Below are positions 1 to 64,000 of a DNA stretch of 64,000 bases, in pieces (the stretch's first letter is position 1; each line of letters starts with the position of its first letter). Below the pieces are notes generated by a model. The model was given only the letters and a program-made list of their open reading frames with translations. It was not told the DNA's origin and did no database searches. The stretch is taken from positions 1-64,000 of the forward strand of contig JAUIMI010000003.1 of NCBI GenBank assembly GCA_030433255.1, given 5' to 3'. This stretch comes from a bacterium. GTDB taxonomy: Bacteria > Patescibacteriota > Minisyncoccia > Phycocordibacterales > UBA1006. The translations under genes and the position numbers were made by a program.

Positions 1-52
1 CAGGTAAATATACCATGCAATATGGCTGCTTATTTTCTATGATAATATCTCA

Positions 53-118
53 AACCTGGCGAAGTTCGACCTACCAGTCTAGTGCGACCGAGACGGTTCG
101 AATCCTTTTGCGGCAGCA
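53..118 (+). other. tRNA-like 3' fragment, unassigned
   Basis: A T-loop-like GGTTCGAATCC is followed by GCGGCAGCACC, resembling the 3' end of a tRNA or tmRNA. The T-stem pairs poorly, and no matching acceptor 5' strand lies between base 1 and here. It may be the 3' end of an RNA gene starting before the window, or a degenerate attachment site for the neighbouring recombinase. Low confidence. Confidence 0.2.
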
Positions 119-136
119 CCCATGTGACCCCGACCG

Positions 137-226
137 AGGTCTAGAATTTGATATATTCCATCTATAAGGAATATTGACCAGTCATGGGCTCGAAAACGAG
201 CTTATGACAGATATAATTCTAGATTT
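137..226 (+). ncRNA. Three-way-junction RNA, unknown family
   Basis: Three helices close on one another. The outer stem 137-148/215-226 has 12 pairs. Hairpin 153-159/168-174 has 7 pairs and an 8-nt loop. Hairpin 181-192/197-208 has 12 pairs and an AAAA loop. Two pairs in the outer stem and two in the long hairpin are G-U on the + strand, which favours a + strand transcript. A terminator follows at 250-277. I do not recognise a known RNA family. Confidence 0.4.
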
Positions 227-249
227 GGTACAAAGGTTACACCAATAGA

Positions 250-277
250 AAAAAACACTCCCTAGAGAGTGTTTTTT
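250..277. terminator. Bidirectional intrinsic terminator
   Basis: A CACTC/GAGTG stem is flanked by an A run and a T run. It can end the + strand RNA upstream and the recombinase transcript on the minus strand, whose stop codon lies at its edge. Confidence 0.75.
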
Positions 278-1609
278 CTATTTCTCAAGATAAATCTTTT
301 TCTCTTTCAGCATTAATCGACTCTTAAGATGATCTAGTAATTCTCGTTTCTTTTCGATAGGTTTTTTCTTAAGAATAAACTTTGCATAGTTTCGAATATC
401 AATTTCTTTAACTTTTGTTTTTGTCGTTTCTTTACCTAGTATTGCTTCTTGGAATTCATTGTGTGCCTCGAGTGCTTGTTTGATCTCGTCTTTCATTCCT
501 ATCTCATCAAAGGAAATGGTATCGAATAAGTTTATGAGTTGTTCTATTAATTCAGTCTCTCGTATGTATCCACATGAGCAGTTTTTATCATTAAACTTCG
601 TACAACCATAGTAGACGTACCTACGGACAATCCCGTTCTTTTGTTTCTTGAATTTTTCATCGGCGGTGATACCTGATCCACATAAGCCGCATGTCATTAA
701 TCGTGTAAAAGCAAATTCTTTCTTTCGTACATTTTGTGCACTTCCGATCTTGATTTGTTTTTGAACTTGTAGGTACAAGTCTTTGGTTATGATCGGTGTA
801 TGTTTTCCTTTGTACCAATTACCACTTCCTTTTGGATATTCAAATTCTCCATAGTAGAAGGTATTTTTGAGAATGATGTATACATTACTCAAGGTAAGAT
901 GTTTACCGTTCTTGGTTCTGAAATCTAGTTCATCTCGAAGCCAATGAAATACTTTTCTTCCTGACCATCCATTGTGAGCAACTTTTTCATATATTTGTTT
1001 GATGGTTGATGCTCGCAATTCATCAACAACAACTTCACATTTCTTATTCCTATCAGGGTTAGGTAGGTATCCTGTTGGCGGCACTGATGGCCATAATCCC
1101 ATCTCACAGCGTGCTCGTAATCCTCGTTTTACATTTACCATTTTATTATCATTCTCTAGCTTTGCTTGTGAACCTAGAATCATGAGAAGAAATTTCTCAT
1201 TTGGGTTGTTGGTAAATGTTTGACTATAGGTTCGGATAACCTTTAATAGCTTTTGATCCATTAAATCTACCACCGCACCCAAATCTCCAGCGTTACGACT
1301 CAATCGATCAGGTGCCCATGTTAAGATTCCATTAAATTTTTCTTCTTTGATTTCCTTGATTAACTCATTATAGATCGGTCGTTTTCCAACCGACTTTGAA
1401 GAATGTGATTCACGTTTGATTTCAACTATCTCTAATCCTTCGCGTTCAGCGAGGGCGAGCATTTCTTTAACCTGCGACTCAATTGACAGTGCTTGTTTAT
1501 CCTCTTGCTCAGTTGATTTACGAGCATAGAGACAATACTTAATTTTCTCTGGTTGCACTTGTGATGCTATTTCTACATCTGTTTGTTCTACTATGTTACT
1601 CATACACAA
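278..1609 (-). CDS. Large serine recombinase (site-specific integrase)
   Basis: A 443-aa serine recombinase. The N-terminal resolvase domain begins with YARKSTEQ, holding the catalytic serine, and continues through a recombinase domain (about residues 170-290). A zinc ribbon follows (CGLCGSG, later CSCGYIRE), then a C-terminal helical region. Such enzymes integrate or excise mobile elements between short attB/attP sites. It is transcribed away from the XRE/type I operon and probably marks one edge of the accessory region. The attachment sites could not be identified. MCMSN and the next in-frame ATG (MSN) are both possible starts. Confidence 0.9.
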   Translation of the reverse strand: MCMSNIVEQTDVEIASQVQPEKIKYCLYARKSTEQEDKQALSIESQVKEMLALAEREGLEIVEIKRESHSSKSVGKRPIYNELIKEIKEEKFNGILTWAPDRLSRNAGDLGAVVDLMDQKLLKVIRTYSQTFTNNPNEKFLLMILGSQAKLENDNKMVNVKRGLRARCEMGLWPSVPPTGYLPNPDRNKKCEVVVDELRASTIKQIYEKVAHNGWSGRKVFHWLRDELDFRTKNGKHLTLSNVYIILKNTFYYGEFEYPKGSGNWYKGKHTPIITKDLYLQVQKQIKIGSAQNVRKKEFAFTRLMTCGLCGSGITADEKFKKQKNGIVRRYVYYGCTKFNDKNCSCGYIRETELIEQLINLFDTISFDEIGMKDEIKQALEAHNEFQEAILGKETTKTKVKEIDIRNYAKFILKKKPIEKKRELLDHLKSRLMLKEKKIYLEK

Positions 1610-1750
1610 CCATTAATGACGCAACAGCTTTGACGAGTCTAGGGCGTCTTAGGTACATAGAGTTGATAACTAGATATTAATTTGTGTGTATTTAAACCAA
1701 AAACCTCCTCGGCTTGCTGCGGGAGTTTTTATATCTTTTTAGTAGATATA

Positions 1751-1783
1751 TGTTGTTTTTTAATACAACAGATGTGATATACT
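1751..1783 (+). promoter_or_regulatory. Promoter and operator-like dyad of XRE regulator
   Basis: A -10 box TATACT (1778-1783) ends 6 nt before the ATG at 1790. Just upstream, TGTTGT and ATACAACA (1751-1770) form an inverted repeat, a plausible operator for autoregulation by the XRE protein. The -35 element is weak. Confidence 0.45.
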
Positions 1784-1789
1784 CTATAT

Positions 1790-1996
1790 ATGAAGGATGA
1801 CGCCATAAGATTAGGAAAAAATCTAAGAAAAATACGAACAGAAAAAAAGATTACTCAAATAGAAATTGCTAAACGGTTAGACGTAGATCGATCATTTATC
1901 AGCAATATCGAAAATGGAAAAAGTAATTCAACTCTTTCAACGATTACTAGCCTAGCAAAAGCCCTTGAAGTACCAACAAGCGAGCTTTTAAAATAA
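1790..1996 (+). CDS. XRE-family transcriptional regulator (HTH)
   Basis: A 68-aa protein made almost entirely of one helix-turn-helix domain: GKNLRKIRTEKKITQIEIA, then DRSFISNIENGKSN as recognition helix and turn. It lies 6 bp before hsdM and probably controls the restriction-modification operon, like the controller proteins known for other such systems. The mRNA is likely leaderless. The operator target is an inference. Confidence 0.85.
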   Translation: MKDDAIRLGKNLRKIRTEKKITQIEIAKRLDVDRSFISNIENGKSNSTLSTITSLAKALEVPTSELLK

Positions 1997-2002
1997 ATAA
2001 TT

Positions 2003-3523
2003 ATGACAACAAAAAACACACCAAAAAATAATAAAAATTTCGAACAGCAACTATTCAAAGCTGCTGATAAGCTACGAAAAAATATTGATGCCGCTGAATA
2101 CAAATACGTTGTACTTGGTCTTGTATTTTTGAAATATATTTCAGAATCATTTGAAGAGTTGTATGAAGAATTAAAAAAGGATGAGTTTTCTGATCCTGAA
2201 GATAGAGATGAGTACCTTGCAAAACATGTTTTCTTTGTACCAAAAGAAGCTCGCTGGGAACACATTCATGCGAGTGCAAAATTACCAAGCATTGGTCAAA
2301 TTATTGACGATGCCATGGATTCAATTGAACGAGAAAACAAACAGCTAAAAAATGTTCTTCCAAAAGTATATGGAAAAGCAAACCTCGACAAGGCCTCACT
2401 CGGATCATTGATCGATCTAATTTCAGATACAGAATTACAAGCAGAAGGCCAGAACTCAAAAGACCTTTTTGGTCGTGTATATGAATATTTTCTTGGTGAA
2501 TTTGCAAATGCTGAAGGTAAAAAAGGTGGTCAATTCTATACACCAAAATCAATCGTAAAATTAATGGTTGAAATGATTGAACCATACAAAGGGCGCGTAT
2601 ATGATCCAGCAGCAGGTTCAGGAGGGATGTTTATCATGTCTGAAAAATTTGTTCAAGAGCACCAAGGGCGAATCGAAGATCTAACTATCTATGGACAAGA
2701 GTCTAATCAGACAACATGGAAATTATCAAAGATGAACCTTGCTATTCGAAATATCGATTCACAGAATGTTCTTTGGAATACAGAGGGGTCATTCTTGAAA
2801 GATGCACATCCTGATTTGAAAGCCGACTATATTATCGCCAATCCACCGTTCAATCAAAAAGACTGGGGTGTTGATATTCTGGCAGATGATGCACGTTGGA
2901 AATACGGAACGCCACCGTCAGGAAACGCCAACTACGGATGGATTCAGCACATGTTGTACCACCTTGCGCCAAATGGAATCATGGCAACTGTTCTGGCGAA
3001 TGGATCATTATCATCAAATAGTGGTAGTGAGGGTGACATACGAAAAAGTCTCATTGAAAATGATCTGGTAGAGTGTATCGTCGCGTTACCAAAACAGCTG
3101 TTTTATAATACCGGAATTCCTGCATGTATCTGGTTTCTGCGCCGCGAAAGAAAGGTTCGTAATAAAGAGGTTCTATTTATTGACGCGTCAGAAATGGGAT
3201 TCATGGCAGATCGTACCCATCGCGAATTTACCGATGAAGATATGACAAAAATTGCCGACACCTATCACAACTGGAGAAAGTCAGACAATTATGAGGACAT
3301 AAAAGGTTTCTGTAAATCAGCCGATATGGCAGAGGTCGAAAAACACAGTTACGTACTGACCCCAGGACGCTATGTCGGTATTCCTGATGAGGAAGATGAC
3401 GGTATTCCTTTTGAAGATAAGATGGCAGAACTGACAGAGAAACTTTCTGATCAAATGAATCAGGAAGAGATTTTGAATGCAGAGATTAGAAAGCAGTTAA
3501 AAAACGTTGGTTTTGATTTATAA
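2003..3523 (+). CDS. hsdM: Type I restriction-modification methyltransferase subunit HsdM
   Basis: A 506-aa N6-adenine methyltransferase subunit. An N-terminal HsdM helical domain (about 10-140) precedes the catalytic domain, with DPAAGSGGMF as the AdoMet-binding motif and ANPPF as the catalytic NPPF motif. It methylates host sites and forms the core complex with HsdS. It is the first large gene of an hsdM-hsdS-OLD-hsdR operon with spacers under 10 bp. Base composition is visibly less AT-rich than the downstream cassette. Confidence 0.95.
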   Translation: MTTKNTPKNNKNFEQQLFKAADKLRKNIDAAEYKYVVLGLVFLKYISESFEELYEELKKDEFSDPEDRDEYLAKHVFFVPKEARWEHIHASAKLPSIGQIIDDAMDSIERENKQLKNVLPKVYGKANLDKASLGSLIDLISDTELQAEGQNSKDLFGRVYEYFLGEFANAEGKKGGQFYTPKSIVKLMVEMIEPYKGRVYDPAAGSGGMFIMSEKFVQEHQGRIEDLTIYGQESNQTTWKLSKMNLAIRNIDSQNVLWNTEGSFLKDAHPDLKADYIIANPPFNQKDWGVDILADDARWKYGTPPSGNANYGWIQHMLYHLAPNGIMATVLANGSLSSNSGSEGDIRKSLIENDLVECIVALPKQLFYNTGIPACIWFLRRERKVRNKEVLFIDASEMGFMADRTHREFTDEDMTKIADTYHNWRKSDNYEDIKGFCKSADMAEVEKHSYVLTPGRYVGIPDEEDDGIPFEDKMAELTEKLSDQMNQEEILNAEIRKQLKNVGFDL

Positions 3524-3527
3524 GATT

Positions 3528-4778
3528 ATGTCTAAAAATAATATAACAATAAAAAAGAACATTCCTGAAGGATGGAAGGAGACAACGTTAGGAGAAGTCT
3601 CAAAAGTACAAACTGGTCCTTTTGGAAGCCAGCTAAAAAATGAACAGTATATTATTGGGGGAACTCCAGTTATTACTGTTGAGCATATAAAAGATTTTAG
3701 GATTAAGAAATTTGATTACCCAAGTGTTACAGACGAAGATAAAAAGCGATTATCAAAATATTTATTGAAAGAAGGAGATATTGTTTTCACAAGAGTAGGT
3801 TCGGTTGACTTGAGTGCTTATGTCGACAAGTTGCAAGATGAATGGATGTTCTCGTCTAGAATGCTATCTGTTAGGACAAATGATGAGGTTGATTCTAGAT
3901 TTTTAAGTTACTTTTTTAGACAGAATACCTTTAGAAAATATATTTACAGAATCTCAGTCGGTGCCACAATGCCATCTATAAATACAAGCATACTAAAAAG
4001 TATCCCTATTTCTTATCCATCATTATTAACAGAACAAAAAGCCATCGCTGATATTCTTTTATCATTTGATGATAAAATCGAGCTGCTTCATGAGCAAAAC
4101 AAAACTCTTGAAGAAACTGCACAAACTATTTTTAAAGAATGGTTTGGGAAATATTCAGTTGATAGACCTGAGGAATTTCCTCAGGGGTGGAGGGTTGAAA
4201 ATATTGGTGAAAAGAATTTTTCAGAAGTTATCGGTAGTGGAATTGAAAAATTTGATGGCGAAAAAATATATTTAGCTACAGCAGATGTGAGTCACAACAA
4301 TATTACCAATATAGATACGAAAATCACGTATGAGAACAGAGCTTCACGCGCCAACATACAACCAGTCGAAAAAAGTATATTTTTTGCAAAAATGCAGGAT
4401 AGTAGAAAATTGTTAATGTTTGATGATTTTTCTAAGAATAATATTGAAAATATGATTCTTTCAACAGGTTTTGCTGGGATAAAAACAACAGAGATCTCTC
4501 ACTATTATTTATGGAACTTTGTTTTAAGTTCTCAGTTCGACAATCTGATAAATAACTTGGCAAATGGGGCTGTTCAAGTCGCTCTAAATAACACATCACT
4601 GAAGAAAATTGAAATTATTGTACCTGATGATGAAGTGTTGAAAAATTTTAGCAAAATAGTAAAACCATTATTTAAAAAGATTTTTACTAATAAATCACAG
4701 ATTCAATCTCTTGAAAAAACTCGTGATACTTTGTTGCCTAAACTAATGAAGGGTGATGTTAGGATTAATTCAAAATAA
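3528..4778 (+). CDS. hsdS: Type I restriction-modification specificity subunit HsdS
   Basis: A 416-aa specificity subunit with two target-recognition domains. The first runs from about PEGWKETTLGEVS to a conserved helix near EQKAIADILLSFDDKIELL; the second starts near PQGWRVENIG and ends with a second spacer helix before TLLPKLMKGDV. It sets the bipartite DNA target of the complex. I start at the ATG at 3528 (MSKNNITI) because the earlier ATG overlaps the hsdM end. HsdS genes often vary by domain shuffling. Confidence 0.93.
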   Translation: MSKNNITIKKNIPEGWKETTLGEVSKVQTGPFGSQLKNEQYIIGGTPVITVEHIKDFRIKKFDYPSVTDEDKKRLSKYLLKEGDIVFTRVGSVDLSAYVDKLQDEWMFSSRMLSVRTNDEVDSRFLSYFFRQNTFRKYIYRISVGATMPSINTSILKSIPISYPSLLTEQKAIADILLSFDDKIELLHEQNKTLEETAQTIFKEWFGKYSVDRPEEFPQGWRVENIGEKNFSEVIGSGIEKFDGEKIYLATADVSHNNITNIDTKITYENRASRANIQPVEKSIFFAKMQDSRKLLMFDDFSKNNIENMILSTGFAGIKTTEISHYYLWNFVLSSQFDNLINNLANGAVQVALNNTSLKKIEIIVPDDEVLKNFSKIVKPLFKKIFTNKSQIQSLEKTRDTLLPKLMKGDVRINSK

Positions 4779-4780
4779 TT

Positions 4781-6406
4781 ATGAATATCAAAGAGATTAC
4801 TATAAAAAATTTCCGTTCAGTGAAAGAAAAAGAGGGCCTATCACCCAACACCTTTAATATTTTGGTTGGGCAAAATAATCATGGGAAAACAAACTTTTTT
4901 GACGCTTTGAATTGGTTTTTTAATGGATTTGCAAGAGGTGAGGATAAAGAAAAACTAATCTTTTCAGAAGCAAATTCTGAAGCGGAGGATATTTTGGTAG
5001 AGGTAGTTTTTAGTGGACTTCAAGAGGCTATTGAAAACATGTCTAATCAAGGACATAAAAAGAAGTTGGGGGAAATTTTTGGAAGTGTAGATGAGATAAC
5101 AATAAGAAGAACAACGAATTATAAAGATGGAAAACAAAGACAGCTTCTGAATCCTAATGCTGGCGAGTGGGAAGATCCGATAGGGCGAGATACAGCGTGG
5201 AAAGACTTACTGCCTCATCTTGAATATATTCATACAAAGGTAACTTTGGATGATATTGGAGGGTATAAAAGTAAAAGTCCTATTTCAGAAATGTTGTCAG
5301 GGGTTTTAACCTCAATTATTGAAACTGATACGAAATATGTTGAATTAAAAGACAAATTTAAAGAATTATTTGGAAATGACACATCAGAAGTAAGAACAAA
5401 ATTAAATGAAATTAGTGGAAAAGTTGAAGTCTATCTCAAAAAACAATTTCCAGACGATACATCTGTGAAATTCAATGTTGATATTCCAGAATTTACAGAT
5501 TTACTAAAAAAATTCTCTACTGAGGTAAATGATGGTGTCCCTACATTAGTAGAAGAAAAAGGAGATGGAATGCAAAGAGCTGTAATGCTCTCAATAATTC
5601 AAGCTTATGCAGATTTTAGAAAGGAGAATGATATTGCAAAAAAATTTATTTTTTTAATTGATGAAGCAGAATTGCATTTGCACCCGTCGGCACAAAGAGC
5701 CTTGAAAAAAGCATTGCTCGATATATCAGAGAATGGAGATCAGGTTTTTGTAAATACTCACTCATCAGTACTGGTAGCAGATGAGGATCAAAGACAATCA
5801 GTTTTCAAGGTAGAAAAAATAGATAAACAAACCCAAATTGTAATTGCTGATGAGGTAATGAAAATGAATATTATTTATGACCTTCTCGGAGGAAGCCCAT
5901 CAGATTTACTTTTACCATCTAACTTTCTCATTGTTGAAGGACAAGCGGAATTTCATTTTTTAGATATTATAATCAGGAGATTTTATAAAGATCAGTTTGG
6001 AAAAATTAAAATTCTTTTTGCGAGAGGTGATATTGTAGAGCAAGAGAAAAGATATATCAGAGTTGCGGAAACCTATATTCCTTTGAACAATCCAATTTAC
6101 AAAGAAAAAGTTATTTTTATTTTTGATAAACCAAACACATCTATCCAAGACAAATACGATGAATTTAAAAAGGCTCATCCATATTTAATAGACAACGAAC
6201 ATCTTCATCAACTACCAACCGAAACACTAGAAGGTTATTATCCAGATGGTTGGAAAAAGACGAAAGCAGAAATGGAAAACCAAAATTTATCAAAAGTTCC
6301 ATATGCAGAAACAGTAGCACGAGAAATTACTCAAGAAGAATTCGAGCAAAATATGACTGTACTAAAAACAGCTCTTGGGAAAGCTATTGAGAAAGGGTTT
6401 AAGTAA
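4781..6406 (+). CDS. OLD-family-like ATPase with TOPRIM-like C-terminus
   Basis: A 541-aa AAA/SMC-like ATPase. The Walker A region is GQNNHGKTN (about residue 30). A signature-like segment, GDGMQRAVMLS, and a Walker B region, FLIDEAELHLHPSAQ, follow, with an NTHSS histidine switch. The C-terminal part has FLIVEGQAEFHFL, like the glutamate start of the OLD TOPRIM nuclease domain, and IFIFDKPNT where other members have a DxD; the second Asp is absent here. It sits between hsdS and hsdR in the same operon, suggesting an added defence activity or regulation of restriction. Nuclease activity is uncertain. Confidence 0.8.
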   Translation: MNIKEITIKNFRSVKEKEGLSPNTFNILVGQNNHGKTNFFDALNWFFNGFARGEDKEKLIFSEANSEAEDILVEVVFSGLQEAIENMSNQGHKKKLGEIFGSVDEITIRRTTNYKDGKQRQLLNPNAGEWEDPIGRDTAWKDLLPHLEYIHTKVTLDDIGGYKSKSPISEMLSGVLTSIIETDTKYVELKDKFKELFGNDTSEVRTKLNEISGKVEVYLKKQFPDDTSVKFNVDIPEFTDLLKKFSTEVNDGVPTLVEEKGDGMQRAVMLSIIQAYADFRKENDIAKKFIFLIDEAELHLHPSAQRALKKALLDISENGDQVFVNTHSSVLVADEDQRQSVFKVEKIDKQTQIVIADEVMKMNIIYDLLGGSPSDLLLPSNFLIVEGQAEFHFLDIIIRRFYKDQFGKIKILFARGDIVEQEKRYIRVAETYIPLNNPIYKEKVIFIFDKPNTSIQDKYDEFKKAHPYLIDNEHLHQLPTETLEGYYPDGWKKTKAEMENQNLSKVPYAETVAREITQEEFEQNMTVLKTALGKAIEKGFK

Positions 6407-6413
6407 AACTATT

Positions 6414-9400
6414 ATGAAAATCAACGAAAACACAATCGAACAATCATTTATACAACAGCTTGTTGATCAGCACGGTTATGAGTATTTTTATGGTCCTGAT
6501 ATTGCGCCATATTCTGATAATCCACAACGCGAGAATTTTGAATCAGTTATTTTAGAACAGGTTTTGAAATCTGCAATTGACCGTCTAAATCCTAATGTTT
6601 CTGAATCTGCAAAGACTGAGGCATTCCAAAAAGTCATCAATCTAGGGACTAATGACCTCATGGAAAATAACGAACGATTTCATAATTACCTGACCAATGG
6701 AATTACGGTGACCGAAACGATTGATGGAGCCGAACGTGGTATTGATGTGCAGTTGATTGATGTGCAAAATCCAGAGAACAATACCTTTTGGGTAGTGAAT
6801 CAATTGGTGGTACGAGAAAATAATAATGAGAAACGCTATGATATGGTGATTTATATCAACGGACTGCCACTGGTATTTATCGAGCTGAAAAACGCAGCTG
6901 ATGAAAAGGCTACCTTACACAAGGCGTACACTCAAATTCAGAATTACAAAAAAGCGACACCAAGTATTTTTTACTACAACGCGCTGTGTGTTATTTCCGA
7001 TGGAATTGATGCACGAACATCTAGCGTATCTGCACCATATTCACGTTATCTGGCATGGAAATCACCAAATAAAGAATCAGTAGTACAGACGGAATTACAG
7101 GTGCTGGGTGAATATATGCTCAAGCCTTCTGTTCTGCTAAACCTAATCCGCTACTGTACCGTTTTTGAATCTGAAGAAATAAAAAACGAAGCAGGAGTAA
7201 AATCAATTGTAAAGATCAAAAAAGTTGCTGCCTATCATCAATATTATGCGGTAGAAAAAGCCGTCACCGAGACTGTGCGTGCAACGCATGCTGACGCGGG
7301 TGATCGAAAGGTTGGTGTCGTATGGCACACCCAAGGATCAGGAAAATCATTGTCGATGGTGTTTTATGCAGGACAAGTCATCACACACCCTGAGATGAAA
7401 AATCCAACCTTGGTTATTTTGACTGATCGGAATGATTTGGATGATCAGTTATTTGGAACCTTTGGTAATTGTCAGCAATTACTGCGTCAAAAGCCACAGC
7501 AGGCAGAGAGCCGAGACCATCTGAAAGAACTACTAAATGTTTCAGGTGGTGGAGTTATCTTTACGACAATTCAAAAGTTCGCTCCTGCTGAAGGTAATAT
7601 ATTTGATACCTTGTCTGAACGATCAAATATTGTTGTCGTGGCTGACGAGGCACACCGCAGTCAGTATGGATTCAAGGGACGTGTTGTTGAAACTGATGAC
7701 GGTTCAGAGATTCGTTATGGAAATGCGAAATATATCCGTGACGCTATTCCTAATGCCAGCTACATAGGATTCACTGGAACACCTATTGAAAAGGAAGATA
7801 AGTCTACCTTGGGAGTATTTGGTGACTATATTGATATCTATGACATTAAACAGGCGGTTGATGATGGTGCAACCGTACCTATTAGTTACGAATCACGATT
7901 GGTGAAAATCAAAATGAACGAAGAAGTTGCAACTATGATTGATAGTGACATTGATGCAATTGATGGCGCGACACCAGAGCAAATTGAAAAAGCTAAGAAG
8001 AAAAATGCGAGTTTGGAAAAGGTAGTTGGTCATGCTGATCGTGTTGCTGATGTGGCGCAGGATATGGTGCATCATTTTGAAGCTCGCCAAGAAGTATTTG
8101 AAGGTAAAGCTATGTTCGTTGCTATGTCACGGCAGATTTGTGTTGATATGTACAATGCGATTGTTTCTTTGCGGCCAGACTGGCACCACGATGATTTAGA
8201 TAAAGGGGCTATCAAGATCATTATGACCAGTTCATCAGATGATCCTGTTAGTTTCCAACCGCACCATACTACAAAGCAACAGCGAAAAGACCTCGCTGTT
8301 CGCATGAAAGATCCACATGACCCGCTAAAAATTGTGATTGTCCGCGACATGTGGCTGACAGGTTTTGATGCGCCGAGTATGCACACCATGTATATTGATA
8401 AGAAAATGCAGGGTGCCAATTTGATGCAGGCAATTGCTCGTGTGAATCGCGTATATAAAGACAAACCAGGAGGACTGATTGTTGACTATATTGGTATTGG
8501 GCAAGATTTGCGTGCAGCTATGGCGGTGTATCTAGAGAGTGGTGGTGAAGGAGAATCGATTGTTGATATTGCAGAATCTATCGCAGGAATGAAAGAAAAA
8601 TTCGAAGTTATCGAACAGATGTTCCATGGTTTTGATTATAAAGAATACTTTACAGCAGATGTAGGACGAAAGCTTCAAGTGTTGCTTGCGGCACAAAACT
8701 TTATCTTAGAAGATGACGGGTTGCGAGATAGGTTTTTAAAAGAGATTAGCTTACTATCAAAACTCTTTGCGATGTCGATTCCATCTGACGAAGTAAATGC
8801 TATTAAAGACTATGTGGCATTTTTCCAAGCAGTACAATCACGTATCAATAAATTTGAAGGCTCAGGAGTGCTTTCTGATCGACAGGTAGATACAGCAGTA
8901 AAACAAATTGTTGATGAGGCTCTGGCGAGTGATGGGGTGGTGGATATTTTTCAAGCAGCAGGTATTAAAACCCCATCGGTGAGCATTCTTTCTGATGAAT
9001 TCTTATTAGAGGTTAAAAATATGCAACAGAAGAATGTTGCTTTTGAGTTATTGAAAAAGCTTCTTTCTGATGAGGTTCGCCTACGTAAAACAAAGAATAT
9101 TTCACAGGGAAAGAAATTTTCAGAAATGTTAGAAAACATTATCAAGCGATATCACAATAACCAGATTGATTCGGCTCAGGTTTTGGAAGAGTTATCAGGT
9201 ATGGCTCGTGAAATGCGCCTTGAAGACAACAAAGCGGAAGAACTTGGACTAACATCCGAAGAATATGCTTTCTACACCGTCCTGGCTGATAACGAATCAA
9301 CGAGTATGCTTGATGATCAACAGATGAAAGAGCTGATTCACATGGTTACAGAAACGGTTCGTAAGAATGCAACAATTGATTGGGAAAAAATGGAAGCAAA

Positions 9401-9530
9401 ACGAGCAACTTTGCGACTTGCTGTTAAAAAAATACTGATGAAATATGGCTATCCACCTGATTTAGCACGAATCGAGGCTGATAAGGTATTAGCTCAAAGT
9501 GAATTGTTAGCCCATGAGTTAAGAAAATAA
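6414..9530 (+). CDS. hsdR: Type I restriction endonuclease subunit HsdR
   Basis: A 1038-aa motor and nuclease subunit. An N-terminal PD-(D/E)xK nuclease region contains PLVFIELKNA. The superfamily-2 helicase core has WHTQGSGKSLSM as Walker A, VVADEAHRSQYG as the DEAH box, FTGTP as motif III, and ARVNRVY as motif VI. A long C-terminal helical region binds the HsdM/HsdS core in this family. The ATG at 6414 (MKINENT) is chosen because the longer ORF overlaps the preceding gene. It is the last gene of the operon, and a terminator follows. Confidence 0.95.
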   Translation: MKINENTIEQSFIQQLVDQHGYEYFYGPDIAPYSDNPQRENFESVILEQVLKSAIDRLNPNVSESAKTEAFQKVINLGTNDLMENNERFHNYLTNGITVTETIDGAERGIDVQLIDVQNPENNTFWVVNQLVVRENNNEKRYDMVIYINGLPLVFIELKNAADEKATLHKAYTQIQNYKKATPSIFYYNALCVISDGIDARTSSVSAPYSRYLAWKSPNKESVVQTELQVLGEYMLKPSVLLNLIRYCTVFESEEIKNEAGVKSIVKIKKVAAYHQYYAVEKAVTETVRATHADAGDRKVGVVWHTQGSGKSLSMVFYAGQVITHPEMKNPTLVILTDRNDLDDQLFGTFGNCQQLLRQKPQQAESRDHLKELLNVSGGGVIFTTIQKFAPAEGNIFDTLSERSNIVVVADEAHRSQYGFKGRVVETDDGSEIRYGNAKYIRDAIPNASYIGFTGTPIEKEDKSTLGVFGDYIDIYDIKQAVDDGATVPISYESRLVKIKMNEEVATMIDSDIDAIDGATPEQIEKAKKKNASLEKVVGHADRVADVAQDMVHHFEARQEVFEGKAMFVAMSRQICVDMYNAIVSLRPDWHHDDLDKGAIKIIMTSSSDDPVSFQPHHTTKQQRKDLAVRMKDPHDPLKIVIVRDMWLTGFDAPSMHTMYIDKKMQGANLMQAIARVNRVYKDKPGGLIVDYIGIGQDLRAAMAVYLESGGEGESIVDIAESIAGMKEKFEVIEQMFHGFDYKEYFTADVGRKLQVLLAAQNFILEDDGLRDRFLKEISLLSKLFAMSIPSDEVNAIKDYVAFFQAVQSRINKFEGSGVLSDRQVDTAVKQIVDEALASDGVVDIFQAAGIKTPSVSILSDEFLLEVKNMQQKNVAFELLKKLLSDEVRLRKTKNISQGKKFSEMLENIIKRYHNNQIDSAQVLEELSGMAREMRLEDNKAEELGLTSEEYAFYTVLADNESTSMLDDQQMKELIHMVTETVRKNATIDWEKMEAKRATLRLAVKKILMKYGYPPDLARIEADKVLAQSELLAHELRK

Positions 9531-9563
9531 ATACTTCGCAAGACCCTCTTACTAAGTTAAGCT

Positions 9564-9591
9564 AATAGCACCCATATCTATGGGTGTTATT
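9564..9591. terminator. Bidirectional terminator between convergent operons
   Basis: A stem of AATAGCACCCA with TGGGTGTTATT lies between hsdR and the opposing 494-aa gene. Confidence 0.65.
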
Positions 9592-11071
9592 TATTCTTAT
9601 CAAACTCTTCTTTATATTTTTCAATAAAGTCTTCAGGTTCTACTTCCTTTTTATAATCAAAACCAAATGCTTGTGTTTCTATTTCAATAACATGCCTCCA
9701 GTTATCATTGTTATGAATGTACTCAAAGAGGATTTCAAAAAGCATTAGCAAATTCATATTCATCATCAAAATCTGCATCTGAAACTCATCACGATAATGT
9801 ACATATTTCTCAGAAAGGTCGATATCAAATACTTTTGAGAACTCCTGAGATAGTTCAACAAAAGCATTCATGGTGGCATAGCTCTTTACAGGATACGCAC
9901 ACTTCTTAATAAAGAGAAAAGTACGTACCACAGGTACAAGATATGGTATTTGTTCTTTCATATTATCAATACATGGAATAGTAAATGTTGAAGTATACAA
10001 ACTTTTGGCAGTGATAATTGAGATGTTTCCCTTGATGCTATGGTTCAATAATTCCTTCTTCATCTCACCAGATGCAATCAATTCATCAAGATATGTTTTC
10101 GTTTTATTAAACGCTTCATACCAGATATCAAACAACTCTTTATGAACTCGCTTCGTCACCCCTTCATAAGTATCACATTGATTGCTCACATAGATGGGTG
10201 CATACGTTGATACGAATAATCCATCATCAATCCATGTTCCAAGCAAGGGTTTAATCACCAGCTCAAGAGAAGTTCCTTTGTTATCTGCATACGCTTGAAG
10301 CTCTTTCAGAAGCATATTGATATGCTGAGGATCATCAGTATCAACAGTAATAGAGAGATAGTCCGCACATCGATACAGGATTTGTCTGACAGGAATACTC
10401 GCAAATCCATGATGAATGAGGATTCCGTCTTTCTCAGTACCATTTCTTTTTCTGCGAGACTTCTCGCTGTACATCGCATTCCAGAGTAATGATACAAGCT
10501 TCTTCTTGGTATTTCCATCAGAAGTATTATTACCGGAAAGAAGTTCATATAACATCACTTCCTGCGAGATGTACTTTGTATCAATTCGTATATGAGGATC
10601 AAGTATTTCAAAATCATCTTGGATATCAGCATCAAGACTATAAAAGGTCATGGTATGAACAAGGTGTTCATATTCAAGATAACTATGCTCAAGAATATAA
10701 TTAATGACTTCTTGATCAGGGATATGTTCTTTGGCTTGGTCTCGTTCGATAAATTCTTCAAGAGAGGTGTAGTTTCTCATGTAATCAACCATACGGTGAG
10801 ACCGCAGAAGTCCATTATCTGACTCAGCATAATACATCTGTATTTCCATCTTCATGGTAGTTTCAAGATCCATCAGAGCAATATACTTATTGAATTGACG
10901 TATCTCATCATTACCACGTGGAGTCCAGAGACTTGCAATACTTTTTATCTCAGCATCTGATAGTAAAGCTTTTCCCGTCTTTTCTTTCTGTACCTTGTTG
11001 TGTACCAAGGCAGTCACTCGCTCAAGAGGAGTAAGTTTTGATCGACGTAATATATTCGTTAAACTTTTCAT
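9587..11071 (-). CDS. Uncharacterised 494-aa protein in phage-like operon
   Basis: I do not recognise this family. It is a soluble-looking, mixed-charge, largely helical protein with no signal peptide or membrane segment. It ends in an acidic/lysine tail (EEFDKNK). It is the last of five tightly packed minus-strand genes that include a terminase-small-subunit-like protein and two DNA methyltransferases, so a phage or mobile-element role is likely. No portal or large-terminase motif is visible. Confidence 0.6.
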   Translation of the reverse strand: MKSLTNILRRSKLTPLERVTALVHNKVQKEKTGKALLSDAEIKSIASLWTPRGNDEIRQFNKYIALMDLETTMKMEIQMYYAESDNGLLRSHRMVDYMRNYTSLEEFIERDQAKEHIPDQEVINYILEHSYLEYEHLVHTMTFYSLDADIQDDFEILDPHIRIDTKYISQEVMLYELLSGNNTSDGNTKKKLVSLLWNAMYSEKSRRKRNGTEKDGILIHHGFASIPVRQILYRCADYLSITVDTDDPQHINMLLKELQAYADNKGTSLELVIKPLLGTWIDDGLFVSTYAPIYVSNQCDTYEGVTKRVHKELFDIWYEAFNKTKTYLDELIASGEMKKELLNHSIKGNISIITAKSLYTSTFTIPCIDNMKEQIPYLVPVVRTFLFIKKCAYPVKSYATMNAFVELSQEFSKVFDIDLSEKYVHYRDEFQMQILMMNMNLLMLFEILFEYIHNNDNWRHVIEIETQAFGFDYKKEVEPEDFIEKYKEEFDKNK

Positions 11072-11072
11072 A

Positions 11073-11282
11073 CTATCGTTTATGCACTAAGGTGTTTTCG
11101 AGTAAATCAAGACGTTCTTTCAGTTCAGTATTAGCAATATTCTTTGATAGTGTTCCTGCAATTTTTGCAATCATTCCAGCTTTCTTCAGAGATATCTCTT
11201 TATTCATGAGTTGACGTAAGGTGTCAGAGAGGATGGTATTCAATTCGTCGATATCAATATTTTTCATATTAGTTATGTTCAA
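11073..11282 (-). CDS. Small uncharacterised helical protein
   Basis: A 69-aa predicted helical protein between the terminase-like gene (14-bp overlap) and the 494-aa gene (1-bp gap). Close packing supports a real translated gene. An internal Met at residue 6 is an alternative start. Function unknown; a partner of the 494-aa protein is possible but unproven. Confidence 0.5.
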   Translation of the reverse strand: MNITNMKNIDIDELNTILSDTLRQLMNKEISLKKAGMIAKIAGTLSKNIANTELKERLDLLENTLVHKR

Positions 11283-11640
11283 TTAATTCGTACCATGCTC
11301 TCACTTCCTGAGCTCGACCATGCTTAGTAATATTTTTGTACAGCGAAAAGACTACGTTCGGTGTCAGCTTACGAGCCCAGCTATTCATCTGTTTTAAGCT
11401 CGGGTCATCCGCAATACGTTTATTCCAATCCGTCAGAGTTCCAACATCAATGTTATATTCTTGTGCAAACTGAGCTTGATTTTTAATCTTCAACAAGTCA
11501 AAGAGTATCTCTTCATCAATACCAAACTTCTCAAGATGTGCTCGTGGTCTACCTTTTAAAAATGAAGGAAGAGATTTCCAAAGAGCATAGGTTTGATATT
11601 CTTGTTGTTTGTATGGGTCTTTAGAAAAGTCTTCCTTCAT
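11269..11640 (-). CDS. Terminase small subunit-like HTH protein
   Basis: A 123-aa protein with a helix-turn-helix segment (NQAQFAQEYNIDVGTLTDWN, about residues 55-74) typical of phage terminase small subunits of the phBC6A51 type. These recognise phage DNA for packaging. No large terminase, portal or capsid gene lies in this window, so it may belong to a remnant or a satellite-like element, or act as a DNA-binding regulator. Family call is by motif style, moderate confidence. Confidence 0.5.
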   Translation of the reverse strand: MKEDFSKDPYKQQEYQTYALWKSLPSFLKGRPRAHLEKFGIDEEILFDLLKIKNQAQFAQEYNIDVGTLTDWNKRIADDPSLKQMNSWARKLTPNVVFSLYKNITKHGRAQEVRAWYELIEHN

Positions 11641-11644
11641 AGTC

Positions 11645-12394
11645 TTAGAGCTTTATCGCTTTCTTTCCAGTGAGCTTTTCAAGTCGCTTGATAATAATCT
11701 TCACATATTCAACATCAAGCTCTATACCAATACACGTTCGACCAAGGTGGTGTGATGCTATGCAGGTAGAACCACTACCGAGAAATGGATCATAGATAAC
11801 ATCACCAACGCGTGTATTGTCTGGGATAATTTTTCGTAAGAGTCCAATAGGTTTCTGAGTTGGGTGGAGTTTTGATTTCTGTGGTCGTGGGTACATGATC
11901 ACATTTTTTGATTTTGATCGCTGTAGCTTATGCTTCCCAAACCATCCATAGGCAATCAACTCATATTGCGAAAGATAATCCTTGCGACTCATAACAGGTT
12001 GATTCTTCATCCAAATCAACATCTGGCTGTAATAGAATCCAGCATGTTTCATTCCTGTGCGTAACGCCGAGAACATCAAATCAGAATTGAAGATATAGCA
12101 TGCATTATATTCCTCGAGAAATGGGATTACAGCTCCGAGATATTTTTGCGTAAACACTTCGTATTCTTCTTCAGTCTGGAGGTGGTCATTTGCAATCACC
12201 TTATTCTCATCAGCACCAATCTTTGCAAAATCCTTTTTGTTCTCCACATAGGCAACGCCATAGGGTGGATCAGTGAGAATAACCTTGATTTTATTGGCAC
12301 CAATCACGTTTGCTACAAATTCTTTGTCCAACGAATCACCACAGCCAACAATATGCTTTCCGATCTGGAAAATATCTCCGTTACTTACTTTCAT
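11645..12394 (-). CDS. Site-specific DNA methyltransferase (N6-adenine/N4-cytosine)
   Basis: A 249-aa beta-class amino-methyltransferase. The catalytic motif IV (LTDPPYGVAY) precedes motif I (YDPFLGSGSTCIA), with HPTQKP before it, as in the N6_N4_Mtase family. The ATG at 12394 (MKVSNGD) is preferred; it overlaps the end of the upstream ParB-methyltransferase by 14 bp, suggesting coupled translation. No matching restriction enzyme is adjacent. It may protect mobile-element DNA. Confidence 0.87.
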   Translation of the reverse strand: MKVSNGDIFQIGKHIVGCGDSLDKEFVANVIGANKIKVILTDPPYGVAYVENKKDFAKIGADENKVIANDHLQTEEEYEVFTQKYLGAVIPFLEEYNACYIFNSDLMFSALRTGMKHAGFYYSQMLIWMKNQPVMSRKDYLSQYELIAYGWFGKHKLQRSKSKNVIMYPRPQKSKLHPTQKPIGLLRKIIPDNTRVGDVIYDPFLGSGSTCIASHHLGRTCIGIELDVEYVKIIIKRLEKLTGKKAIKL

Positions 12395-13676
12395 AGATCC
12401 GTTGTGCCTTAAGTCCAGTAAATGCTTCCCATCGTTTAATAATGACCGTTGCGAAGATAGGGTCTTGTTCGACACCTCGCCATATACGATTCAGTGTTTC
12501 GCAAGCGATGAGATCACTACCACTGCCAGCAAAACCAGAGAAAATAATATGCCCAGGAGCTGAACATCGCTTGAATGGTTTTTCATTCAAAGTGACAGGT
12601 TTCTGTGTTGGGTGAAGATATGAATTCACGTCATCTCGTTTCTCAATCCAGATGTCGATCATATCAATTAATTCATCGTGAACTTGATTTCCTGTGGTAA
12701 CTTCTTGATTCAAGATTTCATTCACATTATTCATATTGGTATTCAAGTAGGGCTTTCCACGAACGCCATAGGTACATGGCTCGTATACCTTGTTAAACGC
12801 GATCTTATTGGTCGGGTTCTGATTATTTTTTACCCACATACACACACGCTTATTCGTAATACCATGCTGTGCGTACAAGGTCTGCATCACCCAAATGTAT
12901 GAAGAATCAGACCAGTAAAAGAAGTGACTATTGTCTTTTGCAATAGTCTTGGTTACTTCCATGCTCGCATTCAAAAATGAAAGATAGTCAGTGTCTTTCT
13001 TTGAATCATCTTTTTTGGAGAATGAACCTTGGTATGACGAATTACCACTGATTCCTTTTGCATAGTCGAGCCCGATGTTGTACGGCACATCACACCAAAC
13101 GAGATCTGCTTGATCACCATCCATCATTTTTTGTACGAGTTCTAGGTTAGTTGAATCTCCAATAAGTAATCGGTGCTGACCCAACTGCCACACTTCGCCA
13201 GTTTCTACCATTGGCTCCGTTGTTTCTTTGATTGCTTTGTCTACGTCAAAATCGTCTTCATCAAGTTCAACATCATCAAAAATGTTTTGAAGCTCTTCAT
13301 CGCCAAAACCAACGTCAAGAAGCATATTCATATCAAAGTCTTTCAATAGCTCTTCATCCCAAGACCCAGTGTTGTGATTCAAACGAAGGTTTAATTCTTT
13401 TTCTTCATCAAGAGTAAGTTCTCGAGAAGGAATCATACATTCAACTTCAGTATGTCCGAGGTCAGCATAAATATGAATCCGTTGTTCACCACCGATGATA
13501 ATATTTTCTCGTGATCCAGTATTGAGAATAATAGGGGCAACACGACCAAATTCTTTTATCGAGTCTCCTAGATCTCGTTTTTCTTTCTCGCTTATTTTTC
13601 GTGGATTGTATCCATTTGCCATGAGATCAGATACCAAGCGAGTAGTATATGACCATGTGAGGGCTTCTTTTTTCAT
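12381..13676 (-). CDS. ParB-like domain/DNA methyltransferase fusion
   Basis: A 431-aa protein. The N-terminal ParB/sulfiredoxin-like domain includes NPRKIS and IIIGGEQRIHIYADLG (about residues 20-110). The C-terminal beta-class methyltransferase has motif IV near residue 195 and motif I-like FAGSGSDLIACE near residue 400, preceded by HPTQKP. Such fusions are common in phages and conjugative elements. The catalytic tetrapeptide reads DVPY rather than DPPY, so activity or specificity may differ. It is the first gene of the minus-strand phage-like operon. Confidence 0.85.
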   Translation of the reverse strand: MKKEALTWSYTTRLVSDLMANGYNPRKISEKEKRDLGDSIKEFGRVAPIILNTGSRENIIIGGEQRIHIYADLGHTEVECMIPSRELTLDEEKELNLRLNHNTGSWDEELLKDFDMNMLLDVGFGDEELQNIFDDVELDEDDFDVDKAIKETTEPMVETGEVWQLGQHRLLIGDSTNLELVQKMMDGDQADLVWCDVPYNIGLDYAKGISGNSSYQGSFSKKDDSKKDTDYLSFLNASMEVTKTIAKDNSHFFYWSDSSYIWVMQTLYAQHGITNKRVCMWVKNNQNPTNKIAFNKVYEPCTYGVRGKPYLNTNMNNVNEILNQEVTTGNQVHDELIDMIDIWIEKRDDVNSYLHPTQKPVTLNEKPFKRCSAPGHIIFSGFAGSGSDLIACETLNRIWRGVEQDPIFATVIIKRWEAFTGLKAQRIYESK

Positions 13677-13762
13677 AGAAATAAAATCTATTTAGGCACA
13701 TGCCTCATTGCATGTGTTATTAAAATTTTGGCATGTATACAAAACTTAAAATAGACGCGCAT

Positions 13763-13838
13763 ATCAGGTAGGTATATCAATAAAGCCTTATTTAATAAGG
13801 CTTTTAAGTATAGAAAAAGTAACTGATTCCTACCTGAT
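13763..13838. repeat. 10-bp inverted repeat flanking a terminator
   Basis: ATCAGGTAGG (13763-13772) is exactly inverted as CCTACCTGAT (13829-13838). Between them is an intrinsic terminator. The pair lies at the junction between the phage-like operon and the AT-rich cassette. It could be an element-end scar, an attachment-site arm or a long RNA hairpin. Confidence 0.5.
13782..13805. terminator. Intrinsic terminator
   Basis: AAAGCCTTA pairs with TAAGGCTTT and is followed by T residues. It most likely ends the minus-strand 352-aa gene. Its stem sequence recurs in the terminator at 17492. Confidence 0.65.
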
Positions 13839-13847
13839 TCGTACGGT

Positions 13848-14888
13848 CTATAAATTGTTATAAAAATAGATAAATTTATCAGTTGCACGAAGGATTTCCT
13901 GTCCTGTTTTTGGGTGTGTTGTCTTGATATTATTATTTCCAAGGAATTTGTTAAACACTCCATCTTTCATAAGGTTGTTACGATACCCTAGACCAACTTG
14001 CTTGTCTTTAGGTACGAGCTTTTCAAACTCAGCAATAGTTATTGATGTAGTATTTGCTGGCATAAATCGAATGATATTTTTAAACATACTGATGTATTTT
14101 GGTTCTTTTACCCCTCGATTTTTATATGTCATCACACCCTGTTGGTAATGATAAATATCGTCTCCATCAACCCAGAAAATTTTATCCTTATTCTCTGAAC
14201 TATATTCTTTGATCTCAGGATTATTAAAAATAATAGAATTATGTACCTTGTCGACGTGAGCAACAAGTGAGCTACGAGTATATGAAGATTCTGATTCAGA
14301 GTTATTTAAATCAGCAAGGGTACCCATGATTGTTATCAACGCACCAACTACTGATTGACTATCTTTTTTATTGAAAGCTTTCAGAAGTGAGTAATATTTC
14401 TTTCGATCTTCAAATGCATGTGCATCTTTTGGACTAGGATCATGTGAAGAATAAATAACGGTGAAGGGTTTTATTTCTTTTCTGTGTCCAAGACTATCAA
14501 GTCTTCTGAGAATATCCATAAACTCAGCTTGAGGTCCATCAAACTTTTTTGATCCAAAAGTTATATAATTTCCATTAAAAAAATTATCGAGTGTTTGAAA
14601 ACGATCTAAGAGAATGTGGTCATCCTCAAGTTTTAGTTTCTTAACAAGTTTTTGTAACTTAGATGTATCTTTTTTTATTTTCTCAAAAATCTCAACATAC
14701 AATTGTTCATATTTAGTAATTTCATTTTGACGATCTTTGAGTTCTTTATGTAAATATGTCACCAATGGAACTCCTTCTTTTGAAAGAAAATTTGCGTAGT
14801 CATAAAAAGCACTGATAGTAGCACTATCAGTTTCTTTATTCATCACTGAATCAAACAGAATTTTTTCTTTTTTTAGAAGTTGGCTCAT
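13848..14888 (-). CDS. Uncharacterised 346-aa protein
   Basis: Not recognised. It is a soluble, lysine-rich, AT-rich protein. The N-terminal half is helical and probably partly coiled-coil (about residues 60-110). No signal peptide is visible. The start at 14888 (MSQLLKK) is preferred: a TATACT box ends 6 nt upstream on the minus strand, as at other genes here. It lies alone between the phage-like operon and serS, so it could belong to either block. Confidence 0.55.
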   Translation of the reverse strand: MSQLLKKEKILFDSVMNKETDSATISAFYDYANFLSKEGVPLVTYLHKELKDRQNEITKYEQLYVEIFEKIKKDTSKLQKLVKKLKLEDDHILLDRFQTLDNFFNGNYITFGSKKFDGPQAEFMDILRRLDSLGHRKEIKPFTVIYSSHDPSPKDAHAFEDRKKYYSLLKAFNKKDSQSVVGALITIMGTLADLNNSESESSYTRSSLVAHVDKVHNSIIFNNPEIKEYSSENKDKIFWVDGDDIYHYQQGVMTYKNRGVKEPKYISMFKNIIRFMPANTTSITIAEFEKLVPKDKQVGLGYRNNLMKDGVFNKFLGNNNIKTTHPKTGQEILRATDKFIYFYNNL

Positions 14889-14932
14889 ATATTTAGTATA
14901 TATCACTTATTGAAAAATGTAATTTCAATATT

Positions 14933-14969
14933 AAAAACCCCCTTTTTGTTTAAAAAAAAAGGGGGGGGG
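14933..14969 (-). terminator. Terminator of serS
   Basis: Read on the minus strand, a C run with a T run pairs with AAAAAGGGGG and is followed by TTTTT. It lies just after the serS stop. The long G and A runs are places where a base count could be wrong. Confidence 0.7.
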
Positions 14970-14975
14970 TGAAGC

Positions 14976-16241
14976 TTAATCAATTAAGCTAAATCCAGTA
15001 TACTTTTGTAATTCTTTTGGAATAGAAATAGTACCATCTTTATTTTGGAAATTTTCCATGATTGCCAGTATGACACGGGTTGTTGCAATTGCTGTTCCAT
15101 TTAGAGTGTGGACAAATTTTCGTTCACCCTGGTCCTCGTATTTTATATTCAACCTTCGGGATTGAAAATCTGTACAGTTACTTGTACTTGTTATCTCACC
15201 ATATCCACCCTCATCGATTAAGAATGGCATCCATGCCTCCAGGTCATATTTTTTATAGGCAGGAGCACCTAGATCGCCAGCACACATGTTCATAACTCTG
15301 AAAGGAATTTCTAAACTTTTATAGAATTCAATTTCCATTCGAAGAAGTGATTCATGGATATTCTCACTTTGTTCAATAGTAGAAATCACATATAATTCAA
15401 CTTTTTTAAATTGATGAACTCTGTATAAGCCTAAGGATTTCTTTCCTGAACTTCCAGCCTCTGTTCTATAACAATTTGTAATAGCAGCAAGTTTTATGGG
15501 TAATTTTTCCTTTTGAAAACAAGTATCTGTGTAATAACCCCCTAAGGTTATTTCACTTGTTCCAATCAGGCTTAAGTCTGAGTTATCAATTGAATATATT
15601 TGCGTTTCAGGACCTCTGGGGTTAAAACCACTTGATTCAATGATTTCATTTTTCGCTAACTCTGGAGTTGTCATTACCTTAAAGCCGTTTTTTTCTGCCA
15701 TATCTAAGGCCATATCAACCAAAGCTCTTTCGAGTCGTACTAGCTTACCCTTTATAAAAGGAAATTTTTTTCCTGATATTTTTGTGCCTGTATCGAAATC
15801 TAATAAGTCTAAATCTATTCCTAACTCAACATGATTTTTTAATAAAAAATTCTTGTGAGTAGGTTTTCCATAATATTCTAATGGAATATTTTCCTCGTCT
15901 GTTTTACCTTCAGGTACACTTTCTGCAGTTAGATTCGGTATTTTTTTCATTTCCGAAAGAAAAAAATCATTTTCAATCCTTAATCTTTCTTCTAAAAGAG
16001 TAATTTCCTCTTTTATCGATTTCATTTTTTCTAAAAGCGTTTCTTTTGTACCTTTATCGGTATTTACGAATTTTTTTGAAATCTCGTTCCTTTGACGTCT
16101 ATACTTATCAAGATCAGACTTTGTCTTTTTGAATTTAGTATAGCCTTCTAATACTAAATCAACATCCCCATGGGAATTCCTTCTTAGAATATTTTTCCTT
16201 ACAATTTCTGGAAATTCTTCTATAAATTTGATATCTATCAT
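14976..16241 (-). CDS. serS: Seryl-tRNA synthetase
   Basis: A 421-aa class II synthetase of normal length that charges tRNA-Ser with serine. An N-terminal coiled-coil arm (about 25-105) grips the long variable arm of tRNA. The catalytic core shows motif 2 (CYRTEAGSSGKKSLGLYRVH) and motif 3 (LNGTAIATTRVILAIMEN). It lies in a cassette with an AlaRS-like protein, archaeal-type MetK and a cyclodipeptide synthase that uses aminoacyl-tRNA. Whether it is the only SerRS of the organism or a dedicated second copy cannot be told from this window. Confidence 0.95.
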   Translation of the reverse strand: MIDIKFIEEFPEIVRKNILRRNSHGDVDLVLEGYTKFKKTKSDLDKYRRQRNEISKKFVNTDKGTKETLLEKMKSIKEEITLLEERLRIENDFFLSEMKKIPNLTAESVPEGKTDEENIPLEYYGKPTHKNFLLKNHVELGIDLDLLDFDTGTKISGKKFPFIKGKLVRLERALVDMALDMAEKNGFKVMTTPELAKNEIIESSGFNPRGPETQIYSIDNSDLSLIGTSEITLGGYYTDTCFQKEKLPIKLAAITNCYRTEAGSSGKKSLGLYRVHQFKKVELYVISTIEQSENIHESLLRMEIEFYKSLEIPFRVMNMCAGDLGAPAYKKYDLEAWMPFLIDEGGYGEITSTSNCTDFQSRRLNIKYEDQGERKFVHTLNGTAIATTRVILAIMENFQNKDGTISIPKELQKYTGFSLID

Positions 16242-16358
16242 AATTATTTATTTTTATTGTTATTTGATTTGATGTTAACATTTTTCTTAAAAAAATCTAT
16301 ATATAATTGATGTAATTCATGATGATGATATATTTATAAAAACTTTAAAATTAAAATT

Positions 16359-17510
16359 ATGGATACTATTATTAATTTCCTCATAAGTAGGAATTGGATA
16401 TATAATGAATGTTCACAGTGTAGAAAGATTTTTTTTACTAAAAAACCTTTAGATAATTGCTCTTGGAGAGAATGTAGTTCTGACGCTTTTAAATTTAGAA
16501 AAAAACCTAAAACTAACAAAAATAAGTCGCTAGATGACATTATAAATATAATTAAAAAGAATTTTTATTCTTATCATTTTAAAAACGAGGATCCTTTAAA
16601 TATTGAGTCTAAGGTAGGAGATACCGACTTAATAGGGGCCGCAGTTCAGGTAATTAATCCTATACTTTTTGAATCCAGTGAGATAAGCCCTAAGAATTCT
16701 TTGATTTTTCAGCCATCGATAAGAGCTCAACATTTAAAAAAAGCGGATGATTTTTTTGAAATCGAAGGATTAAGTACATCATTTGTTAATGTCGCTACAG
16801 TCTCTACGGTTCTAGATATTCAAAAACATTTAGAAATCATAGATAGATGGCTAACTACTTTTTCATATTGCGGTCTATATATGGGGGATTTTAGTCTCGT
16901 TTTGAGAGAAAAGAAAAATAATAATTGGGGGACTGGAGAGTTCCATTCTATTGAATTATTTTTTAATTATATTGATCTTGAAATTGGTGATGCTAGTTAT
17001 TTTAAAATCAATACTAATAAAGGACATAACTTTTCTGTTTCAGATATTGGTTTTGGTTTAGAGAGAATATATTGGGCAATAAGAAAAACTGACTCATATA
17101 GCGATATTTTAGAGCCACCCTCAAAATTAGGTTTGAATTCGAAATTGCAAGATATAGTCAGAACTTTAGTTTTAATGAAAATGAATAATGTTTCATTAGG
17201 AAATAAAGGAGCTGGGTTGTATTTAAAAAATCTTATTAAGTATTCATTATTTCAGCTACACAATAATTTATCTTATTGTGACATCAATTATTACTGCAAT
17301 TATTGGGGTAAGTTTCTTGTTTCAAATAAAAGCCCAATAGAGATACTTATTCAAATACAAAATGATATTGATTCTATTTTTGTTAATCTTTCAAGAAAAA
17401 AATATGGATTATCTCCGATCTTAAAAGGTGAGACAATTAATGAATTTTACGACAGGATGATTATAGAAAATAAGCTTTCTGAAAAAGAAATAAAAGCCTT
17501 ATTGAAATAA
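16359..17510 (+). CDS. Truncated archaeal-type alanyl-tRNA synthetase-like protein
   Basis: A 383-aa protein. The N-terminus has CSQCRKIFFTKKPLDNC and a later Cys, matching the zinc-binding start of archaeal AlaRS. The core follows AlaRS order: IFQPSIRAQ (motif 2 region), LSTSFVNVA where AlaRS has a TSFEM-type segment, NWGTGEFHSIEL where AlaRS has GGNAGPxxEV, and DIGFGLERI (motif 3). Editing and C-Ala domains are absent (full AlaRS is near 900 aa). Changes at alanine-binding positions suggest another amino acid or a carrier or tRNA-like acceptor. It is divergent from serS and convergent with metK. Function is inferred. Confidence 0.75.
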   Translation: MDTIINFLISRNWIYNECSQCRKIFFTKKPLDNCSWRECSSDAFKFRKKPKTNKNKSLDDIINIIKKNFYSYHFKNEDPLNIESKVGDTDLIGAAVQVINPILFESSEISPKNSLIFQPSIRAQHLKKADDFFEIEGLSTSFVNVATVSTVLDIQKHLEIIDRWLTTFSYCGLYMGDFSLVLREKKNNNWGTGEFHSIELFFNYIDLEIGDASYFKINTNKGHNFSVSDIGFGLERIYWAIRKTDSYSDILEPPSKLGLNSKLQDIVRTLVLMKMNNVSLGNKGAGLYLKNLIKYSLFQLHNNLSYCDINYYCNYWGKFLVSNKSPIEILIQIQNDIDSIFVNLSRKKYGLSPILKGETINEFYDRMIIENKLSEKEIKALLK

Positions 17511-17520
17511 GGCTTTTTTT
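17492..17520. terminator. Bidirectional terminator between AlaRS-like gene and metK
   Basis: AAAGCCTTAT pairs with ATAAGGCTTT, followed by T residues. It overlaps the end of the AlaRS-like ORF and abuts the metK stop. Confidence 0.75.
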
Positions 17521-17522
17521 AT

Positions 17523-18779
17523 TTAACTACATATTCGTATTTTCCCATCAATTATATCCATAGTTAATTGATTAAGGTTCGCTAGTTGTGATGAAATTAT
17601 CTTTTGGATTTCGGTCTCTTGTTTGGAATCAAGATTGTCTACAAAAATTTCTATTAAAATATTCCATGGATCTGATAAAGGGCGTCCCATTTGGGAGACT
17701 AGGTATACTATCGATTCTATACCCAGTTTATCGTATATTTTTTCAGAAATTTTCACTGAAGCAACAGTATATAATTTGCCCACGTGATAGACTGGGTTTT
17801 TCCCACAAGCTGCCTCAAGAGTTGCTCTTTGGGTAAACGGGATTACACCGTTTATTCGATTTCCGCGACCAACAGCTCCTTCGTCTCCTGATTCTAATGC
17901 ACTTCCAAGCAAGGTTAGATAATAATCATCATTACTTTTATCATCTCTGGTATTAAGAAAAACATCAACGGATCTAAAAAAAGAAAAATGATTGATAACA
18001 TATTCAGAAATAATTTTCTTTAGTTCATCTAGTTTTTGAAAATAAAATTCCGATGATGGTGTGAATTTTGAAATAAAAGGAATGCACAAAGTTAATGAAA
18101 GATTTTTATCTTTTCTATGTGCCATCACCTTAATATCTGTCCCAACATAAGGATGTTTTTCCTTAAACTTACGACTATTAAGAAATTCTTCTGTGTTAAT
18201 CACAGCAGATTCTGTTTGGCTTAAAAAACCATAACCGACTCCTGTAGATGTATCATTCGATCGTAACTTATTCGAGTGGTTTTTTATAAGTTCTTTTTTA
18301 GGGATAGAGAAGAAATTTTTCCTCTCGTTTTTTGATGTACCATCTTCATTCCAGACAACACCTGGTCCTGGCGCATTATGTGTACCATCAATGATGACAA
18401 TATCATTATTGATATCAATTAATGGCATTACTTGTTTTAAGTGGTCAAAAATGACTTTCTTTGAGATTTCAAAAAAAGGAATTTTATTCTCTCCATAATT
18501 TTCTGTAAATCTACCATTGAGATAAATTTTTATCGGCTTCATAACTTTTCCTCCACCAAAGTAAACCTTAGTTGAACCGCCAGCAACGGCAATTTTATCA
18601 ACCATATGTCTTAAAACCACACCAAACTCCTTTAAACAATACTTACTGTAAGCTGCGGATATTTTTTCAGCAATTGCATCTGAAATTGTATCAGGGTGAC
18701 CTAATCCTTTCCTCTCTACTATTTCAAAAGGTCTTTTATCTATTGTTTTTGATCCCTTTGTTTCTATAAATAAATTCAT
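17523..18779 (-). CDS. Archaeal-type S-adenosylmethionine synthetase
   Basis: A 418-aa methionine adenosyltransferase of the archaeal family, not the bacterial MetK family. Diagnostic stretches are IVERKGLGHPDTISDAIAEK, VYFGGGKVMKPI, and GDEGAVGRGNRINGVIPF followed by LEAACGKNPVYHVGKLY. It makes AdoMet from methionine and ATP. With the synthetase-like genes and the cyclodipeptide synthase nearby, it may feed a methyl or aminocarboxypropyl transfer step, but it could also be the general AdoMet source of this cell. Horizontal transfer is likely. Confidence 0.92.
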   Translation of the reverse strand: MNLFIETKGSKTIDKRPFEIVERKGLGHPDTISDAIAEKISAAYSKYCLKEFGVVLRHMVDKIAVAGGSTKVYFGGGKVMKPIKIYLNGRFTENYGENKIPFFEISKKVIFDHLKQVMPLIDINNDIVIIDGTHNAPGPGVVWNEDGTSKNERKNFFSIPKKELIKNHSNKLRSNDTSTGVGYGFLSQTESAVINTEEFLNSRKFKEKHPYVGTDIKVMAHRKDKNLSLTLCIPFISKFTPSSEFYFQKLDELKKIISEYVINHFSFFRSVDVFLNTRDDKSNDDYYLTLLGSALESGDEGAVGRGNRINGVIPFTQRATLEAACGKNPVYHVGKLYTVASVKISEKIYDKLGIESIVYLVSQMGRPLSDPWNILIEIFVDNLDSKQETEIQKIISSQLANLNQLTMDIIDGKIRICS

Positions 18780-18865
18780 AATATTAATTTTTAAATGTTC
18801 ATATTTAGACTAAAACAATAAATAAATATTGCAATACTTTTAGATTTTGTTCATACTTATTTAGT

Positions 18866-19477
18866 ATGAACACTAGACAGATAATCCTCGCAGGAGGAGG
18901 TAATGAACAGCAAAGTTTCAGGGTTGATGAATTCTTCTTTTCACGTATTCCAAAAAATGGAACGATTCTGTATATTCCTGTAGCTCTGCGTGGGCATAAA
19001 CTTTTTGAAAGTTCACAAGAATGGTTTCAGAATCTCTTAAGGCTACACAAAAGAGAAGATATTAAAATTATTCCTGTAAAGCATTTTGATAAAGAAATGT
19101 TTAATCGAGATATAGATGCCATATATATCGGAGGAGGGAATACCTGGAATCTTTTGAAAGAAATTTATGAGTCTGAAGTCTATGATATTCTCATTGAAAA
19201 GATAAAATTTGGAATACTAACCTACGGTGGAAGTGCCGGAGCTATTATTCTTGGAGGGGATATTTCAAAAAACCCAGATCTTCAAGGGAAAGAAATTAAC
19301 TATGATAAAGGATTAAATTTACTCGATGGATATTCAGTTGTTCCTCATGCAAATAGCGTTGATCTATCCGATCCTAATATTCTTTATTCAAAAACAATTG
19401 CACTTCCTGAGGATTCAGGAGTTTTCGTAACAGACAAAGGAATTTCTACTATCTCTGGAGAACCTTATATTTCATAA
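18866..19477 (+). CDS. Peptidase S51 family protein (dipeptidase E-like)
   Basis: A 203-aa protein with the S51 fold: ILAGGG at the N-terminus, IYIGGGNTWNLL in the middle, and YGGSAGAIILG carrying the nucleophilic serine. VVPHANSVD probably contributes the catalytic histidine. Family members cleave N-terminal Asp dipeptides or cyanophycin-like polymers. No signal peptide, so cytoplasmic. It sits between archaeal-type metK and the cyclodipeptide synthase, so dipeptide turnover or self-protection is plausible but unproven. A CATACT box lies 8 nt before the ATG. Confidence 0.88.
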   Translation: MNTRQIILAGGGNEQQSFRVDEFFFSRIPKNGTILYIPVALRGHKLFESSQEWFQNLLRLHKREDIKIIPVKHFDKEMFNRDIDAIYIGGGNTWNLLKEIYESEVYDILIEKIKFGILTYGGSAGAIILGGDISKNPDLQGKEINYDKGLNLLDGYSVVPHANSVDLSDPNILYSKTIALPEDSGVFVTDKGISTISGEPYIS

Positions 19478-19509
19478 TTTTCAAGAATTGGCATTTGTTG
19501 GCATTTCAG

Positions 19510-19633
19510 ACCACCAGAAATAGCGACCGAGAGAGGTATAATTCGTATTACTCAATATATTCAAAAAATACCACTTGAGACCGAGACACATCATGTTTTA
19601 GCTATTACTATCTCGCTTAGGGCTTATGGTGGT
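19510..19633 (+). ncRNA. Possible structured RNA between pepE-like gene and CDPS
   Basis: ACCACC (19510-19515) pairs with GGTGGT (19628-19633), and inside it AGCGA (19522-19526) pairs with TCGCT (19613-19617). A small GGTAT/GTATT hairpin near 19535 uses G-U pairs on the + strand. A terminator follows at 19671. GACCGAGA occurs twice in the element. It may be a 3' UTR structure of the peptidase gene or a separate RNA. No known family recognised. Confidence 0.3.
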
Positions 19634-19670
19634 TGACCTTATAAGTTCTAGACCGTGTCAGCCAGCAAGT

Positions 19671-19700
19671 AAAAATCACCTTATTTATTAAGGTGATTTT
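19671..19700. terminator. Bidirectional terminator
   Basis: AAAATCACCTT pairs with AAGGTGATTTT around a short loop. It separates the peptidase transcript from the convergent CDPS gene. Confidence 0.75.
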
Positions 19701-19710
19701 GAATAGGGAA

Positions 19711-20367
19711 TTAATCTAATGTTGCTGTGATGTAGCCTATATCAGTTGATTCAATTTCTTTATATTCGCCATCAATAATTTCTTTTAATGGAATCATTGT
19801 TGAATGATATAAATATCCAATTTGTTTTAAATTAAAGATTTTAGGAGAAGAAACAATAAATGCTAATTCTTCAAATACAAAGTTAATACCTATCTGTATA
19901 GCCTCATTCTCATCTAATTGAGTTGTATTTTTAATTACCACTTCACGAGTTGTGTTTTCTATAGAATTTTTGAATAATACATTCTCTGAAAATAGTTTCT
20001 TAAGTTTTAACAACTCATTATTATATGAAGAAATTCCTTCAATTTCTTCCCATCTAATTATTTTAATATTTTTAACTTCCAACGCTTCAATAATTCTTTT
20101 GCATCTATTTTCAAGAGAATTAGCTTCTAAACGGGCTTTTCTTATTGCATCTTCCTGTGAGATACCAAAACTCATAAGAGTATGAATAGCTGGTTTATCA
20201 GGAATCATTATAAATATATTGTCTGCTTTTGTGCTAGCCCATTCAATAAGTCTTCCTATATTTACTTCGCTAAAGAAACTATTCTTTAAACTTATACCGA
20301 TAATAATACCCTGAATCTTTCCTTTTTTGATTTCATCTATATTACTCGAAGTTTCTAATAATTTCAT
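19711..20367 (-). CDS. tRNA-dependent cyclodipeptide synthase (CDPS)
   Basis: A 218-aa protein of usual CDPS length. CDPSs take two aminoacyl-tRNAs and make a diketopiperazine on a Rossmann fold derived from class Ic synthetases. The start GIIIGISLKNSFFS holds the catalytic serine (Ser37 of AlbC) and the Asn at position 40. LIEWASTKADNIFIMIPDKP and EDAIRKARLEANSLENR follow family order. NFVFEELAF aligns with the YxxxE motif: the Glu is kept but the Tyr is Phe. FNLKQIGYLYHS matches the C-terminal signature. A TATTAT box ends 6 nt before the ATG. Product unknown. Confidence 0.85.
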   Translation of the reverse strand: MKLLETSSNIDEIKKGKIQGIIIGISLKNSFFSEVNIGRLIEWASTKADNIFIMIPDKPAIHTLMSFGISQEDAIRKARLEANSLENRCKRIIEALEVKNIKIIRWEEIEGISSYNNELLKLKKLFSENVLFKNSIENTTREVVIKNTTQLDENEAIQIGINFVFEELAFIVSSPKIFNLKQIGYLYHSTMIPLKEIIDGEYKEIESTDIGYITATLD

Positions 20368-20428
20368 GGTTAAATAATACCATACTTGATTATAAAAGTT
20401 CGAACATCATCCCAGTCTGCCAGCAGAT

Positions 20429-20455
20429 AAAAAATACCTTACTAAAGGTATTTTT
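20429..20455. terminator. Intrinsic terminator upstream of cupin gene
   Basis: AAAATACCTT pairs with AAGGTATTTT. It lies between the divergent CDPS and cupin genes, where no ORF needs it. A GTTCGAAC and a CTGCCAGCAG element precede it, similar to the sequence before the terminator at 19671, so a short + strand RNA may end here. Confidence 0.55.
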
Positions 20456-20515
20456 AATTAATGTGATAAATTTGATATAATTTAATTATTACTCATTTAA
20501 CCTTTAAATAAAAAT

Positions 20516-20920
20516 ATGAAAAAAGGATATATTAAAAATATTGAAGAAATCACCAAAGAAAATAATAATTTCCGTACCGTTTTGTATACAGGAAAGTTTT
20601 CACAGTTAGTTGCAATGTCATTGAAGCCAGGTGAGGATATCGGTCAAGAAGTACACGAACACAACGATCAATTTTTCCGATTTGAATCAGGGAAAGCTCG
20701 TGTATTTATTGATGGAGTAGAAACAGAGGTTTCTGATGATTGGGCTGTAATTGTCCCAGCCGGATCCGAACATAATGTAACAAATGTTGGTGATACTGAT
20801 TTGAAATTCTACACTATCTATTCACCAGCAGAACATAAGGATGGTATTACCCATGAGACAAAAGAGAACGCAGAAGAACGTCATCCACACGAACATTTTG
20901 ATGGAATAACAACAGAATAG
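20516..20920 (+). CDS. Cupin-domain protein
   Basis: A 134-aa single cupin. Metal-binding motif 1 is VHEHNDQFFRFESG (HxH and a later Glu-equivalent), and motif 2 is PAGSEHNVTN with the second histidine. A His-rich C-terminal tail (EERHPHEHFD) follows. Small cupins of this kind bind a metal and may act as isomerases, dioxygenases or sensors; the substrate cannot be told. TATAAT lies upstream with a normal leader. Confidence 0.85.
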   Translation: MKKGYIKNIEEITKENNNFRTVLYTGKFSQLVAMSLKPGEDIGQEVHEHNDQFFRFESGKARVFIDGVETEVSDDWAVIVPAGSEHNVTNVGDTDLKFYTIYSPAEHKDGITHETKENAEERHPHEHFDGITTE

Positions 20921-20963
20921 AGATTACGTCTTAATTATTTAGGATTTACGAGAATCATGTAAT

Positions 20964-20997
20964 AAAAAACATCTTAATATATATTAAGATGTTTTTT
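20964..20997. terminator. Bidirectional terminator
   Basis: A near-perfect palindrome of AAAAAACATCTTAATAT and its complement. It lies between the cupin and the convergent nucleotidyltransferase gene and overlaps the latter's last codons. Confidence 0.75.
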
Positions 20998-21429
20998 GTG
21001 TTTTATAATTAGCTAATAATTCAGAAGAACTACGCACTTTTCCCCCATGACCGACATTAAATTGCATTTCAATATTATGTTCGTTACAAAAAATAAATTC
21101 AGGGATATCATCAGCAAACCTATCGCCACCATTTGCAAAAATATCAGGCATAACTTCAGCTAGCGCCTTGCAGACACTTTTATCTGGATCCTGTTCTGTA
21201 TGTTGCGTAATAATAACCTCATCAACACACTCAAAAGCCTCAATAATTTCTTTCCTATCGTTTTCATTCATAAAATTTTGACCCTTTTTGGTTTTTAACC
21301 AGTTATCGTTGTTGATAATAACAACAAGTTTATCTCCTAATTTTTTTTTTGCTTCTTTTAAGTATCGAACATGCTCAATATGAATTGGATTAAATCCACC
21401 TGATACTGCTACTGTTATATTTTTTTCAT
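20984..21429 (-). CDS. Cytidylyltransferase-family nucleotidyltransferase (start frameshifted)
   Basis: The reading frame open to about 21418 encodes TVAVSGGFNPIHIEHVRYLK, with the GGFNPxHxEH motif of nucleotidyltransferases that activate small phosphates with CTP or ATP. It ends with FNVGHGGKVRSSSELL, containing the RSS-type motif. No start codon lies in this frame: the ATG at 21429 is one base out of phase across a run of six T (21421-21426), and removing one base restores MKNITVAVSGG. The complete ORF visible from an internal Met starts at 21271. Substrate unknown; mannose/sugar-nucleotide genes are adjacent. Confidence 0.75.
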
Positions 21430-21470
21430 TATTGATTGTGCATTTACAAGGTTATTAATATACGTCATAT

Positions 21471-21493
21471 AGTATATCAAATTTTGATATACT
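21471..21493. promoter_or_regulatory. Symmetric divergent promoter
   Basis: A palindrome centred on TATCAAATTTTGATA carries TATACT on the + strand (21488-21493) and on the minus strand (21471-21476). The + box ends 6 nt before the ATG of the phosphomannomutase-like gene. Confidence 0.6.
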
Positions 21494-21499
21494 ATTTAT

Positions 21500-22033
21500 A
21501 TGAAAAAATATGATACTTTAATTTTTGATCTTGATGGGACGCTAGCTGTCTCAAAATCACCAATATCTATTGAGATGGGGGAACTCTTAGCCGATGTTAC
21601 CAAAAGTATGAATGTGGTAATTATTACAGGAGGAAATTTTGATCAAATAAAAAAACAAGTAATTAATAGACTTGGAAAAAACGCATTTTTTGAGAATTTT
21701 TATGTATTACCAACGAGCGGTTCAAGTATGGTTGAATATAATGTGCAAACTAAATCTTGGGATTATGTATATCAGCATGATTTAACAAGCGAACAAAAGG
21801 AACGATTGATAGTGCGTCTAGAAAGTTCTCTTGCTAAGGTATCGTTCTCTATAACCCCAGAACAATTAGAAGGTAAACAAATTGAAGACCGCGGCTCACA
21901 ACTAACGTTTTCTGCTCTTGGTCAGAATCAAAAGCCAGAAATTAAAGAGTTATGGGATACAAATCAAGAAAAAAGAAAAGAAATCGTATCTCACATGCGA
22001 GACTTAATCAAAATGAGTTCGATATCAATATAG
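21500..22033 (+). CDS. Phosphomannomutase-like HAD hydrolase, N-terminal part (frameshifted)
   Basis: HAD motif I is LIFDLDGTLAVSK at the N-terminus; VVIITGGNFDQI and LPTSGSSMVEY follow, in the order of eukaryotic-type phosphomannomutase (HAD-IIB). It interconverts mannose-6-phosphate and mannose-1-phosphate in that family. The frame breaks at an AAAA run (22010-22013): one extra A joins it to the downstream frame. The last six residues of this ORF are therefore probably artefactual. Leaderless-type promoter. Confidence 0.8.
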   Translation: MKKYDTLIFDLDGTLAVSKSPISIEMGELLADVTKSMNVVIITGGNFDQIKKQVINRLGKNAFFENFYVLPTSGSSMVEYNVQTKSWDYVYQHDLTSEQKERLIVRLESSLAKVSFSITPEQLEGKQIEDRGSQLTFSALGQNQKPEIKELWDTNQEKRKEIVSHMRDLIKMSSISI

Positions 22034-22266
22034 GAGGAACGACATCAATTGATATTACTTTAAAGGGTATTGATAAAGAATATGGTATTAATGAATTCTA
22101 TAAAAAAACTTCTTTAAATATTTCACATGGTTTATTTGTTGGTGATAAAATTTTTCCAGGAGGTAATGATTACCCCGCAACAAAAACAGGAATTGATTAT
22201 AAGGAAACTTCTGGACCTGAAGAAACAATGAAAATTATCAAAGAGGTTCTTGGGAAACAAAACTGA
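22012..22266 (+). pseudogene. Phosphomannomutase-like HAD hydrolase, C-terminal part
   Basis: This frame encodes NEFDINIGGTTSIDITLKG, then GINEFYKK, and VGDKIFPGGNDYP, the HAD motif IV Asp region. It is the natural continuation of the gene starting at 21500, separated by a one-base shift. Together they give about 255 aa, the family length. Mutation or sequencing error cannot be told apart here. Confidence 0.75.
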
Positions 22267-22285
22267 TACATGGTATTATGTATTC

Positions 22286-22627
22286 ATGGAACCATCTCGT
22301 CTAGTAAATAAACCTTGGGGCGAATTCAGACAATTTACCCTCAATCAACAGACAACAGTAAAAACATTAACAGTAAATCCTGGTGAAATTTTATCACTTC
22401 AAACCCATACAACCCGTGAAGAGTATTGGTATGTTTTAGAAGGACACCCACAAATTACCTTAGGTGATGAAATTTTTGACGCAGGACCTCAACAAGAAAT
22501 TTTTGTTAAACAGGGAATGAAACATCGCATTGCAGCTCCAAATGATAAGGTTGTTATTTTGGAAATTGCGTATGGGCATTTTGATGAAGAAGATATTGTC
22601 CGTTTAGAAGATAAATATAATCGTTAA
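22286..22627 (+). CDS. Mannose-6-phosphate isomerase type II-like cupin
   Basis: A 113-aa cupin like the C-terminal isomerase domain of bifunctional ManC/ManA-type enzymes: NKPWGEFRQF, ILSLQTHTTREEYWYVLEG, then AGPQQEIFVKQGMKHRI. It probably isomerises fructose-6-phosphate and mannose-6-phosphate, beside the phosphomannomutase-like gene. I start at 22286, where TATTAT ends 6 nt upstream. Confidence 0.88.
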   Translation: MEPSRLVNKPWGEFRQFTLNQQTTVKTLTVNPGEILSLQTHTTREEYWYVLEGHPQITLGDEIFDAGPQQEIFVKQGMKHRIAAPNDKVVILEIAYGHFDEEDIVRLEDKYNR

Positions 22628-22644
22628 TTAATTCCTCAACTATA

Positions 22645-22876
22645 ATGCACACAAACATCTTTTCACAATTTATTTCTTGGTTAAAAAATCTTTTTACAAA
22701 AAAAAAGTAAAAAGATTGCTTTACAGCGGGATATCATTGGAACAGCTCGTTTTGAAAAAGAACATTATTTTTTCATTCGAGAAGGAAAAGATGTTTTTTT
22801 AGTTTCTGACACGCGACATCATGTATATAAACAGCAAATAAAATTTTCTCGCACCCTATCTAAGTTTATATCAACA
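22645..22876 (+). pseudogene. Out-of-frame N-terminus of GH130 protein
   Basis: ATG at 22645 starts MHTNIFSQFISWLKNLFTKKK and then meets a stop in a run of nine A (22698-22706). Removing one A, or adding two, joins it to KIALQRDIIGTARFEKE in the frame of the GH130 gene that follows. This suggests the true protein is about 77 residues longer. Confidence 0.65.
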
Positions 22877-24607
22877 ATGCGTGATTTGGATGCTCTTACT
22901 CTTTCTGATGGTACTCATGCTTTGGTTTTAACTATTTTCGTTAATAGGGAATATAAAACAGTATATCTCGTTTCTGACGATACTATTCATTTTAAGGCAT
23001 GGTCTATGGTTCGTAGCCCAAATGGACACGCAACAAAAATCGCTGTGTATGGTAACGAAGTGGCATTAATAACTTCTATTGATGGGGAAATTTGTTATCG
23101 ACGTTTAGATGTTTCTGAGGAATATATTAGATATCACGATACAACATTAAAACCACGTGACGATTCTTTTGATCACAGCCCGTTACGAATTGTTGCTGCC
23201 TTTAGCTTATCAGACGGTATTTTTGTTTTATATGATACCTCATATGAAATGCGTGGATTTAAAACTCATCGTTTTGGAGCAGCACTATTATCTCATGATA
23301 ATTTAGGACATACTCATTGGCGTGCATTTTTTGACGAGGTTCCATTCTGGGATAATTTTGTTCAAAAAAAAGGAATGAATGATGTAGATATTTCAGCGAT
23401 TGGAGCATGTTTGAATGAAGATATTATTCGAGTGTATTTTTACGACACTCAGTATAAAGACATTTATACACTTGATCTTCACGAACCATACTCTCGACGT
23501 GAACCTCGTTCAGACAAGGCTGTGTTATATAAATATATTAATAATCCTATTTTGAAACCAAACCCAGAAAACTCATGGGAAAATCACACCACCTTTAATC
23601 CAACTGCTATACAGATTGATAATGTAACGCATCTTCTCTATCGTGCTGAAGGGTCGGCTGGTTTATCGGTTATCGGTTATGGTCAAAGTGATAATGGAAT
23701 AAATTTTGATAGGTTTCATAATCCGATTTATGTACCTAAAATGCATTTTGAGGGTGTTAATCTGCCGCCAAGCATATCTTATCGATACTCTCATGGGAGT
23801 TATAAATCTGGATATAACCATTATCTCAATAAGGAAGAAATAGAGGAAGCTTCAATACATTGGCACGGTGTGGAAGATCCACGTATTACTGAAATAGAAG
23901 GACGTCTCTATATGATTTATGCTGCATATAATGGCTACCAACAAGCGCGACCAGCTATTACCTCTATTGATAAAGAAGATTTTATTAATCAAAAATGGAA
24001 TTGGAAGACCCCACAACCAATGACAGATATTCCACTACATCATGGTCAAGGCAATAAGAATGTTGTTCTTCATCCAGAAAAAGTAGACGAAAAATATATG
24101 TTATACCATCGTATTTGGCCACATATTCGTATTGATTATGTCGATGATCTTGAGTTTGGCCCTAATAAAAAATACCTCAAAGAGTTAGACAATATTCCTG
24201 CACGAGGTGACTCTTGGGATAGTCACAAAATTGCTGTTGCTGCAGCTCCTATTCGGATAGAAGAAGGGTGGTTATTAATCTACCAAGGAGCTGGATCTAA
24301 CGACCGACGATATAAGGTTGGTGCAATGATTTTGGATTACGAAAACCCGACAAATGTTCTTTATCGGAGTAATTACCCAATTATGGTACCAAGTGAGTGG
24401 TATGAAAACGAACACAAGTTTGGTGTAGCTTATCCATGCGGGGCAATTATAAAAGACGATATCTTACATGTTTATTATGGTGGGTCAGATAAATATGTTT
24501 GCCTTGCCCAGGCACCGCTGCATGAATTTATAGAAAAATTAAAACAAGATCCATATATTAAACCAACATTACAGAAAGCTAAAAATATTAACGACCTATG
24601 TATATAA
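22877..24607 (+). CDS. GH130 family glycoside phosphorylase/hydrolase-like protein
   Basis: 576 aa from the first in-frame ATG. The C-terminal half (about 210-560) is a five-bladed GH130 domain: NPILKPNPENSWENHTTFNP, VEDPRITEIEGRLYMIYAAY with the catalytic Asp, then GWLLIYQG and YYGGSDKYV. Family members phosphorolyse or hydrolyse beta-mannosides. The N-terminal 200 residues are unassigned. Adjacent mannose-6-phosphate isomerase-like and phosphomannomutase-like genes support mannose metabolism. The stop overlaps the next start by 10 bp, so the genes are translationally coupled. Confidence 0.85.
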   Translation: MRDLDALTLSDGTHALVLTIFVNREYKTVYLVSDDTIHFKAWSMVRSPNGHATKIAVYGNEVALITSIDGEICYRRLDVSEEYIRYHDTTLKPRDDSFDHSPLRIVAAFSLSDGIFVLYDTSYEMRGFKTHRFGAALLSHDNLGHTHWRAFFDEVPFWDNFVQKKGMNDVDISAIGACLNEDIIRVYFYDTQYKDIYTLDLHEPYSRREPRSDKAVLYKYINNPILKPNPENSWENHTTFNPTAIQIDNVTHLLYRAEGSAGLSVIGYGQSDNGINFDRFHNPIYVPKMHFEGVNLPPSISYRYSHGSYKSGYNHYLNKEEIEEASIHWHGVEDPRITEIEGRLYMIYAAYNGYQQARPAITSIDKEDFINQKWNWKTPQPMTDIPLHHGQGNKNVVLHPEKVDEKYMLYHRIWPHIRIDYVDDLEFGPNKKYLKELDNIPARGDSWDSHKIAVAAAPIRIEEGWLLIYQGAGSNDRRYKVGAMILDYENPTNVLYRSNYPIMVPSEWYENEHKFGVAYPCGAIIKDDILHVYYGGSDKYVCLAQAPLHEFIEKLKQDPYIKPTLQKAKNINDLCI

Positions 24608-26544
24608 CAAAACGATCAGACCATAACCCATATATTAGACCTAACGAAGAACATCATTGGATGTCTTATGCAACATTTAACTGGTCACCTTGGCATGATG
24701 AAGAAACTCATACCATTCATGCTTTGTATCGAGCTATGACCAAACCGGATCTTCTTGCTAAAGGCCCGTCTTTTAGTGTGTCTTCTATAGGATATACCTA
24801 TAGTAAGGACGAAGAACACTTTACACACCACACTCAACTTATTTTCCCTGAACATGAATGGGAGCGGTATGGTTGTGAAGATCCACGTGTAACCAAAATT
24901 GGTGATACCTACTATATTTTTTATACAGCACTATCAACATACCCATTTTCTGCAGATGGTATTAAGGTAGCCGTAACAACAACTAAAGATTTTAAAACCA
25001 TAGAAGAAAAGAAATTGGTAACTCCATTCAACGCCAAGGCAATGACCTTGTTTCCAGAAAAAATTAATGGAAAACTCACCGCGTTATTAACTGTTGATCC
25101 TGATTTACCGCCTTCAAAGATTGCCTTTATTCAATTTGATAATGAAGAGCAAATTTGGGACCAAGGGTATTGGCATGATTGGTATGCACACATTGATGAA
25201 CATATCTTTGATCCACGTAAGAAAGATGACGATCATTGTGAAATAGGAGCTGCACCCGTCTGGACCGAAGAAGGATGGTTACTTATTTATTCTCATATAC
25301 AAAATTATTTTGATGAAGATAATCGTGTATTTGGTATTGAAGCACTGCTTCTCGAACACAATAATCCTAAAAATATTATCGGACGAACCACAGGATCAAT
25401 TTTAGTACCTGAAAAGGATTATGAAAAAACAGGTCAAATTAAAAATATTACCTTTCCATCAGGGGCTGTTATTCATGACGATAGATTAGATATTTATTAC
25501 GGTGGAGCAGATTCAGTGTGTTGTTTAGCTACAGTTAACTTGCAGCATCTTTTGGATAGTATGAATATCCAAAAACGTAAAGATAATGTTGTTCGTTATG
25601 ACAATAACCCAATTTTACTTCCAATACCTGAGCATGAATGGGAGGCAAAACTAGTCTTTAACCCAACAACGGTAGATATTGGAGAAAAAACATATATTAT
25701 CTATCGTGCTATGTCTGAAAATAATACTTCGTACATGGGTGCAGCGGTGACAACAGATGGGTATACTATCGACGAACGTTTTCCGGAACCTATTTATGTT
25801 CCACGGATGGATTTTGAATTAAAGAAAACACATCCAACAGGGAATTCAGGTTGTGAAGATGGGCGAGCAACCATCATAGGAGATACCTTGTATATGTTCT
25901 ATACCGCATATAATGGTATTGAGGTGCCAAAAGTTGCATACTCATCTATTTCTTTAGCAGATTTTGAAAATAAAAATTGGGATGCGTGGTCTGTACCACA
26001 ATTAGTAACACCTGATACTGTTGATGATAAGGACGCGTGCTTATTAGCAGAAAAAATAAAAGATGAATATGCCGTTTTCCATCGCGTAGCCCATCATATT
26101 TGTTTTGATACTGTTCCAAGTCTTGATTTTTCAGAGTCACGTATTGATAAATGTATTCCACTAATTGGTCCGCGATTTGGTATGTGGGATGGTCTTAAAG
26201 TTGGAATTGCAGGACCACCAATTAAAACAGAGGCTGGGTGGTTATTGTTATACCATGGTGTATCTCATGATAAATATTATCGGGTTGGGGCTATGCTTAT
26301 GGAATTAGATAATCCAGGAAACATTATCGGACGTACTAGCGACTTTATTTTAGAACCAGAAGAAACATGGGAACTAGAAGGGGAAATTAATCGGGTGGTA
26401 TTTCCATGTGGAGCTTCAGTTCGTGGTGATGAGTTATTTATTTATTACGGTGGAGCAGATACGGTTGTTGGAGTAGCAACATTAAAACTTTCTTGGATTC
26501 TTGGTATTCTAACCTGGCAACAGGATTCAGATAATTGGTCATAA
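24598..26544 (+). CDS. Tandem two-domain GH130 protein
   Basis: A 648-aa protein holding two complete GH130 propellers. Domain 1 (about 5-320) has CEDPRVTKIGDTYYIFYTAL and IYYGGADSV. Domain 2 (about 325-640) has NNPILLPIPEHEWE, CEDGRATIIGDTLYMFYTAY and IYYGGADTV. The catalytic Asp is kept in both; domain 2 reads EDGR instead of EDPR. No signal peptide. It probably acts on beta-mannosides in the cytoplasm with the preceding gene. A fused pair in one chain is unusual. Confidence 0.88.
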   Translation: MYITKRSDHNPYIRPNEEHHWMSYATFNWSPWHDEETHTIHALYRAMTKPDLLAKGPSFSVSSIGYTYSKDEEHFTHHTQLIFPEHEWERYGCEDPRVTKIGDTYYIFYTALSTYPFSADGIKVAVTTTKDFKTIEEKKLVTPFNAKAMTLFPEKINGKLTALLTVDPDLPPSKIAFIQFDNEEQIWDQGYWHDWYAHIDEHIFDPRKKDDDHCEIGAAPVWTEEGWLLIYSHIQNYFDEDNRVFGIEALLLEHNNPKNIIGRTTGSILVPEKDYEKTGQIKNITFPSGAVIHDDRLDIYYGGADSVCCLATVNLQHLLDSMNIQKRKDNVVRYDNNPILLPIPEHEWEAKLVFNPTTVDIGEKTYIIYRAMSENNTSYMGAAVTTDGYTIDERFPEPIYVPRMDFELKKTHPTGNSGCEDGRATIIGDTLYMFYTAYNGIEVPKVAYSSISLADFENKNWDAWSVPQLVTPDTVDDKDACLLAEKIKDEYAVFHRVAHHICFDTVPSLDFSESRIDKCIPLIGPRFGMWDGLKVGIAGPPIKTEAGWLLLYHGVSHDKYYRVGAMLMELDNPGNIIGRTSDFILEPEETWELEGEINRVVFPCGASVRGDELFIYYGGADTVVGVATLKLSWILGILTWQQDSDNWS

Positions 26545-26569
26545 ACTCTCATATACTGTGAGGGTTTTT
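26544..26569 (+). terminator. Terminator of GH130 operon
   Basis: AAACTCTCA pairs with TGAGGGTTT, with T residues after it. It sits immediately before the -10 box of the next gene. Confidence 0.65.
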
Positions 26570-26583
26570 GTTATAATTTATAT

Positions 26584-26901
26584 ATGAATAAAACATTTTC
26601 AGAAAGGGTAGTTCACGCAGCTCTATCGATACCGTCAGGTCGCGTTGCAACATATGGTGATATTGCACGTGTATGTGGTGCTGGAGGTCAAGCGGCACGA
26701 AGTATTTCAGGTATTTTAAGTCGTGCGTACCAAAAAGGTACTATAGATATTCCTTGGCATAGAATTGTGTACAGTAATGGAAAGGTATGGACTTCTGACA
26801 CTGTTGATAATGAACGTAGGTCACTTTATAGAAAAGAGGGAATCATTGTTAACCAAAAAGGATACATAGAAAATTTTAATTTTATTCGTTATCAGTTTTA
26901 A
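26584..26901 (+). CDS. Alkyltransferase-like (ATL) DNA repair protein
   Basis: A 105-aa MGMT-fold protein. IPSGRVATYGDIARVCGAG is the DNA-binding helix-turn-helix. At the active site IPWHRIV replaces the usual PCHR, so the methyl-acceptor cysteine is Trp. ATL proteins bind O6-alkylguanine, flip it out and channel lesions to nucleotide excision repair. TATAAT ends 6 nt before the ATG. Confidence 0.9.
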   Translation: MNKTFSERVVHAALSIPSGRVATYGDIARVCGAGGQAARSISGILSRAYQKGTIDIPWHRIVYSNGKVWTSDTVDNERRSLYRKEGIIVNQKGYIENFNFIRYQF

Positions 26902-26919
26902 TTTGATATACTATGTTTT

Positions 26920-27537
26920 ATGAAAAAAATAACATATATTCTTTTACTTTCTATTTTTACTATTAGTTTGATACCCTATTCAGCGTATGCAATATCTGAA
27001 AGAACATTATCAAAAAGAATTAAACAGTTAGATAATGATACTATCGATAACATATCAATCCCTGTTGTGTTAGGTGTTACAATGAGTGACTTAAATGATA
27101 CTTGGGATGATGCACGTTCAGGTGGTAGGACCCATGAAGGTATAGATATTTTTGCTGTACGTGGTGCGATTATAGCAACTCCAACCGAAGCAGTAGTAAC
27201 CAAAATTACTAACCAGGGGTTAGGTGGTGTTCAGGTTTGGACAGTAAATCCGGGTAACGAGAGGTTCTATTATGCACATTTGAGCTCCGTATTTCCAAAA
27301 TTAGAAGTAGGGGATATTCTTGATTCTGGAGACATCATAGGTTTTGTAGGGAACACAGGTAATGCTTTAGGAGCAAGCCCACATTTACATTTAGGTATTT
27401 ATACTGATACAGGACCAATAAATCCATACGAACGTATTGATTCCGAGTTTTCAAAAAAACAACGTATAAAAATACTTACCAATTATCTTGAATATCTTCA
27501 AGATGAGTTAGAAAAAGCAAAAAGAAGAGAAAAATAA
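26920..27537 (+). CDS. Secreted M23-family peptidase
   Basis: 205 aa. Residues 1-24 form a signal peptide ending near AYA. The LytM/M23 domain follows with RTHEGIDIFA (Zn ligands His and Asp) and HLHLGIY, and a charged helical tail. It probably cuts cell-wall cross-links outside the membrane during growth or division. TATACT lies 7 nt before the ATG. Confidence 0.9.
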   Translation: MKKITYILLLSIFTISLIPYSAYAISERTLSKRIKQLDNDTIDNISIPVVLGVTMSDLNDTWDDARSGGRTHEGIDIFAVRGAIIATPTEAVVTKITNQGLGGVQVWTVNPGNERFYYAHLSSVFPKLEVGDILDSGDIIGFVGNTGNALGASPHLHLGIYTDTGPINPYERIDSEFSKKQRIKILTNYLEYLQDELEKAKRREK

Positions 27538-27568
27538 AAACTTCTCAGTGTATACTGAGAAGTTTTTT
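27536..27568. terminator. Bidirectional terminator
   Basis: AAAAACTTCTCAGT pairs with ACTGAGAAGTTTTTT. It serves the M23 gene and the convergent tRNA transcript. Confidence 0.8.
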
Positions 27569-27571
27569 ATG

Positions 27572-27653
27572 TGCCGAGGGCGGGAATTGAACCCGCACGC
27601 CCGAAAGCAAGGGATTTTAAGTCCCTCGTGTCTACCGATTCCACCACCTCGGC
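27572..27653 (-). tRNA. tRNA-Leu (anticodon TAA)
   Basis: The acceptor GCCGAGG pairs with CCTCGGC, and the T-arm reads GGTTCAATTCC. The anticodon loop CTTAAAA gives TAA, and a long variable arm is present. The 3' CCA is not encoded. Confidence 0.95.
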
Positions 27654-27753
27654 ATATATTAGGTCATGGTGACACAAAAGATATTATACACAGATTTTTA
27701 TTTTAGGGAATTCTTTATAAAACAAAAAACCTAAAAAGGTTTTTCTATTTCAG

Positions 27754-27825
27754 AGGCGTGAGCGGGATTCGAACCCGCGCATGGCGGTTTTGCAGACCGC
27801 AGCGTTACCACTTCGCCATCACGCC
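27754..27825 (-). tRNA. tRNA-Cys (anticodon GCA)
   Basis: The acceptor GGCGTGA pairs with TCACGCC. The anticodon loop CTGCAAA gives GCA, and the discriminator is T as expected for Cys. No encoded CCA. Confidence 0.95.
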
Positions 27826-27877
27826 TTAATGAAACATAATAATGTTCATTAATTGATAGTGTATCAGTTAGGCTTAT

Positions 27878-28225
27878 TTATTCAACTTGCGAGCTAGAAT
27901 TACTATCTCGTAATAATTGATCGATGTGTTGTCTATTTTTCTCACCTAAATCAATCATAAAATTAACCTGAGGTATTGTTCGAGATGACACTCTTTTCTT
28001 CATATATGTTCGAGCATCAACTTTTCTTCGATTGAGAAAATTAATAACCTGTTCTTCTGAGTCAGTAGGAAACACCGAAACAAACACGATTACATTACTT
28101 AGATCAGGCGCAGTATCGCAACGAGTAACCGTTACCAGTGATTGTTTATTTGACTCACGTTCGATAAATTCACCAAATGCTTTTCGCATTTCTTTATTTA
28201 ATTTTTCTAATCGAGCTCCTTTCAT
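27878..28225 (-). CDS. rbfA: Ribosome-binding factor A
   Basis: A 115-aa KH-fold protein that helps mature the 30S subunit (16S rRNA 5' end). The N-terminus RLEKLNKEMRKAFGEFIERE and RTIPQVNFMIDLG are typical of RbfA. It follows infB by 1 bp in a DUF4446-infB-rbfA operon, a common arrangement. Confidence 0.92.
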   Translation of the reverse strand: MKGARLEKLNKEMRKAFGEFIERESNKQSLVTVTRCDTAPDLSNVIVFVSVFPTDSEEQVINFLNRRKVDARTYMKKRVSSRTIPQVNFMIDLGEKNRQHIDQLLRDSNSSSQVE

Positions 28226-28226
28226 G

Positions 28227-29723
28227 TTATTTAATTTCGGTTTTAAAAGTTTCTATAATATCACCTTGGTTAATTTCAGTCTTTGTTTCAACCATAACCC
28301 CGCATTCAGTACCTACATCAGTCACCTTGTCAGTTGATTGTTTTCCTTGTTGTAGAGCTACGAGTGTTCCTCGGCCAATTACCGCTTCTTTGCGGATAAT
28401 TTTACATGGTTCTTTGTGTGAAATAGTTCCAGAAACAATAGCGCCTCCAACCAAGGTTTGACCTTGTTGTGAGGAGAATACTTTGAGAACTTTTAATTGC
28501 CCTTGCATAGTATCAACTTCTTTTTTAATTCGTCTTTGTTCACGTAATTCCTCCAACCATTCTGTAAGTTTATAAATAATATCAAATGTTTTGATTGTTA
28601 GGTTAGGGTATTCATTTAGATTTTTAATATTTGAATCCTCATTAACATGAAAACCTATCATAATGGTATTATTATCAGAGAGTGCAATTTTAACATCTGA
28701 CTCATTGATTGAGCCTGTTTCTGATTTAATAATTTTAAATATCACATCGTCGGTTGTCATATTTTCAATTTGCTCTGCGATTGCTTCTCCTGTTCCAGCA
28801 ACATCAGTTTTAAGAATGATGGGTATCAGGGCAACTCCTTCTGGTACCTGCATGATACCTGTATGTTCTGCAATTTCTTCTGCAATTTCTTTAAACTCAG
28901 AGATAGCTTGCTCTGCATCTTTTTTCGTTTCAAATGTGGTGAATCTACTTCCGACATTTGGAATTTTATCAAAACCAACGAGTTGTATTGGTGAAGAGAA
29001 TATTGCTTCATCGATGTTATTTCCTGCAAAATCTCTCAGCATTCGAGTTGGTGTTATACTATCTTCCACCACCACAAATTGACCTTTTGTAATAGAACCA
29101 TCTTTAATAACAAGTGTAGCAGAGACACCTTCTTTTGGATCTCTATGGGATTCAACCACAAAACCAGTTGCTAATTTATTCGTATTTCCAGTCATTTCTT
29201 CCATTTCTGCAACAAGTAAAAGTGAATCAAGTAAATCATCAACCCCAGTTCCTACTTTTGCTGATATAAGATTAAAAGGAACATCTCCTCCAAAACCTTC
29301 CACATAGATTCCTTCTTCTAATAAGTCGGTTTTTACTTTCTCTGGGTTTGCGGCTGGTTTATCAATTTTGTTGATCGCCACAATAAAAGGAATATTATTT
29401 TTCTTGATAACTTCAATTGCATGTTTTGTTTGTGTTTTTACTCCATCTTCTGCAGAGACAATAAGTATTGCAATATCAGCAATAGTCCCTCCACGATGTC
29501 TCATGTTGTCGAATGCTGCATGACCTGGTGTATCTAAGAAGGTGATACGTTTATCATTATCAAGTTTAACTTCATACGTTGAAATATGTTGCGTTATTCC
29601 TCCGGCTTCACCTTCAACAATGTTTGTTTTTCTAATGTAATCAAGAAGACTTGATTTCCCGTGATCCACATGCCCCATGATTGCAACGACAGGAGATCGT
29701 TTTGTTGTGTTTGTTGTACTCAT
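28227..29723 (-). CDS. infB: Translation initiation factor IF-2
   Basis: A 498-aa GTPase that positions initiator tRNA. It contains GHVDHGKSSLLD (G1), DTPGHAAF (G3), NKIDKP (G4), and domains II-IV. The long N-terminal extension of other bacteria (total 700-1000 aa) is absent, as in reduced genomes. It is downstream of the DUF4446 gene and upstream of rbfA. Confidence 0.96.
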   Translation of the reverse strand: MSTTNTTKRSPVVAIMGHVDHGKSSLLDYIRKTNIVEGEAGGITQHISTYEVKLDNDKRITFLDTPGHAAFDNMRHRGGTIADIAILIVSAEDGVKTQTKHAIEVIKKNNIPFIVAINKIDKPAANPEKVKTDLLEEGIYVEGFGGDVPFNLISAKVGTGVDDLLDSLLLVAEMEEMTGNTNKLATGFVVESHRDPKEGVSATLVIKDGSITKGQFVVVEDSITPTRMLRDFAGNNIDEAIFSSPIQLVGFDKIPNVGSRFTTFETKKDAEQAISEFKEIAEEIAEHTGIMQVPEGVALIPIILKTDVAGTGEAIAEQIENMTTDDVIFKIIKSETGSINESDVKIALSDNNTIMIGFHVNEDSNIKNLNEYPNLTIKTFDIIYKLTEWLEELREQRRIKKEVDTMQGQLKVLKVFSSQQGQTLVGGAIVSGTISHKEPCKIIRKEAVIGRGTLVALQQGKQSTDKVTDVGTECGVMVETKTEINQGDIIETFKTEIK

Positions 29724-29731
29724 ATTGATTG

Positions 29732-30193
29732 TTAGTTATTTTGTGCTGATAAAATTGCAGATTGCTCTTCTTTACTAAGAGTATATTCAGAAGAACCATT
29801 TTCAATTGGTTTTGCAAAAACATTAATACGCTCTCGTGCATAGAGTGATGAAATGACAACCCCCGTATTATTTTTATCGGTAAGAGCAATGGCAAAACTT
29901 TGACTTCCTCCAGTTTCCTTAAAAGGATTAAAACGAACAACTCCAATGTTCTGAATATTTTTCAAAGAGTCTTTTTTGATTTCAAGAATTTGATTTTTTT
30001 GTGCATCTAGTTCTTTTTGTACCGTCTTTAAGTTTATATTATTATTTGAAATTATTGATTCTAAGCTCTGTGCATTTTTTCCTTGAGTTAATTGATGTAA
30101 CTTTTTATACATAGTGAAAACAAAATAGCTCAAAATAATAACCAAGACAGCTAATACAATTGTCGCAGTGAGTAACAAATTCATATAGTGCAT
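29732..30193 (-). CDS. DUF4446 family membrane-anchored protein
   Basis: 153 aa. One N-terminal membrane helix (about 5-28) and a coiled coil (about 50-80) come before the conserved block VVRFNPFKETGGSQSFAIAL and VVISSLYARERINVFAKPI, characteristic of DUF4446. Function unknown. It lies 8 bp before infB. Confidence 0.82.
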   Translation of the reverse strand: MHYMNLLLTATIVLAVLVIILSYFVFTMYKKLHQLTQGKNAQSLESIISNNNINLKTVQKELDAQKNQILEIKKDSLKNIQNIGVVRFNPFKETGGSQSFAIALTDKNNTGVVISSLYARERINVFAKPIENGSSEYTLSKEEQSAILSAQNN

Positions 30194-30243
30194 ACTATCC
30201 TATGATTACTTTATTTTCAATATAAATAATGTACACTTTACTT

Positions 30244-31464
30244 ATGTTTGGATTATTTCAAAAAAAGAATTCTCGTGTGTATCTTGATAATGCATCAGCA
30301 ACACCAGTTGATGTCCGTGTATTATCTGAAATGCAGGTGTACTTTAATGAAAAATTTTATAATCCTAGCGCCTTGTATCAAGAAGGTGTTTTTGTACGTA
30401 ATATTATTGAACAATCACGTAATACTATAGCAACCGAATTACATGCTCGACCACAAGAAATATTTTTTATGGACGGCGCTACAGAAGCTAATAATGCAGC
30501 AATTTTGGGTATTGTTCGTTTGTGGCAAAAAAATAACCCTAACACACAGCCGCACATTATCACCTCAGTAATTGAACATTCATCAGTTCTTGAGGTATTT
30601 AAAAGTTTAGAGCAAGAAGGTGTGCTTGTTACCTATCTTGAGGTTGATGAAGGAGGAATCGTATCTTCGAAGGAACTTAAAAAAGAATTACAAAAAAACA
30701 CCATTCTCATTTCTATTGGGTATGTGAATGGTGAAATTGGTACTATTCAAAATATACGTGAAATAATGAAGACGATTCGTCATTTTCGTAAACATAATGA
30801 TAACCAGTATCCATATTTTCACACTGATGCAGTTCAGGCGGTTAATTATGTTTCCGAAATAAACGTATTAAAACTAGGGATTGATTGTATGACAATTAAT
30901 GCTGGAAAAATATATGGACCTAAAAAAATTGCTGTCTTTTTTAAGAAAATGAATGTTGCCATAGATCCAATTATGTTTGGAGGAAATCAAGAGAATGGTA
31001 TTCGTTCTGGAACAGAGAATGTGCCATATGTTGTTGGTATGGAACACTCGCTTTCTCTTGCGCGAAAACTCCAACCCTCCGAGATACTTCGTTTACAAAA
31101 ACTAAAAGATTTTTTTATCTCTCAATTAAAACAACAGTTTACGGAAGTTATTATTAATACAGAAGGGGTTGAATCTATTCCAAACATAGTTAATATAACC
31201 TTCCCAAATATTTCACACGAAGAAGTCATGATTAGACTTGATGCACGAGGTATTATGTGTAGTGTTAAATCAGCCTGTAGGGTAGGGGAAGAGGGTGACT
31301 CTCATGTAATTAAGGCTATTGCTCGCGATGATCGGCCTACTGGCTCACTTCGGTTCTCTATGGGGAGAACAACAACAAAGAAAGATGTAGATAAGGTGGT
31401 GAAAGAATTAAAGGTGATTGTTGAAAATATGAATAGCGTATATAAAAAATATTACTTAACGTAA
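30244..31464 (+). CDS. Cysteine desulfurase (NifS/IscS-like)
   Basis: A 406-aa PLP-dependent enzyme that moves sulfur from cysteine for Fe-S clusters or tRNA thiolation. VYLDNASATP opens the protein; DGATEANNAA and HTDAVQAVNY mark the cofactor region. NAGKIYGPK carries the PLP lysine, and SVKSACRVGEEGDSHV contains the active-site cysteine. I prefer ATG 30244, with a TACACT box 6 nt upstream; 30229 is an alternative. No scaffold gene is adjacent. Confidence 0.9.
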   Translation: MFGLFQKKNSRVYLDNASATPVDVRVLSEMQVYFNEKFYNPSALYQEGVFVRNIIEQSRNTIATELHARPQEIFFMDGATEANNAAILGIVRLWQKNNPNTQPHIITSVIEHSSVLEVFKSLEQEGVLVTYLEVDEGGIVSSKELKKELQKNTILISIGYVNGEIGTIQNIREIMKTIRHFRKHNDNQYPYFHTDAVQAVNYVSEINVLKLGIDCMTINAGKIYGPKKIAVFFKKMNVAIDPIMFGGNQENGIRSGTENVPYVVGMEHSLSLARKLQPSEILRLQKLKDFFISQLKQQFTEVIINTEGVESIPNIVNITFPNISHEEVMIRLDARGIMCSVKSACRVGEEGDSHVIKAIARDDRPTGSLRFSMGRTTTKKDVDKVVKELKVIVENMNSVYKKYYLT

Positions 31465-31492
31465 TGTTTTTTATTATTGGTATAATAGAGGT

Positions 31493-32554
31493 ATGAAATA
31501 TTTTCTTGGAATTTTAGTTGCATGTATTCTTGTATTTGGTGGTTTTTTTCTCTATAAAAAATATGAATTAACAAATAATTTAATTGCTGAATTAAATAGA
31601 GAACTTAATCAGAAAGACCAAAGATTAGAAAAAACAAAAAGTCTTGAGCAAAATATTCAATCATTAGAACAAAATTTACTAGAAAAAGAGGAATCAGAAA
31701 AAATTTATACTATTATTGCAGGAGGGGATATTATGATGGATCGTGGCGTTGAAGGTAAAATTAAAAAATTAGATAAAAACTACAATTTTTCATTTGATCT
31801 TATTCGAGACTACCTAAGGTCTGCAGATTTGGTTTTTGCAAACCTTGAAGGGTCGATTAGTAATGTTGGGTCTGATACTGGAAAAAAATACTCATTTCGT
31901 TTTGAACCAGATGTTGCAGACGCTCTCGCATATGCAGGAATTGATATTGTATCATTGGCAAATAATCACATGTTGGATTGGGGAAGACAGTCATTATGCG
32001 AAACAACAAAACATCTTGATACTGTTGATGTCAAATATGTTGGCGCTGGGTGTACGAGCAAACAAGCAGAACAACCGTATATAACAAAAATTGGGAATAC
32101 TACTATTGCTTTTTTGGCTTATACAGAGTTTTACATTGGAGCTCATGCTGTGAGTGATACACCAGGAATGAGTGAGTGGAATATGAGTAAAATAATCGAA
32201 CGTATCACACATTTAAAAAATGATAGTAATGTTGATATTGTCATGATATCAATGCACTGGGGAGCAGAATACCAGAACCGTGCAACTGATAATCAAGTTT
32301 TATTAGGACAACAGTTGATTGATGGTGGAGCTGATGTAGTTATTGGACATCACCCGCACGTAGATCAAGAGATTGAGCGATATAGTGATGGGTGGATTAT
32401 TTATTCATTAGGTAATTTTGTGTTTGATCAGTCTTGGTCAGAAGAAACTATGCAAGGGTTATTGGCGGAAATTCAAATTCAAAATGGAAGAATATATAAT
32501 ATAAAACCAATACCAATTCAATTAAACGAAAACTATCAACCATATATTCTTTAA
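31493..32554 (+). CDS. CapA-family metallophosphoesterase-like protein
   Basis: 353 aa. One N-terminal membrane segment (about 3-22), a coiled coil (about 28-68), then the CapA (PGA_cap) domain: AGGDIMMDRGV, FANLEGSIS, ANNHMLDWG, MHWGAEYQ and IGHHPHVDQ, which supply the metal ligands. Members take part in poly-gamma-glutamate or other surface-polymer synthesis, but the substrate is unknown here. TATAAT ends 6 nt before the ATG; an AGAGGT Shine-Dalgarno-like stretch overlaps this gap. Confidence 0.87.
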   Translation: MKYFLGILVACILVFGGFFLYKKYELTNNLIAELNRELNQKDQRLEKTKSLEQNIQSLEQNLLEKEESEKIYTIIAGGDIMMDRGVEGKIKKLDKNYNFSFDLIRDYLRSADLVFANLEGSISNVGSDTGKKYSFRFEPDVADALAYAGIDIVSLANNHMLDWGRQSLCETTKHLDTVDVKYVGAGCTSKQAEQPYITKIGNTTIAFLAYTEFYIGAHAVSDTPGMSEWNMSKIIERITHLKNDSNVDIVMISMHWGAEYQNRATDNQVLLGQQLIDGGADVVIGHHPHVDQEIERYSDGWIIYSLGNFVFDQSWSEETMQGLLAEIQIQNGRIYNIKPIPIQLNENYQPYIL

Positions 32555-32557
32555 TTG

Positions 32558-32617
32558 TTTTTGACAAGTTTTTCATTAAAATGAAAAACTTGTCAAAAAA
32601 TAACATAAGTATATAAT
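32558..32617 (+). promoter_or_regulatory. clpB promoter with 19-bp operator-like palindrome
   Basis: A perfect 19-bp inverted repeat (32558-32576 and 32581-32599) surrounds a 4-nt centre. The right arm contains TTGTCA (32590-32595), which with TATAAT (32612-32617) and a 16-nt spacer forms a good promoter. This suggests a repressor site over the -35 box. It differs from CIRCE. The same palindrome could end the capA-like transcript, although no T run follows. Confidence 0.55.
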
Positions 32618-32682
32618 TTATTATATATTCACTATACTGTATATACAGGTAATAAGAGGTAGTAATACTCAAAAATATTCGT

Positions 32683-35358
32683 ATGCCACCATTTCAAAAT
32701 TTTACAAAAAAAGCAAAAGAAGTTATACGCCGCTCACATGAGTTGGCTATTGAACGTGGTCAAAATCACGTTAATGCAATTCACTTACTAACTGCTCTTG
32801 TCACTCAAGATGATAGTATTGTTGTTTCATTATTAGAGAAAAACAACATTAATTCAAATGATTTCACTAATGATTTACTTGATGAAATTGATCAATTTGA
32901 AGGTGAGAAGACGGATGACACTTTATCTTCAGGAATGCAAATGTATTTAACACCTGATCTTGCTCAGATCATTGAACGTTCAATGAAAATCTCCAAGGAA
33001 ATGGAAGACGAGGTGATTTCAACAGAACATCTGTTTTTAGCCTTATTTGACGTTGAAAATTCAGCACAAACATTTTTAGATGATACTGAAATTAAACGTG
33101 AACAAGTGTTAAAATCTCTTAAAGAGATTCGTGCTAAAGAATCTGAACTTGAAACAAGTTTTAACAGGCAATTCAGGAGTCTTTCGAAGTTTTCACGAAA
33201 CCTAACAGAGATGGCCTCATTAGACAAGTTAGATCCAGTTATTGGTCGCGATAAAGAAATCATGCGTTTAATTGAAATTCTTTCTCGTCGTACTAAAAAT
33301 AATCCTATTCTTATAGGTGAACCAGGAACAGGAAAAACTGCAATTGCAGAAGGTTTAGCACAACGTATGGCAAAAGGTGACGTACCTGAGTCCTTACGTA
33401 ATAAAGAGCTTGTACTTCTTGACTTAGGTCTACTTCTTGCTGGAACAAAATACCGAGGGGAATTCGAAGACCGTCTTAAAAAAATAATGAAAGAAATTGA
33501 AGCATCAGAAGGAAAGGTTATTCTCTTTATCGATGAAATTCATACCATTATTGGCGCAGGATCTTCAGAAGGATCTATGGACGCAGCAAACATGTTGAAA
33601 CCAGCTCTTGCACGAGGTGAGTTCCGTGCAATTGGTGCTACAACATTAAATGAATACCAAAAGCATTTTGAAAAAGACCCAGCATTAGTACGTCGTTTTC
33701 AACCTATTACTGTTGCTGAACCATCAATTACAGATGCGGTTGCTATTCTACGTGGTTTAAAATCAAAATATGAATTATATCACGGAGTGCAAATTACCGA
33801 TGATGCAATTATATCTGCGGTAACCTTATCTTCGCGGTATATTACTAATCGTTATTTGCCGGATAAAGCTGTTGATTTAATCGATGAGGCTGCTGCTTCA
33901 TTGAAAATTTCATTAGAGAATAAACCTGTAAAATTAGAGGAGGCACATCGAAAAATTATGCGACTTGAAATTGAAAAAGAGGCATTACTAAAAGATGTTG
34001 AAAAAGGTTTGAGCGCAGCGCAAGAACGAAATAAGAATATTGATTCTGAAATTGCAGATTTACGAGAAGAAACTCGTGAGCTTGAGTTAAAATGGAAAAA
34101 TGAAAAAACTATTTTAACAACTATTGCTGAATACAAAGAGCAATTAGAAAAATATAAACTTGAAGCAGAACAAGCAGAGCTTGAAGGTGATTTAGGAAAG
34201 GTAGCAGAGATTATTTACGGAGTAATTCCAGTTACTGAAAAGCAACTTGAGAAACAAATTAAAAAACTTGCTCGCTTACAAAAGAAATCACGCATTCTTC
34301 GTGAAGAAGTTTCTGATGAAGATATTGCAGGAGTAGTATCTCGTTGGACAGGCGTACCAGTAACACGGATGCTTGAAGCTGAAACAAGTAAGCTTGCTCG
34401 TATGGAAGATGAATTAAAAAAACGGGTAAAAGGGCAAGATGAAGCAATAGAAAAAATCGCCCATGCAATTCGTCGTTCTCGGGTAGGGATTGGTGACCCA
34501 CATAAACCGATTGGTTCTTTTATCTTTTTAGGACCAACAGGAGTGGGAAAGACAGAGCTTACGAAGGCGCTTACCGAATTCATGTTTGATGATGAAAAAG
34601 CACTTATTCGTGTAGATATGTCTGAGTTTATGGAGAAACACTCTGTGTCAAAACTTATTGGTTCACCACCTGGGTATGTTGGACACGAGAATGCTGGTCA
34701 GTTTACTGAATCAGTCCGTCATCGACCGTATTCAGTTGTACTGTTTGATGAAATTGAAAAGGCACATCCTGATGTATTTAACATATTATTACAAGTACTT
34801 GATGATGGTCGTTTAACTGACGGAAAAGGGAGAGTTGTTGATTTTAAGAATACTATTATTATTATGACTTCAAATCTTGGTTCTCACCATATTCAGAAAA
34901 TGCAATCTATTGGTTTTTCTGATAATAGTGTTCTTGATTCATATAAAGATACCAAGAAAAAAGTTATGGAATCATTACGTGAATTCTTTAGACCAGAATT
35001 TTTGAACCGTCTTGATGATATTATTGTATTTGATACCTTACCAAAAGAAGTTATTATTTCGATTGTCGAAAATCAACTTTCTTTTGTGACCGAACGCTTA
35101 GCAGCTAAAAATATTAAGGTTCAGTATTCTAAAAAATTAATGACGTATCTTGGAGAAAAAGGTTTTGACCCTCAATATGGAGCTCGTCCTTTGAAACGTA
35201 TTATTCAGAATGAACTTCTTAATGATTTGGCATTACTTATGATTAATAATAAGGTTTTACCAGGTGATGCTATTACTATTGATTACCAAAAAGAAAAAGT
35301 GGTCATAAACAAAAAGAAAAAAACTTCTCGAAAAAAGAAAGTATTAACTAATGCGTAA
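32683..35358 (+). CDS. clpB: ATP-dependent chaperone ClpB/ClpC-type AAA+ protein
   Basis: An 891-aa protein with two AAA+ modules. Clp_N domain (about 1-150). The first ATPase has [14 protein letters not shown] and [14 protein letters not shown] long coiled-coil middle domain (about 410-530) is of ClpB length. The second ATPase has [14 protein letters not shown] and [16 protein letters not shown] basic tail ends the protein. ClpB disaggregates proteins with DnaK. The long middle domain favours ClpB over ClpC. An operator-like palindrome covers its promoter. Confidence 0.93.
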
Positions 35359-35362
35359 TAAT

Positions 35363-35390
35363 AAAAAACATCTCAATTGAGATGTTTTTT
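35363..35390. terminator. Bidirectional terminator
   Basis: AAAAAACATCTC pairs with GAGATGTTTTTT. It lies between clpB and the convergent tRNA-Tyr. Confidence 0.8.
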
Positions 35391-35399
35391 ATTGGTTGG

Positions 35400-35482
35400 T
35401 GCGCCCGGAGGGATTCGAACCCCCGTAGACTAACGTCGCAGGATTTACAGTCCCGTGCATTTGACCACTCTGCCACAGACGC
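35400..35482 (-). tRNA. tRNA-Tyr (anticodon GTA)
   Basis: The acceptor GCGTCTG pairs with CGGGCGC with two G-U pairs. The anticodon loop CTGTAAA gives GTA, and a long variable arm is present. Unlike the other tRNAs here, a CCA follows the discriminator in the DNA. Confidence 0.95.
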
Positions 35483-35588
35483 ATACATACTGTTAATTAT
35501 ATTTAACAAATACGAGTATATCATAAGATTTATTTTTGCATAGATTGAGAGTGATAATCTATTGTTTTTTGATATAATTGATGTAGTT

Positions 35589-35987
35589 ATGAATTATAAT
35601 TTAGTTCAAACAACATATTTTTTAATTTTTATTGTTATTGCTACCACCTTTATTATTGCAATACCTCATGTAAAAACATCACTTGCTGATGCTTCTGATG
35701 CCTATGCAACTTCACAAATGAAACGTATTCAAGCTGAAATGTTTTTTGCAGAACAAAAAAGAGGTTCGTTTCAACATGCGTGTTATTCTGGTTCAATCGG
35801 GGTTCTTGTTCAAGATCTTATTAGTGAATATGGTAAAAAGGTTATTTGTCGAACAAACAACACCTATTCAGAAATGATTGTATATGTAGAATTACGAGCT
35901 GGAGACTTTTTTTGTGTTGATTCACGAGGTGTCAGTTGTAACACAGCAATTGAACCAAGAGGTGGATTTAGTTGTAAGGATTTTTAA
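35589..35987 (+). CDS. Small single-membrane-helix protein, pilin-like
   Basis: 132 aa from ATG 35589; TATAAT lies 10 nt upstream. One N-terminal membrane helix (about 8-27) is followed by an extracytoplasmic domain with several cysteines (HACYSG, VICRTNN, FFCVDSRGVSCN, FSCKDF). The shape resembles type IV pilin-like proteins, but no prepilin peptidase motif is present. Function unknown. Confidence 0.6.
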   Translation: MNYNLVQTTYFLIFIVIATTFIIAIPHVKTSLADASDAYATSQMKRIQAEMFFAEQKRGSFQHACYSGSIGVLVQDLISEYGKKVICRTNNTYSEMIVYVELRAGDFFCVDSRGVSCNTAIEPRGGFSCKDF

Positions 35988-36073
35988 TTTGTAATAGTAT
36001 CCATTGATTTTTTATTCATCATGATGTAATGTAGTGAACATTACAGACTTATTTGTCGTAAGAAAATACTATT

Positions 36074-36250
36074 ATGTCACAAGATAACCTAATTACATTG
36101 TACTCAAAAGAAGCTGATGAGCATGTGGTAACTTCACGTAACAAGAAAAAATTTGCAAACGCTGATAAACTTTCTCTTGTTAAATTCAGTAAAAAATTAC
36201 GAAAACGAGTACTTTTTACAGAAACAAAAAAAATGCACAAGAAAAAATAA
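36074..36250 (+). CDS. rpmG: 50S ribosomal protein bL33
   Basis: A 58-aa basic protein aligned with bL33: TLYSKEADEHVVTSRNKKKF, then LSLVKFSKKLRKRVLFTETK. The zinc-ribbon cysteines of other bL33 proteins are absent. Often missed because of its length. Confidence 0.82.
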   Translation: MSQDNLITLYSKEADEHVVTSRNKKKFANADKLSLVKFSKKLRKRVLFTETKKMHKKK

Positions 36251-36317
36251 TTTTCTTTTCTTGTTAAGAAAAGGGAAGAATATCTTCCTTTTTCTATTGA
36301 CCAAATAATGGTCATTT

Positions 36318-36388
36318 GGGCGATTAGTTAAATGGTATAATAGAGGTCTCCAAAACCTTAGTTGGGAGTTCGATTCTCTCATCGCCCG
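36318..36388 (+). tRNA. tRNA-Trp (anticodon CCA)
   Basis: The acceptor GGGCGAT pairs with ATCGCCC. The anticodon loop CTCCAAA gives CCA, and G is the discriminator. Confidence 0.95.
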
Positions 36389-36395
36389 CACATTA

Positions 36396-36425
36396 AAAAA
36401 CATCTTACTTTAGTAAGATGTTTTT
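36396..36425. terminator. Bidirectional terminator
   Basis: AAAAACATCTTACT pairs with AGTAAGATGTTTTT. It ends the tRNA-Trp transcript and the convergent DoxX-like gene. Confidence 0.8.
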
Positions 36426-36708
36426 AATATATAAGTGTCAAAAGGGCAATGCTGCATCCCAAGGCTATAATGGCAGAAATCGCCAAGGGTAAATTTTTAC
36501 CCTTAAAACCTAATTTTACAACGTGAGAAATAATTGCCTCAATCATTAAAATAATGATACCAATTGCCCCAATGATTATTGTTTGAGGTATTAATATAAA
36601 AATACCAAATAATAATTCTAGTATTCCAGTTCCGATTCGTCCGTAATATTCAGGCAACTCAAATAAATGTATTTTTTTTGAATATTTCTTTTGACTCTGG
36701 GTGATCAC
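36424..36708 (-). CDS. DoxX-like small membrane protein (N-terminus frameshifted)
   Basis: The 94-aa ORF has three to four membrane helices; YYGRIGTGILELLFGIFIL is typical of DoxX-like proteins. Upstream, another frame encodes IISAGIILQTLRYKFSDHPE, the normal DoxX N-terminus. Removing one base from the eight-T run (36672-36679) joins the two frames, and adding one base at 36754-36757 reaches the ATG at 36777. The intact gene is therefore probably 36424-36777 (about 118 aa), and the first residues of the ORF are artefactual. Function in the family is poorly defined. Confidence 0.72.
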   Translation of the reverse strand: MITQSQKKYSKKIHLFELPEYYGRIGTGILELLFGIFILIPQTIIIGAIGIIILMIEAIISHVVKLGFKGKNLPLAISAIIALGCSIALLTLIY

Positions 36709-36791
36709 TAAATTTATAGCGTAAGGTTTGTAAGATGATACCTGCAGAAATTATTTTAATAACAATATAATATTCATATATTAATTATATT

Positions 36792-37721
36792 TTATTTAAT
36801 AAATTTACGTATCGTGCTTTCTATTTCTTGAGTATCATTATATGGATTAAACCAGTGAATGTTTTTATTCTTTTTAAACCATGTTCTCTGCCTTTTTGCG
36901 AATTGGATGGTTTTTGTTGTAAGTTGTTGAATCATTTCAGAGTATGAAACCTTTTTTTGTAGATAATAAGCCATATATCGATATTCAAGACCAAGCTCTT
37001 CCATTCTGGTATACGAAACCCCTTGCGCATACAATCCTTCTGCTTCTTTGAGCATATTGTCATTTTCTAGCCTTTCAATGATTCGTTTTTCTATTATTTT
37101 ATTGTGTTGTTTTTTTGGTATATCAAGCCCTATAAATAATACATTGTATTTTTTTGATTGTTTTTGCCTTGGTACTTTTCCTAGAGATTCAATAATTTCA
37201 AGAGCACGAATCAAGCGAACTGGGTTTTTGTGATCTATATTTTGTGCTCGTAATGGGTCTTTGGATTGTAATTGTAGAAATAACTCTTCAGTATTCAATT
37301 TTGATAATTTGTTACGTAGTTCATTATTAGCAGGTACATTGGGGAATGATTGATTGTAAATCAGCGCATCTATATACATACCTGTTCCACCACAAATGAT
37401 TGGAATTTTTTTTCTTGCCAGTATTTCTGTTATTTTTTTTCTTGCTAACATTACATATTCTTGTACAGAAAATACATCTTGAGGGTTAGTAACATCAATC
37501 ATGTAATGAGGTATTCCTTGCATTTCTTCATGGGTTACTTTTGCTGATCCTATATCTAATCCAATATACACTTGTCTTGAGTCTGCAGATATTACTTCAC
37601 CCTTATATTTTTTAGCTATCTCTATTGATAGAGAGGTTTTACCTGTCGCTGTTGGTCCACAAATGACAATTATTTTTGGTTTTGGTACTAACCTATTTTT
37701 TAGGTATGTTATGATAGACAT
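36792..37721 (-). CDS. miaA: tRNA dimethylallyltransferase
   Basis: 309 aa. The P-loop GPTATGKTSLSIEIA, then SADSRQVYIGLDIGSAK, GGTGMYIDALIYN and QRTWFKKN are all MiaA motifs. It isopentenylates A37 of tRNAs reading UNN codons, using dimethylallyl diphosphate. TATAAT lies 8 nt before the ATG. Confidence 0.95.
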   Translation of the reverse strand: MSIITYLKNRLVPKPKIIVICGPTATGKTSLSIEIAKKYKGEVISADSRQVYIGLDIGSAKVTHEEMQGIPHYMIDVTNPQDVFSVQEYVMLARKKITEILARKKIPIICGGTGMYIDALIYNQSFPNVPANNELRNKLSKLNTEELFLQLQSKDPLRAQNIDHKNPVRLIRALEIIESLGKVPRQKQSKKYNVLFIGLDIPKKQHNKIIEKRIIERLENDNMLKEAEGLYAQGVSYTRMEELGLEYRYMAYYLQKKVSYSEMIQQLTTKTIQFAKRQRTWFKKNKNIHWFNPYNDTQEIESTIRKFIK

Positions 37722-37757
37722 ATATTCAGATTATAATGATTTTTTAAAAATAGCTAT

Positions 37758-38348
37758 ATGAATAATGAAATTTATGAAACAATACCAATGCGTATTGGTG
37801 ACACGCTTCCAGAAATAGAATTACATGCCTTTCATGAAGGTAAGGAGGTTAGGTTACAAACAACTGATTATGAGGGTAAGTGGACAGTTTTCTTTTTTTA
37901 TCCAGCAGATTTTACTTTTGTGTGTCCGACAGAACTTGAAGAGCTCGCTGATAACTATGAAGTCTTTAAAGAGATGAATACTGAAATTTTCTCTGTTTCA
38001 ACAGATACTGTGTTTACACACAAGGCATGGAAAGACAATTCGCCTACTATTGGAAAAGTTCAATTTCCTATGGTTGCAGATACCAATGGAAGTTTATCAA
38101 AGTTATTTGGTACTTATATTCATGAAGAAGGGCTCTCACTACGTGGAACATTTATTATTAACCCAGAAGGTGAATTAATTGCCATGGAAATAAATAATAA
38201 TGATATTGGACGTTCTGCAAAAGAGCTTATTCGGAAAATACAAGCCGCACAATTTGTGCGTGAGCATGATGGACAGGTATGTCCTGCTAACTGGCAGCCA
38301 GGTGATGATACTTTGGAACCAGGAATGGATTTAGTAGGGAAGTTGTAA
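37758..38348 (+). CDS. ahpC: 2-Cys peroxiredoxin (AhpC type)
   Basis: A 196-aa thiol peroxidase. The peroxidatic Cys is in FVCPTELEELADNYEVF and the resolving Cys in DGQVCPANWQPG. It reduces peroxides. No ahpF reductase is adjacent; the reductant may be the thioredoxin system or the glutaredoxin found at 44070. Confidence 0.95.
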   Translation: MNNEIYETIPMRIGDTLPEIELHAFHEGKEVRLQTTDYEGKWTVFFFYPADFTFVCPTELEELADNYEVFKEMNTEIFSVSTDTVFTHKAWKDNSPTIGKVQFPMVADTNGSLSKLFGTYIHEEGLSLRGTFIINPEGELIAMEINNNDIGRSAKELIRKIQAAQFVREHDGQVCPANWQPGDDTLEPGMDLVGKL

Positions 38349-38383
38349 AAGAAAAAACATCTAAATAGGTTAGGTGTTTTTTT
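38349..38383 (+). terminator. Terminator of ahpC
   Basis: AAAAAACATCTAA pairs with TTAGGTGTTTTTTT, with a G-U pair in the + RNA. Confidence 0.75.
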
Positions 38384-38441
38384 GTTTATACACACGATTG
38401 AATAAAGTCAAAGTTATCCACAAATCTATTTTTACAATAAT

Positions 38442-38500
38442 TTGCAGAGTTATGTGGGATAGAGTAGAATATAAGTGGGATGAAGTGGTATATAACGGTG
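38442..38500 (+). promoter_or_regulatory. mraZ promoter with MraZ-type GTGG repeats
   Basis: GTGG-type units begin at 38454, 38464 (GTAG), 38475, 38485 and, degenerate, 38495, spaced 10-11 bp. MraZ is known to bind GTGG-containing direct repeats with this spacing. They overlap a TTGCAG-17-TAGAAT promoter (38442-38470), consistent with autorepression of the division operon. Confidence 0.7.
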
Positions 38501-38564
38501 AAACGTTTAAATGTATTCATGTAGCAATTAATCCATTGGTTTCACTGTTATATACCACTTCATC
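38479..38564 (+). repeat. 26-bp inverted repeat in mraZ leader
   Basis: The arm 38479-38504 is complementary to 38539-38564 over 26 positions, with one G-U pair on the + strand. The left arm contains two GTGG operator units, and the right arm repeats them on the opposite strand. If transcribed it would form a very stable leader hairpin. Confidence 0.75.
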
Positions 38565-38605
38565 AATACGATCTATTCGCGAGATCTGGTTATTAAATTC
38601 TTACT

Positions 38606-39040
38606 ATGTTAATCGGTGAACACAAACACACACTTGATACTAAAAAACGCTTATCACTTCCTTCAAAATTTCGAAAGGAATTAGGGAAGAGCGTTGTTAT
38701 TACCAAGGGTCTTGATAATTGTCTCTTTGTTTATTCTCTAAAGGAGTGGAAAAAATTTTCAGAAAAATTAGGAGAACTTTCAATGGGGCAAGGGGATACT
38801 CGAGCATTTTCACGATATTTCTTAGGAGGAGCTGTTGAAGTTGATATTGATTCTGCAGGACGAATTTTAATTCCAGATTTCTTGAAAGATCTCGCACATT
38901 TACAAACAAAAGTTATTGTCGCAGGTATTGGAAGTCGTGTTGAACTTTGGGATGAAGAACGCTGGGAATCATACCAACAAGCCCTTGAGAAAAAGGCAGA
39001 TGTTGTTGCTGAAAAACTTGGTGACATTGGAATGATTTAA
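38606..39040 (+). CDS. mraZ: Transcriptional regulator MraZ
   Basis: A 144-aa AbrB/SpoVT-like protein with two SxR-type repeats: LDTKKRLSLPSKFRKEL and IDSAGRILIPDFLKD. It represses the division and cell-wall operon through GTGG repeats upstream. It is followed by rsmH after 2 bp. Confidence 0.95.
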   Translation: MLIGEHKHTLDTKKRLSLPSKFRKELGKSVVITKGLDNCLFVYSLKEWKKFSEKLGELSMGQGDTRAFSRYFLGGAVEVDIDSAGRILIPDFLKDLAHLQTKVIVAGIGSRVELWDEERWESYQQALEKKADVVAEKLGDIGMI

Positions 39041-39042
39041 TT

Positions 39043-39939
39043 ATGTCTGCTCATATCTCAGTTTTAATGAATGAGGTTCTTGAGGGTCTTGATATTCAAC
39101 CTAATGACATTATCGTTGATGGCACGATAAACGGTGGAGGTCATGCGTTTGCTATAACAAAGCAGCTTTCTGATAAAGGTACCCTTATTGGTATTGACCA
39201 AGATAGTACCGGTTTATCTGTTTCAAGAGAACGCCTAAAGAATGTACAGCCAGTTATTCATCTTGTTCATGATAATACACGTCATATAGATACTATCCTT
39301 GATAATCTAGGTATTCATTCATATAACAAGTTACTACTTGATCTTGGATGGAGTAGCAATCAATTTGAAAATCCTGAACGTGGTTTTTCTTTTCTGTACG
39401 ATGGGCCTCTTACTATGTCTCTATCGGACAACGAGGATTCAGTGATATTTACAGCCTACGACATCATTAACACATGGAGTGAACAATCATTAATAGATAT
39501 CCTTGAGGGGTATGGCGAAGAACGGTATGCCTGGAAAATTACGCAAGCTATTATTGAACATCGAAATCGTAAACCTATAGAACGAACACTTGAGTTGGTT
39601 GATATCGTGGCGCGAGCAGTTCCAGCAAAGTATCGGAATGCTCCATTACACCCAGCGACAAAAACCTTTCAGGCTTTACGTATTGCAGTAAATGATGAAA
39701 TGGAAGCTTTGCGGGAAATTTTAGAAAAAGGATTTGAACGTTTGGCCCCAGGCGGTCGAATGGTTATCATTTCTTTCCATAGTATTGAAGATCGTATTGT
39801 AAAAAACTATTTTAAAAAACAGAAGCAAGAAGGTAAGGGGGAGGTTCTCACGAAAAAACCCCTTATTGCATCAAGCGAAGAGCTTGTTTCTAATCGTCGG
39901 GCACGTAGTGCAAAACTTCGCATCCTAAAAAAAATATGA
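39043..39939 (+). CDS. rsmH: 16S rRNA (cytosine-1402-N4)-methyltransferase
   Basis: 298 aa. VDGTINGGGHAFAI is the AdoMet site. LLDLGWSSNQFENPERGFSF, TKTFQALRIAVNDE and ISFHSIEDRIVKNYF are conserved RsmH (MraW) motifs. It modifies C1402 in the ribosomal decoding centre. Overlaps the FtsL-like start by 4 bp. Confidence 0.95.
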   Translation: MSAHISVLMNEVLEGLDIQPNDIIVDGTINGGGHAFAITKQLSDKGTLIGIDQDSTGLSVSRERLKNVQPVIHLVHDNTRHIDTILDNLGIHSYNKLLLDLGWSSNQFENPERGFSFLYDGPLTMSLSDNEDSVIFTAYDIINTWSEQSLIDILEGYGEERYAWKITQAIIEHRNRKPIERTLELVDIVARAVPAKYRNAPLHPATKTFQALRIAVNDEMEALREILEKGFERLAPGGRMVIISFHSIEDRIVKNYFKKQKQEGKGEVLTKKPLIASSEELVSNRRARSAKLRILKKI

Positions 39940-40247
39940 AAACGCTAATACAACAATTACATACACAAAAAAAGAAACTAGTTCATGTATTACTAGGTTC
40001 TATTGCTCTACTTTTTGTGGTGTATAGTTTTGGGATAGCAAGTACCACTATTAATATTGCTGATGCAAAAATGTATGATCAAGATATTAATGAACTACAA
40101 ACTGAAATTGCAGAATTAGAAGTAGAATATTTTGAAATTATAAATATTTTATCAATAGATGAAGCAGAGAAGTATGGTTTCACTGAAACATCAAATCTAC
40201 ACTATGCCTATATTGATAAAACAAAAGCTGTTGCTTATAATCTTTAA
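39936..40247 (+). CDS. FtsL-like cell division protein
   Basis: A 103-aa bitopic protein: cytoplasmic basic N-terminus, one membrane helix (about 18-37), then a short coiled coil (about 50-70). Position between rsmH and ftsI is that of ftsL. Sequence alone is too diverged for a firm call. Confidence 0.7.
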   Translation: MKTLIQQLHTQKKKLVHVLLGSIALLFVVYSFGIASTTINIADAKMYDQDINELQTEIAELEVEYFEIINILSIDEAEKYGFTETSNLHYAYIDKTKAVAYNL

Positions 40248-40256
40248 GATTAGTTT

Positions 40257-41975
40257 ATGAAACGAGAAAATAAACAATTTCTCTTTCGACTTCGAGTAAT
40301 TTTTGTTGGAGTTGTATGTATTGGATTCGTTTTAATTGCGAATCTTTTTTACATACAAGTTACCAATGGTAATCGTTTCCGAGAGCAGGCAGACGGTCAG
40401 TATGTTGTTGCGACATATAATTCTTTTGAACGGGGAAGTATTTTTTTTGAAGAACGTGAAGGGACACGAATTTCTGCAGCAGGTCAAAAATCTGGGTACA
40501 AAATATCTATTAATCCAAAAAAATTTACTGCAGACCCCGAAGAAGTGTTTACCGTACTTTCAATCACTCTTGATATCGATAGAGAAGATTTTTTTTCAGA
40601 TATTGAAAAGAAGAATAGAACATATATAGAAATAGCCCATCAGGTTCCAAAAGAAATAGGAGAACAAATAAAAAAAGACTTAGGTTCTGCAATACAGTTA
40701 CATGCTGAAAAATGGCGTGTTTACCCACTACAAGGCTCTGCAGCTCATGTACTAGGGTTTTTAGGGTATAAGGGTGATGAATATGCTGGTCGCTATGGTT
40801 TAGAAAGAGAATATGAAGACACCTTAAAACGAGAGAATGTTGATGTGTATACCAATTTTTTTGCTCGAGTATTTCATAATGTACAAAACCTTGTTGATTC
40901 AACTTCAGTCCCTGAAGGAGATATTGTTACCACTATAGATCCTCAAGTTCAATTATTTTTTGAATCTGAATTGAAAGATATCCAAGATACATGGGATTCA
41001 GCTTCAGTTGGTGGTATTATCATGAATCCTAAAAATGGTGAAATCTATGCTCTTGGTGCGTATCCTAATTTTGATAATAATGATTTTTCTGAGAATAGTA
41101 TTAGTGATTTTAAAAATCCACTTGTTGAAAATGTATACGAACTTGGTTCCATTATTAAACCTTTTATTGTTGCAATGAGTATTGATAGTGGTGACATCGA
41201 CGTTAATACTCTCGAATACTATGATGCAGGTTCTGTTGATGTAGAAGATTATACTATTAACAATTTTGATAAAAGAGGACGTGGTTGGGTCAATGTTCAA
41301 GAAATATTAAACCAATCATTAAATACTGGTATGGTACATATCGCAAAACAAATCTCAAAAGATGACTTTCGAGAATATTTTGATCGTTATGGATTTACTT
41401 CAAAAACAGGTATCGATTTACCAAATGAAGGGAACAACTTAACAAGTAACCTAACCAGCAACAGACAAATTGAATTTGCTAACATGTCGTTTGGACAAGG
41501 TATTGCTATAACTCCAATAACTCTTGTGAGTGCATTATCTTCACTTGCAAATGATGGAGTCCGTGTTACACCTCATATTGTTAAAAAAATAGAATATACT
41601 AATGGATTTTCAAAAACATTTGATTATTCTGATCAAGATGTTCAAGTTCTTTCTCCAGAAACATCAGGGGAGATTTCTCGAATGTTGGTTAATGTCTTTG
41701 ATGCTTATCGTGATGGTGGTGTAAAATTACCTAATTATCGAATTGCAGCAAAAACAGGAACCGCACAAATACCTAACCCACAAGGAGGATATTATGACGA
41801 TCGGAATCTCCATTCATTCTTTGGTTATTTTCCAGCATATGATCCAGAGTTTATTGTATTTCTCTATACGGTACACCCAAAGAATGTAAGGTATGCATCT
41901 CAGACGCTCATAGATCCATTCAGGTCAACAGCTAAATATTTAATAAATTACTATAATATTCCGCCAGATAGATAA
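40257..41975 (+). CDS. Class B penicillin-binding protein (FtsI-like transpeptidase)
   Basis: 572 aa. One N-terminal membrane helix (about 10-32), a pedestal domain, then the transpeptidase. Catalytic motifs are SIIK (in YELGSIIKPF), SLN and KTG (in AAKTGTAQ). It cross-links septal peptidoglycan and ends the mraZ-rsmH-ftsL-ftsI set. I cannot exclude an SpoVD-like role, but FtsI fits the locus. Confidence 0.93.
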   Translation: MKRENKQFLFRLRVIFVGVVCIGFVLIANLFYIQVTNGNRFREQADGQYVVATYNSFERGSIFFEEREGTRISAAGQKSGYKISINPKKFTADPEEVFTVLSITLDIDREDFFSDIEKKNRTYIEIAHQVPKEIGEQIKKDLGSAIQLHAEKWRVYPLQGSAAHVLGFLGYKGDEYAGRYGLEREYEDTLKRENVDVYTNFFARVFHNVQNLVDSTSVPEGDIVTTIDPQVQLFFESELKDIQDTWDSASVGGIIMNPKNGEIYALGAYPNFDNNDFSENSISDFKNPLVENVYELGSIIKPFIVAMSIDSGDIDVNTLEYYDAGSVDVEDYTINNFDKRGRGWVNVQEILNQSLNTGMVHIAKQISKDDFREYFDRYGFTSKTGIDLPNEGNNLTSNLTSNRQIEFANMSFGQGIAITPITLVSALSSLANDGVRVTPHIVKKIEYTNGFSKTFDYSDQDVQVLSPETSGEISRMLVNVFDAYRDGGVKLPNYRIAAKTGTAQIPNPQGGYYDDRNLHSFFGYFPAYDPEFIVFLYTVHPKNVRYASQTLIDPFRSTAKYLINYYNIPPDR

Positions 41976-41977
41976 AT

Positions 41978-42003
41978 AAAAAACCGTACATTATACGGTT
42001 TTT
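41978..42003 (+). terminator. Terminator of division operon
   Basis: AAAAACCGTA pairs with TACGGTTTTT. Confidence 0.8.
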
Positions 42004-42044
42004 CATTTGAATTTTTATATGAAGTGAGTAAAATATATTTTACT

Positions 42045-42116
42045 GGCTCTATCGTCTAACGGCTAGGACGTATCCCTCTCACGGATAAAATCGGAGTTCG
42101 ATTCTCCGTAGAGTCA
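42045..42116 (+). tRNA. tRNA-Glu (anticodon CTC)
   Basis: The acceptor GGCTCTA pairs with TAGAGTC (one G-U). The anticodon loop CTCTCAC gives CTC, and the T-arm contains GTTCGATTC. Confidence 0.93.
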
Positions 42117-42153
42117 CAAAGTAAATTAATTATACATTTGTTATAATTTATCT

Positions 42154-42813
42154 ATGTGCAGAGGAAAATTACAATGTAATGAATTAGGTGTTAATTTTGA
42201 TACTTGGAATACTAAAACCCCACTAAAACCGCCAACATGGTTTTCTAATCAGATCAATATTTTTGAACATGCATTTGAACTTGCTACACAAGGCAATATT
42301 CAAAAATCTATTGAGATATTACAAACAATACGGAATATTGATTTACAAGATTGGTATATAGAACATGGACAAGTATCAGGAAGATTCAGAAATAAAATAC
42401 TACAAATACCAAGAAATAAATCAAAAGATATCCTTTGTGATCCACTACGTTCACCAGAAAAATATGCAGAGGAAGTTTTTAAACGTGATAGTTATACGTG
42501 TCAGTATTGTGGAGGAAAAGTTATTTCAAAAAAGATTTTCAAAAAGTACGAAGACTTGGTTGGTAGCGACCACTTCAAATCAACAGGAACCAATCGCCAG
42601 CGACACGGAATCGTTCTTGCTTCACGTGCTAACGCTGACCATATAATCCCGTGGAATCTTGGAGGAAAAACAGACCCTGATAATCTCATAACTTCGTGTT
42701 GGTCATGTAACTATGGGAAGGCAGGATATACTCTAGAACAATTACAGCTTGATAATCCCAAAGATAATGATTATTTAAATAAAGACTGGTTTGGATTACA
42801 AAACTACATCTGA
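42154..42813 (+). CDS. HNH endonuclease-domain protein
   Basis: 219 aa. The HNH core is VFKRDSYTCQYCGG, then ADHIIPWNLGGKTDPDNLI and SCWSCNYGK: two zinc CxxC pairs around a DH catalytic pair. The N-terminal 100 residues are unassigned. It may be a defence or homing-type nuclease, or a repair nuclease; no partner methylase is adjacent. TATAAT ends 6 nt before the ATG. The gene uses a TGA stop, showing TGA is not reassigned here. Confidence 0.85.
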   Translation: MCRGKLQCNELGVNFDTWNTKTPLKPPTWFSNQINIFEHAFELATQGNIQKSIEILQTIRNIDLQDWYIEHGQVSGRFRNKILQIPRNKSKDILCDPLRSPEKYAEEVFKRDSYTCQYCGGKVISKKIFKKYEDLVGSDHFKSTGTNRQRHGIVLASRANADHIIPWNLGGKTDPDNLITSCWSCNYGKAGYTLEQLQLDNPKDNDYLNKDWFGLQNYI

Positions 42814-42836
42814 CTATTTTATAATCCAAACATAAT

Positions 42837-42864
42837 AAAAAACACTCAAAATGAGTGTTTTTTA
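42837..42864. terminator. Bidirectional terminator
   Basis: AAAAAACACTC pairs with GAGTGTTTTTT between the HNH gene and the convergent YceI gene. Confidence 0.8.
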
Positions 42865-42866
42865 AA

Positions 42867-43526
42867 TTATTCTTGGCTATCTTTTGATAAGGTAAGAGTA
42901 AATGTAATTGGAACAATATTATCAATTGCTTTGTCTCCTAAGTCATCAAAGAATGATGTTGATCCGTACCGTACATCCCATTGTGATCGATCAAAATCAA
43001 ATGAACCAGATAATGCATACATTCCTTCATTTTCTGTTACAGAAACAGGAATTGAAATAGGATGAGTTTGGTCTTTCACTGTTAATTCACCGTCAAGGTT
43101 CATACCATCAAATCCAGTAATCATAAAGGTACTTGTTGGATATGTTTCAACAGCAAAGAAATCATCACTCTTAAGGTGACCATTTACGCCGTCAGAGTCA
43201 CTTGTTATGTCATTCATATCAATTACAACCTCTCCAGTAGCTGATGAATCTACAAGGATGATATCTCCTGACTGAATACCAAATGTTCCGGTATGTGATT
43301 TAACCGTTCCCATTTTTCCTACCCAATTTAACTCTGATTCTGATTCAATAACCGTATAATTCCCATCTTCTAGTGTTGTTGTTTCTGAAATAGTATCGTT
43401 AGGTTCTTGGGTTGTTTCGGTTGATACCTCTTCGTTTTGATTTGTTGTTGTGTCTTGTTTTTGTAATTGTTTAACAATCAAGAATACCAAGACAACAGCG
43501 ATAATTAAAATAATAGTTTTTTTCAT
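42867..43526 (-). CDS. YceI-family protein
   Basis: 219 aa. An N-terminal membrane anchor (about 3-20) and a Thr/Glu-rich linker (about 22-55) precede a YceI lipocalin-like barrel: SELNWVGKMGTVKSHTGTF, HLKSDDFFAVETYPTSTFMI and FDFDRSQWDVRYGS. YceI proteins bind polyisoprenoid chains. Since carotenoid genes lie at 61.5-64 kb, a lipid-carrier role is worth noting. Confidence 0.9.
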   Translation of the reverse strand: MKKTIILIIAVVLVFLIVKQLQKQDTTTNQNEEVSTETTQEPNDTISETTTLEDGNYTVIESESELNWVGKMGTVKSHTGTFGIQSGDIILVDSSATGEVVIDMNDITSDSDGVNGHLKSDDFFAVETYPTSTFMITGFDGMNLDGELTVKDQTHPISIPVSVTENEGMYALSGSFDFDRSQWDVRYGSTSFFDDLGDKAIDNIVPITFTLTLSKDSQE

Positions 43527-43544
43527 ATATTGTTTTGTTAATGT

Positions 43545-43661
43545 TTAAAATCCGAACGTTCCTCCAGAGTAGAGAAGTACCATACTTATTGATACAAGAA
43601 TACCAACAACGATCATAAAATTCTTTACTCGCCTTCGTCCTTTTTTACTAAATAAATTCAT
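43545..43661 (-). CDS. 38-aa single-pass membrane protein
   Basis: ATG at 43661 opens a 38-codon frame: a basic start (MNLFSKKGRRRVKN), one membrane helix (FMIVVGILVSISMVLLY) and a short glycine-rich end. It is divergent from the ftsB-like gene by 19 bp and precedes the YceI gene on the same strand. Its clean positive-inside layout supports a real gene. Function unknown. Confidence 0.5.
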   Translation of the reverse strand: MNLFSKKGRRRVKNFMIVVGILVSISMVLLYSGGTFGF

Positions 43662-43680
43662 AGTATACTTATAATATACT

Positions 43681-43998
43681 ATGAAAGATTTTCGAACAAG
43701 AACACAAAAAAAACAACCTTTTATGTATTCATGGTTTTTTTTGCTGTTTCTGTTGTTCGTAACGGTTCTCTTCGCTCGTGGTGCATATGCGTCTTTTGTA
43801 AAGCGTCAAAATGCTGACCTAGAAAAAGATAAATACCAACAACATCTTGATGAACTCAGTGATAAGAAAAAGGAATTAGAATCACGTATTGAAAATCTTA
43901 AAACAGAAAGAGGCGTTGAAGAAGAATTACGTAAACGATTTGATATCACCAAAGAAGGAGAAACTATGATTCGTATTATTGATAAAAATGATGAGTAG
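43681..43998 (+). CDS. FtsB/DivIC-like septum formation initiator
   Basis: 105 aa. Basic cytoplasmic start, a membrane helix (about 17-36), a coiled coil (about 42-80) and the C-terminal block ELRKRFDITKEGETMIRI, typical of FtsB/DivIC. It would bridge to FtsL and activate septal synthesis. TATAAT lies 5 nt before the ATG. Confidence 0.87.
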   Translation: MKDFRTRTQKKQPFMYSWFFLLFLLFVTVLFARGAYASFVKRQNADLEKDKYQQHLDELSDKKKELESRIENLKTERGVEEELRKRFDITKEGETMIRIIDKNDE

Positions 43999-44069
43999 AG
44001 TAGATATGTTCTTTTTATATTTTATTGGTATACTAGATGTGTACTTATTAGTATTAACGTAATAAAAAT

Positions 44070-44306
44070 ATGAAAAACGTAACAATTTATTCAACACCTA
44101 CATGTCATTTTTGTCATATGGCTAAAGATTATTTTAAAGAAAACAATATTGAATATATAGAATTTGATGTTGCTGCTGATACTGAAAAACGCGCAGAAAT
44201 GATGGAAAAAACAGGTCAAATGGGGGTTCCTCAGATTGAAATTAATGGCGAAATGGTTGTTGGATTCAATGAAGCTAAGATAGAAGAATTACTAAAAGCT
44301 GAATAA
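44070..44306 (+). CDS. Glutaredoxin-like protein
   Basis: A 78-aa thioredoxin-fold protein. TPTCHFCHMAKDYF has the CxxC active site, then GVPQIEINGEMVVGFN with the cis-Pro. It reduces disulfides, possibly serving the peroxiredoxin. Similar to NrdH/YruB-type proteins. Confidence 0.92.
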   Translation: MKNVTIYSTPTCHFCHMAKDYFKENNIEYIEFDVAADTEKRAEMMEKTGQMGVPQIEINGEMVVGFNEAKIEELLKAE

Positions 44307-44309
44307 TTA

Positions 44310-44337
44310 AAAACACTCTTTTTAGAGTGTTTTTCTT
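44310..44337 (+). terminator. Terminator of glutaredoxin gene
   Basis: AAAAACACTC pairs with GAGTGTTTTT. Confidence 0.75.
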
Positions 44338-44368
44338 TTTTTGTAAATGAACGTATACTGTTTTTATT

Positions 44369-44441
44369 GTCTCTATAGTTCAACCGGATAGAACAAGAAC
44401 CTCCTAAGTTCTAGATCCAAGTTCAAGTCTTGGTAGAGACA
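44369..44441 (+). tRNA. tRNA-Arg (anticodon CCT)
   Basis: The acceptor GTCTCTA pairs with TAGAGAC. The anticodon loop CTCCTAA gives CCT, decoding AGG. Confidence 0.93.
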
Positions 44442-44527
44442 CACATTATTTTATATTTTGGTTATTTATCATAAATGAATTATAATAGTGAGTATAATTC
44501 ATACGTTATTATTTATTTTTTTATTAT

Positions 44528-45724
44528 ATGTTAAAAAACACAATGCTTAATAAAATAGGGCTAGGAATTATGACATTTTCTTTTATTTTTCTTGGTTCTG
44601 GGACTGCAGTTTTTGCTGCTGAATGTGAATTTACAAGAACTCTTAAAGAAAATTCAGAAGGAGAAGATGTTCGTTGTTTACAAAAATATCTGAACGAATC
44701 AGGCACAAATATTAGTGCATCAGGACCAGGTTCAACAGGAAAAGAAACCGATGAATTTGGTTCATTAACAAAGAATGCTGTTATGAGATGGCAAGCAAAA
44801 CATGGTTTAGTAGCCGATGGTATTTTTGGACCAGGTTCCCAAAAAAAATACGCTTCCCTTGTTAATATAACTTCAAATGTTGGTTCATCAACAGACATTT
44901 CAGCAGGTGAATTAGAGGAACTACTTAAATCCTTACAAGATGAAGTAGATACTGAAACAAGCACAACGACAACAACTCAAACAGCCTTAGATTCTCTCTT
45001 TAAAAATACCGTAAATAAATTCAAGGAGACACACCAGGCTATTGAAGATGCAGATGATGATGGGTACGATATTGATGATGCATCAAGTGATTATTTTAAT
45101 GCTATTGAAAATCTTATTGATGCGTTGGTGTATTATTTTAACGGAGATTATTCAAAAGCGGAATATGAGTTAGAAGATGCTCGTGATGAAGTGAATGACG
45201 CCTTTGATGAAACAGGTAATGATCAAAAAAAGGATGCTGAAGAAGCTATAGAAAAAGCTAAAGATGCAATTGATGATGCCGAAGACGAAATTGATGACGC
45301 CGATGATGATGGAGACGACGTTGATGACGCCGAAGATCTACTGGATGACGCTGAAGACCTTTTAGATCAAGCGGAGGACGCATTAGATGATGGAGATTAT
45401 GATGACGCTGAGGATTTTGCAAATGATGCTGAAGACCTAGCAAACGACGCTATGGATGAATTAGATGGTGGTAGCCTAAAAGAAAAAGCTAAACAAGCAA
45501 TCGAAGACGCTGAAGACGAAATCGAAGACGCTGAAGACGAAATCGAAGACGCCGATGATGATGGAGACGACGTTGATGATGCCGAAGATCTACTAGATGA
45601 AGCTGAAGATGCATTAGATGATGCATATGATAACTATGATGATGGAGATTATGAAGATGCTATTGATGACGCCGAAGATGCTGAAGATTTAGCGAAAGAC
45701 GCAGTACGTGCAATTGAAAATTAA
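44528..45724 (+). CDS. Secreted peptidoglycan-binding protein with acidic repeats
   Basis: 398 aa. Signal peptide about 1-35. A PG_binding_1 domain (about 40-115) shows EDVRCLQKYLNES, FGSLTKNAVMRWQAKHG and GIFGPGSQKK. The rest consists of three helical Asp/Glu-rich repeats: DADDDGYDIDDA, DADDDGDDVDDAEDLL twice, each followed by a GDY segment. The DxDxDG pattern resembles calcium-binding loops. It is probably wall-attached and acts on the cell surface. The DNA of the repeats is near-tandem around 45500. Function inferred. Confidence 0.8.
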   Translation: MLKNTMLNKIGLGIMTFSFIFLGSGTAVFAAECEFTRTLKENSEGEDVRCLQKYLNESGTNISASGPGSTGKETDEFGSLTKNAVMRWQAKHGLVADGIFGPGSQKKYASLVNITSNVGSSTDISAGELEELLKSLQDEVDTETSTTTTTQTALDSLFKNTVNKFKETHQAIEDADDDGYDIDDASSDYFNAIENLIDALVYYFNGDYSKAEYELEDARDEVNDAFDETGNDQKKDAEEAIEKAKDAIDDAEDEIDDADDDGDDVDDAEDLLDDAEDLLDQAEDALDDGDYDDAEDFANDAEDLANDAMDELDGGSLKEKAKQAIEDAEDEIEDAEDEIEDADDDGDDVDDAEDLLDEAEDALDDAYDNYDDGDYEDAIDDAEDAEDLAKDAVRAIEN

Positions 45725-45729
45725 AAATA

Positions 45730-45758
45730 AAAACTCACTTAATTATGGTGAGTTTTTA
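45730..45758 (+). terminator. Terminator of acidic-repeat gene
   Basis: AAAAACTCAC pairs with GTGAGTTTTT. Confidence 0.8.
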
Positions 45759-45843
45759 TTTTTTCTTAATTTACAATAACAGCCTATTAGTACTAATTTA
45801 TTTATATTGCAGGAGGTTGTAAATGTGATATACTTCTACTCAC

Positions 45844-46164
45844 ATGGATCAAAATCTTCAAAAATTAATTGAGGAAAATAATAAATTATTAAAAGAAAAT
45901 TTATCGTTAACTCAAGAAAATTCTAAAAAGATTAAAAAAATTCAATCTCATATTCGACGAACAATGGTGGGTAAGGCGTTGTATTGGATTATTATTATTA
46001 GTGTAACTATTGGAGCCTTTTACTTCTCTAAACCATATATTGATAATGCTATTCAAACCTATGACACGTTCAGAGAAAATGTAGACCGTTCTTCAAATAT
46101 TATTAATAATCCTGGTTCTGTGTTTAAAGATGTTAATCTTGTTGAACAATTTTTTGGTTCATAG
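45844..46164 (+). CDS. Small coiled-coil membrane protein
   Basis: 106 aa. An N-terminal coiled coil (about 3-38) and one membrane helix (about 48-68), then a short outer tail. Not recognised. TATACT lies 9 nt before the ATG; an AGGAGGT Shine-Dalgarno-like sequence lies farther upstream than useful for this ATG. Confidence 0.65.
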   Translation: MDQNLQKLIEENNKLLKENLSLTQENSKKIKKIQSHIRRTMVGKALYWIIIISVTIGAFYFSKPYIDNAIQTYDTFRENVDRSSNIINNPGSVFKDVNLVEQFFGS

Positions 46165-46172
46165 TTGTTTTT

Positions 46173-46246
46173 GCTCGGGTAGCTCAGTTGGTTAGAGCAC
46201 TTGATTGAAGCTCAAGGTGTCGGCAGTTCGAGTCTGCCCCCGAGCA
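46173..46246 (+). tRNA. tRNA-Phe (anticodon GAA)
   Basis: The acceptor GCTCGGG pairs with CCCGAGC. The anticodon loop TTGAAGC gives GAA, and the discriminator is A. Confidence 0.94.
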
Positions 46247-46252
46247 CATATA

Positions 46253-46278
46253 AAAATCTCATAATATATTATGGGATT
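46253..46278 (+). terminator. Terminator of tRNA-Phe
   Basis: AAAATCTCATAA pairs with TTATGGGATTTT, using G-U pairing on the + strand. Confidence 0.7.
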
Positions 46279-46341
46279 TTATTTTGCTATTGTGTTTTAA
46301 ATAAAAAATTATATATTTAAATAAATTATTTAAATAAAAAA

Positions 46342-46719
46342 ATGGATTATACATCTTATAAAAAGTACTATTTTTATACAGCGTTATTTTTTATCCTTGA
46401 GCTATTCTTTGTGTTTGCTGAGACTCATTTTATATTGAGAAATTACCTTACTGATATTTTTGCAGTTATGTATCTCTATTTTTTCTTTCGAAGTTGTAAG
46501 ATAAAGGTGTTTACTTCTTTAGTGACTACTTTTGTTATCTCGTATTGTATTGAAATATCACAATATTTTAATGTATTTAAGGAATATAATGGTAGCTGGG
46601 TATCAGAATTAGTTTTTGGCTCGACCTTTGATGTTTGCGATTTACTTGCTTATAATATAGGACTTGGAATATGTATAATTATAGAACTAATGCATACAAA
46701 AAAACTACCTAGTTTCTAG
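46342..46719 (+). CDS. DUF2809-like membrane protein
   Basis: 125 aa with four predicted membrane helices. FVISYCIEISQYF and FGSTFDVCDLLAYNIGLGI match the pattern of DUF2809/VanZ-like proteins. Function unknown. Confidence 0.72.
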   Translation: MDYTSYKKYYFYTALFFILELFFVFAETHFILRNYLTDIFAVMYLYFFFRSCKIKVFTSLVTTFVISYCIEISQYFNVFKEYNGSWVSELVFGSTFDVCDLLAYNIGLGICIIIELMHTKKLPSF

Positions 46720-46728
46720 GTAGTTTTT
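46699..46728. terminator. Bidirectional terminator
   Basis: AAAAAACTACCTAG pairs with CTAGGTAGTTTTT. It overlaps the last codons of the DUF2809 gene and the stop of the convergent Hsp20 gene. Confidence 0.75.
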
Positions 46729-47203
46729 ATTTAATCTTCAGACGTGCTTGACGGTCTCTATCCACGAGAGGTAGAACAAGTGTTAATAATCCATGTGATT
46801 CGTGAGCTTCTGCTAATTCAATGTCTATTTCTTCTGGAAGGTTAATAGTTCGTTCAAATGCTCCCCAGTATAATTCTTCGAAATATGTTGTATCAATACG
46901 CCCTTCAGGTTCATTTTTACGTGAACCTTCAATGCTTACTTGATCACGGGTAAGAGTAATATTGATTTCAGATTTCTGGATACCTGCAACCATTGTCTTT
47001 AGGATAATGGCATTATTAACACGGTACATATCAACTGAAAGTTCCCCAATTTCTTCTTCGTAGGTATCTTCAATTTCATCATCAATGTATTCATCTTCTT
47101 CTGCTTCAAGATATTCTCCGTCCATTACATCGTAATCTTCATCTTCGTTATTAAATTTAATACTTCCTGTTAGTTTTTCAAAAAATGATTTTTTGTTTGT
47201 CAT
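46727..47203 (-). CDS. Hsp20/alpha-crystallin family small heat-shock protein
   Basis: 158 aa from the ATG at 47203 (MTNKKSFFEKL). A very acidic N-terminal arm (about 15-55), then the alpha-crystallin domain: VDMYRVNNAIILKTMVAGI, FERTINLPEEID and a GLLTLVLP motif. A holdase chaperone that prevents aggregation. The upstream in-frame extension lies inside the PrsW gene end and is unlikely to be used. Confidence 0.88.
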   Translation of the reverse strand: MTNKKSFFEKLTGSIKFNNEDEDYDVMDGEYLEAEEDEYIDDEIEDTYEEEIGELSVDMYRVNNAIILKTMVAGIQKSEINITLTRDQVSIEGSRKNEPEGRIDTTYFEELYWGAFERTINLPEEIDIELAEAHESHGLLTLVLPLVDRDRQARLKIK

Positions 47204-47216
47204 AATATTATTTAGA

Positions 47217-47909
47217 TTAGTGATTAATACGTCGGACTTTTTCAAAAAGTGCAATAATGATAAGTGTTACCAACCATAATATCCCCAAGGTAAGAAGTCC
47301 ATTAATCTCTACATACTTAATTATAAAGTAGTTGAAAATGGTATGCAATATAATTACAATTCCGAGTCCAAGTATAGTAAAAAGGATTTTAGTGTTTCTT
47401 TTTTTATAACAAACAAATCCAATAATAATTCCTAATATTGCAGCAAGAACACTGTGTAGAATACTTGCCCCTAAGAATCGTAAGGTACCAGTTTCAATAA
47501 TGAATGATATATCTTGCTGGAGACTCGGTTCAAGGAGGAACATTACGTTTTCAGCTGCAGCGAAACCCAAAGATCCTGTAATTAAATAAATAGCGTAATC
47601 AATAGGTTCATCTAGGTATGATGAGTGAAAGTCTATAAGAAATACTACTGCAAATTTTACAATTTCCTCAGCAGCAGCAAAAATTAGTATGCGTTCCGTT
47701 CCTACGATACCCATTGCTTTTACTAATTGTTCTGTTGGGAGAACAATAAAAACTGACAATGCGCCAGCAAAAAAAGTTAGCATAAGTAATCCACGTGGTT
47801 CAGGTTGGAATCGATCCTCTCGTAACCAAAAAAACAACCACAATAAAGTAGGAATGACTCCAGTAAGGAGTATTGTCCACACTACTTGGGTTGTTAATAT
47901 TTCGGCCAT
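47217..47909 (-). CDS. PrsW-family intramembrane metalloprotease
   Basis: 230 aa with seven or eight membrane helices. AAAEEIVKFAVV holds the EExxK motif; LGFAAAENVMFL and ASILHSVLAAILG hold the other conserved Glu and His of PrsW/RCE1-type proteases. Family members cut anti-sigma factors; an ECF sigma/membrane protein pair lies at 57.2-58.5 kb. It overlaps the valS end by 16 bp. Confidence 0.9.
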   Translation of the reverse strand: MAEILTTQVVWTILLTGVIPTLLWLFFWLREDRFQPEPRGLLMLTFFAGALSVFIVLPTEQLVKAMGIVGTERILIFAAAEEIVKFAVVFLIDFHSSYLDEPIDYAIYLITGSLGFAAAENVMFLLEPSLQQDISFIIETGTLRFLGASILHSVLAAILGIIIGFVCYKKRNTKILFTILGLGIVIILHTIFNYFIIKYVEINGLLTLGILWLVTLIIIALFEKVRRINH

Positions 47910-50092
47910 AATGCTGTCATTAGTATATCACGGTCGGTATCATTTTTGATATCTTGCCATATTTCTTCTGTGATAAATGGCATAAATGGGTGAAGAATAA
48001 TAAGCATTGTTTTGAGTGTTTGCCGTAAGAAATGTTTTCGAGACATTACCTCTATTTCATTTCCATTTTCAAAAATATTTTTTGACTCTTCTAGTATCTC
48101 ATCTGCAAACGTATGCCAAATATAGTGATATAGTTTTTCTCCGACAATGTAATATTTAAATTCATCCATTTCTTTAGTTATTTCAGAAATTAATGTTTGT
48201 TGCTCGTTGAGTAATTCCTTGTCTCGCGGTGAAAATTCTATTAAATCATTATCATCTGATACATGTGTTTCTGTGAGGATAAACCGTGTTATGTTCCATA
48301 ATTTATTCCCAAATTTTGAATAGGCTTTTATTTTATTTTCATCAAGGTTTACATCATTCCCAGGACCGTTACCAACAATCATTGCCATACGCAGAGCATC
48401 GGTTCCGTATTTTTCAATAAGATCTACTGGGTTAATAATATTTCCAAGTGACTTGGACATTTTTCTTCCCTGTGCGTCACGCACTAATCCATGAAGGTAG
48501 ACTGTTTCAAAAGGAATATCTCCTAATAAATAGGTTGTCATGAGAATCATACGAGCTACCCAAAAAGGTAAAATATCATATCCGGTTTCAAGAACTTGGG
48601 TAGGATGATACGTATGGAGATCCTTCGAATCAAGGTTTGGCCATCCAAGTGTAGAAAACGTCCATAACCCAGATGAAAACCAAGTATCAAGAGTGTCTTC
48701 ATCTTGGACCCATTCTCCTGAATCATCTGGTGCATGTGCTCCTACGTGTATTTCTTCACCTTTGTACCAAACAGGAATTCGATGACCAAACCAAATTTGT
48801 CGTGAAATATTCCAATCACGTAAATTATTAATCCAGTGTAAATATTGTTTTTCAAATTGAGCTGGCATTATCTTAATTTGTTCATTTTCGACTACTTGCA
48901 ACATTAGTTCTTTTAATGTTACTTGTGAACCTGATGTAATACCGTCAATATTTGAGTAAGGAAGGGTAAATTTTTTATTTACATCAATCCACCACTGTAA
49001 TTTTGGTAAGGGTTCGATGACCGCACCTGTTCGTTCGGCGGTTCCAACACTTTGTATAATGTCTTCTGTTTCAATGAGTAACCCTTCTGATTCGAGCCAT
49101 GCTACAACTGACTCACGTGCTTGAGCTACTTTTGTATCTTTTACACCTTCCATTCCAATAGTCATTTTCCCATATTCATTAATAATTTGTTTTAATGGTA
49201 GGTTATGACGTTCTGCAATTTCCCAGTCTGCAATTGAATGAGCAGGTGTTACCCCTAGAGCACCAACACCAAATTCCGGGTCAACATGTTCATCTGCGAC
49301 AATTTTTACAGTAACGTCTGCTCCTGCAAAATTAAACGAGTATTCATTCCCAATATATTGTTGGTATCGTTTATCGTCCGGGTGTACTGCAACTGCGGTA
49401 TCCCCTAATTTTGTTTCTGGTCGTGTGGTTGCAATAGGAAAAGGGAAGTCATGTGAATATTTAAAGGTATACATTTTTCCAGGACGGTCCACGCGAACAA
49501 CTTCATCATCAGAAATAGTTGTTTGACCTTTTGTATCCCAATTAACAATACGTTCCTTACGATAAATAAGATTATCATCGTACATTTTCTTAAAAGCTGT
49601 ATATACTGCTTCTTCACGTTGTTCATCTAGGGTATATGCCTCACGTGACCAATCGAGCGATGCACCCATTTTTTTACATTGAGCAATAATAGTATCATGT
49701 GAATTTTGTGCAAATTCATTCACTTTCTTTAAAAATTCTTCACGTCCCAAATCATGTTTACGAATTTTTTCTTTTTGTAATAGCTTTTCTACTTTTGATT
49801 GTGTTGCGATAGCCGCATGATCAGTTCCAGGAATCCATAATGTTTTTTTTCCAAGTAATCGATTGTATCGAACCATGATATCTTCGATAGCTAGCATTGA
49901 TGCATGACCTGTATGCAATGTTCCTGTTACATTTGGCGGAGGAAGTACGATAGAAAAAGATTCTGCGTCAGGTTGTGTTAACTGTGCATTAATCATTTCA
50001 TCAGGATTAAAAAAACCTGATTCTTCCCATTTTTTATAAATAGCATCTTCAGTTTTTTGAGCATTATAAGGGCTTAAAAATTTCTCATTCAT
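47894..50092 (-). CDS. valS: Valyl-tRNA synthetase
   Basis: A 732-aa class Ia synthetase. PPPNVTGTLHTGHA is the HIGH region and GRKMSKSLGN the KMSKS loop. The CP1 editing domain is present (TTRPETKLGDTAVAVHP). The C-terminal coiled-coil arm of longer ValRS is missing, as in other reduced genomes. Confidence 0.96.
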   Translation of the reverse strand: MNEKFLSPYNAQKTEDAIYKKWEESGFFNPDEMINAQLTQPDAESFSIVLPPPNVTGTLHTGHASMLAIEDIMVRYNRLLGKKTLWIPGTDHAAIATQSKVEKLLQKEKIRKHDLGREEFLKKVNEFAQNSHDTIIAQCKKMGASLDWSREAYTLDEQREEAVYTAFKKMYDDNLIYRKERIVNWDTKGQTTISDDEVVRVDRPGKMYTFKYSHDFPFPIATTRPETKLGDTAVAVHPDDKRYQQYIGNEYSFNFAGADVTVKIVADEHVDPEFGVGALGVTPAHSIADWEIAERHNLPLKQIINEYGKMTIGMEGVKDTKVAQARESVVAWLESEGLLIETEDIIQSVGTAERTGAVIEPLPKLQWWIDVNKKFTLPYSNIDGITSGSQVTLKELMLQVVENEQIKIMPAQFEKQYLHWINNLRDWNISRQIWFGHRIPVWYKGEEIHVGAHAPDDSGEWVQDEDTLDTWFSSGLWTFSTLGWPNLDSKDLHTYHPTQVLETGYDILPFWVARMILMTTYLLGDIPFETVYLHGLVRDAQGRKMSKSLGNIINPVDLIEKYGTDALRMAMIVGNGPGNDVNLDENKIKAYSKFGNKLWNITRFILTETHVSDDNDLIEFSPRDKELLNEQQTLISEITKEMDEFKYYIVGEKLYHYIWHTFADEILEESKNIFENGNEIEVMSRKHFLRQTLKTMLIILHPFMPFITEEIWQDIKNDTDRDILMTALWPKY

Positions 50093-50199
50093 AATTGATA
50101 TCCTATCATATTGGTGTTTATTTTAAAGATTATAATAAAAAAATATTGCTTTTTAAATTATTTATGATTTAATTTATTTAAATTAAAAAACAAAATAAT

Positions 50200-50870
50200 A
50201 TGGTTGCACGATTGGTAAACGCACCAACGAATTTATTTATTAATTTCTTAGTTGGTTAAATAGAAATTCAACTCAACTTCTTGATGAAGAAAAAGAAAAA
50301 TTCCGTTTATTTGTTGAAAGTAAAAACAATACATGTGTTTTCTTTGGTGAGTGGCCGAAAGAACGAGTTGTCACTGAAAAAGACGTACTACGGTTACATG
50401 AAAAATACGATAAAAAAGCAGATACTAAAACCTCTAAAAGAGCTCAGGTTGCACAGGTGCTGCAGTGGGTAACTTTGGTTATTATCTCTGGTATACTAAC
50501 TGGTATACCTAGCATGGATACTTCGGGTAAGGTTAAAATTATTTTAACTATTATCGCTGTGTTTATTGGATTAGTAATAACTAAAATACAAAAAAGTAAA
50601 CTTATTACAATACGTATTGATGCTTATAAGTATAGATTAAAACAGATACAATTAGAAAAAGAATATGTACCAAAAGGATTGTTACCTGCTGATACACTTA
50701 TTAATAAAGCGCTCAGAGGATCTTCCCGTGTTGAAGAGGAAGAGCGAGATATAGAATATGAAAAATATTCTTTAACGAACTTAGAATTGATTATTGTTTT
50801 TCTTATACAATTTATGTATTTTGGTATTTTAGTTATTAATTTCTTTATTATTAATTTTTTACAACTTTAA
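50200..50870 (+). CDS. Membrane protein of unknown function (frameshifted)
   Basis: Two frames make one protein. ATG 50200 encodes MVARLVNAPTNLFINF and then stops. Adding one T to the TTT run at 50244-50246 continues into LSWLNRNSTQLLDEEKEKF and through GEWPKERVVTEKDVLRLHEK to the intact ORF at 50457-50870. The C-terminal part has two close membrane helices (about residues 85-120 of the joined protein), a charged region, and a last membrane helix at the end. Not recognised. Confidence 0.6.
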
Positions 50871-52043
50871 ATTACCAACAGCTACTATCTCATTTTCTGG
50901 GATGGTAGCTTTTTGTTTATTTTCTACATGGTTAATAAATCCAGCTGTTGCAATCATGAGGCTATTATCACCACACATTTTTTGCTCTGGTAGATAGAGT
51001 GGAATATTATATTCTTCTATTTTTTGTTTGAATGCTTTGATGATAAATTTATTTGCAGAAACGCCTCCAGCAATAATAAGTCCTTGTACATTGTATGCTT
51101 CAACAGCACTCATCGTTTTTTTAATAAGAACTTCAGTGACCGCGTGTTCAAATTCACGAGCTATGTCGTATATAATTTGTTTATTTAATTTTTTTTCTTT
51201 TTGTAAATCATCAATAAGATACCGTGCTGCTGTTTTAAGTCCAGAGAATGAAAATCGATAATCACCAGAATTAATCATTGGGCGAGGAAGAGCTATGTTC
51301 TCATTTTCAAATCCTTTTTGTGCTGCGGTTGAAATCTTTGGACCTCCTGGATAATCCATACCTAGCATACGTGCTACTTTGTCAAAGGCCTCACCAACAG
51401 CATCATCAATGGTTTCTCCGATGATTTCATATACACCCCAATTTTTTATTAGTACGAGTTGTGTATGTCCACCAGATATTAATAATGAGATTATTGGAAA
51501 AGAAAATTCTGATAGGTCTAATAATGCGTGTTCTTGGTTCAGGTAATTTTCTTTCAAGAGAATAGAAGTGATATGACCTTCCATATGGTTAACAGGAATG
51601 ATTGGTATATTCCAAATATTTGATAGTGCTCGTGCAAAATTAACACCAATCCATAATGCTGGGGCTAATCCTGGACCATAAGTAACCATAATCATATCAA
51701 TTGAAGGTGTTTCTATATTTTGTAATAGTGAGATAAGTGATTTATATAGTTCAGGTTCACGTTCTAGAATACCTTCTATTTTCTCAAGATTTTCAATGTT
51801 TATTTTTTTTTCTGTATACAGATTTGCTTCTTTGAGTGCTTGTTTTAACAGAGGAACAAGGTTCTTTGCATGTTCTCGTTTTGCTAGGGCAGGGAAAACG
51901 CCACCGTATTCTGCATGAATATCGATTTGTGAAATAACTAAATCAGATAATACTTTGAAATTAGTATTATTTTCATAGGTATGAGTTTGTATAATTGAAA
52001 GAGCTGTTTCATCACAGCTTGTTTCAATGGCAAGAATATTCAT
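50859..52043 (-). CDS. tsaD: tRNA N6-adenosine threonylcarbamoyltransferase TsaD
   Basis: 394 aa. AIETSCDETALSI, GGVFPALAKREH with metal-binding His, VNHMEGHI, LLISGGHTQL and GGVSANKF are TsaD/Kae1 motifs. It makes t6A37 on ANN-decoding tRNAs. The protein is about 50 residues longer than usual owing to an insertion near residues 75-115 (KKINIENLEKIEGILER). TATAGT lies 8 nt before the ATG. Confidence 0.95.
   Translation of the reverse strand: MNILAIETSCDETALSIIQTHTYENNTNFKVLSDLVISQIDIHAEYGGVFPALAKREHAKNLVPLLKQALKEANLYTEKKINIENLEKIEGILEREPELYKSLISLLQNIETPSIDMIMVTYGPGLAPALWIGVNFARALSNIWNIPIIPVNHMEGHITSILLKENYLNQEHALLDLSEFSFPIISLLISGGHTQLVLIKNWGVYEIIGETIDDAVGEAFDKVARMLGMDYPGGPKISTAAQKGFENENIALPRPMINSGDYRFSFSGLKTAARYLIDDLQKEKKLNKQIIYDIAREFEHAVTEVLIKKTMSAVEAYNVQGLIIAGGVSANKFIIKAFKQKIEEYNIPLYLPEQKMCGDNSLMIATAGFINHVENKQKATIPENEIVAVGNLKL
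50878..50914 (+). terminator. Terminator inside tsaD 3' end
   Basis: AGCTACTATC pairs with GGGATGGTAGCT and is followed by TTTTT on the + strand. It would end the membrane-protein transcript although it lies within the coding end of the convergent tsaD. Confidence 0.6.
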
Positions 52044-52157
52044 ATACTCGTACTATATCAAAACTTTATAAAATGTGGAGAACTACATGAGAATACTTGT
52101 TTTTTTTGAAAAAATTAGTTTAATATAATATATATTACTCAATTAATAATATATATT

Positions 52158-53237
52158 ATGAAATCATTTATATTAAAAACTTTTTTTGCAGGGATATTAT
52201 TATTCAGCGGATTTTATGTTTATAACGCAGAAGCACAATCAGTTGATAGCTATTACACAGTAGGTTCAACATACCAACAATATCCAGTTGTTTCTTCTGA
52301 GCCGTATTACTATAATCCTAATCAAGAATACATTAATCAATTATTGCAACTCATTGCACAATTGCAAGCTCAATTAGAAGCTCAAAGTAATTATGGTTAT
52401 AACAACTCATACCCTTACTATGGTAATTATAATACCTATAATCCTTACACCTATACAACAACATCAGGAAATAATTCATATTCTAATTCTGATGATAGAC
52501 CAGATGTAGATACCAAATCTGCTCGTGATATAGAAGATGATTCAGCAGAACTTCGTGGAGATGTTGATATGAATGATGCACGTAATGGAATTGTATTCTT
52601 TGTATATGGTCAAGATGAGGACAAGATTGAAGACGTAGAAGATGATTATGACGAATATGATGATGTTCGAGACGATGAAGAAGATGACGACTTTGAAGTT
52701 GTGAAAGTCGATAATGATCTTGATGACGATGATTCTTACGATGAAGAGGTAGATAATTTAGAAGAAGGAGAAGATTACTATTTTGTTATCTGTGTTGAAT
52801 ATGATGATGAAGATGGTGATGAGACATTAGAATGTGGAGATGTCGAAGATTTTGAAACAGATGGAGATTCTGATGAAGAGCCAGACGTAGAAACTGATAG
52901 CGCTACTGATATTGATGACGATTCAGCAGAACTTCGTGGAGATGTCGATATGAATGACTACGACGGAGGACGTGTATTCTTTGTTTGGGGACAAGACGAA
53001 GATGACGTTGAAGATGTTGAAGAGGAAGATTCATACAGCGACGTTGATGAAAATGGTGATGATTTACAAAAAGAAAGTGTAGATAATGACTTTGATGGAA
53101 ATGATTCTTTTGAATTAAACATTTATAACCTTGATGATAATACTGATTACTATTTCAGGATTTGCGTTGAGTATGAGGATGATGGAAATAATGACACACT
53201 AGAATGTGGAGATGTCGAAGATTTTGAAACAGACTAA
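52158..53237 (+). CDS. Secreted acidic protein with two FN3-like repeats
   Basis: 359 aa. Signal peptide about 1-26, a Tyr/Asn-rich low-complexity region (about 30-115), then two repeats of about 110 residues, starting PDVDTKSARDIEDDSAELRG and PDVETDSATDIDDDSAELRG. Each contains a VFFVxGQDED strand, an aspartate-rich segment, YYF(V/R)ICVEY and LECGDVEDFETD. The layout matches FN3-like repeats in CPR surface proteins (NATxSATLNGxVNPNG...YG), with most polar positions turned to Asp/Glu. One Cys pair per repeat may form a disulfide. Surface or adhesion role inferred. Confidence 0.72.
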   Translation: MKSFILKTFFAGILLFSGFYVYNAEAQSVDSYYTVGSTYQQYPVVSSEPYYYNPNQEYINQLLQLIAQLQAQLEAQSNYGYNNSYPYYGNYNTYNPYTYTTTSGNNSYSNSDDRPDVDTKSARDIEDDSAELRGDVDMNDARNGIVFFVYGQDEDKIEDVEDDYDEYDDVRDDEEDDDFEVVKVDNDLDDDDSYDEEVDNLEEGEDYYFVICVEYDDEDGDETLECGDVEDFETDGDSDEEPDVETDSATDIDDDSAELRGDVDMNDYDGGRVFFVWGQDEDDVEDVEEEDSYSDVDENGDDLQKESVDNDFDGNDSFELNIYNLDDNTDYYFRICVEYEDDGNNDTLECGDVEDFETD

Positions 53238-53250
53238 TTTCATCATAAAT

Positions 53251-53294
53251 ATCCAAAATAAAAAACTTTCATATGAAAGTTTTTTATTTTGGAT
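53251..53294. terminator. 44-bp perfect palindrome, likely terminator
   Basis: 22 bases are perfectly inverted with no loop; the ends are ATCC and GGAT, and the centre is CATATG. It follows the acidic FN3-like gene and contains an A run and a T run, so it can end transcription. Its right arm also holds the TGAAAG of a putative ECF promoter. Confidence 0.7.
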
Positions 53295-53301
53295 ACGTAC
53301 T
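53274..53301 (+). promoter_or_regulatory. Putative ECF sigma promoter, copy 1
   Basis: TGAAAGTTTTTT, a 16-nt gap counted from GAAAG, then CGTACT. Nearly the same element recurs at 53449. Candidate target of the ECF factor encoded at 57180. Confidence 0.4.
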
Positions 53302-53448
53302 AGTTAGTAGACAACATATATGTCGAACAAAGTTGTAAGTAATGAATAAAAAATACGCAAAACCAACTATTAATATGGGTACATTCCTTCTTCACTAAAA
53401 CATTATTACTGCCATAGTGTTTTTTAATTATTAATATCTAATTTAGAG

Positions 53449-53476
53449 TGAAAGTTTTTTAAAAATTATTCGTACT
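53449..53476 (+). promoter_or_regulatory. Putative ECF sigma promoter, copy 2
   Basis: TGAAAGTTTTTT, the same 16-nt gap, then CGTACT, 52 bp before the adaptor gene start. The intergenic 53238-53527 otherwise shows only the palindrome and copy 1. Confidence 0.5.
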
Positions 53477-53527
53477 ATGTAGAGGAAGTTATATATTATA
53501 ACTAATACATTCAATAATTAAGTCATT

Positions 53528-55231
53528 ATGAAATCGATATTTAAAAAAATACAAAAACAAAAAAAGAAATTATTTATTATTCTCGGGTTTTTATTGATAA
53601 TTCTAATTTATTTCATTTTTAGGCCGTCAACTTCAGAAACTTCATCAAGTCAGTTTGCGGTTATAGAAACGGTTGAGCGAGGTGTAGTTTCATCAGGTAT
53701 TGAAACAACAGGAACCATTGTTGCTGCAAATAAATTAAGTCTTGATGTCTATAAGCAATCAAAACGTATTGAGGTTGTAAACGCTGTAAATGGGGGACAC
53801 GTAGAAGAAGGTGATGTTCTCTTTTCTTTCGATAAAAGTAGCGCAAATGTTGCAGCTCAGAGCGCTCAGACAAAAGTAACTGAAGCAAAATTAGCACTTC
53901 AACAAGAGCAAGAAAATTATTTTGATGATAATACAGAAATTAAAACACTTGACCAACAAATTGAAGATTTATATGTATCACTTGAGCAAACAGAAGATGA
54001 TAAGATTGATGCGTATAAGGATTATTTAAATGCAAATCTTGAAGCGATTCCTGAAGATAATGATTTATTAAGTAGAAATGCTCCCGTTATATCTGGTTAC
54101 TATAATGATACAGAGCCAGGCGAATACCATATTGAAGTGTACCAATCAGCAGCAGATTCTGGTTATTCAATTAGCATAAATGGATTATATAGTGGCAAGG
54201 AAACAGTATATATAAATAAATCTATCGACCTTGGTGATAGTGGATTAGAAATAAGCTTTAGTGACGATATCAAAAATGGAGATGAATGGGTGGTTACACT
54301 CCCAAATACTTTTTCCTCGCAGCACCAAAAAGCACAAGAGGTATATGAACAAGAAATTATAGATATAGATAATAGTATTGCTAGTTACAAGAATGATATA
54401 GATATAAAGATTCAAAATCTTGGGGATGCATCTTATACCGACTCTTCTGACTATCGAGAATTACGTCTGGCACAAGCACAAGCTGAATTATCTGAAGCTC
54501 AAGTTCAATTATCTGAAAATTATGAGGTTATTCGGGATCAAGATATTATCGCTCCGTTTTCAGGAACAATAGATGGGCTCGAGAATGTTGTGGTTGGGGC
54601 TACACCTTCTGGTGGTTCAGAAGATCCTATTTCATTCGGTACACTTATTTCTGATGAATTTTTGGTTAATTTCAGTCTTGGTGTGGTTGATGTTGCTAAA
54701 ATAGAAATTGGACAAAAGGTCCTAGTAACGGTTACTTCTTTTACTAATACAGAACCTCTTGAGGCATTTATTACAGAAATAAGTTCCTTACCAGAAAGTG
54801 ATGGGGTTGCACAGTATCAAGTGCAAGCACTTATTACTCCTTCTGAAAATATGTCTTTTGAACTCAGAGAGGGGTTGCTAGCAGATATTGAAATCATAGA
54901 AGAAGAAGTTTCTAATGTAATTCGTATTCCACGTTCAGTTGTTAGTTATGAAAACAGGGAGGCACGTGTTGAAATTTTAGATAATCCATCAGACTTACAA
55001 CAAGAACAGATTGATCGATTAGGAATTATTAGATTGGATGAAATGGAGCTTGCTTCGTATTTTGTAGTTGTGGAACTTGGACTTGAGGGTGCGTATTATG
55101 TTGAAATTATATCTGGATTAGAAGAAGGGCAGTATGTTATTTCAACCGAGAGTTCAGAAGAAGAAACGAGTGTAATTTCTGGTTTTGGACCAGGTTCAAG
55201 AGATGGAGGTGGACCACCTCCAGGTAATTAA
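53528..55231 (+). CDS. MacA/HlyD-like periplasmic adaptor of efflux system
   Basis: 567 aa. One N-terminal membrane helix (about 14-32), a lipoyl-like half near NGGHVEEGDVLFSFDKS, a long helical hairpin interrupted by an insertion (about 190-270), and the second half with DIIAPFSGTIDGLENVVVG. A beta-barrel and a Gly/Pro-rich C-terminal tail follow. It links the MacB-like permease to extracellular export, in a cell presumably with one membrane. First gene of a five-gene operon with its ABC ATPase, permease, sigma factor and a membrane partner. Confidence 0.87.
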   Translation: MKSIFKKIQKQKKKLFIILGFLLIILIYFIFRPSTSETSSSQFAVIETVERGVVSSGIETTGTIVAANKLSLDVYKQSKRIEVVNAVNGGHVEEGDVLFSFDKSSANVAAQSAQTKVTEAKLALQQEQENYFDDNTEIKTLDQQIEDLYVSLEQTEDDKIDAYKDYLNANLEAIPEDNDLLSRNAPVISGYYNDTEPGEYHIEVYQSAADSGYSISINGLYSGKETVYINKSIDLGDSGLEISFSDDIKNGDEWVVTLPNTFSSQHQKAQEVYEQEIIDIDNSIASYKNDIDIKIQNLGDASYTDSSDYRELRLAQAQAELSEAQVQLSENYEVIRDQDIIAPFSGTIDGLENVVVGATPSGGSEDPISFGTLISDEFLVNFSLGVVDVAKIEIGQKVLVTVTSFTNTEPLEAFITEISSLPESDGVAQYQVQALITPSENMSFELREGLLADIEIIEEEVSNVIRIPRSVVSYENREARVEILDNPSDLQQEQIDRLGIIRLDEMELASYFVVVELGLEGAYYVEIISGLEEGQYVISTESSEEETSVISGFGPGSRDGGGPPPGN

Positions 55232-55239
55232 TATTTTTT

Positions 55240-55935
55240 ATGAAAAACAAAAAACAAAAAAATATTATAGAATTAAAAGGTCTTTGTAAAAATTTCCAAC
55301 TAGGGGAAGTTGAAATTAGCGTATTAAAAAAAATAGATCTTATTATTAAACAAGGAGAGATGGTTGCTATCTTTGGTAAATCTGGTTCGGGAAAATCAAC
55401 CATGATGAATCTTATTGGATGCCTTGATATTCCTACTTCAGGTGAGTATTATTTTGATGGGGAATTAGTAAATAATTTTTCAGAAGAAGATCTTGCTGAA
55501 TTACGATCAGTTGATATTAGTTTCATTTTTCAATCATTTCATCTTCTTCCAGGGAAAACGGTATATCAGAATGTAATGCTTCCTCTTGAGTATCAACGGA
55601 GCTTCTCAGGTAATAGAGATACATATGTACAAGAGGCTCTTCAAAAGGCACAGTTAGAAGAAGAACAGTGGCATAAGAAACCAAGTCTTCTTTCAGGAGG
55701 TCAAAGGCAGCGTGTTGCTATTGCTCGAGCTTTGGTCGCTAAACCTAAATTATTACTCGCTGATGAGCCAACAGGTAACCTTGATACAAAAACAGGAGTA
55801 AATGTACTTGAAGAACTTCGTATGCTGAATACTGAATATGGTACAACGATTGTTATTGTTACTCATGATGATTTTGTTGCTGACTTGGTTGACAGGGTTA
55901 TTCATCTACAAGATGGTCAAATTATTAATAGTTAA
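55240..55935 (+). CDS. MacB-type ABC transporter ATPase
   Basis: 231 aa. Walker A GKSGSGKSTMM, Q-loop region FIFQSFHLLPGKT, signature LLSGGQRQRVAIARAL, Walker B LLLADEPTGNLD and the H-loop VTHD. LolD/MacB-type. It powers the permease encoded next. Confidence 0.95.
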   Translation: MKNKKQKNIIELKGLCKNFQLGEVEISVLKKIDLIIKQGEMVAIFGKSGSGKSTMMNLIGCLDIPTSGEYYFDGELVNNFSEEDLAELRSVDISFIFQSFHLLPGKTVYQNVMLPLEYQRSFSGNRDTYVQEALQKAQLEEEQWHKKPSLLSGGQRQRVAIARALVAKPKLLLADEPTGNLDTKTGVNVLEELRMLNTEYGTTIVIVTHDDFVADLVDRVIHLQDGQIINS

Positions 55936-55949
55936 TCATGTAGCGTAGT

Positions 55950-57134
55950 ATGAAAATAATCCAACTTGTTCATGAGTCTCTTCAGGCTCTAAAAATAAAT
56001 ATTTTACGCTCATCTCTAACGATTACCGGTATTGTTGTTGGTATCTTTGCTGTAACAGCAATGCTTGCTCTTGGTGAAGGTTTGAGTGCAAACATTCTCG
56101 ATAGGTTTAATTCATTTTCAACTGGAGATGTTACCGTTTCTGGTGACATTACTTATCAAGATTTTGAATGGATACAAAATCAGACATATGTTGAGAATAC
56201 TATTGCATCACAAACATTATCTGGTGTGAGTACCATAGCAGAAGGGGAGTCATTTAATCCAACACTATCAACGTATATTGGTAACTATGAATCTGTTGTA
56301 AATCCTGACATTATTTCAGGAGAGTTATTTGATTTTAATAATATTAATCTTAACGAAAAAGTTGCAATTATCGATGAAGGTTTCCTTGAAAAAGTTTCAG
56401 AAGACACAGGAATTGATATTTCAAATGGTTCGATAACACTTAATGGAACTCGATTTTCAATTATAGCAATTGTTGAAGGAGGAAATACTGGCTTTGGAAG
56501 AAGATCTGATGGGAATATCATTATTCCTTATGCTTCCGCTATTGGTAGTTTAACAAATACGAGCCAATTTTCTTCAATTGCTGTTGATTTAGTTGATCAA
56601 GAATATTATGAGATTGCTGCTCAGCATATTCTCGAGTCTTTAAATAGCTCACGGTATGTGGATAAGGATAGTAGCGATTACTTTAGTGTAAATAGTGCCC
56701 AGGATGCAATCGAAAATGCCCAAGAGACAACTGCCATGTTAAGTTTATTCCTAGGTATTATCGGAGCTATCACATTGTTTGTTGGTGGTATTGGTACCAT
56801 GAATATGATGCTAACTACCGTTACCGAACGAACCAAGGAGATTGGATTACGAAAAGCAATTGGAGCACGAAATAGAGATATTTTGTATCAAATTCTTGTA
56901 GAATCAATAGTATTAACATTAATTGGTGGGGCAATAGGGATTATTTTAGCGTATACTGGTTCAGCTATAGCCAATAAATTATTAGAAGATAATAACACTA
57001 TTCAGGTAATCATGTCTTGGAGAGTTGTATTTCTTGCTGTTGGTGTATCAATATTTGTAGGTCTTATTTTTGGATACTACCCAGCACGAAGTGCATCAAA
57101 ATTGCAACCAGCAGATGCCTTACGTGCTGATTAA
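55950..57134 (+). CDS. MacB-type ABC transporter permease
   Basis: 394 aa. An N-terminal membrane helix (about 18-40), a large extracellular MacB_PCD domain (about 45-235), then three helices of the FtsX domain. The conserved TERTKEIGLRKAIGA and PARSASKLQPADALR motifs are present. The FtsX/MacB mechanism transmits ATPase movement to the outside. Substrate unknown; likely a toxic peptide or lipid. Confidence 0.94.
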   Translation: MKIIQLVHESLQALKINILRSSLTITGIVVGIFAVTAMLALGEGLSANILDRFNSFSTGDVTVSGDITYQDFEWIQNQTYVENTIASQTLSGVSTIAEGESFNPTLSTYIGNYESVVNPDIISGELFDFNNINLNEKVAIIDEGFLEKVSEDTGIDISNGSITLNGTRFSIIAIVEGGNTGFGRRSDGNIIIPYASAIGSLTNTSQFSSIAVDLVDQEYYEIAAQHILESLNSSRYVDKDSSDYFSVNSAQDAIENAQETTAMLSLFLGIIGAITLFVGGIGTMNMMLTTVTERTKEIGLRKAIGARNRDILYQILVESIVLTLIGGAIGIILAYTGSAIANKLLEDNNTIQVIMSWRVVFLAVGVSIFVGLIFGYYPARSASKLQPADALRAD

Positions 57135-57179
57135 TACCTTACCTTGCACAGGTAATACATTGTGTAGCATTAAAAAAGT

Positions 57180-57755
57180 ATGTTAGAAGAATTTAAAAAA
57201 ACAGATGAAGAAATAGTTATGTTAACTATTCAAGATTCTTCATATTTCACAGAAATAGTAAGAAGGTATGAAAAACCACTCTCTCGATATATTTGTAGAC
57301 TTGGTTATTTTGAGATTACTGATGTAGAAGATATTTTACAAGATACTTTTTTAAAAATATATAAAAATCTACATGGATACAACTCTGATTTAAAATTTTC
57401 CTCTTGGGTGTATCGAATTACTCACAATGTAACTATTGATTTTTTACGAAAAAAAACAATCAGACCAGAAGGAAATTATTCAGCCGTGGATGAATCATTT
57501 TTGCAAAGACTTGCCTCGGAATTTTCAACTGATGACAATATCCTGAATAAAGAAATGAGCACGTATATTTCTCAGGCAATCTATTCTTTGAAAGATAAAT
57601 ATCGTGATCCTATTATTCTTTATTTTTTTGAAGATAAGTCATATGAAGAAATTAGTGATGTTTTAAAAATACCTCAAAATACTGTTGCGACTCGGTTAAG
57701 TCGGGCCAAGTCACAATTAAAAGAATTATTAGACTCAAAACAAATATATGAATAA
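57180..57755 (+). CDS. RNA polymerase sigma factor, ECF/sigma-70 family
   Basis: 191 aa. Region 2: DVEDILQDTFLKIYKNLHGY and SSWVYRITHNVTIDFLRKK. Region 4: SYEEISDVLKIPQNTVATRLSRAKSQLKELL. It follows the efflux permease and overlaps the next gene by 8 bp. Two copies of an ECF-like promoter precede the adaptor gene, so autogenous control of the efflux operon is plausible. Confidence 0.92.
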   Translation: MLEEFKKTDEEIVMLTIQDSSYFTEIVRRYEKPLSRYICRLGYFEITDVEDILQDTFLKIYKNLHGYNSDLKFSSWVYRITHNVTIDFLRKKTIRPEGNYSAVDESFLQRLASEFSTDDNILNKEMSTYISQAIYSLKDKYRDPIILYFFEDKSYEEISDVLKIPQNTVATRLSRAKSQLKELLDSKQIYE

Positions 57756-58488
57756 TTTTAAAAAAACCTTATCTGAAAAAATTTCACAAAGAATTCAGCA
57801 AGAAAATTTAAAGCCCGTTTCCAAGAATTTTTTCATTTTTCGTCGTATAGTTATTTGGGTTATTTTGTTACTATCAATTCTTGTTTCTTCAGGGATACTG
57901 TCTATGATTTTCTTCCGTATAGGGCAAATACGAAAACTACCTTATGAATTTATACCCTTACCGATTCAACATCAGATCTTTGATATGGTCCCGCTTATTT
58001 TCTTTGTTACGCTAAGTATAGGAGTTGTTGTTGCAATATATGAATTTACTCAAACTAGCAAAGGGTACAAATTTGAGAAATTAAAGATAGGTTTTTGTGT
58101 TCTTATATTGGTTATTATTCTTGGAATAGTATTTTCATATACTGGAATCCATCGATTTGTCCACGCTACTCTTGTTGATCGTTTACAAACCGCACCTTCT
58201 ATTGAGCAAATTAAGGATAAACGTTTTAATCACCCTAACAAGGGAATGATTATAGGCGTTGTAAAAGAAAATATTTTAACAAATAGAGAAGGGGAAGATA
58301 TTCATTTAATTTCAGGTAAAAATATTGAGTTAGAAGAATTTGTAAATATAGAAAACCTTGAACAACCTGTTGTTTTGTTTGGTAAACTTACTCCCGATAA
58401 TTCCTTTATTGTATGTAAAATTGGTAAACAAAAAAAAGAATTATTATTTGAAAAACCAAAACCTTTTTACTCAAACACTTGTATTTAA
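57748..58488 (+). CDS. Membrane protein, probable anti-sigma partner
   Basis: 246 aa. A cytoplasmic N-terminal segment of about 30 residues, three predicted membrane helices (about 30-55, 72-95, 110-132), then an outer domain of about 110 residues. It is translationally coupled to the ECF gene (8-bp overlap), the usual place of an anti-sigma factor. No ZAS or other known anti-sigma motif is seen. The PrsW-like protease at 47217 would be a candidate for its cleavage. Confidence 0.65.
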   Translation: MNNFKKTLSEKISQRIQQENLKPVSKNFFIFRRIVIWVILLLSILVSSGILSMIFFRIGQIRKLPYEFIPLPIQHQIFDMVPLIFFVTLSIGVVVAIYEFTQTSKGYKFEKLKIGFCVLILVIILGIVFSYTGIHRFVHATLVDRLQTAPSIEQIKDKRFNHPNKGMIIGVVKENILTNREGEDIHLISGKNIELEEFVNIENLEQPVVLFGKLTPDNSFIVCKIGKQKKELLFEKPKPFYSNTCI

Positions 58489-58505
58489 TACTTAATAAAT
58501 AAAAA

Positions 58506-58532
58506 TAAAAAGACCTGTTATGGTCTTTTTAT
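58506..58532 (+). terminator. Terminator of efflux/sigma operon
   Basis: AAAAGACC pairs with GGTCTTTT, then T residues. Confidence 0.75.
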
Positions 58533-58548
58533 TTGGTATACTAAATAT

Positions 58549-59859
58549 ATGTTAAAAAAAGTTTCAATTTTTTGGTTTAGAAGAGACTTACGATTTGATG
58601 ATAATCGAGGTTTTTTCGAAGCGCTAAATTCAGATATCCAAGTACTTCCTATTTTTATTTTTGATTCTAATATCTTAAAAGAATTACCATCAAAAGACCA
58701 TCGAGTTGAATATATTCATAATTCCGTAGGCTCTTTGCACAAAAACCTACAAAAATTTGATTCAGGGTTGGCGATGTACCATGGGGATCCATATCAGATT
58801 TTTCAAAACCTTATAAAAGATTTTGATATAACATCTGTCTATGTAAATTCTGACTATGAGCCATATGCAAAAAAACGTGACAGTCAAATCCAAGAATTAT
58901 TACATCAACATGACATAGATTTCTTTTCTTATAAAGATCAAGTTATCTTTGAAAAAGATGATATTGTTAAAAATGATGAGACTCCTTATGTTGTGTACAC
59001 ACCATATATGAAAAAATGGATAACTCAACTTAACGCAAAACATGATTTAAAAGAATATAGCCCTAATTCAAGTAACCTTATTCAATTAAAGAATTTTCCA
59101 TACCTCTCGCTTAATGATATTAATTTTACTCAATCTGGCATATCAATGCCTGAGTTCAATATTGATAGTGATTTGATTAATAATTATGGTGAATATAGAG
59201 ATTTTCCTGGATTATCTGCTACGAGCCATGTTGGAACAGCGCTTCGTTTTGGGGTTATAAGTATCAGAAAAATTGTTTCAAAGGCGCTTTTGTCTAGTGA
59301 TAAAACTTATTTAAAAGAATTAATATGGAGAGAGTTTTTTATGCAAATTCTGTGGCATTTTCCTTATACACAACACCAATCATTTAAAGAAAAATATGAT
59401 AGTATCCCTTGGCGTGATGCTCCAAATGATTTAGAAAAGTGGAAAAAAGGACAAACAGGATACCCTATTGTTGATGCTGGAATGAGAGAATTAAATACAA
59501 CAGGGTATATGCATAATCGTGTCCGTATGATAACCGCAAGTTTTTTATGTAAACATCTACTTATTGATTGGAGAGAGGGTGAAAAATATTTTGCTGAAAA
59601 ATTGTATGATTATGAATTAGCTTCTAATGTTGGAAATTGGCAGTGGGTAGCTGGTTCTGGTGTTGATGCAGCCCCATATTTTCGAATTTTCAATCCAGAA
59701 ACTCAAATGAAAAAATTTGATCCAAAAGGTGAGTATGTTAAAAAATGGGTTCCTGAATATTTTGGTGTTGGGTATGTTCTACCTATGGTGGATCATAAAT
59801 TTGCACGTGAACGTGCGATTGAGACATATAAAACAGCATTACAAAATTTTGAAAAATAA
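58549..59859 (+). CDS. phrB: Deoxyribodipyrimidine photolyase (class I CPD type)
   Basis: 436 aa. IFWFRRDLRFDDNRGF opens the antenna-binding Rossmann domain. The FAD domain shows ELIWREFFMQILWHFP, WKKGQTGYPIVDAGMREL, MHNRVRMITASFLCKHLLIDW and ELASNVGNWQWVAGSGVDAAPYFRIFNP. It repairs cyclobutane pyrimidine dimers using blue light. TATACT ends 6 nt before the ATG. It begins a photoprotection block. Confidence 0.95.
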   Translation: MLKKVSIFWFRRDLRFDDNRGFFEALNSDIQVLPIFIFDSNILKELPSKDHRVEYIHNSVGSLHKNLQKFDSGLAMYHGDPYQIFQNLIKDFDITSVYVNSDYEPYAKKRDSQIQELLHQHDIDFFSYKDQVIFEKDDIVKNDETPYVVYTPYMKKWITQLNAKHDLKEYSPNSSNLIQLKNFPYLSLNDINFTQSGISMPEFNIDSDLINNYGEYRDFPGLSATSHVGTALRFGVISIRKIVSKALLSSDKTYLKELIWREFFMQILWHFPYTQHQSFKEKYDSIPWRDAPNDLEKWKKGQTGYPIVDAGMRELNTTGYMHNRVRMITASFLCKHLLIDWREGEKYFAEKLYDYELASNVGNWQWVAGSGVDAAPYFRIFNPETQMKKFDPKGEYVKKWVPEYFGVGYVLPMVDHKFARERAIETYKTALQNFEK

Positions 59860-59887
59860 AAGACTTAAATAGTCTTTTTATTTTTTC
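59853..59887. terminator. Bidirectional terminator
   Basis: AAAATAAAAGACT pairs with AGTCTTTTTATTTT between convergent photolyase and DUF2256 genes. Confidence 0.7.
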
Positions 59888-60029
59888 TACATGCTTCTGA
59901 ACAATATTTTATTTCTTCCCATATACCACGTGATTCCCATCGTTTTCGATTATAAAAAATACGATTACAAACCAGGCAAATTTTGGATTCTTTTTTGTGA
60001 GTTGTAAAATTCTTGTTTTGTTTTTTCAT
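59865..60029 (-). CDS. DUF2256 small zinc-ribbon protein
   Basis: 54 aa from the ATG at 60029. ICLVCNRIFYNRKRWESRG and IKYCSEACRKNK give four zinc-binding cysteines (CxxC and CxxxC). DUF2256 proteins commonly sit beside cryptochrome/photolyase genes, and this one does. Its first 65 bp overlap the end of the upstream photolyase-like gene. Function unknown. Confidence 0.85.
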   Translation of the reverse strand: MKKQNKNFTTHKKESKICLVCNRIFYNRKRWESRGIWEEIKYCSEACRKNKKTI

Positions 60030-61461
60030 ACTTTTCTTTTTGTTCTTGGCTAAATTTAGCTGCACGATTTGTTACAAAAAACATACGACCATTTTCAGTT
60101 AGATTATCTAAGTGTTTAATAATAAAACTCCAATATAAGGCATCCCAAATTTCATTCCACTCTCCTTTTTTATAGTTACTCATTTTTGAAACATAGTTCG
60201 ATCCACTGATATAGGGTTTGGTTGCCATAAGCCCGTGTGATGTATTCTGAGTCATACCGTATACATTAGGTACCATTACCCAATCATAACTATCTATAAA
60301 CATTTCCATAAACCATGTATATACATCATCTGGATTTATTTCATTAAGGAATAAGAAATTTCCATGCAACATAAGACGTTCTATGTGGTGTCCATATCCT
60401 GTCTTGAGAATGCGATGAATTGATTCATCAATAGGTTGAATACCAGTATCTCCAGCCCAATATTCAAGACCTAATTTACGTTTATGTGACCAATTGTTAT
60501 TGTTTCTCATTATGCTACCTTCATGTTCATATAACATGCGTATATATTCACGCCATCCAATAATTTGCCGAATGAAACCTTCTAATGAATTTATCGGAAT
60601 GTTATTTTTTTCTGCGAAAGCTAACGCTTGATTAATGACATCTATAGGTTCGAGTAATCCAACATTCAATAATGGAGAGAGTACAGAATGATAGAGGATA
60701 TTTTGTCCTGAGATCATTGCATCTTCGTATACTCCAAATTTCTCAAAACGAATTTTTAAAAAATCACTTGGCCACGTTTGAGCTTCTTGATGGGTAATTG
60801 GATACCAAAAGGTATCAACTAAACCATAGTTATTGGAGAAATTTTCTAGTACATATTTCCGAGCTTCTTTGATAAATTGGTTTGTATTTTCTTGTGGTTC
60901 TTGTGGTATTTTTGTAATTTCTGACTTAGGAATTTTTTTACGATTTTCATTATCAAATGACCAACGCCCACCAGTTGGTGTACCATCAGAGTTAATTAAA
61001 ATATTGAGTTTTCTTCGTTGATATTTATAAAACTCTTGCATGAAATATTTTTGGTTATGTTCATGCCATTTTTTATTCTCTTCTCGGGTATTAATAAATA
61101 AAGGAGAGATTAAAAATGTTAACGTATCTCCAAGACTTCGTTTTAATCGTCGTTCTAATAAATAATCAGTTGGATCAACACAAATAACATGCTGAGGTTT
61201 TAATCTATCGATAATATCAACAATTGTTTTTCCTGGTTCATATTCAATATATTCAACTGTAATTTTTAAGCCCTCTAAGTATTTAAAGTATGCTTTCATG
61301 CTTGCCCTATGAAAGATAATTTTCTTTTTATGGAATTTGAGCTGAGTATGTTTATCACCAAAAAAGAGACTATCTTCAATGAGATAGACTTTTTTACAAT
61401 GATCTAAAACAGGATGATTTTTAAATAATTGATGAGGAAAAATAAAACCTACGGAAGCCAT
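59965..61461 (-). CDS. (6-4) photolyase/bacterial cryptochrome-like protein lacking cluster cysteines
   Basis: 498 aa. It resembles the FeS-BCP/PhrB-like photolyase family: VGFIFPHQLFKNHPV, FHRASMKAYF, EGFIRQIIGWREYIRMLY and DWVMVPNVYGMTQ with GLMATKPYISGSNYV. In FeS members the next segment (MSDYCGGC... and a later Cys) binds [4Fe-4S]; here it reads MSNYKKGEWNEIWDALYWSF without cysteines. It may repair (6-4) photoproducts or sense light without a cluster. TATAAT lies 7 nt before the ATG. Confidence 0.87.
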   Translation of the reverse strand: MASVGFIFPHQLFKNHPVLDHCKKVYLIEDSLFFGDKHTQLKFHKKKIIFHRASMKAYFKYLEGLKITVEYIEYEPGKTIVDIIDRLKPQHVICVDPTDYLLERRLKRSLGDTLTFLISPLFINTREENKKWHEHNQKYFMQEFYKYQRRKLNILINSDGTPTGGRWSFDNENRKKIPKSEITKIPQEPQENTNQFIKEARKYVLENFSNNYGLVDTFWYPITHQEAQTWPSDFLKIRFEKFGVYEDAMISGQNILYHSVLSPLLNVGLLEPIDVINQALAFAEKNNIPINSLEGFIRQIIGWREYIRMLYEHEGSIMRNNNNWSHKRKLGLEYWAGDTGIQPIDESIHRILKTGYGHHIERLMLHGNFLFLNEINPDDVYTWFMEMFIDSYDWVMVPNVYGMTQNTSHGLMATKPYISGSNYVSKMSNYKKGEWNEIWDALYWSFIIKHLDNLTENGRMFFVTNRAAKFSQEQKEKYEKTKQEFYNSQKRIQNLPGL

Positions 61462-61480
61462 AGGTTTTATTATACGTTTT

Positions 61481-62479
61481 CTAAGAAAGAGTTAAAAGTT
61501 GTAGAACTTGATAAGCTTTATCTTTTATAAAAATATATTCTTCCTCAATATCTTGTATTAACTTTTCTCGTTTCTTGAATTCTTCCTGATAAGGATCTAT
61601 CAAATTAATATCTTCAAAAATTGCTTTTAATAGATTTCTATCCTTATTCTCTTTTGCCTTTAAAATGTCTTTAAATTTCTTAGGATATTTTTTTTTAATA
61701 TAAAGAGTCACCCAAGTTGTTTGGTTTTCCATAACGTCTCCAAAAAGAGGTTTACCGCTATTTTCATCGATACAATCAATAATATCATCACGTATTTGAA
61801 AGAGTAAACCGAGTTCTTTCATAATTGGTGTAACTATTTCGAGATCTTTATCTGAATAGTTATCATTTATCATATAACCTAATCGAGCTGGACTGGTAAA
61901 AGTATACCAAGCTGTTTTAAGGTCATGTCTTGCTAATACATCCGATTCTGAAGTACTACCATAGTTTTCATTCATACCTATAACATCCAGAAACTGACCT
62001 CGCACGGTCCTTTGAATCATGGTAATAAATTCCTTAAATACATGTGAAGGAAGATATGATACATATTCTATTGCAGCAGTCCAAAAAACATCGCCTAAAA
62101 GTATCCCAAGATGATCACCTAGATTTTTATTATTATCAGAAAGTGTTTGTCCATATGCATTCAGTGTTGGTACATTACGTCTCATAAGTGATTCGTCCAT
62201 GACATCATCTTGCAGGAGAGCAGCAAGATGAAATAATTCACTAGCTAAGGTTAAATTTAAGAGATTGTCATTCTCTAAATCTCTTCCAGAGAAAAAGTAA
62301 ATTAAAAAAGGACGGATTCGTTTTCCATTATTACAATAATTTAATACAGCCTGTTTTACATCATTATCAAAAGATGTTTGATAGAATGCTGATTGTTCAT
62401 CAAGGAGTCTTGTGACCTTCTCTATAAATAAAGGGTCAAATAGTTTTTGAAAATGCTTAATTTCTTCTTTCGTAGTCAT
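61481..62479 (-). CDS. Polyprenyl (geranylgeranyl) diphosphate synthase
   Basis: 332 aa from ATG 62479 (MTTKEEIKHF). The first Asp-rich motif is DDVMDESLMRR and the second DDIID. NGKRIRPFLIYF is the usual substrate-binding start. Chain length is not readable with certainty; its place beside phytoene synthase suggests C20. The longer ORF start would overlap the divergent gene. Confidence 0.9.
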   Translation of the reverse strand: MTTKEEIKHFQKLFDPLFIEKVTRLLDEQSAFYQTSFDNDVKQAVLNYCNNGKRIRPFLIYFFSGRDLENDNLLNLTLASELFHLAALLQDDVMDESLMRRNVPTLNAYGQTLSDNNKNLGDHLGILLGDVFWTAAIEYVSYLPSHVFKEFITMIQRTVRGQFLDVIGMNENYGSTSESDVLARHDLKTAWYTFTSPARLGYMINDNYSDKDLEIVTPIMKELGLLFQIRDDIIDCIDENSGKPLFGDVMENQTTWVTLYIKKKYPKKFKDILKAKENKDRNLLKAIFEDINLIDPYQEEFKKREKLIQDIEEEYIFIKDKAYQVLQLLTLS

Positions 62480-62484
62480 ATCTT

Positions 62485-62494
62485 GAGTTATAAT
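62485..62494. promoter_or_regulatory. Overlapping divergent -10 boxes
   Basis: TATAAT on + (62489-62494) and TATAAC on minus (62487-62492) overlap. They lie 6 nt before the phytoene synthase ATG and 7 nt before the prenyl synthase ATG. The whole 21-bp gap therefore serves both genes. Confidence 0.65.
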
Positions 62495-62500
62495 GAATAT

Positions 62501-63412
62501 ATGAATGATTATATCACGTATAAAAAGAGTCACTATAGTGATGACTTGAAATATTTGGAAAAATTTATTTTCTCATTTGGTTCTAATTATGCACTAGGAG
62601 TACAATTGCTACCTAAGAAGATACGAGAAGCGACAATTATCTTTTATGGTTTTGTTCGTTATGCTGATGAGCTGGTTGATAATCCAGAATTACAAATTCC
62701 AAATAAAACACATAGTAATATTAATACTTTTATTCGTGAATGGGAGCAAACCTTAGACCACGAACCGAATAAAAATACTCATCCCACAATTCGTGCTGTG
62801 TATTGGTTGTTTTTAGAATATAAAATTCCTTTTAATTATATTGAAGATTTTTTATATACAATGCAGCAAGATATAAAAAAAGAACGTTATGAAAATTATT
62901 CTGAATTAAAAAAATATATGTGGGGTTCAGCTTCGGTTATTGGACATATTATGACTTACATTATTGGATATTCTAATCCCATATGCTTTGATAATGCACA
63001 AGCGTTAGGAGAAGCCATGCAATTAGCAAACTTCTTGCGCGATATTAATGAAGATTACCAAGAAAGGAATCGTATTTATTTACCGCAGCAAGATATGTTT
63101 ATTTTTGGGGTTCATGATGAGATGATTGAGAATCAAATTATGACACCAGGTCTTCGAAATTTAATCCATCATTACAATGATAGAACTGAGGGTTTATTTA
63201 ATAAAGGTATTAGAGGTATTAAATATTTAAAACACGGAAAATTTTCAATTTTATTAGCAAGTCGAATGTATCGTGAAAATATAAGAATTCTTAGAAAGAG
63301 AAATTTTGATATTTTTGGTTCAAAAATTAGATTATCAAAATGGCATAAGTTTCGAATACTCATCTCAACCATAGCTATATATCCATTTTGGTTACTTAAA
63401 AACAAATTTTAA
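62501..63412 (+). CDS. crtB: Phytoene/squalene synthase family protein
   Basis: 303 aa from ATG 62501 (MNDYITYKKSH). The Asp-rich motifs are YADELVDNPE and LRDINEDYQERNRIYLP. It joins two GGPP molecules to phytoene in carotenoid synthesis. The neighbouring prenyl synthase and UbiA genes support carotenoid over squalene. Start chosen by a TATAAT box 6 nt upstream. Confidence 0.9.
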   Translation: MNDYITYKKSHYSDDLKYLEKFIFSFGSNYALGVQLLPKKIREATIIFYGFVRYADELVDNPELQIPNKTHSNINTFIREWEQTLDHEPNKNTHPTIRAVYWLFLEYKIPFNYIEDFLYTMQQDIKKERYENYSELKKYMWGSASVIGHIMTYIIGYSNPICFDNAQALGEAMQLANFLRDINEDYQERNRIYLPQQDMFIFGVHDEMIENQIMTPGLRNLIHHYNDRTEGLFNKGIRGIKYLKHGKFSILLASRMYRENIRILRKRNFDIFGSKIRLSKWHKFRILISTIAIYPFWLLKNKF

Positions 63413-63458
63413 GGTTTGTTCTTTACTTCAATTCTTTTAGATACGGTATACTATGATT

Positions 63459-64000
63459 ATGAAAATAAAACGATTAATAAATATATCACGTCCAAGATTT
63501 TGGATTTATGTTCTTGGTACATTTATGGTTGGAGTAATTGCAGCAGGTGATCCACGTTTACTTGATTTAGAAACACTAATAATACTTTGTGTGTTATTTT
63601 GTTTTTTCTCGTATCCAGCAAACCTAATGATTTATGGAGTAAACGATATTTATGATTACGAAACAGATAAACACAACCCTAAAAAAAATGAATACGAAGA
63701 GCTTGTTGAACCAAAGGACCAAAAGAAATTATGGTGGAATATCGCACTGTGGGTTGTTCCGTTTTTTGTTATTTTGTTTTGGTTAAACTGGCAAACATCT
63801 GCTGTGTTTCTGATTTTTAATTTCACCTCTATTTATTATTCAGCAATACCAATTCGAGCAAAGGCTAATCCTCCATTGGATATCATATTCTCATCGATTA
63901 TTTATATTTCTCCTGCAGTTGTTGGTTTTTTTGCAACAGGAAATATGAATATCTCATGGTTAGGAGTTATTGGCGGATTATTATGGGCAATGGCTATGCA
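63459..64000 (+). CDS. UbiA-family prenyltransferase, cut by window end
   Basis: The first 180 residues are present. Membrane helices begin after INISRPRFWIYVLG. GVNDIYDYETDKHNPKK is the NDxxDxxxD prenyl-diphosphate motif. In carotenoid loci such proteins (lycopene elongase) add C5 units to make C45/C50 carotenoids, which fits the preceding genes. An alternative ATG at 63453 is in frame, but the TATACT box ends 6 nt before 63459. Confidence 0.88.
   Translation, partial: MKIKRLINISRPRFWIYVLGTFMVGVIAAGDPRLLDLETLIILCVLFCFFSYPANLMIYGVNDIYDYETDKHNPKKNEYEELVEPKDQKKLWWNIALWVVPFFVILFWLNWQTSAVFLIFNFTSIYYSAIPIRAKANPPLDIIFSSIIYISPAVVGFFATGNMNISWLGVIGGLLWAMAM

Follow-up and report, generated by a model that had tools for sequence, protein, structure and literature searches.

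The window, by which we mean the whole 64,000-nucleotide stretch of DNA that was analyzed, contains a compact block of five genes (Table 1). A preliminary description had placed these genes within 5.4 kb, and all five open reading frames were found at the positions it gave. They encode a second seryl-tRNA synthetase (SerRS2), an alanyl-tRNA synthetase (AlaRS)-like protein, an archaeal-type MetK-like adenosyltransferase, an S51 hydrolase, and a cyclodipeptide synthase (CDPS). The block is indeed AT-rich: its GC content is 30.5%, whereas the left and right flanks have 36.3% and 34.2%, which puts it close to the 4th percentile among 5.4-kb stretches of the window. A recombinase region had also been said to adjoin it. 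The window does contain a large serine recombinase gene, but 13 kb separate it from the block, and a type I restriction-modification locus falls within that distance. The divergent SerRS2 and AlaRS-like genes presumably share the intergenic region between them as a promoter region, and the same layout occurs at L067, L068, L069, and L070. An Rfam search of the region returned one sub-threshold match only.

Table 1. Positions of the five-gene block and associated features in the window.
Feature	Position	Strand	Basis
Large serine recombinase, outside the cassette	278..1609	-	ORF and sequence
SerRS2	14976..16241	-	TIGR00414 (451 bits, cut-off 302), Pfam; full-length, tRNA-binding arm and class II core
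Intergenic region, 117 bp, between divergent SerRS2 and AlaRS-like genes	16242..16358		Gene order in sequence
AlaRS-like protein, 383 aa	16359..17510	+	Archaeal AlaRS profile match, AF2 model, 12-member family alignment
Archaeal-type MetK-like adenosyltransferase	17523..18779	-	PF01941 (371 bits, cut-off 27)
S51 (PepE/cyanophycinase-like) hydrolase	18866..19477	+	PF03575, E 6e-22
CDPS, neighbor, judged outside the conserved cassette	19711..20367	-	PF16715, E 3e-28

Four of these genes form a cassette that recurs in unrelated genomes. We found 14 loci, all in Patescibacteria. The AlaRS-like and S51 genes are present at every one, MetK at 13 (the contig ends at the 14th), and SerRS2 at nine. Joint transfer had been proposed for the block, and three loci in distantly related genomes (L068, L072, and L077) bear this out. 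Their cassette proteins are 84-97% identical, compared to 37-56% for the hosts' housekeeping SerRS and 41-48% for their housekeeping AlaRS. DNA similarity among these loci is confined to the cassette and ends at MetK/SerRS, indicating that the cassette spreads as a unit. The four genes thus constitute an accessory cassette of Patescibacteria that is conserved and moves by horizontal transfer, and the CDPS is a neighbor. No tRNA gene was found in the cassettes, and they share no conserved exporter, regulator, SAM-using enzyme, methyltransferase, or tailoring gene. At the sensitivity used, we detected no AlaRS-like homologues in phages, plasmids, or viral contigs. The literature that we searched for this gene set held no paper naming the cassette, which appears to be undescribed so far.

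Open reading frames similar to the serine recombinase of the window lie near the cassettes at L058 (13700-15036) and L059 (6437-7795), and a large serine recombinase is a possible means of cassette transfer. Three cassette neighborhoods hold type I restriction-modification, CBASS, or Shedu genes. However, cassette flanks matched 114 PADLOC models compared to 118 in 14 random control loci from related genomes, and the cassette proteins themselves matched none. Because random loci are equally rich in such matches, we claim no association with defense and reject the idea that the cassette is a component of an anti-phage defense island.

The two synthetase genes are very different in character. 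SerRS2 resembles a functional seryl-tRNA synthetase, matching the family model with its tRNA-binding arm and retaining the TXE motif and the serine and ATP residues of motifs 2 and 3. The genome also encodes a housekeeping SerRS (G000:C1:4639-5880), 38% identical to SerRS2, and a bacterial-type MetK, so serS and metK in the block are not the sole copies. In a phylogenetic tree, the SerRS2 sequences of nine cassette genomes group in a single clade (support 100/100), separate from the twelve housekeeping SerRS sequences included, which rules out a simple or recent duplication within the lineage. SerRS2 is lacking or unresolved in five cassettes and absent from at least four of them (G074, G139, G185, and G421). 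Serine specificity therefore cannot be general.

The AlaRS-like protein is far more divergent. It has no Pfam match, PF01411 included, and matches the NCBIfam model for archaeal AlaRS (TIGR03683) only weakly (29.9 bits, E 1.7e-7; cut-off 744.7). A profile search nevertheless matched the Archaeoglobus fulgidus AlaRS structures 2ZTG and 3WQY with E values of about 1e-10. An AF2 model (pLDDT 80.6) aligns with residues 3-450 of the A. fulgidus enzyme (Z about 26) and comprises the catalytic core and a full-length tRNA-recognition domain. It stops at the equivalent of residue 450, before the editing domain, and lacks C-Ala as well. A Cys-rich segment is found at the N terminus.

We aligned twelve members of this family and analyzed the configuration of the active site. 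Arg122, Trp190, Asp229, and Arg236 are invariant, and the GxGxER signature of motif 3 is kept. In motif 2, the first Arg is kept, the second Arg/His is lost, and the following Glu/Met is replaced. An invariant aspartate (Asp211) occupies the Asn/Thr position that corresponds to the Asn of the E-I-W-N motif in bacterial AlaRS. Judging from motif spacing, this is probably the site of the N219Q change in AcmF, an enzyme of ascamycin biosynthesis. We propose that the AlaRS-like protein is an aminoacyl transferase. Since several ATP-site residues are retained, it may instead perform tRNA-independent ligation or ordinary charging.

The MetK-like protein belongs to the same family as archaeal methionine adenosyltransferases (TkMAT, 4L4Q; SsMAT, 4HPV), scores below the NCBIfam equivalog cut-offs, and shares about 50-55% identity with the copies in other cassettes. 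Its match to TkMAT is strong (phmmer E about 1e-74), and the alignment retains His33, Asp201, Asp283, Tyr271, and Asn161 of that enzyme. The catalytic histidine, the ribose aspartates, the adenine-stacking tyrosine, and the phosphate motifs are all kept. Unlike in the archaeal enzymes, both ligands of the methionine carboxylate are replaced in all ten cassette copies aligned: TkMAT His62 by arginine (Arg57) and Asn64 by methionine (Met59). The flexible loop has also been rebuilt in all ten, with Asp144 and Leu145 lost and the methionine and adenine contacts changed. These assignments come from a HMMER alignment to 4L4Q; the AF2 model obtained for MetK had low confidence (pLDDT 60) and was set aside, and the L068 copy was left out because its open reading frame is fused to a GuaA-like piece by misassembly or rearrangement. 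The altered pocket could still accept methionine, with Arg57 binding the carboxylate.

The S51 protein combines a match to the family model with a Ser-His-Glu triad. Among 13 sequences, the nucleophile Ser123 (in GGSAGA) and His161 are invariant, and Glu182 is nearly so. Its relatives in the PDB are aspartyl dipeptidases.

A small-molecule pathway is a reasonable inference. Secondary metabolism is believed to be nearly absent from Patescibacteria. Tentatively, we suggest that the product is an aminoacyl-nucleoside similar to albomycin or ascamycin, a reading by analogy that we hold to be quite possible, if short of probable. The MetK-like protein is the sole candidate for building the acceptor and is present wherever the contig allows. 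It would use ATP to adenosylate a nucleophile, either methionine or, the pocket being altered, another one, and so give an adenosine-containing acceptor. SerRS2 would make seryl-adenylate or seryl-tRNA, supplying the aminoacyl group, protecting the cell, or both. The former AMP pocket of the AlaRS-like protein would hold the acceptor, onto which the enzyme would load the aminoacyl group (serine in cassettes with SerRS2), much as AcmF and AbmF are described to do. The S51 hydrolase would cleave the resulting amide for release or detoxification.

The proposal has precedents in two known pathways. In the Streptomyces compound albomycin (SB-217452), AbmF attaches serine to a nucleoside, and AbmK, a divergent second SerRS in the cluster, supplies the serine and gives immunity (PMC9032320). 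Nine of the 14 cassettes likewise carry an extra synthetase divergent from the housekeeping copy next to another synthetase-like enzyme. However, albomycin uses a thionucleoside acceptor, made by AbmH and AbmD, and its cluster has 18 genes rather than four; the cassette adds an S51 hydrolase and has only the MetK-like protein as a candidate acceptor builder. In ascamycin biosynthesis (Streptomyces sp. 80H647), AcmF is a truncated AlaRS-like transferase that consists of catalytic and tRNA-recognition domains only and has changed active-site residues; the extra synthetase AcmD supplies the substrate and tolerates the product, and the hydrolase AcmE reverses the step (PMC12945691). The AF2 model of the AlaRS-like protein is cut to the same two domains, although it is archaeal in type and has the Cys-rich segment. 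The remaining parts also differ: AcmD is an AlaRS and its counterpart a SerRS, AcmE belongs to the secreted alpha/beta hydrolases rather than to the S51 enzymes, and the ascamycin acceptor is a nucleoside sulfamate. Our likening of AbmF and AcmF to the AlaRS-like protein draws on their published descriptions.

Since such a product would look like an aminoacyl-adenylate, SerRS2, like AbmK, may double as a tolerant version of the target. A bolder version of the proposal, which we consider doubtful, is that the cassette encodes a pathway to a mimic of an aminoacyl-adenylate, the smallest one known: MetK would adenosylate a nucleophile other than methionine, the AlaRS-like protein would add serine or alanine from aminoacyl-tRNA, S51 would control the product by hydrolysis, and SerRS2 would be the tolerant target. 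If true, host-dependent bacteria with reduced genomes would be exchanging such a pathway horizontally, as a weapon or a signal. A compact mobile cassette of two synthetase paralogues and an adenosyltransferase would speak for a small molecule that acts between Patescibacteria and their rivals or hosts. The known enzymes would be extended by a previously undescribed AlaRS-like family and by a MetK subfamily with a changed substrate pocket, either of which could serve in the synthesis of nucleoside analogues. The four genes are short enough for joint expression, which makes the question directly testable.

In mycothiol assembly, the synthetase-like ligase MshC joins an amino acid to an amine produced by the glycosyltransferase MshA and the PIG-L-type deacetylase MshB. 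MshC, which is CysRS-like and of class I, needs no tRNA. The AlaRS-like protein might similarly make its own aminoacyl-adenylate and ligate it to a small amine, leaving SerRS2 as a tolerant target or unrelated. The invariant Arg122, Asp229, and motif 3 Arg236 fit such a ligase, as do the five cassettes in which SerRS2 is lacking or unresolved. In addition, a divergent AlaRS-like/S51 pair at L065 lies beside glycosyltransferase and PIG-L deacetylase genes, reminiscent of MshA and MshB as a different builder of an amine acceptor; the window cassette has MetK in their place. We count this locus in favor of the aminoacyl-nucleoside proposal as well. The altered motif 2 argues against this explanation, and a full-length tRNA-recognition domain would be superfluous in a tRNA-independent ligase. 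We regard it as rather unlikely.

Less probable is a role in translation back-up or resistance, in which SerRS2 and the AlaRS-like protein are tolerant synthetases, and MetK a spare source of SAM, against synthetase-inhibiting antibiotics of neighbors or hosts. SerRS2 keeps all of its catalytic residues, a mini-AlaRS without editing and C-Ala domains can replace AlaRS in vivo (PMC10036535), and horizontal spread fits resistance genes. Yet the extreme divergence of the AlaRS-like protein, with its altered motif 2 and pocket, is hard to reconcile with such a role. The cassettes carry no tRNA gene, and both the fixed pairing of S51 with the AlaRS-like gene and the altered MetK go unexplained, so we consider it improbable.

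Alternatively, MetK could be an ordinary methionine adenosyltransferase whose SAM goes into a compound, methylated or derived from SAM, that the AlaRS-like and S51 proteins help to make. Its PF01941 membership and intact catalytic histidine and ATP residues agree with this. Bacterial MetK is present in only 63 of 297 genomes of the order and was not detected in 8 of the 14 cassette genomes, in which the cassette copy could be the SAM source. Changed carboxylate ligands and loop contacts in all ten copies, and the lack of a SAM-using gene that moves with the cassette, make this quite improbable.

The preliminary description recognized a real cassette but centered it on the wrong gene, and its proposal that SerRS, the AlaRS-like protein, and MetK supply the CDPS and help to modify its cyclic dipeptide product is very unlikely: CDPS enzymes do use aminoacyl-tRNA, one is active in a Parcubacterium (RAAC4_OD1_1, cHP/cHE; PMC5816076), and the genes adjoin within 5.4 kb in this one genome, but a CDPS is missing throughout the 13 other cassette genomes, the mobile unit stops short of it, and the conserved set includes neither a methyltransferase nor a tailoring gene. 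A CDPS occurs in only 12 of the 297 genomes of the order, is absent from genomes of the same genus, and lies beside no cassette gene at the order's other CDPS loci that we examined. A protein search of the genome contigs with the CDPS alone found no relatives. The window S51 gene is shorter than its relatives by about 28 residues at the C terminus, and this missing end faces the CDPS, which also argues against a shared pathway. The CDPS itself belongs to the same enzyme family and bacterial radiation as RAAC4_OD1_1, an XYP-type enzyme, whereas it looks to be of the NYH type and carries a Phe where its relatives have a Tyr in the catalytic region.

The window holds a set of four genes that travel together, encoding a second seryl-tRNA synthetase (SerRS2), an AlaRS-like protein, a peptidase family S51 hydrolase and an archaeal-type AdoMet synthetase-like protein (MetK, PF01941). 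A search of the order found the AlaRS-like and PF01941 genes as convergent neighbours in four genomes from as many families; BLAST of the neighbourhoods identified S51 as the fixed partner of the AlaRS-like gene and then added SerRS2. We compared 14 independent loci (the window, G074, G139, G185, G191, G421, L067, L068, L069, L070, L071, L072 of genome G503, L073 and L077). AlaRS-like and S51 genes occur at all 14, MetK at 13 (at the remaining locus, L069, the contig ends) and SerRS2 at nine, and SerRS2 is absent genome-wide from four other cassette genomes. At most loci the stop codon of the AlaRS-like gene overlaps the start of S51, suggesting translational coupling, and the flanking genes vary between loci. 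Relatives found with the AlaRS-like profile carry record titles that are mostly Patescibacteria (Parcubacteria, Nomurabacteria, Yanofskybacteria, Adlerbacteria), the rest only "bacterium"; other cassette relatives belong to the same order or class as the window.

All five open reading frames (ORFs) named in the preliminary description are present with the families it assigned, in an AT-rich block (GC 30.5%, about the 4th percentile within the window). The recombinase placed next to this block actually lies 13 kb away. The window, contig 2, belongs to an 812 kb genome that is 99.4% complete. SerRS2 and MetK are second copies, as anticipated: the genome also encodes a housekeeping SerRS (contig 1; 38% identity to SerRS2), a bacterial-type MetK and a canonical AlaRS (both contig 4). 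Relatives nevertheless carry the cassette without the cyclodipeptide synthase (CDPS), which had been suggested to use aminoacyl-tRNAs charged by the nearby synthetases. The refutation offered in the preliminary description, sole copies together with CDPS-free relatives, is therefore half borne out.

Indeed, the CDPS is a neighbour and not a member of the set. None of the 13 other cassette genomes encodes one, CDPS genes occur in 12/297 genomes of the order and in none of the same genus, and the CDPS neighbourhoods we fetched contain no cassette genes. The window S51 lacks the last ~28 residues found in all relatives, on the side facing the CDPS, consistent with a later junction there. The window CDPS has Phe in place of its relatives' conserved Tyr in the Y-x-x-x-E motif, and its activity may be altered. 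In genome G005, a single 454-aa ORF (L031) joins a CDPS domain to a C-terminal domain that looks like a solute-binding protein.

The AlaRS-like protein matches no Pfam family, and its family has no entry in Pfam, PADLOC or PHROGs. A twelve-member profile recovers archaeal AlaRS structures (A. fulgidus 2ZTG/3WQY, E ~1e-10; 2ZZE, E 8e-6), and the predicted fold (pLDDT 80.6) aligns with AlaRS residues 3-450, ending before the editing domain. No variation is seen at Arg122 (motif 2), Trp190, Asp229 or Arg236 (motif 3). Motif 2 has lost its second Arg/His, and an invariant Asp211 replaces the Asn of the bacterial E-I-W-N motif. AcmF of the ascamycin pathway is also a truncated AlaRS-like protein, with two diagnostic changes, N219Q and D232E (PMC12945691). 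Judging from motif spacing, these sites probably correspond to Asp211 and Asp229; in the AlaRS-like remnant at L065, the second site is Glu. The protein may draw on aminoacyl-tRNA, activate an amino acid as an adenylate itself, or act as an ordinary tRNA-charging enzyme; this choice is the chief uncertainty.

We mapped MetK onto TkMAT (4L4Q), with residue roles from PMC3853416. All ten cassette copies retain catalytic His33, Asp201, Asp283, Tyr271 and Asn161 (TkMAT numbering), and attack on C5' of ATP is still expected. In the same ten, the other two methionine-carboxylate ligands are exchanged (His62 to Arg57, Asn64 to Met59) and flexible-loop Asp144 and Leu145 are gone; the acceptor may be something other than methionine. 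There is still room for a plain SAM source, since a bacterial-type MetK occurs in only 63/297 genomes of the order, and most must therefore import SAM or use another route. Three more PF01941 proteins of the order, outside cassettes (L060, L061, L062), have differing versions of the HHN/RHQ carboxylate motif; Patescibacteria may have other archaeal-type MetKs with specialised roles. At L068, the C-terminal part of MetK is fused in frame with GMP-synthase-like sequence, through misassembly or real rearrangement.

SerRS2 has an intact TXE loop and motif 2 and motif 3 residues, so it should form seryl-tRNA. S51 resembles aspartyl dipeptidases and retains the Ser-His-Glu triad. Gene linkage, transfer, domain content and residue changes are direct observations. 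For substrates, product and role, we propose that MetK would make an adenosine-containing acceptor, onto which the AlaRS-like protein would transfer an aminoacyl group, its AMP site being the natural place for the acceptor. SerRS2 would supply serine and possibly be a tolerant target, and S51 would hydrolyse an amide. Albomycin offers a close precedent for SerRS2 and the AlaRS-like protein: its second SerRS, AbmK, supplies serine, confers immunity and cooperates with the aaRS-like AbmF, which attaches serine to the nucleoside (PMC9032320). Ascamycin AcmD, AcmF and AcmE have roles matching those proposed here. The logic is that of known aminoacyl-nucleoside pathways; among the papers searched, we found none describing the gene set. 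A defence role received no support from a gene-neighbourhood test. At L065, a truncated AlaRS-like gene lies by an IS30-type transposase; S51 comes next, then genes for a group 1 glycosyltransferase and a PIG-L deacetylase. The arrangement resembles the mycothiol set with the AlaRS-like protein replacing MshC. The position of this divergent AlaRS-like/S51 pair suggests that the acceptor-building gene is exchangeable.

The suspected joint transfer is borne out by sequence comparison. Among L068, L072 and L077, cassette proteins are 84-97% identical, against 37-56% for the hosts' housekeeping SerRS and 41-48% for AlaRS, and DNA similarity (82-90%) starts and stops at the cassette edges. MAG misbinning could in principle mimic transfer for one genome, but three records of different origin agree, making transfer the simpler reading. 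The cassette SerRS, nine in all, group in a single clade apart from twelve housekeeping SerRS (support 100/100). Some copies are decaying, as expected for a dispensable cassette: the G185 AlaRS-like gene is broken at the N-terminus and interrupted by an internal stop, and that of G191 is truncated by the contig end.

Coordinates of features in the window and at compared loci
Locus	Feature	Position	Strand
Window	Type I restriction-modification locus	2003-9530	
Window	Phage-like gene block	9587-14906	
Window	SerRS2	14976-16241	-
Window	AlaRS-like	16359-17510	+
Window	MetK	17523-18779	-
Window	S51	18866-19477	+
Window	CDPS	19711-20367	-
L031	CDPS fusion ORF	10213-11577	
L065	AlaRS-like remnant and following genes	1-3984	
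L068	MetK fusion	11878-13020	
L072	Flanking inverted repeat	2358-2390/6907-6939	
L073	Flanking inverted repeat	6252-6351/10972-11071	
L077	Flanking inverted repeat	525-902/5430-5796	

Inverted repeats of 33 to >300 nt, which take in the leaders of both outer genes, flank cassettes ordered AlaRS-like, S51, MetK(-), SerRS(-) at L072, L073 and L077. The cassette's two common gene orders differ by a circular permutation, which would fit passage through a circular form. In the window, the restriction-modification locus (HsdM-, HsdS-, AAA ATPase- and HsdR-like ORFs) lies between a serine recombinase and phage-like methyltransferase genes. In the phage-like block, two ParB/N6-N4 DNA methyltransferase ORFs overlap and another three ORFs match no family; a similar methyltransferase also lies near the cassette at L059.
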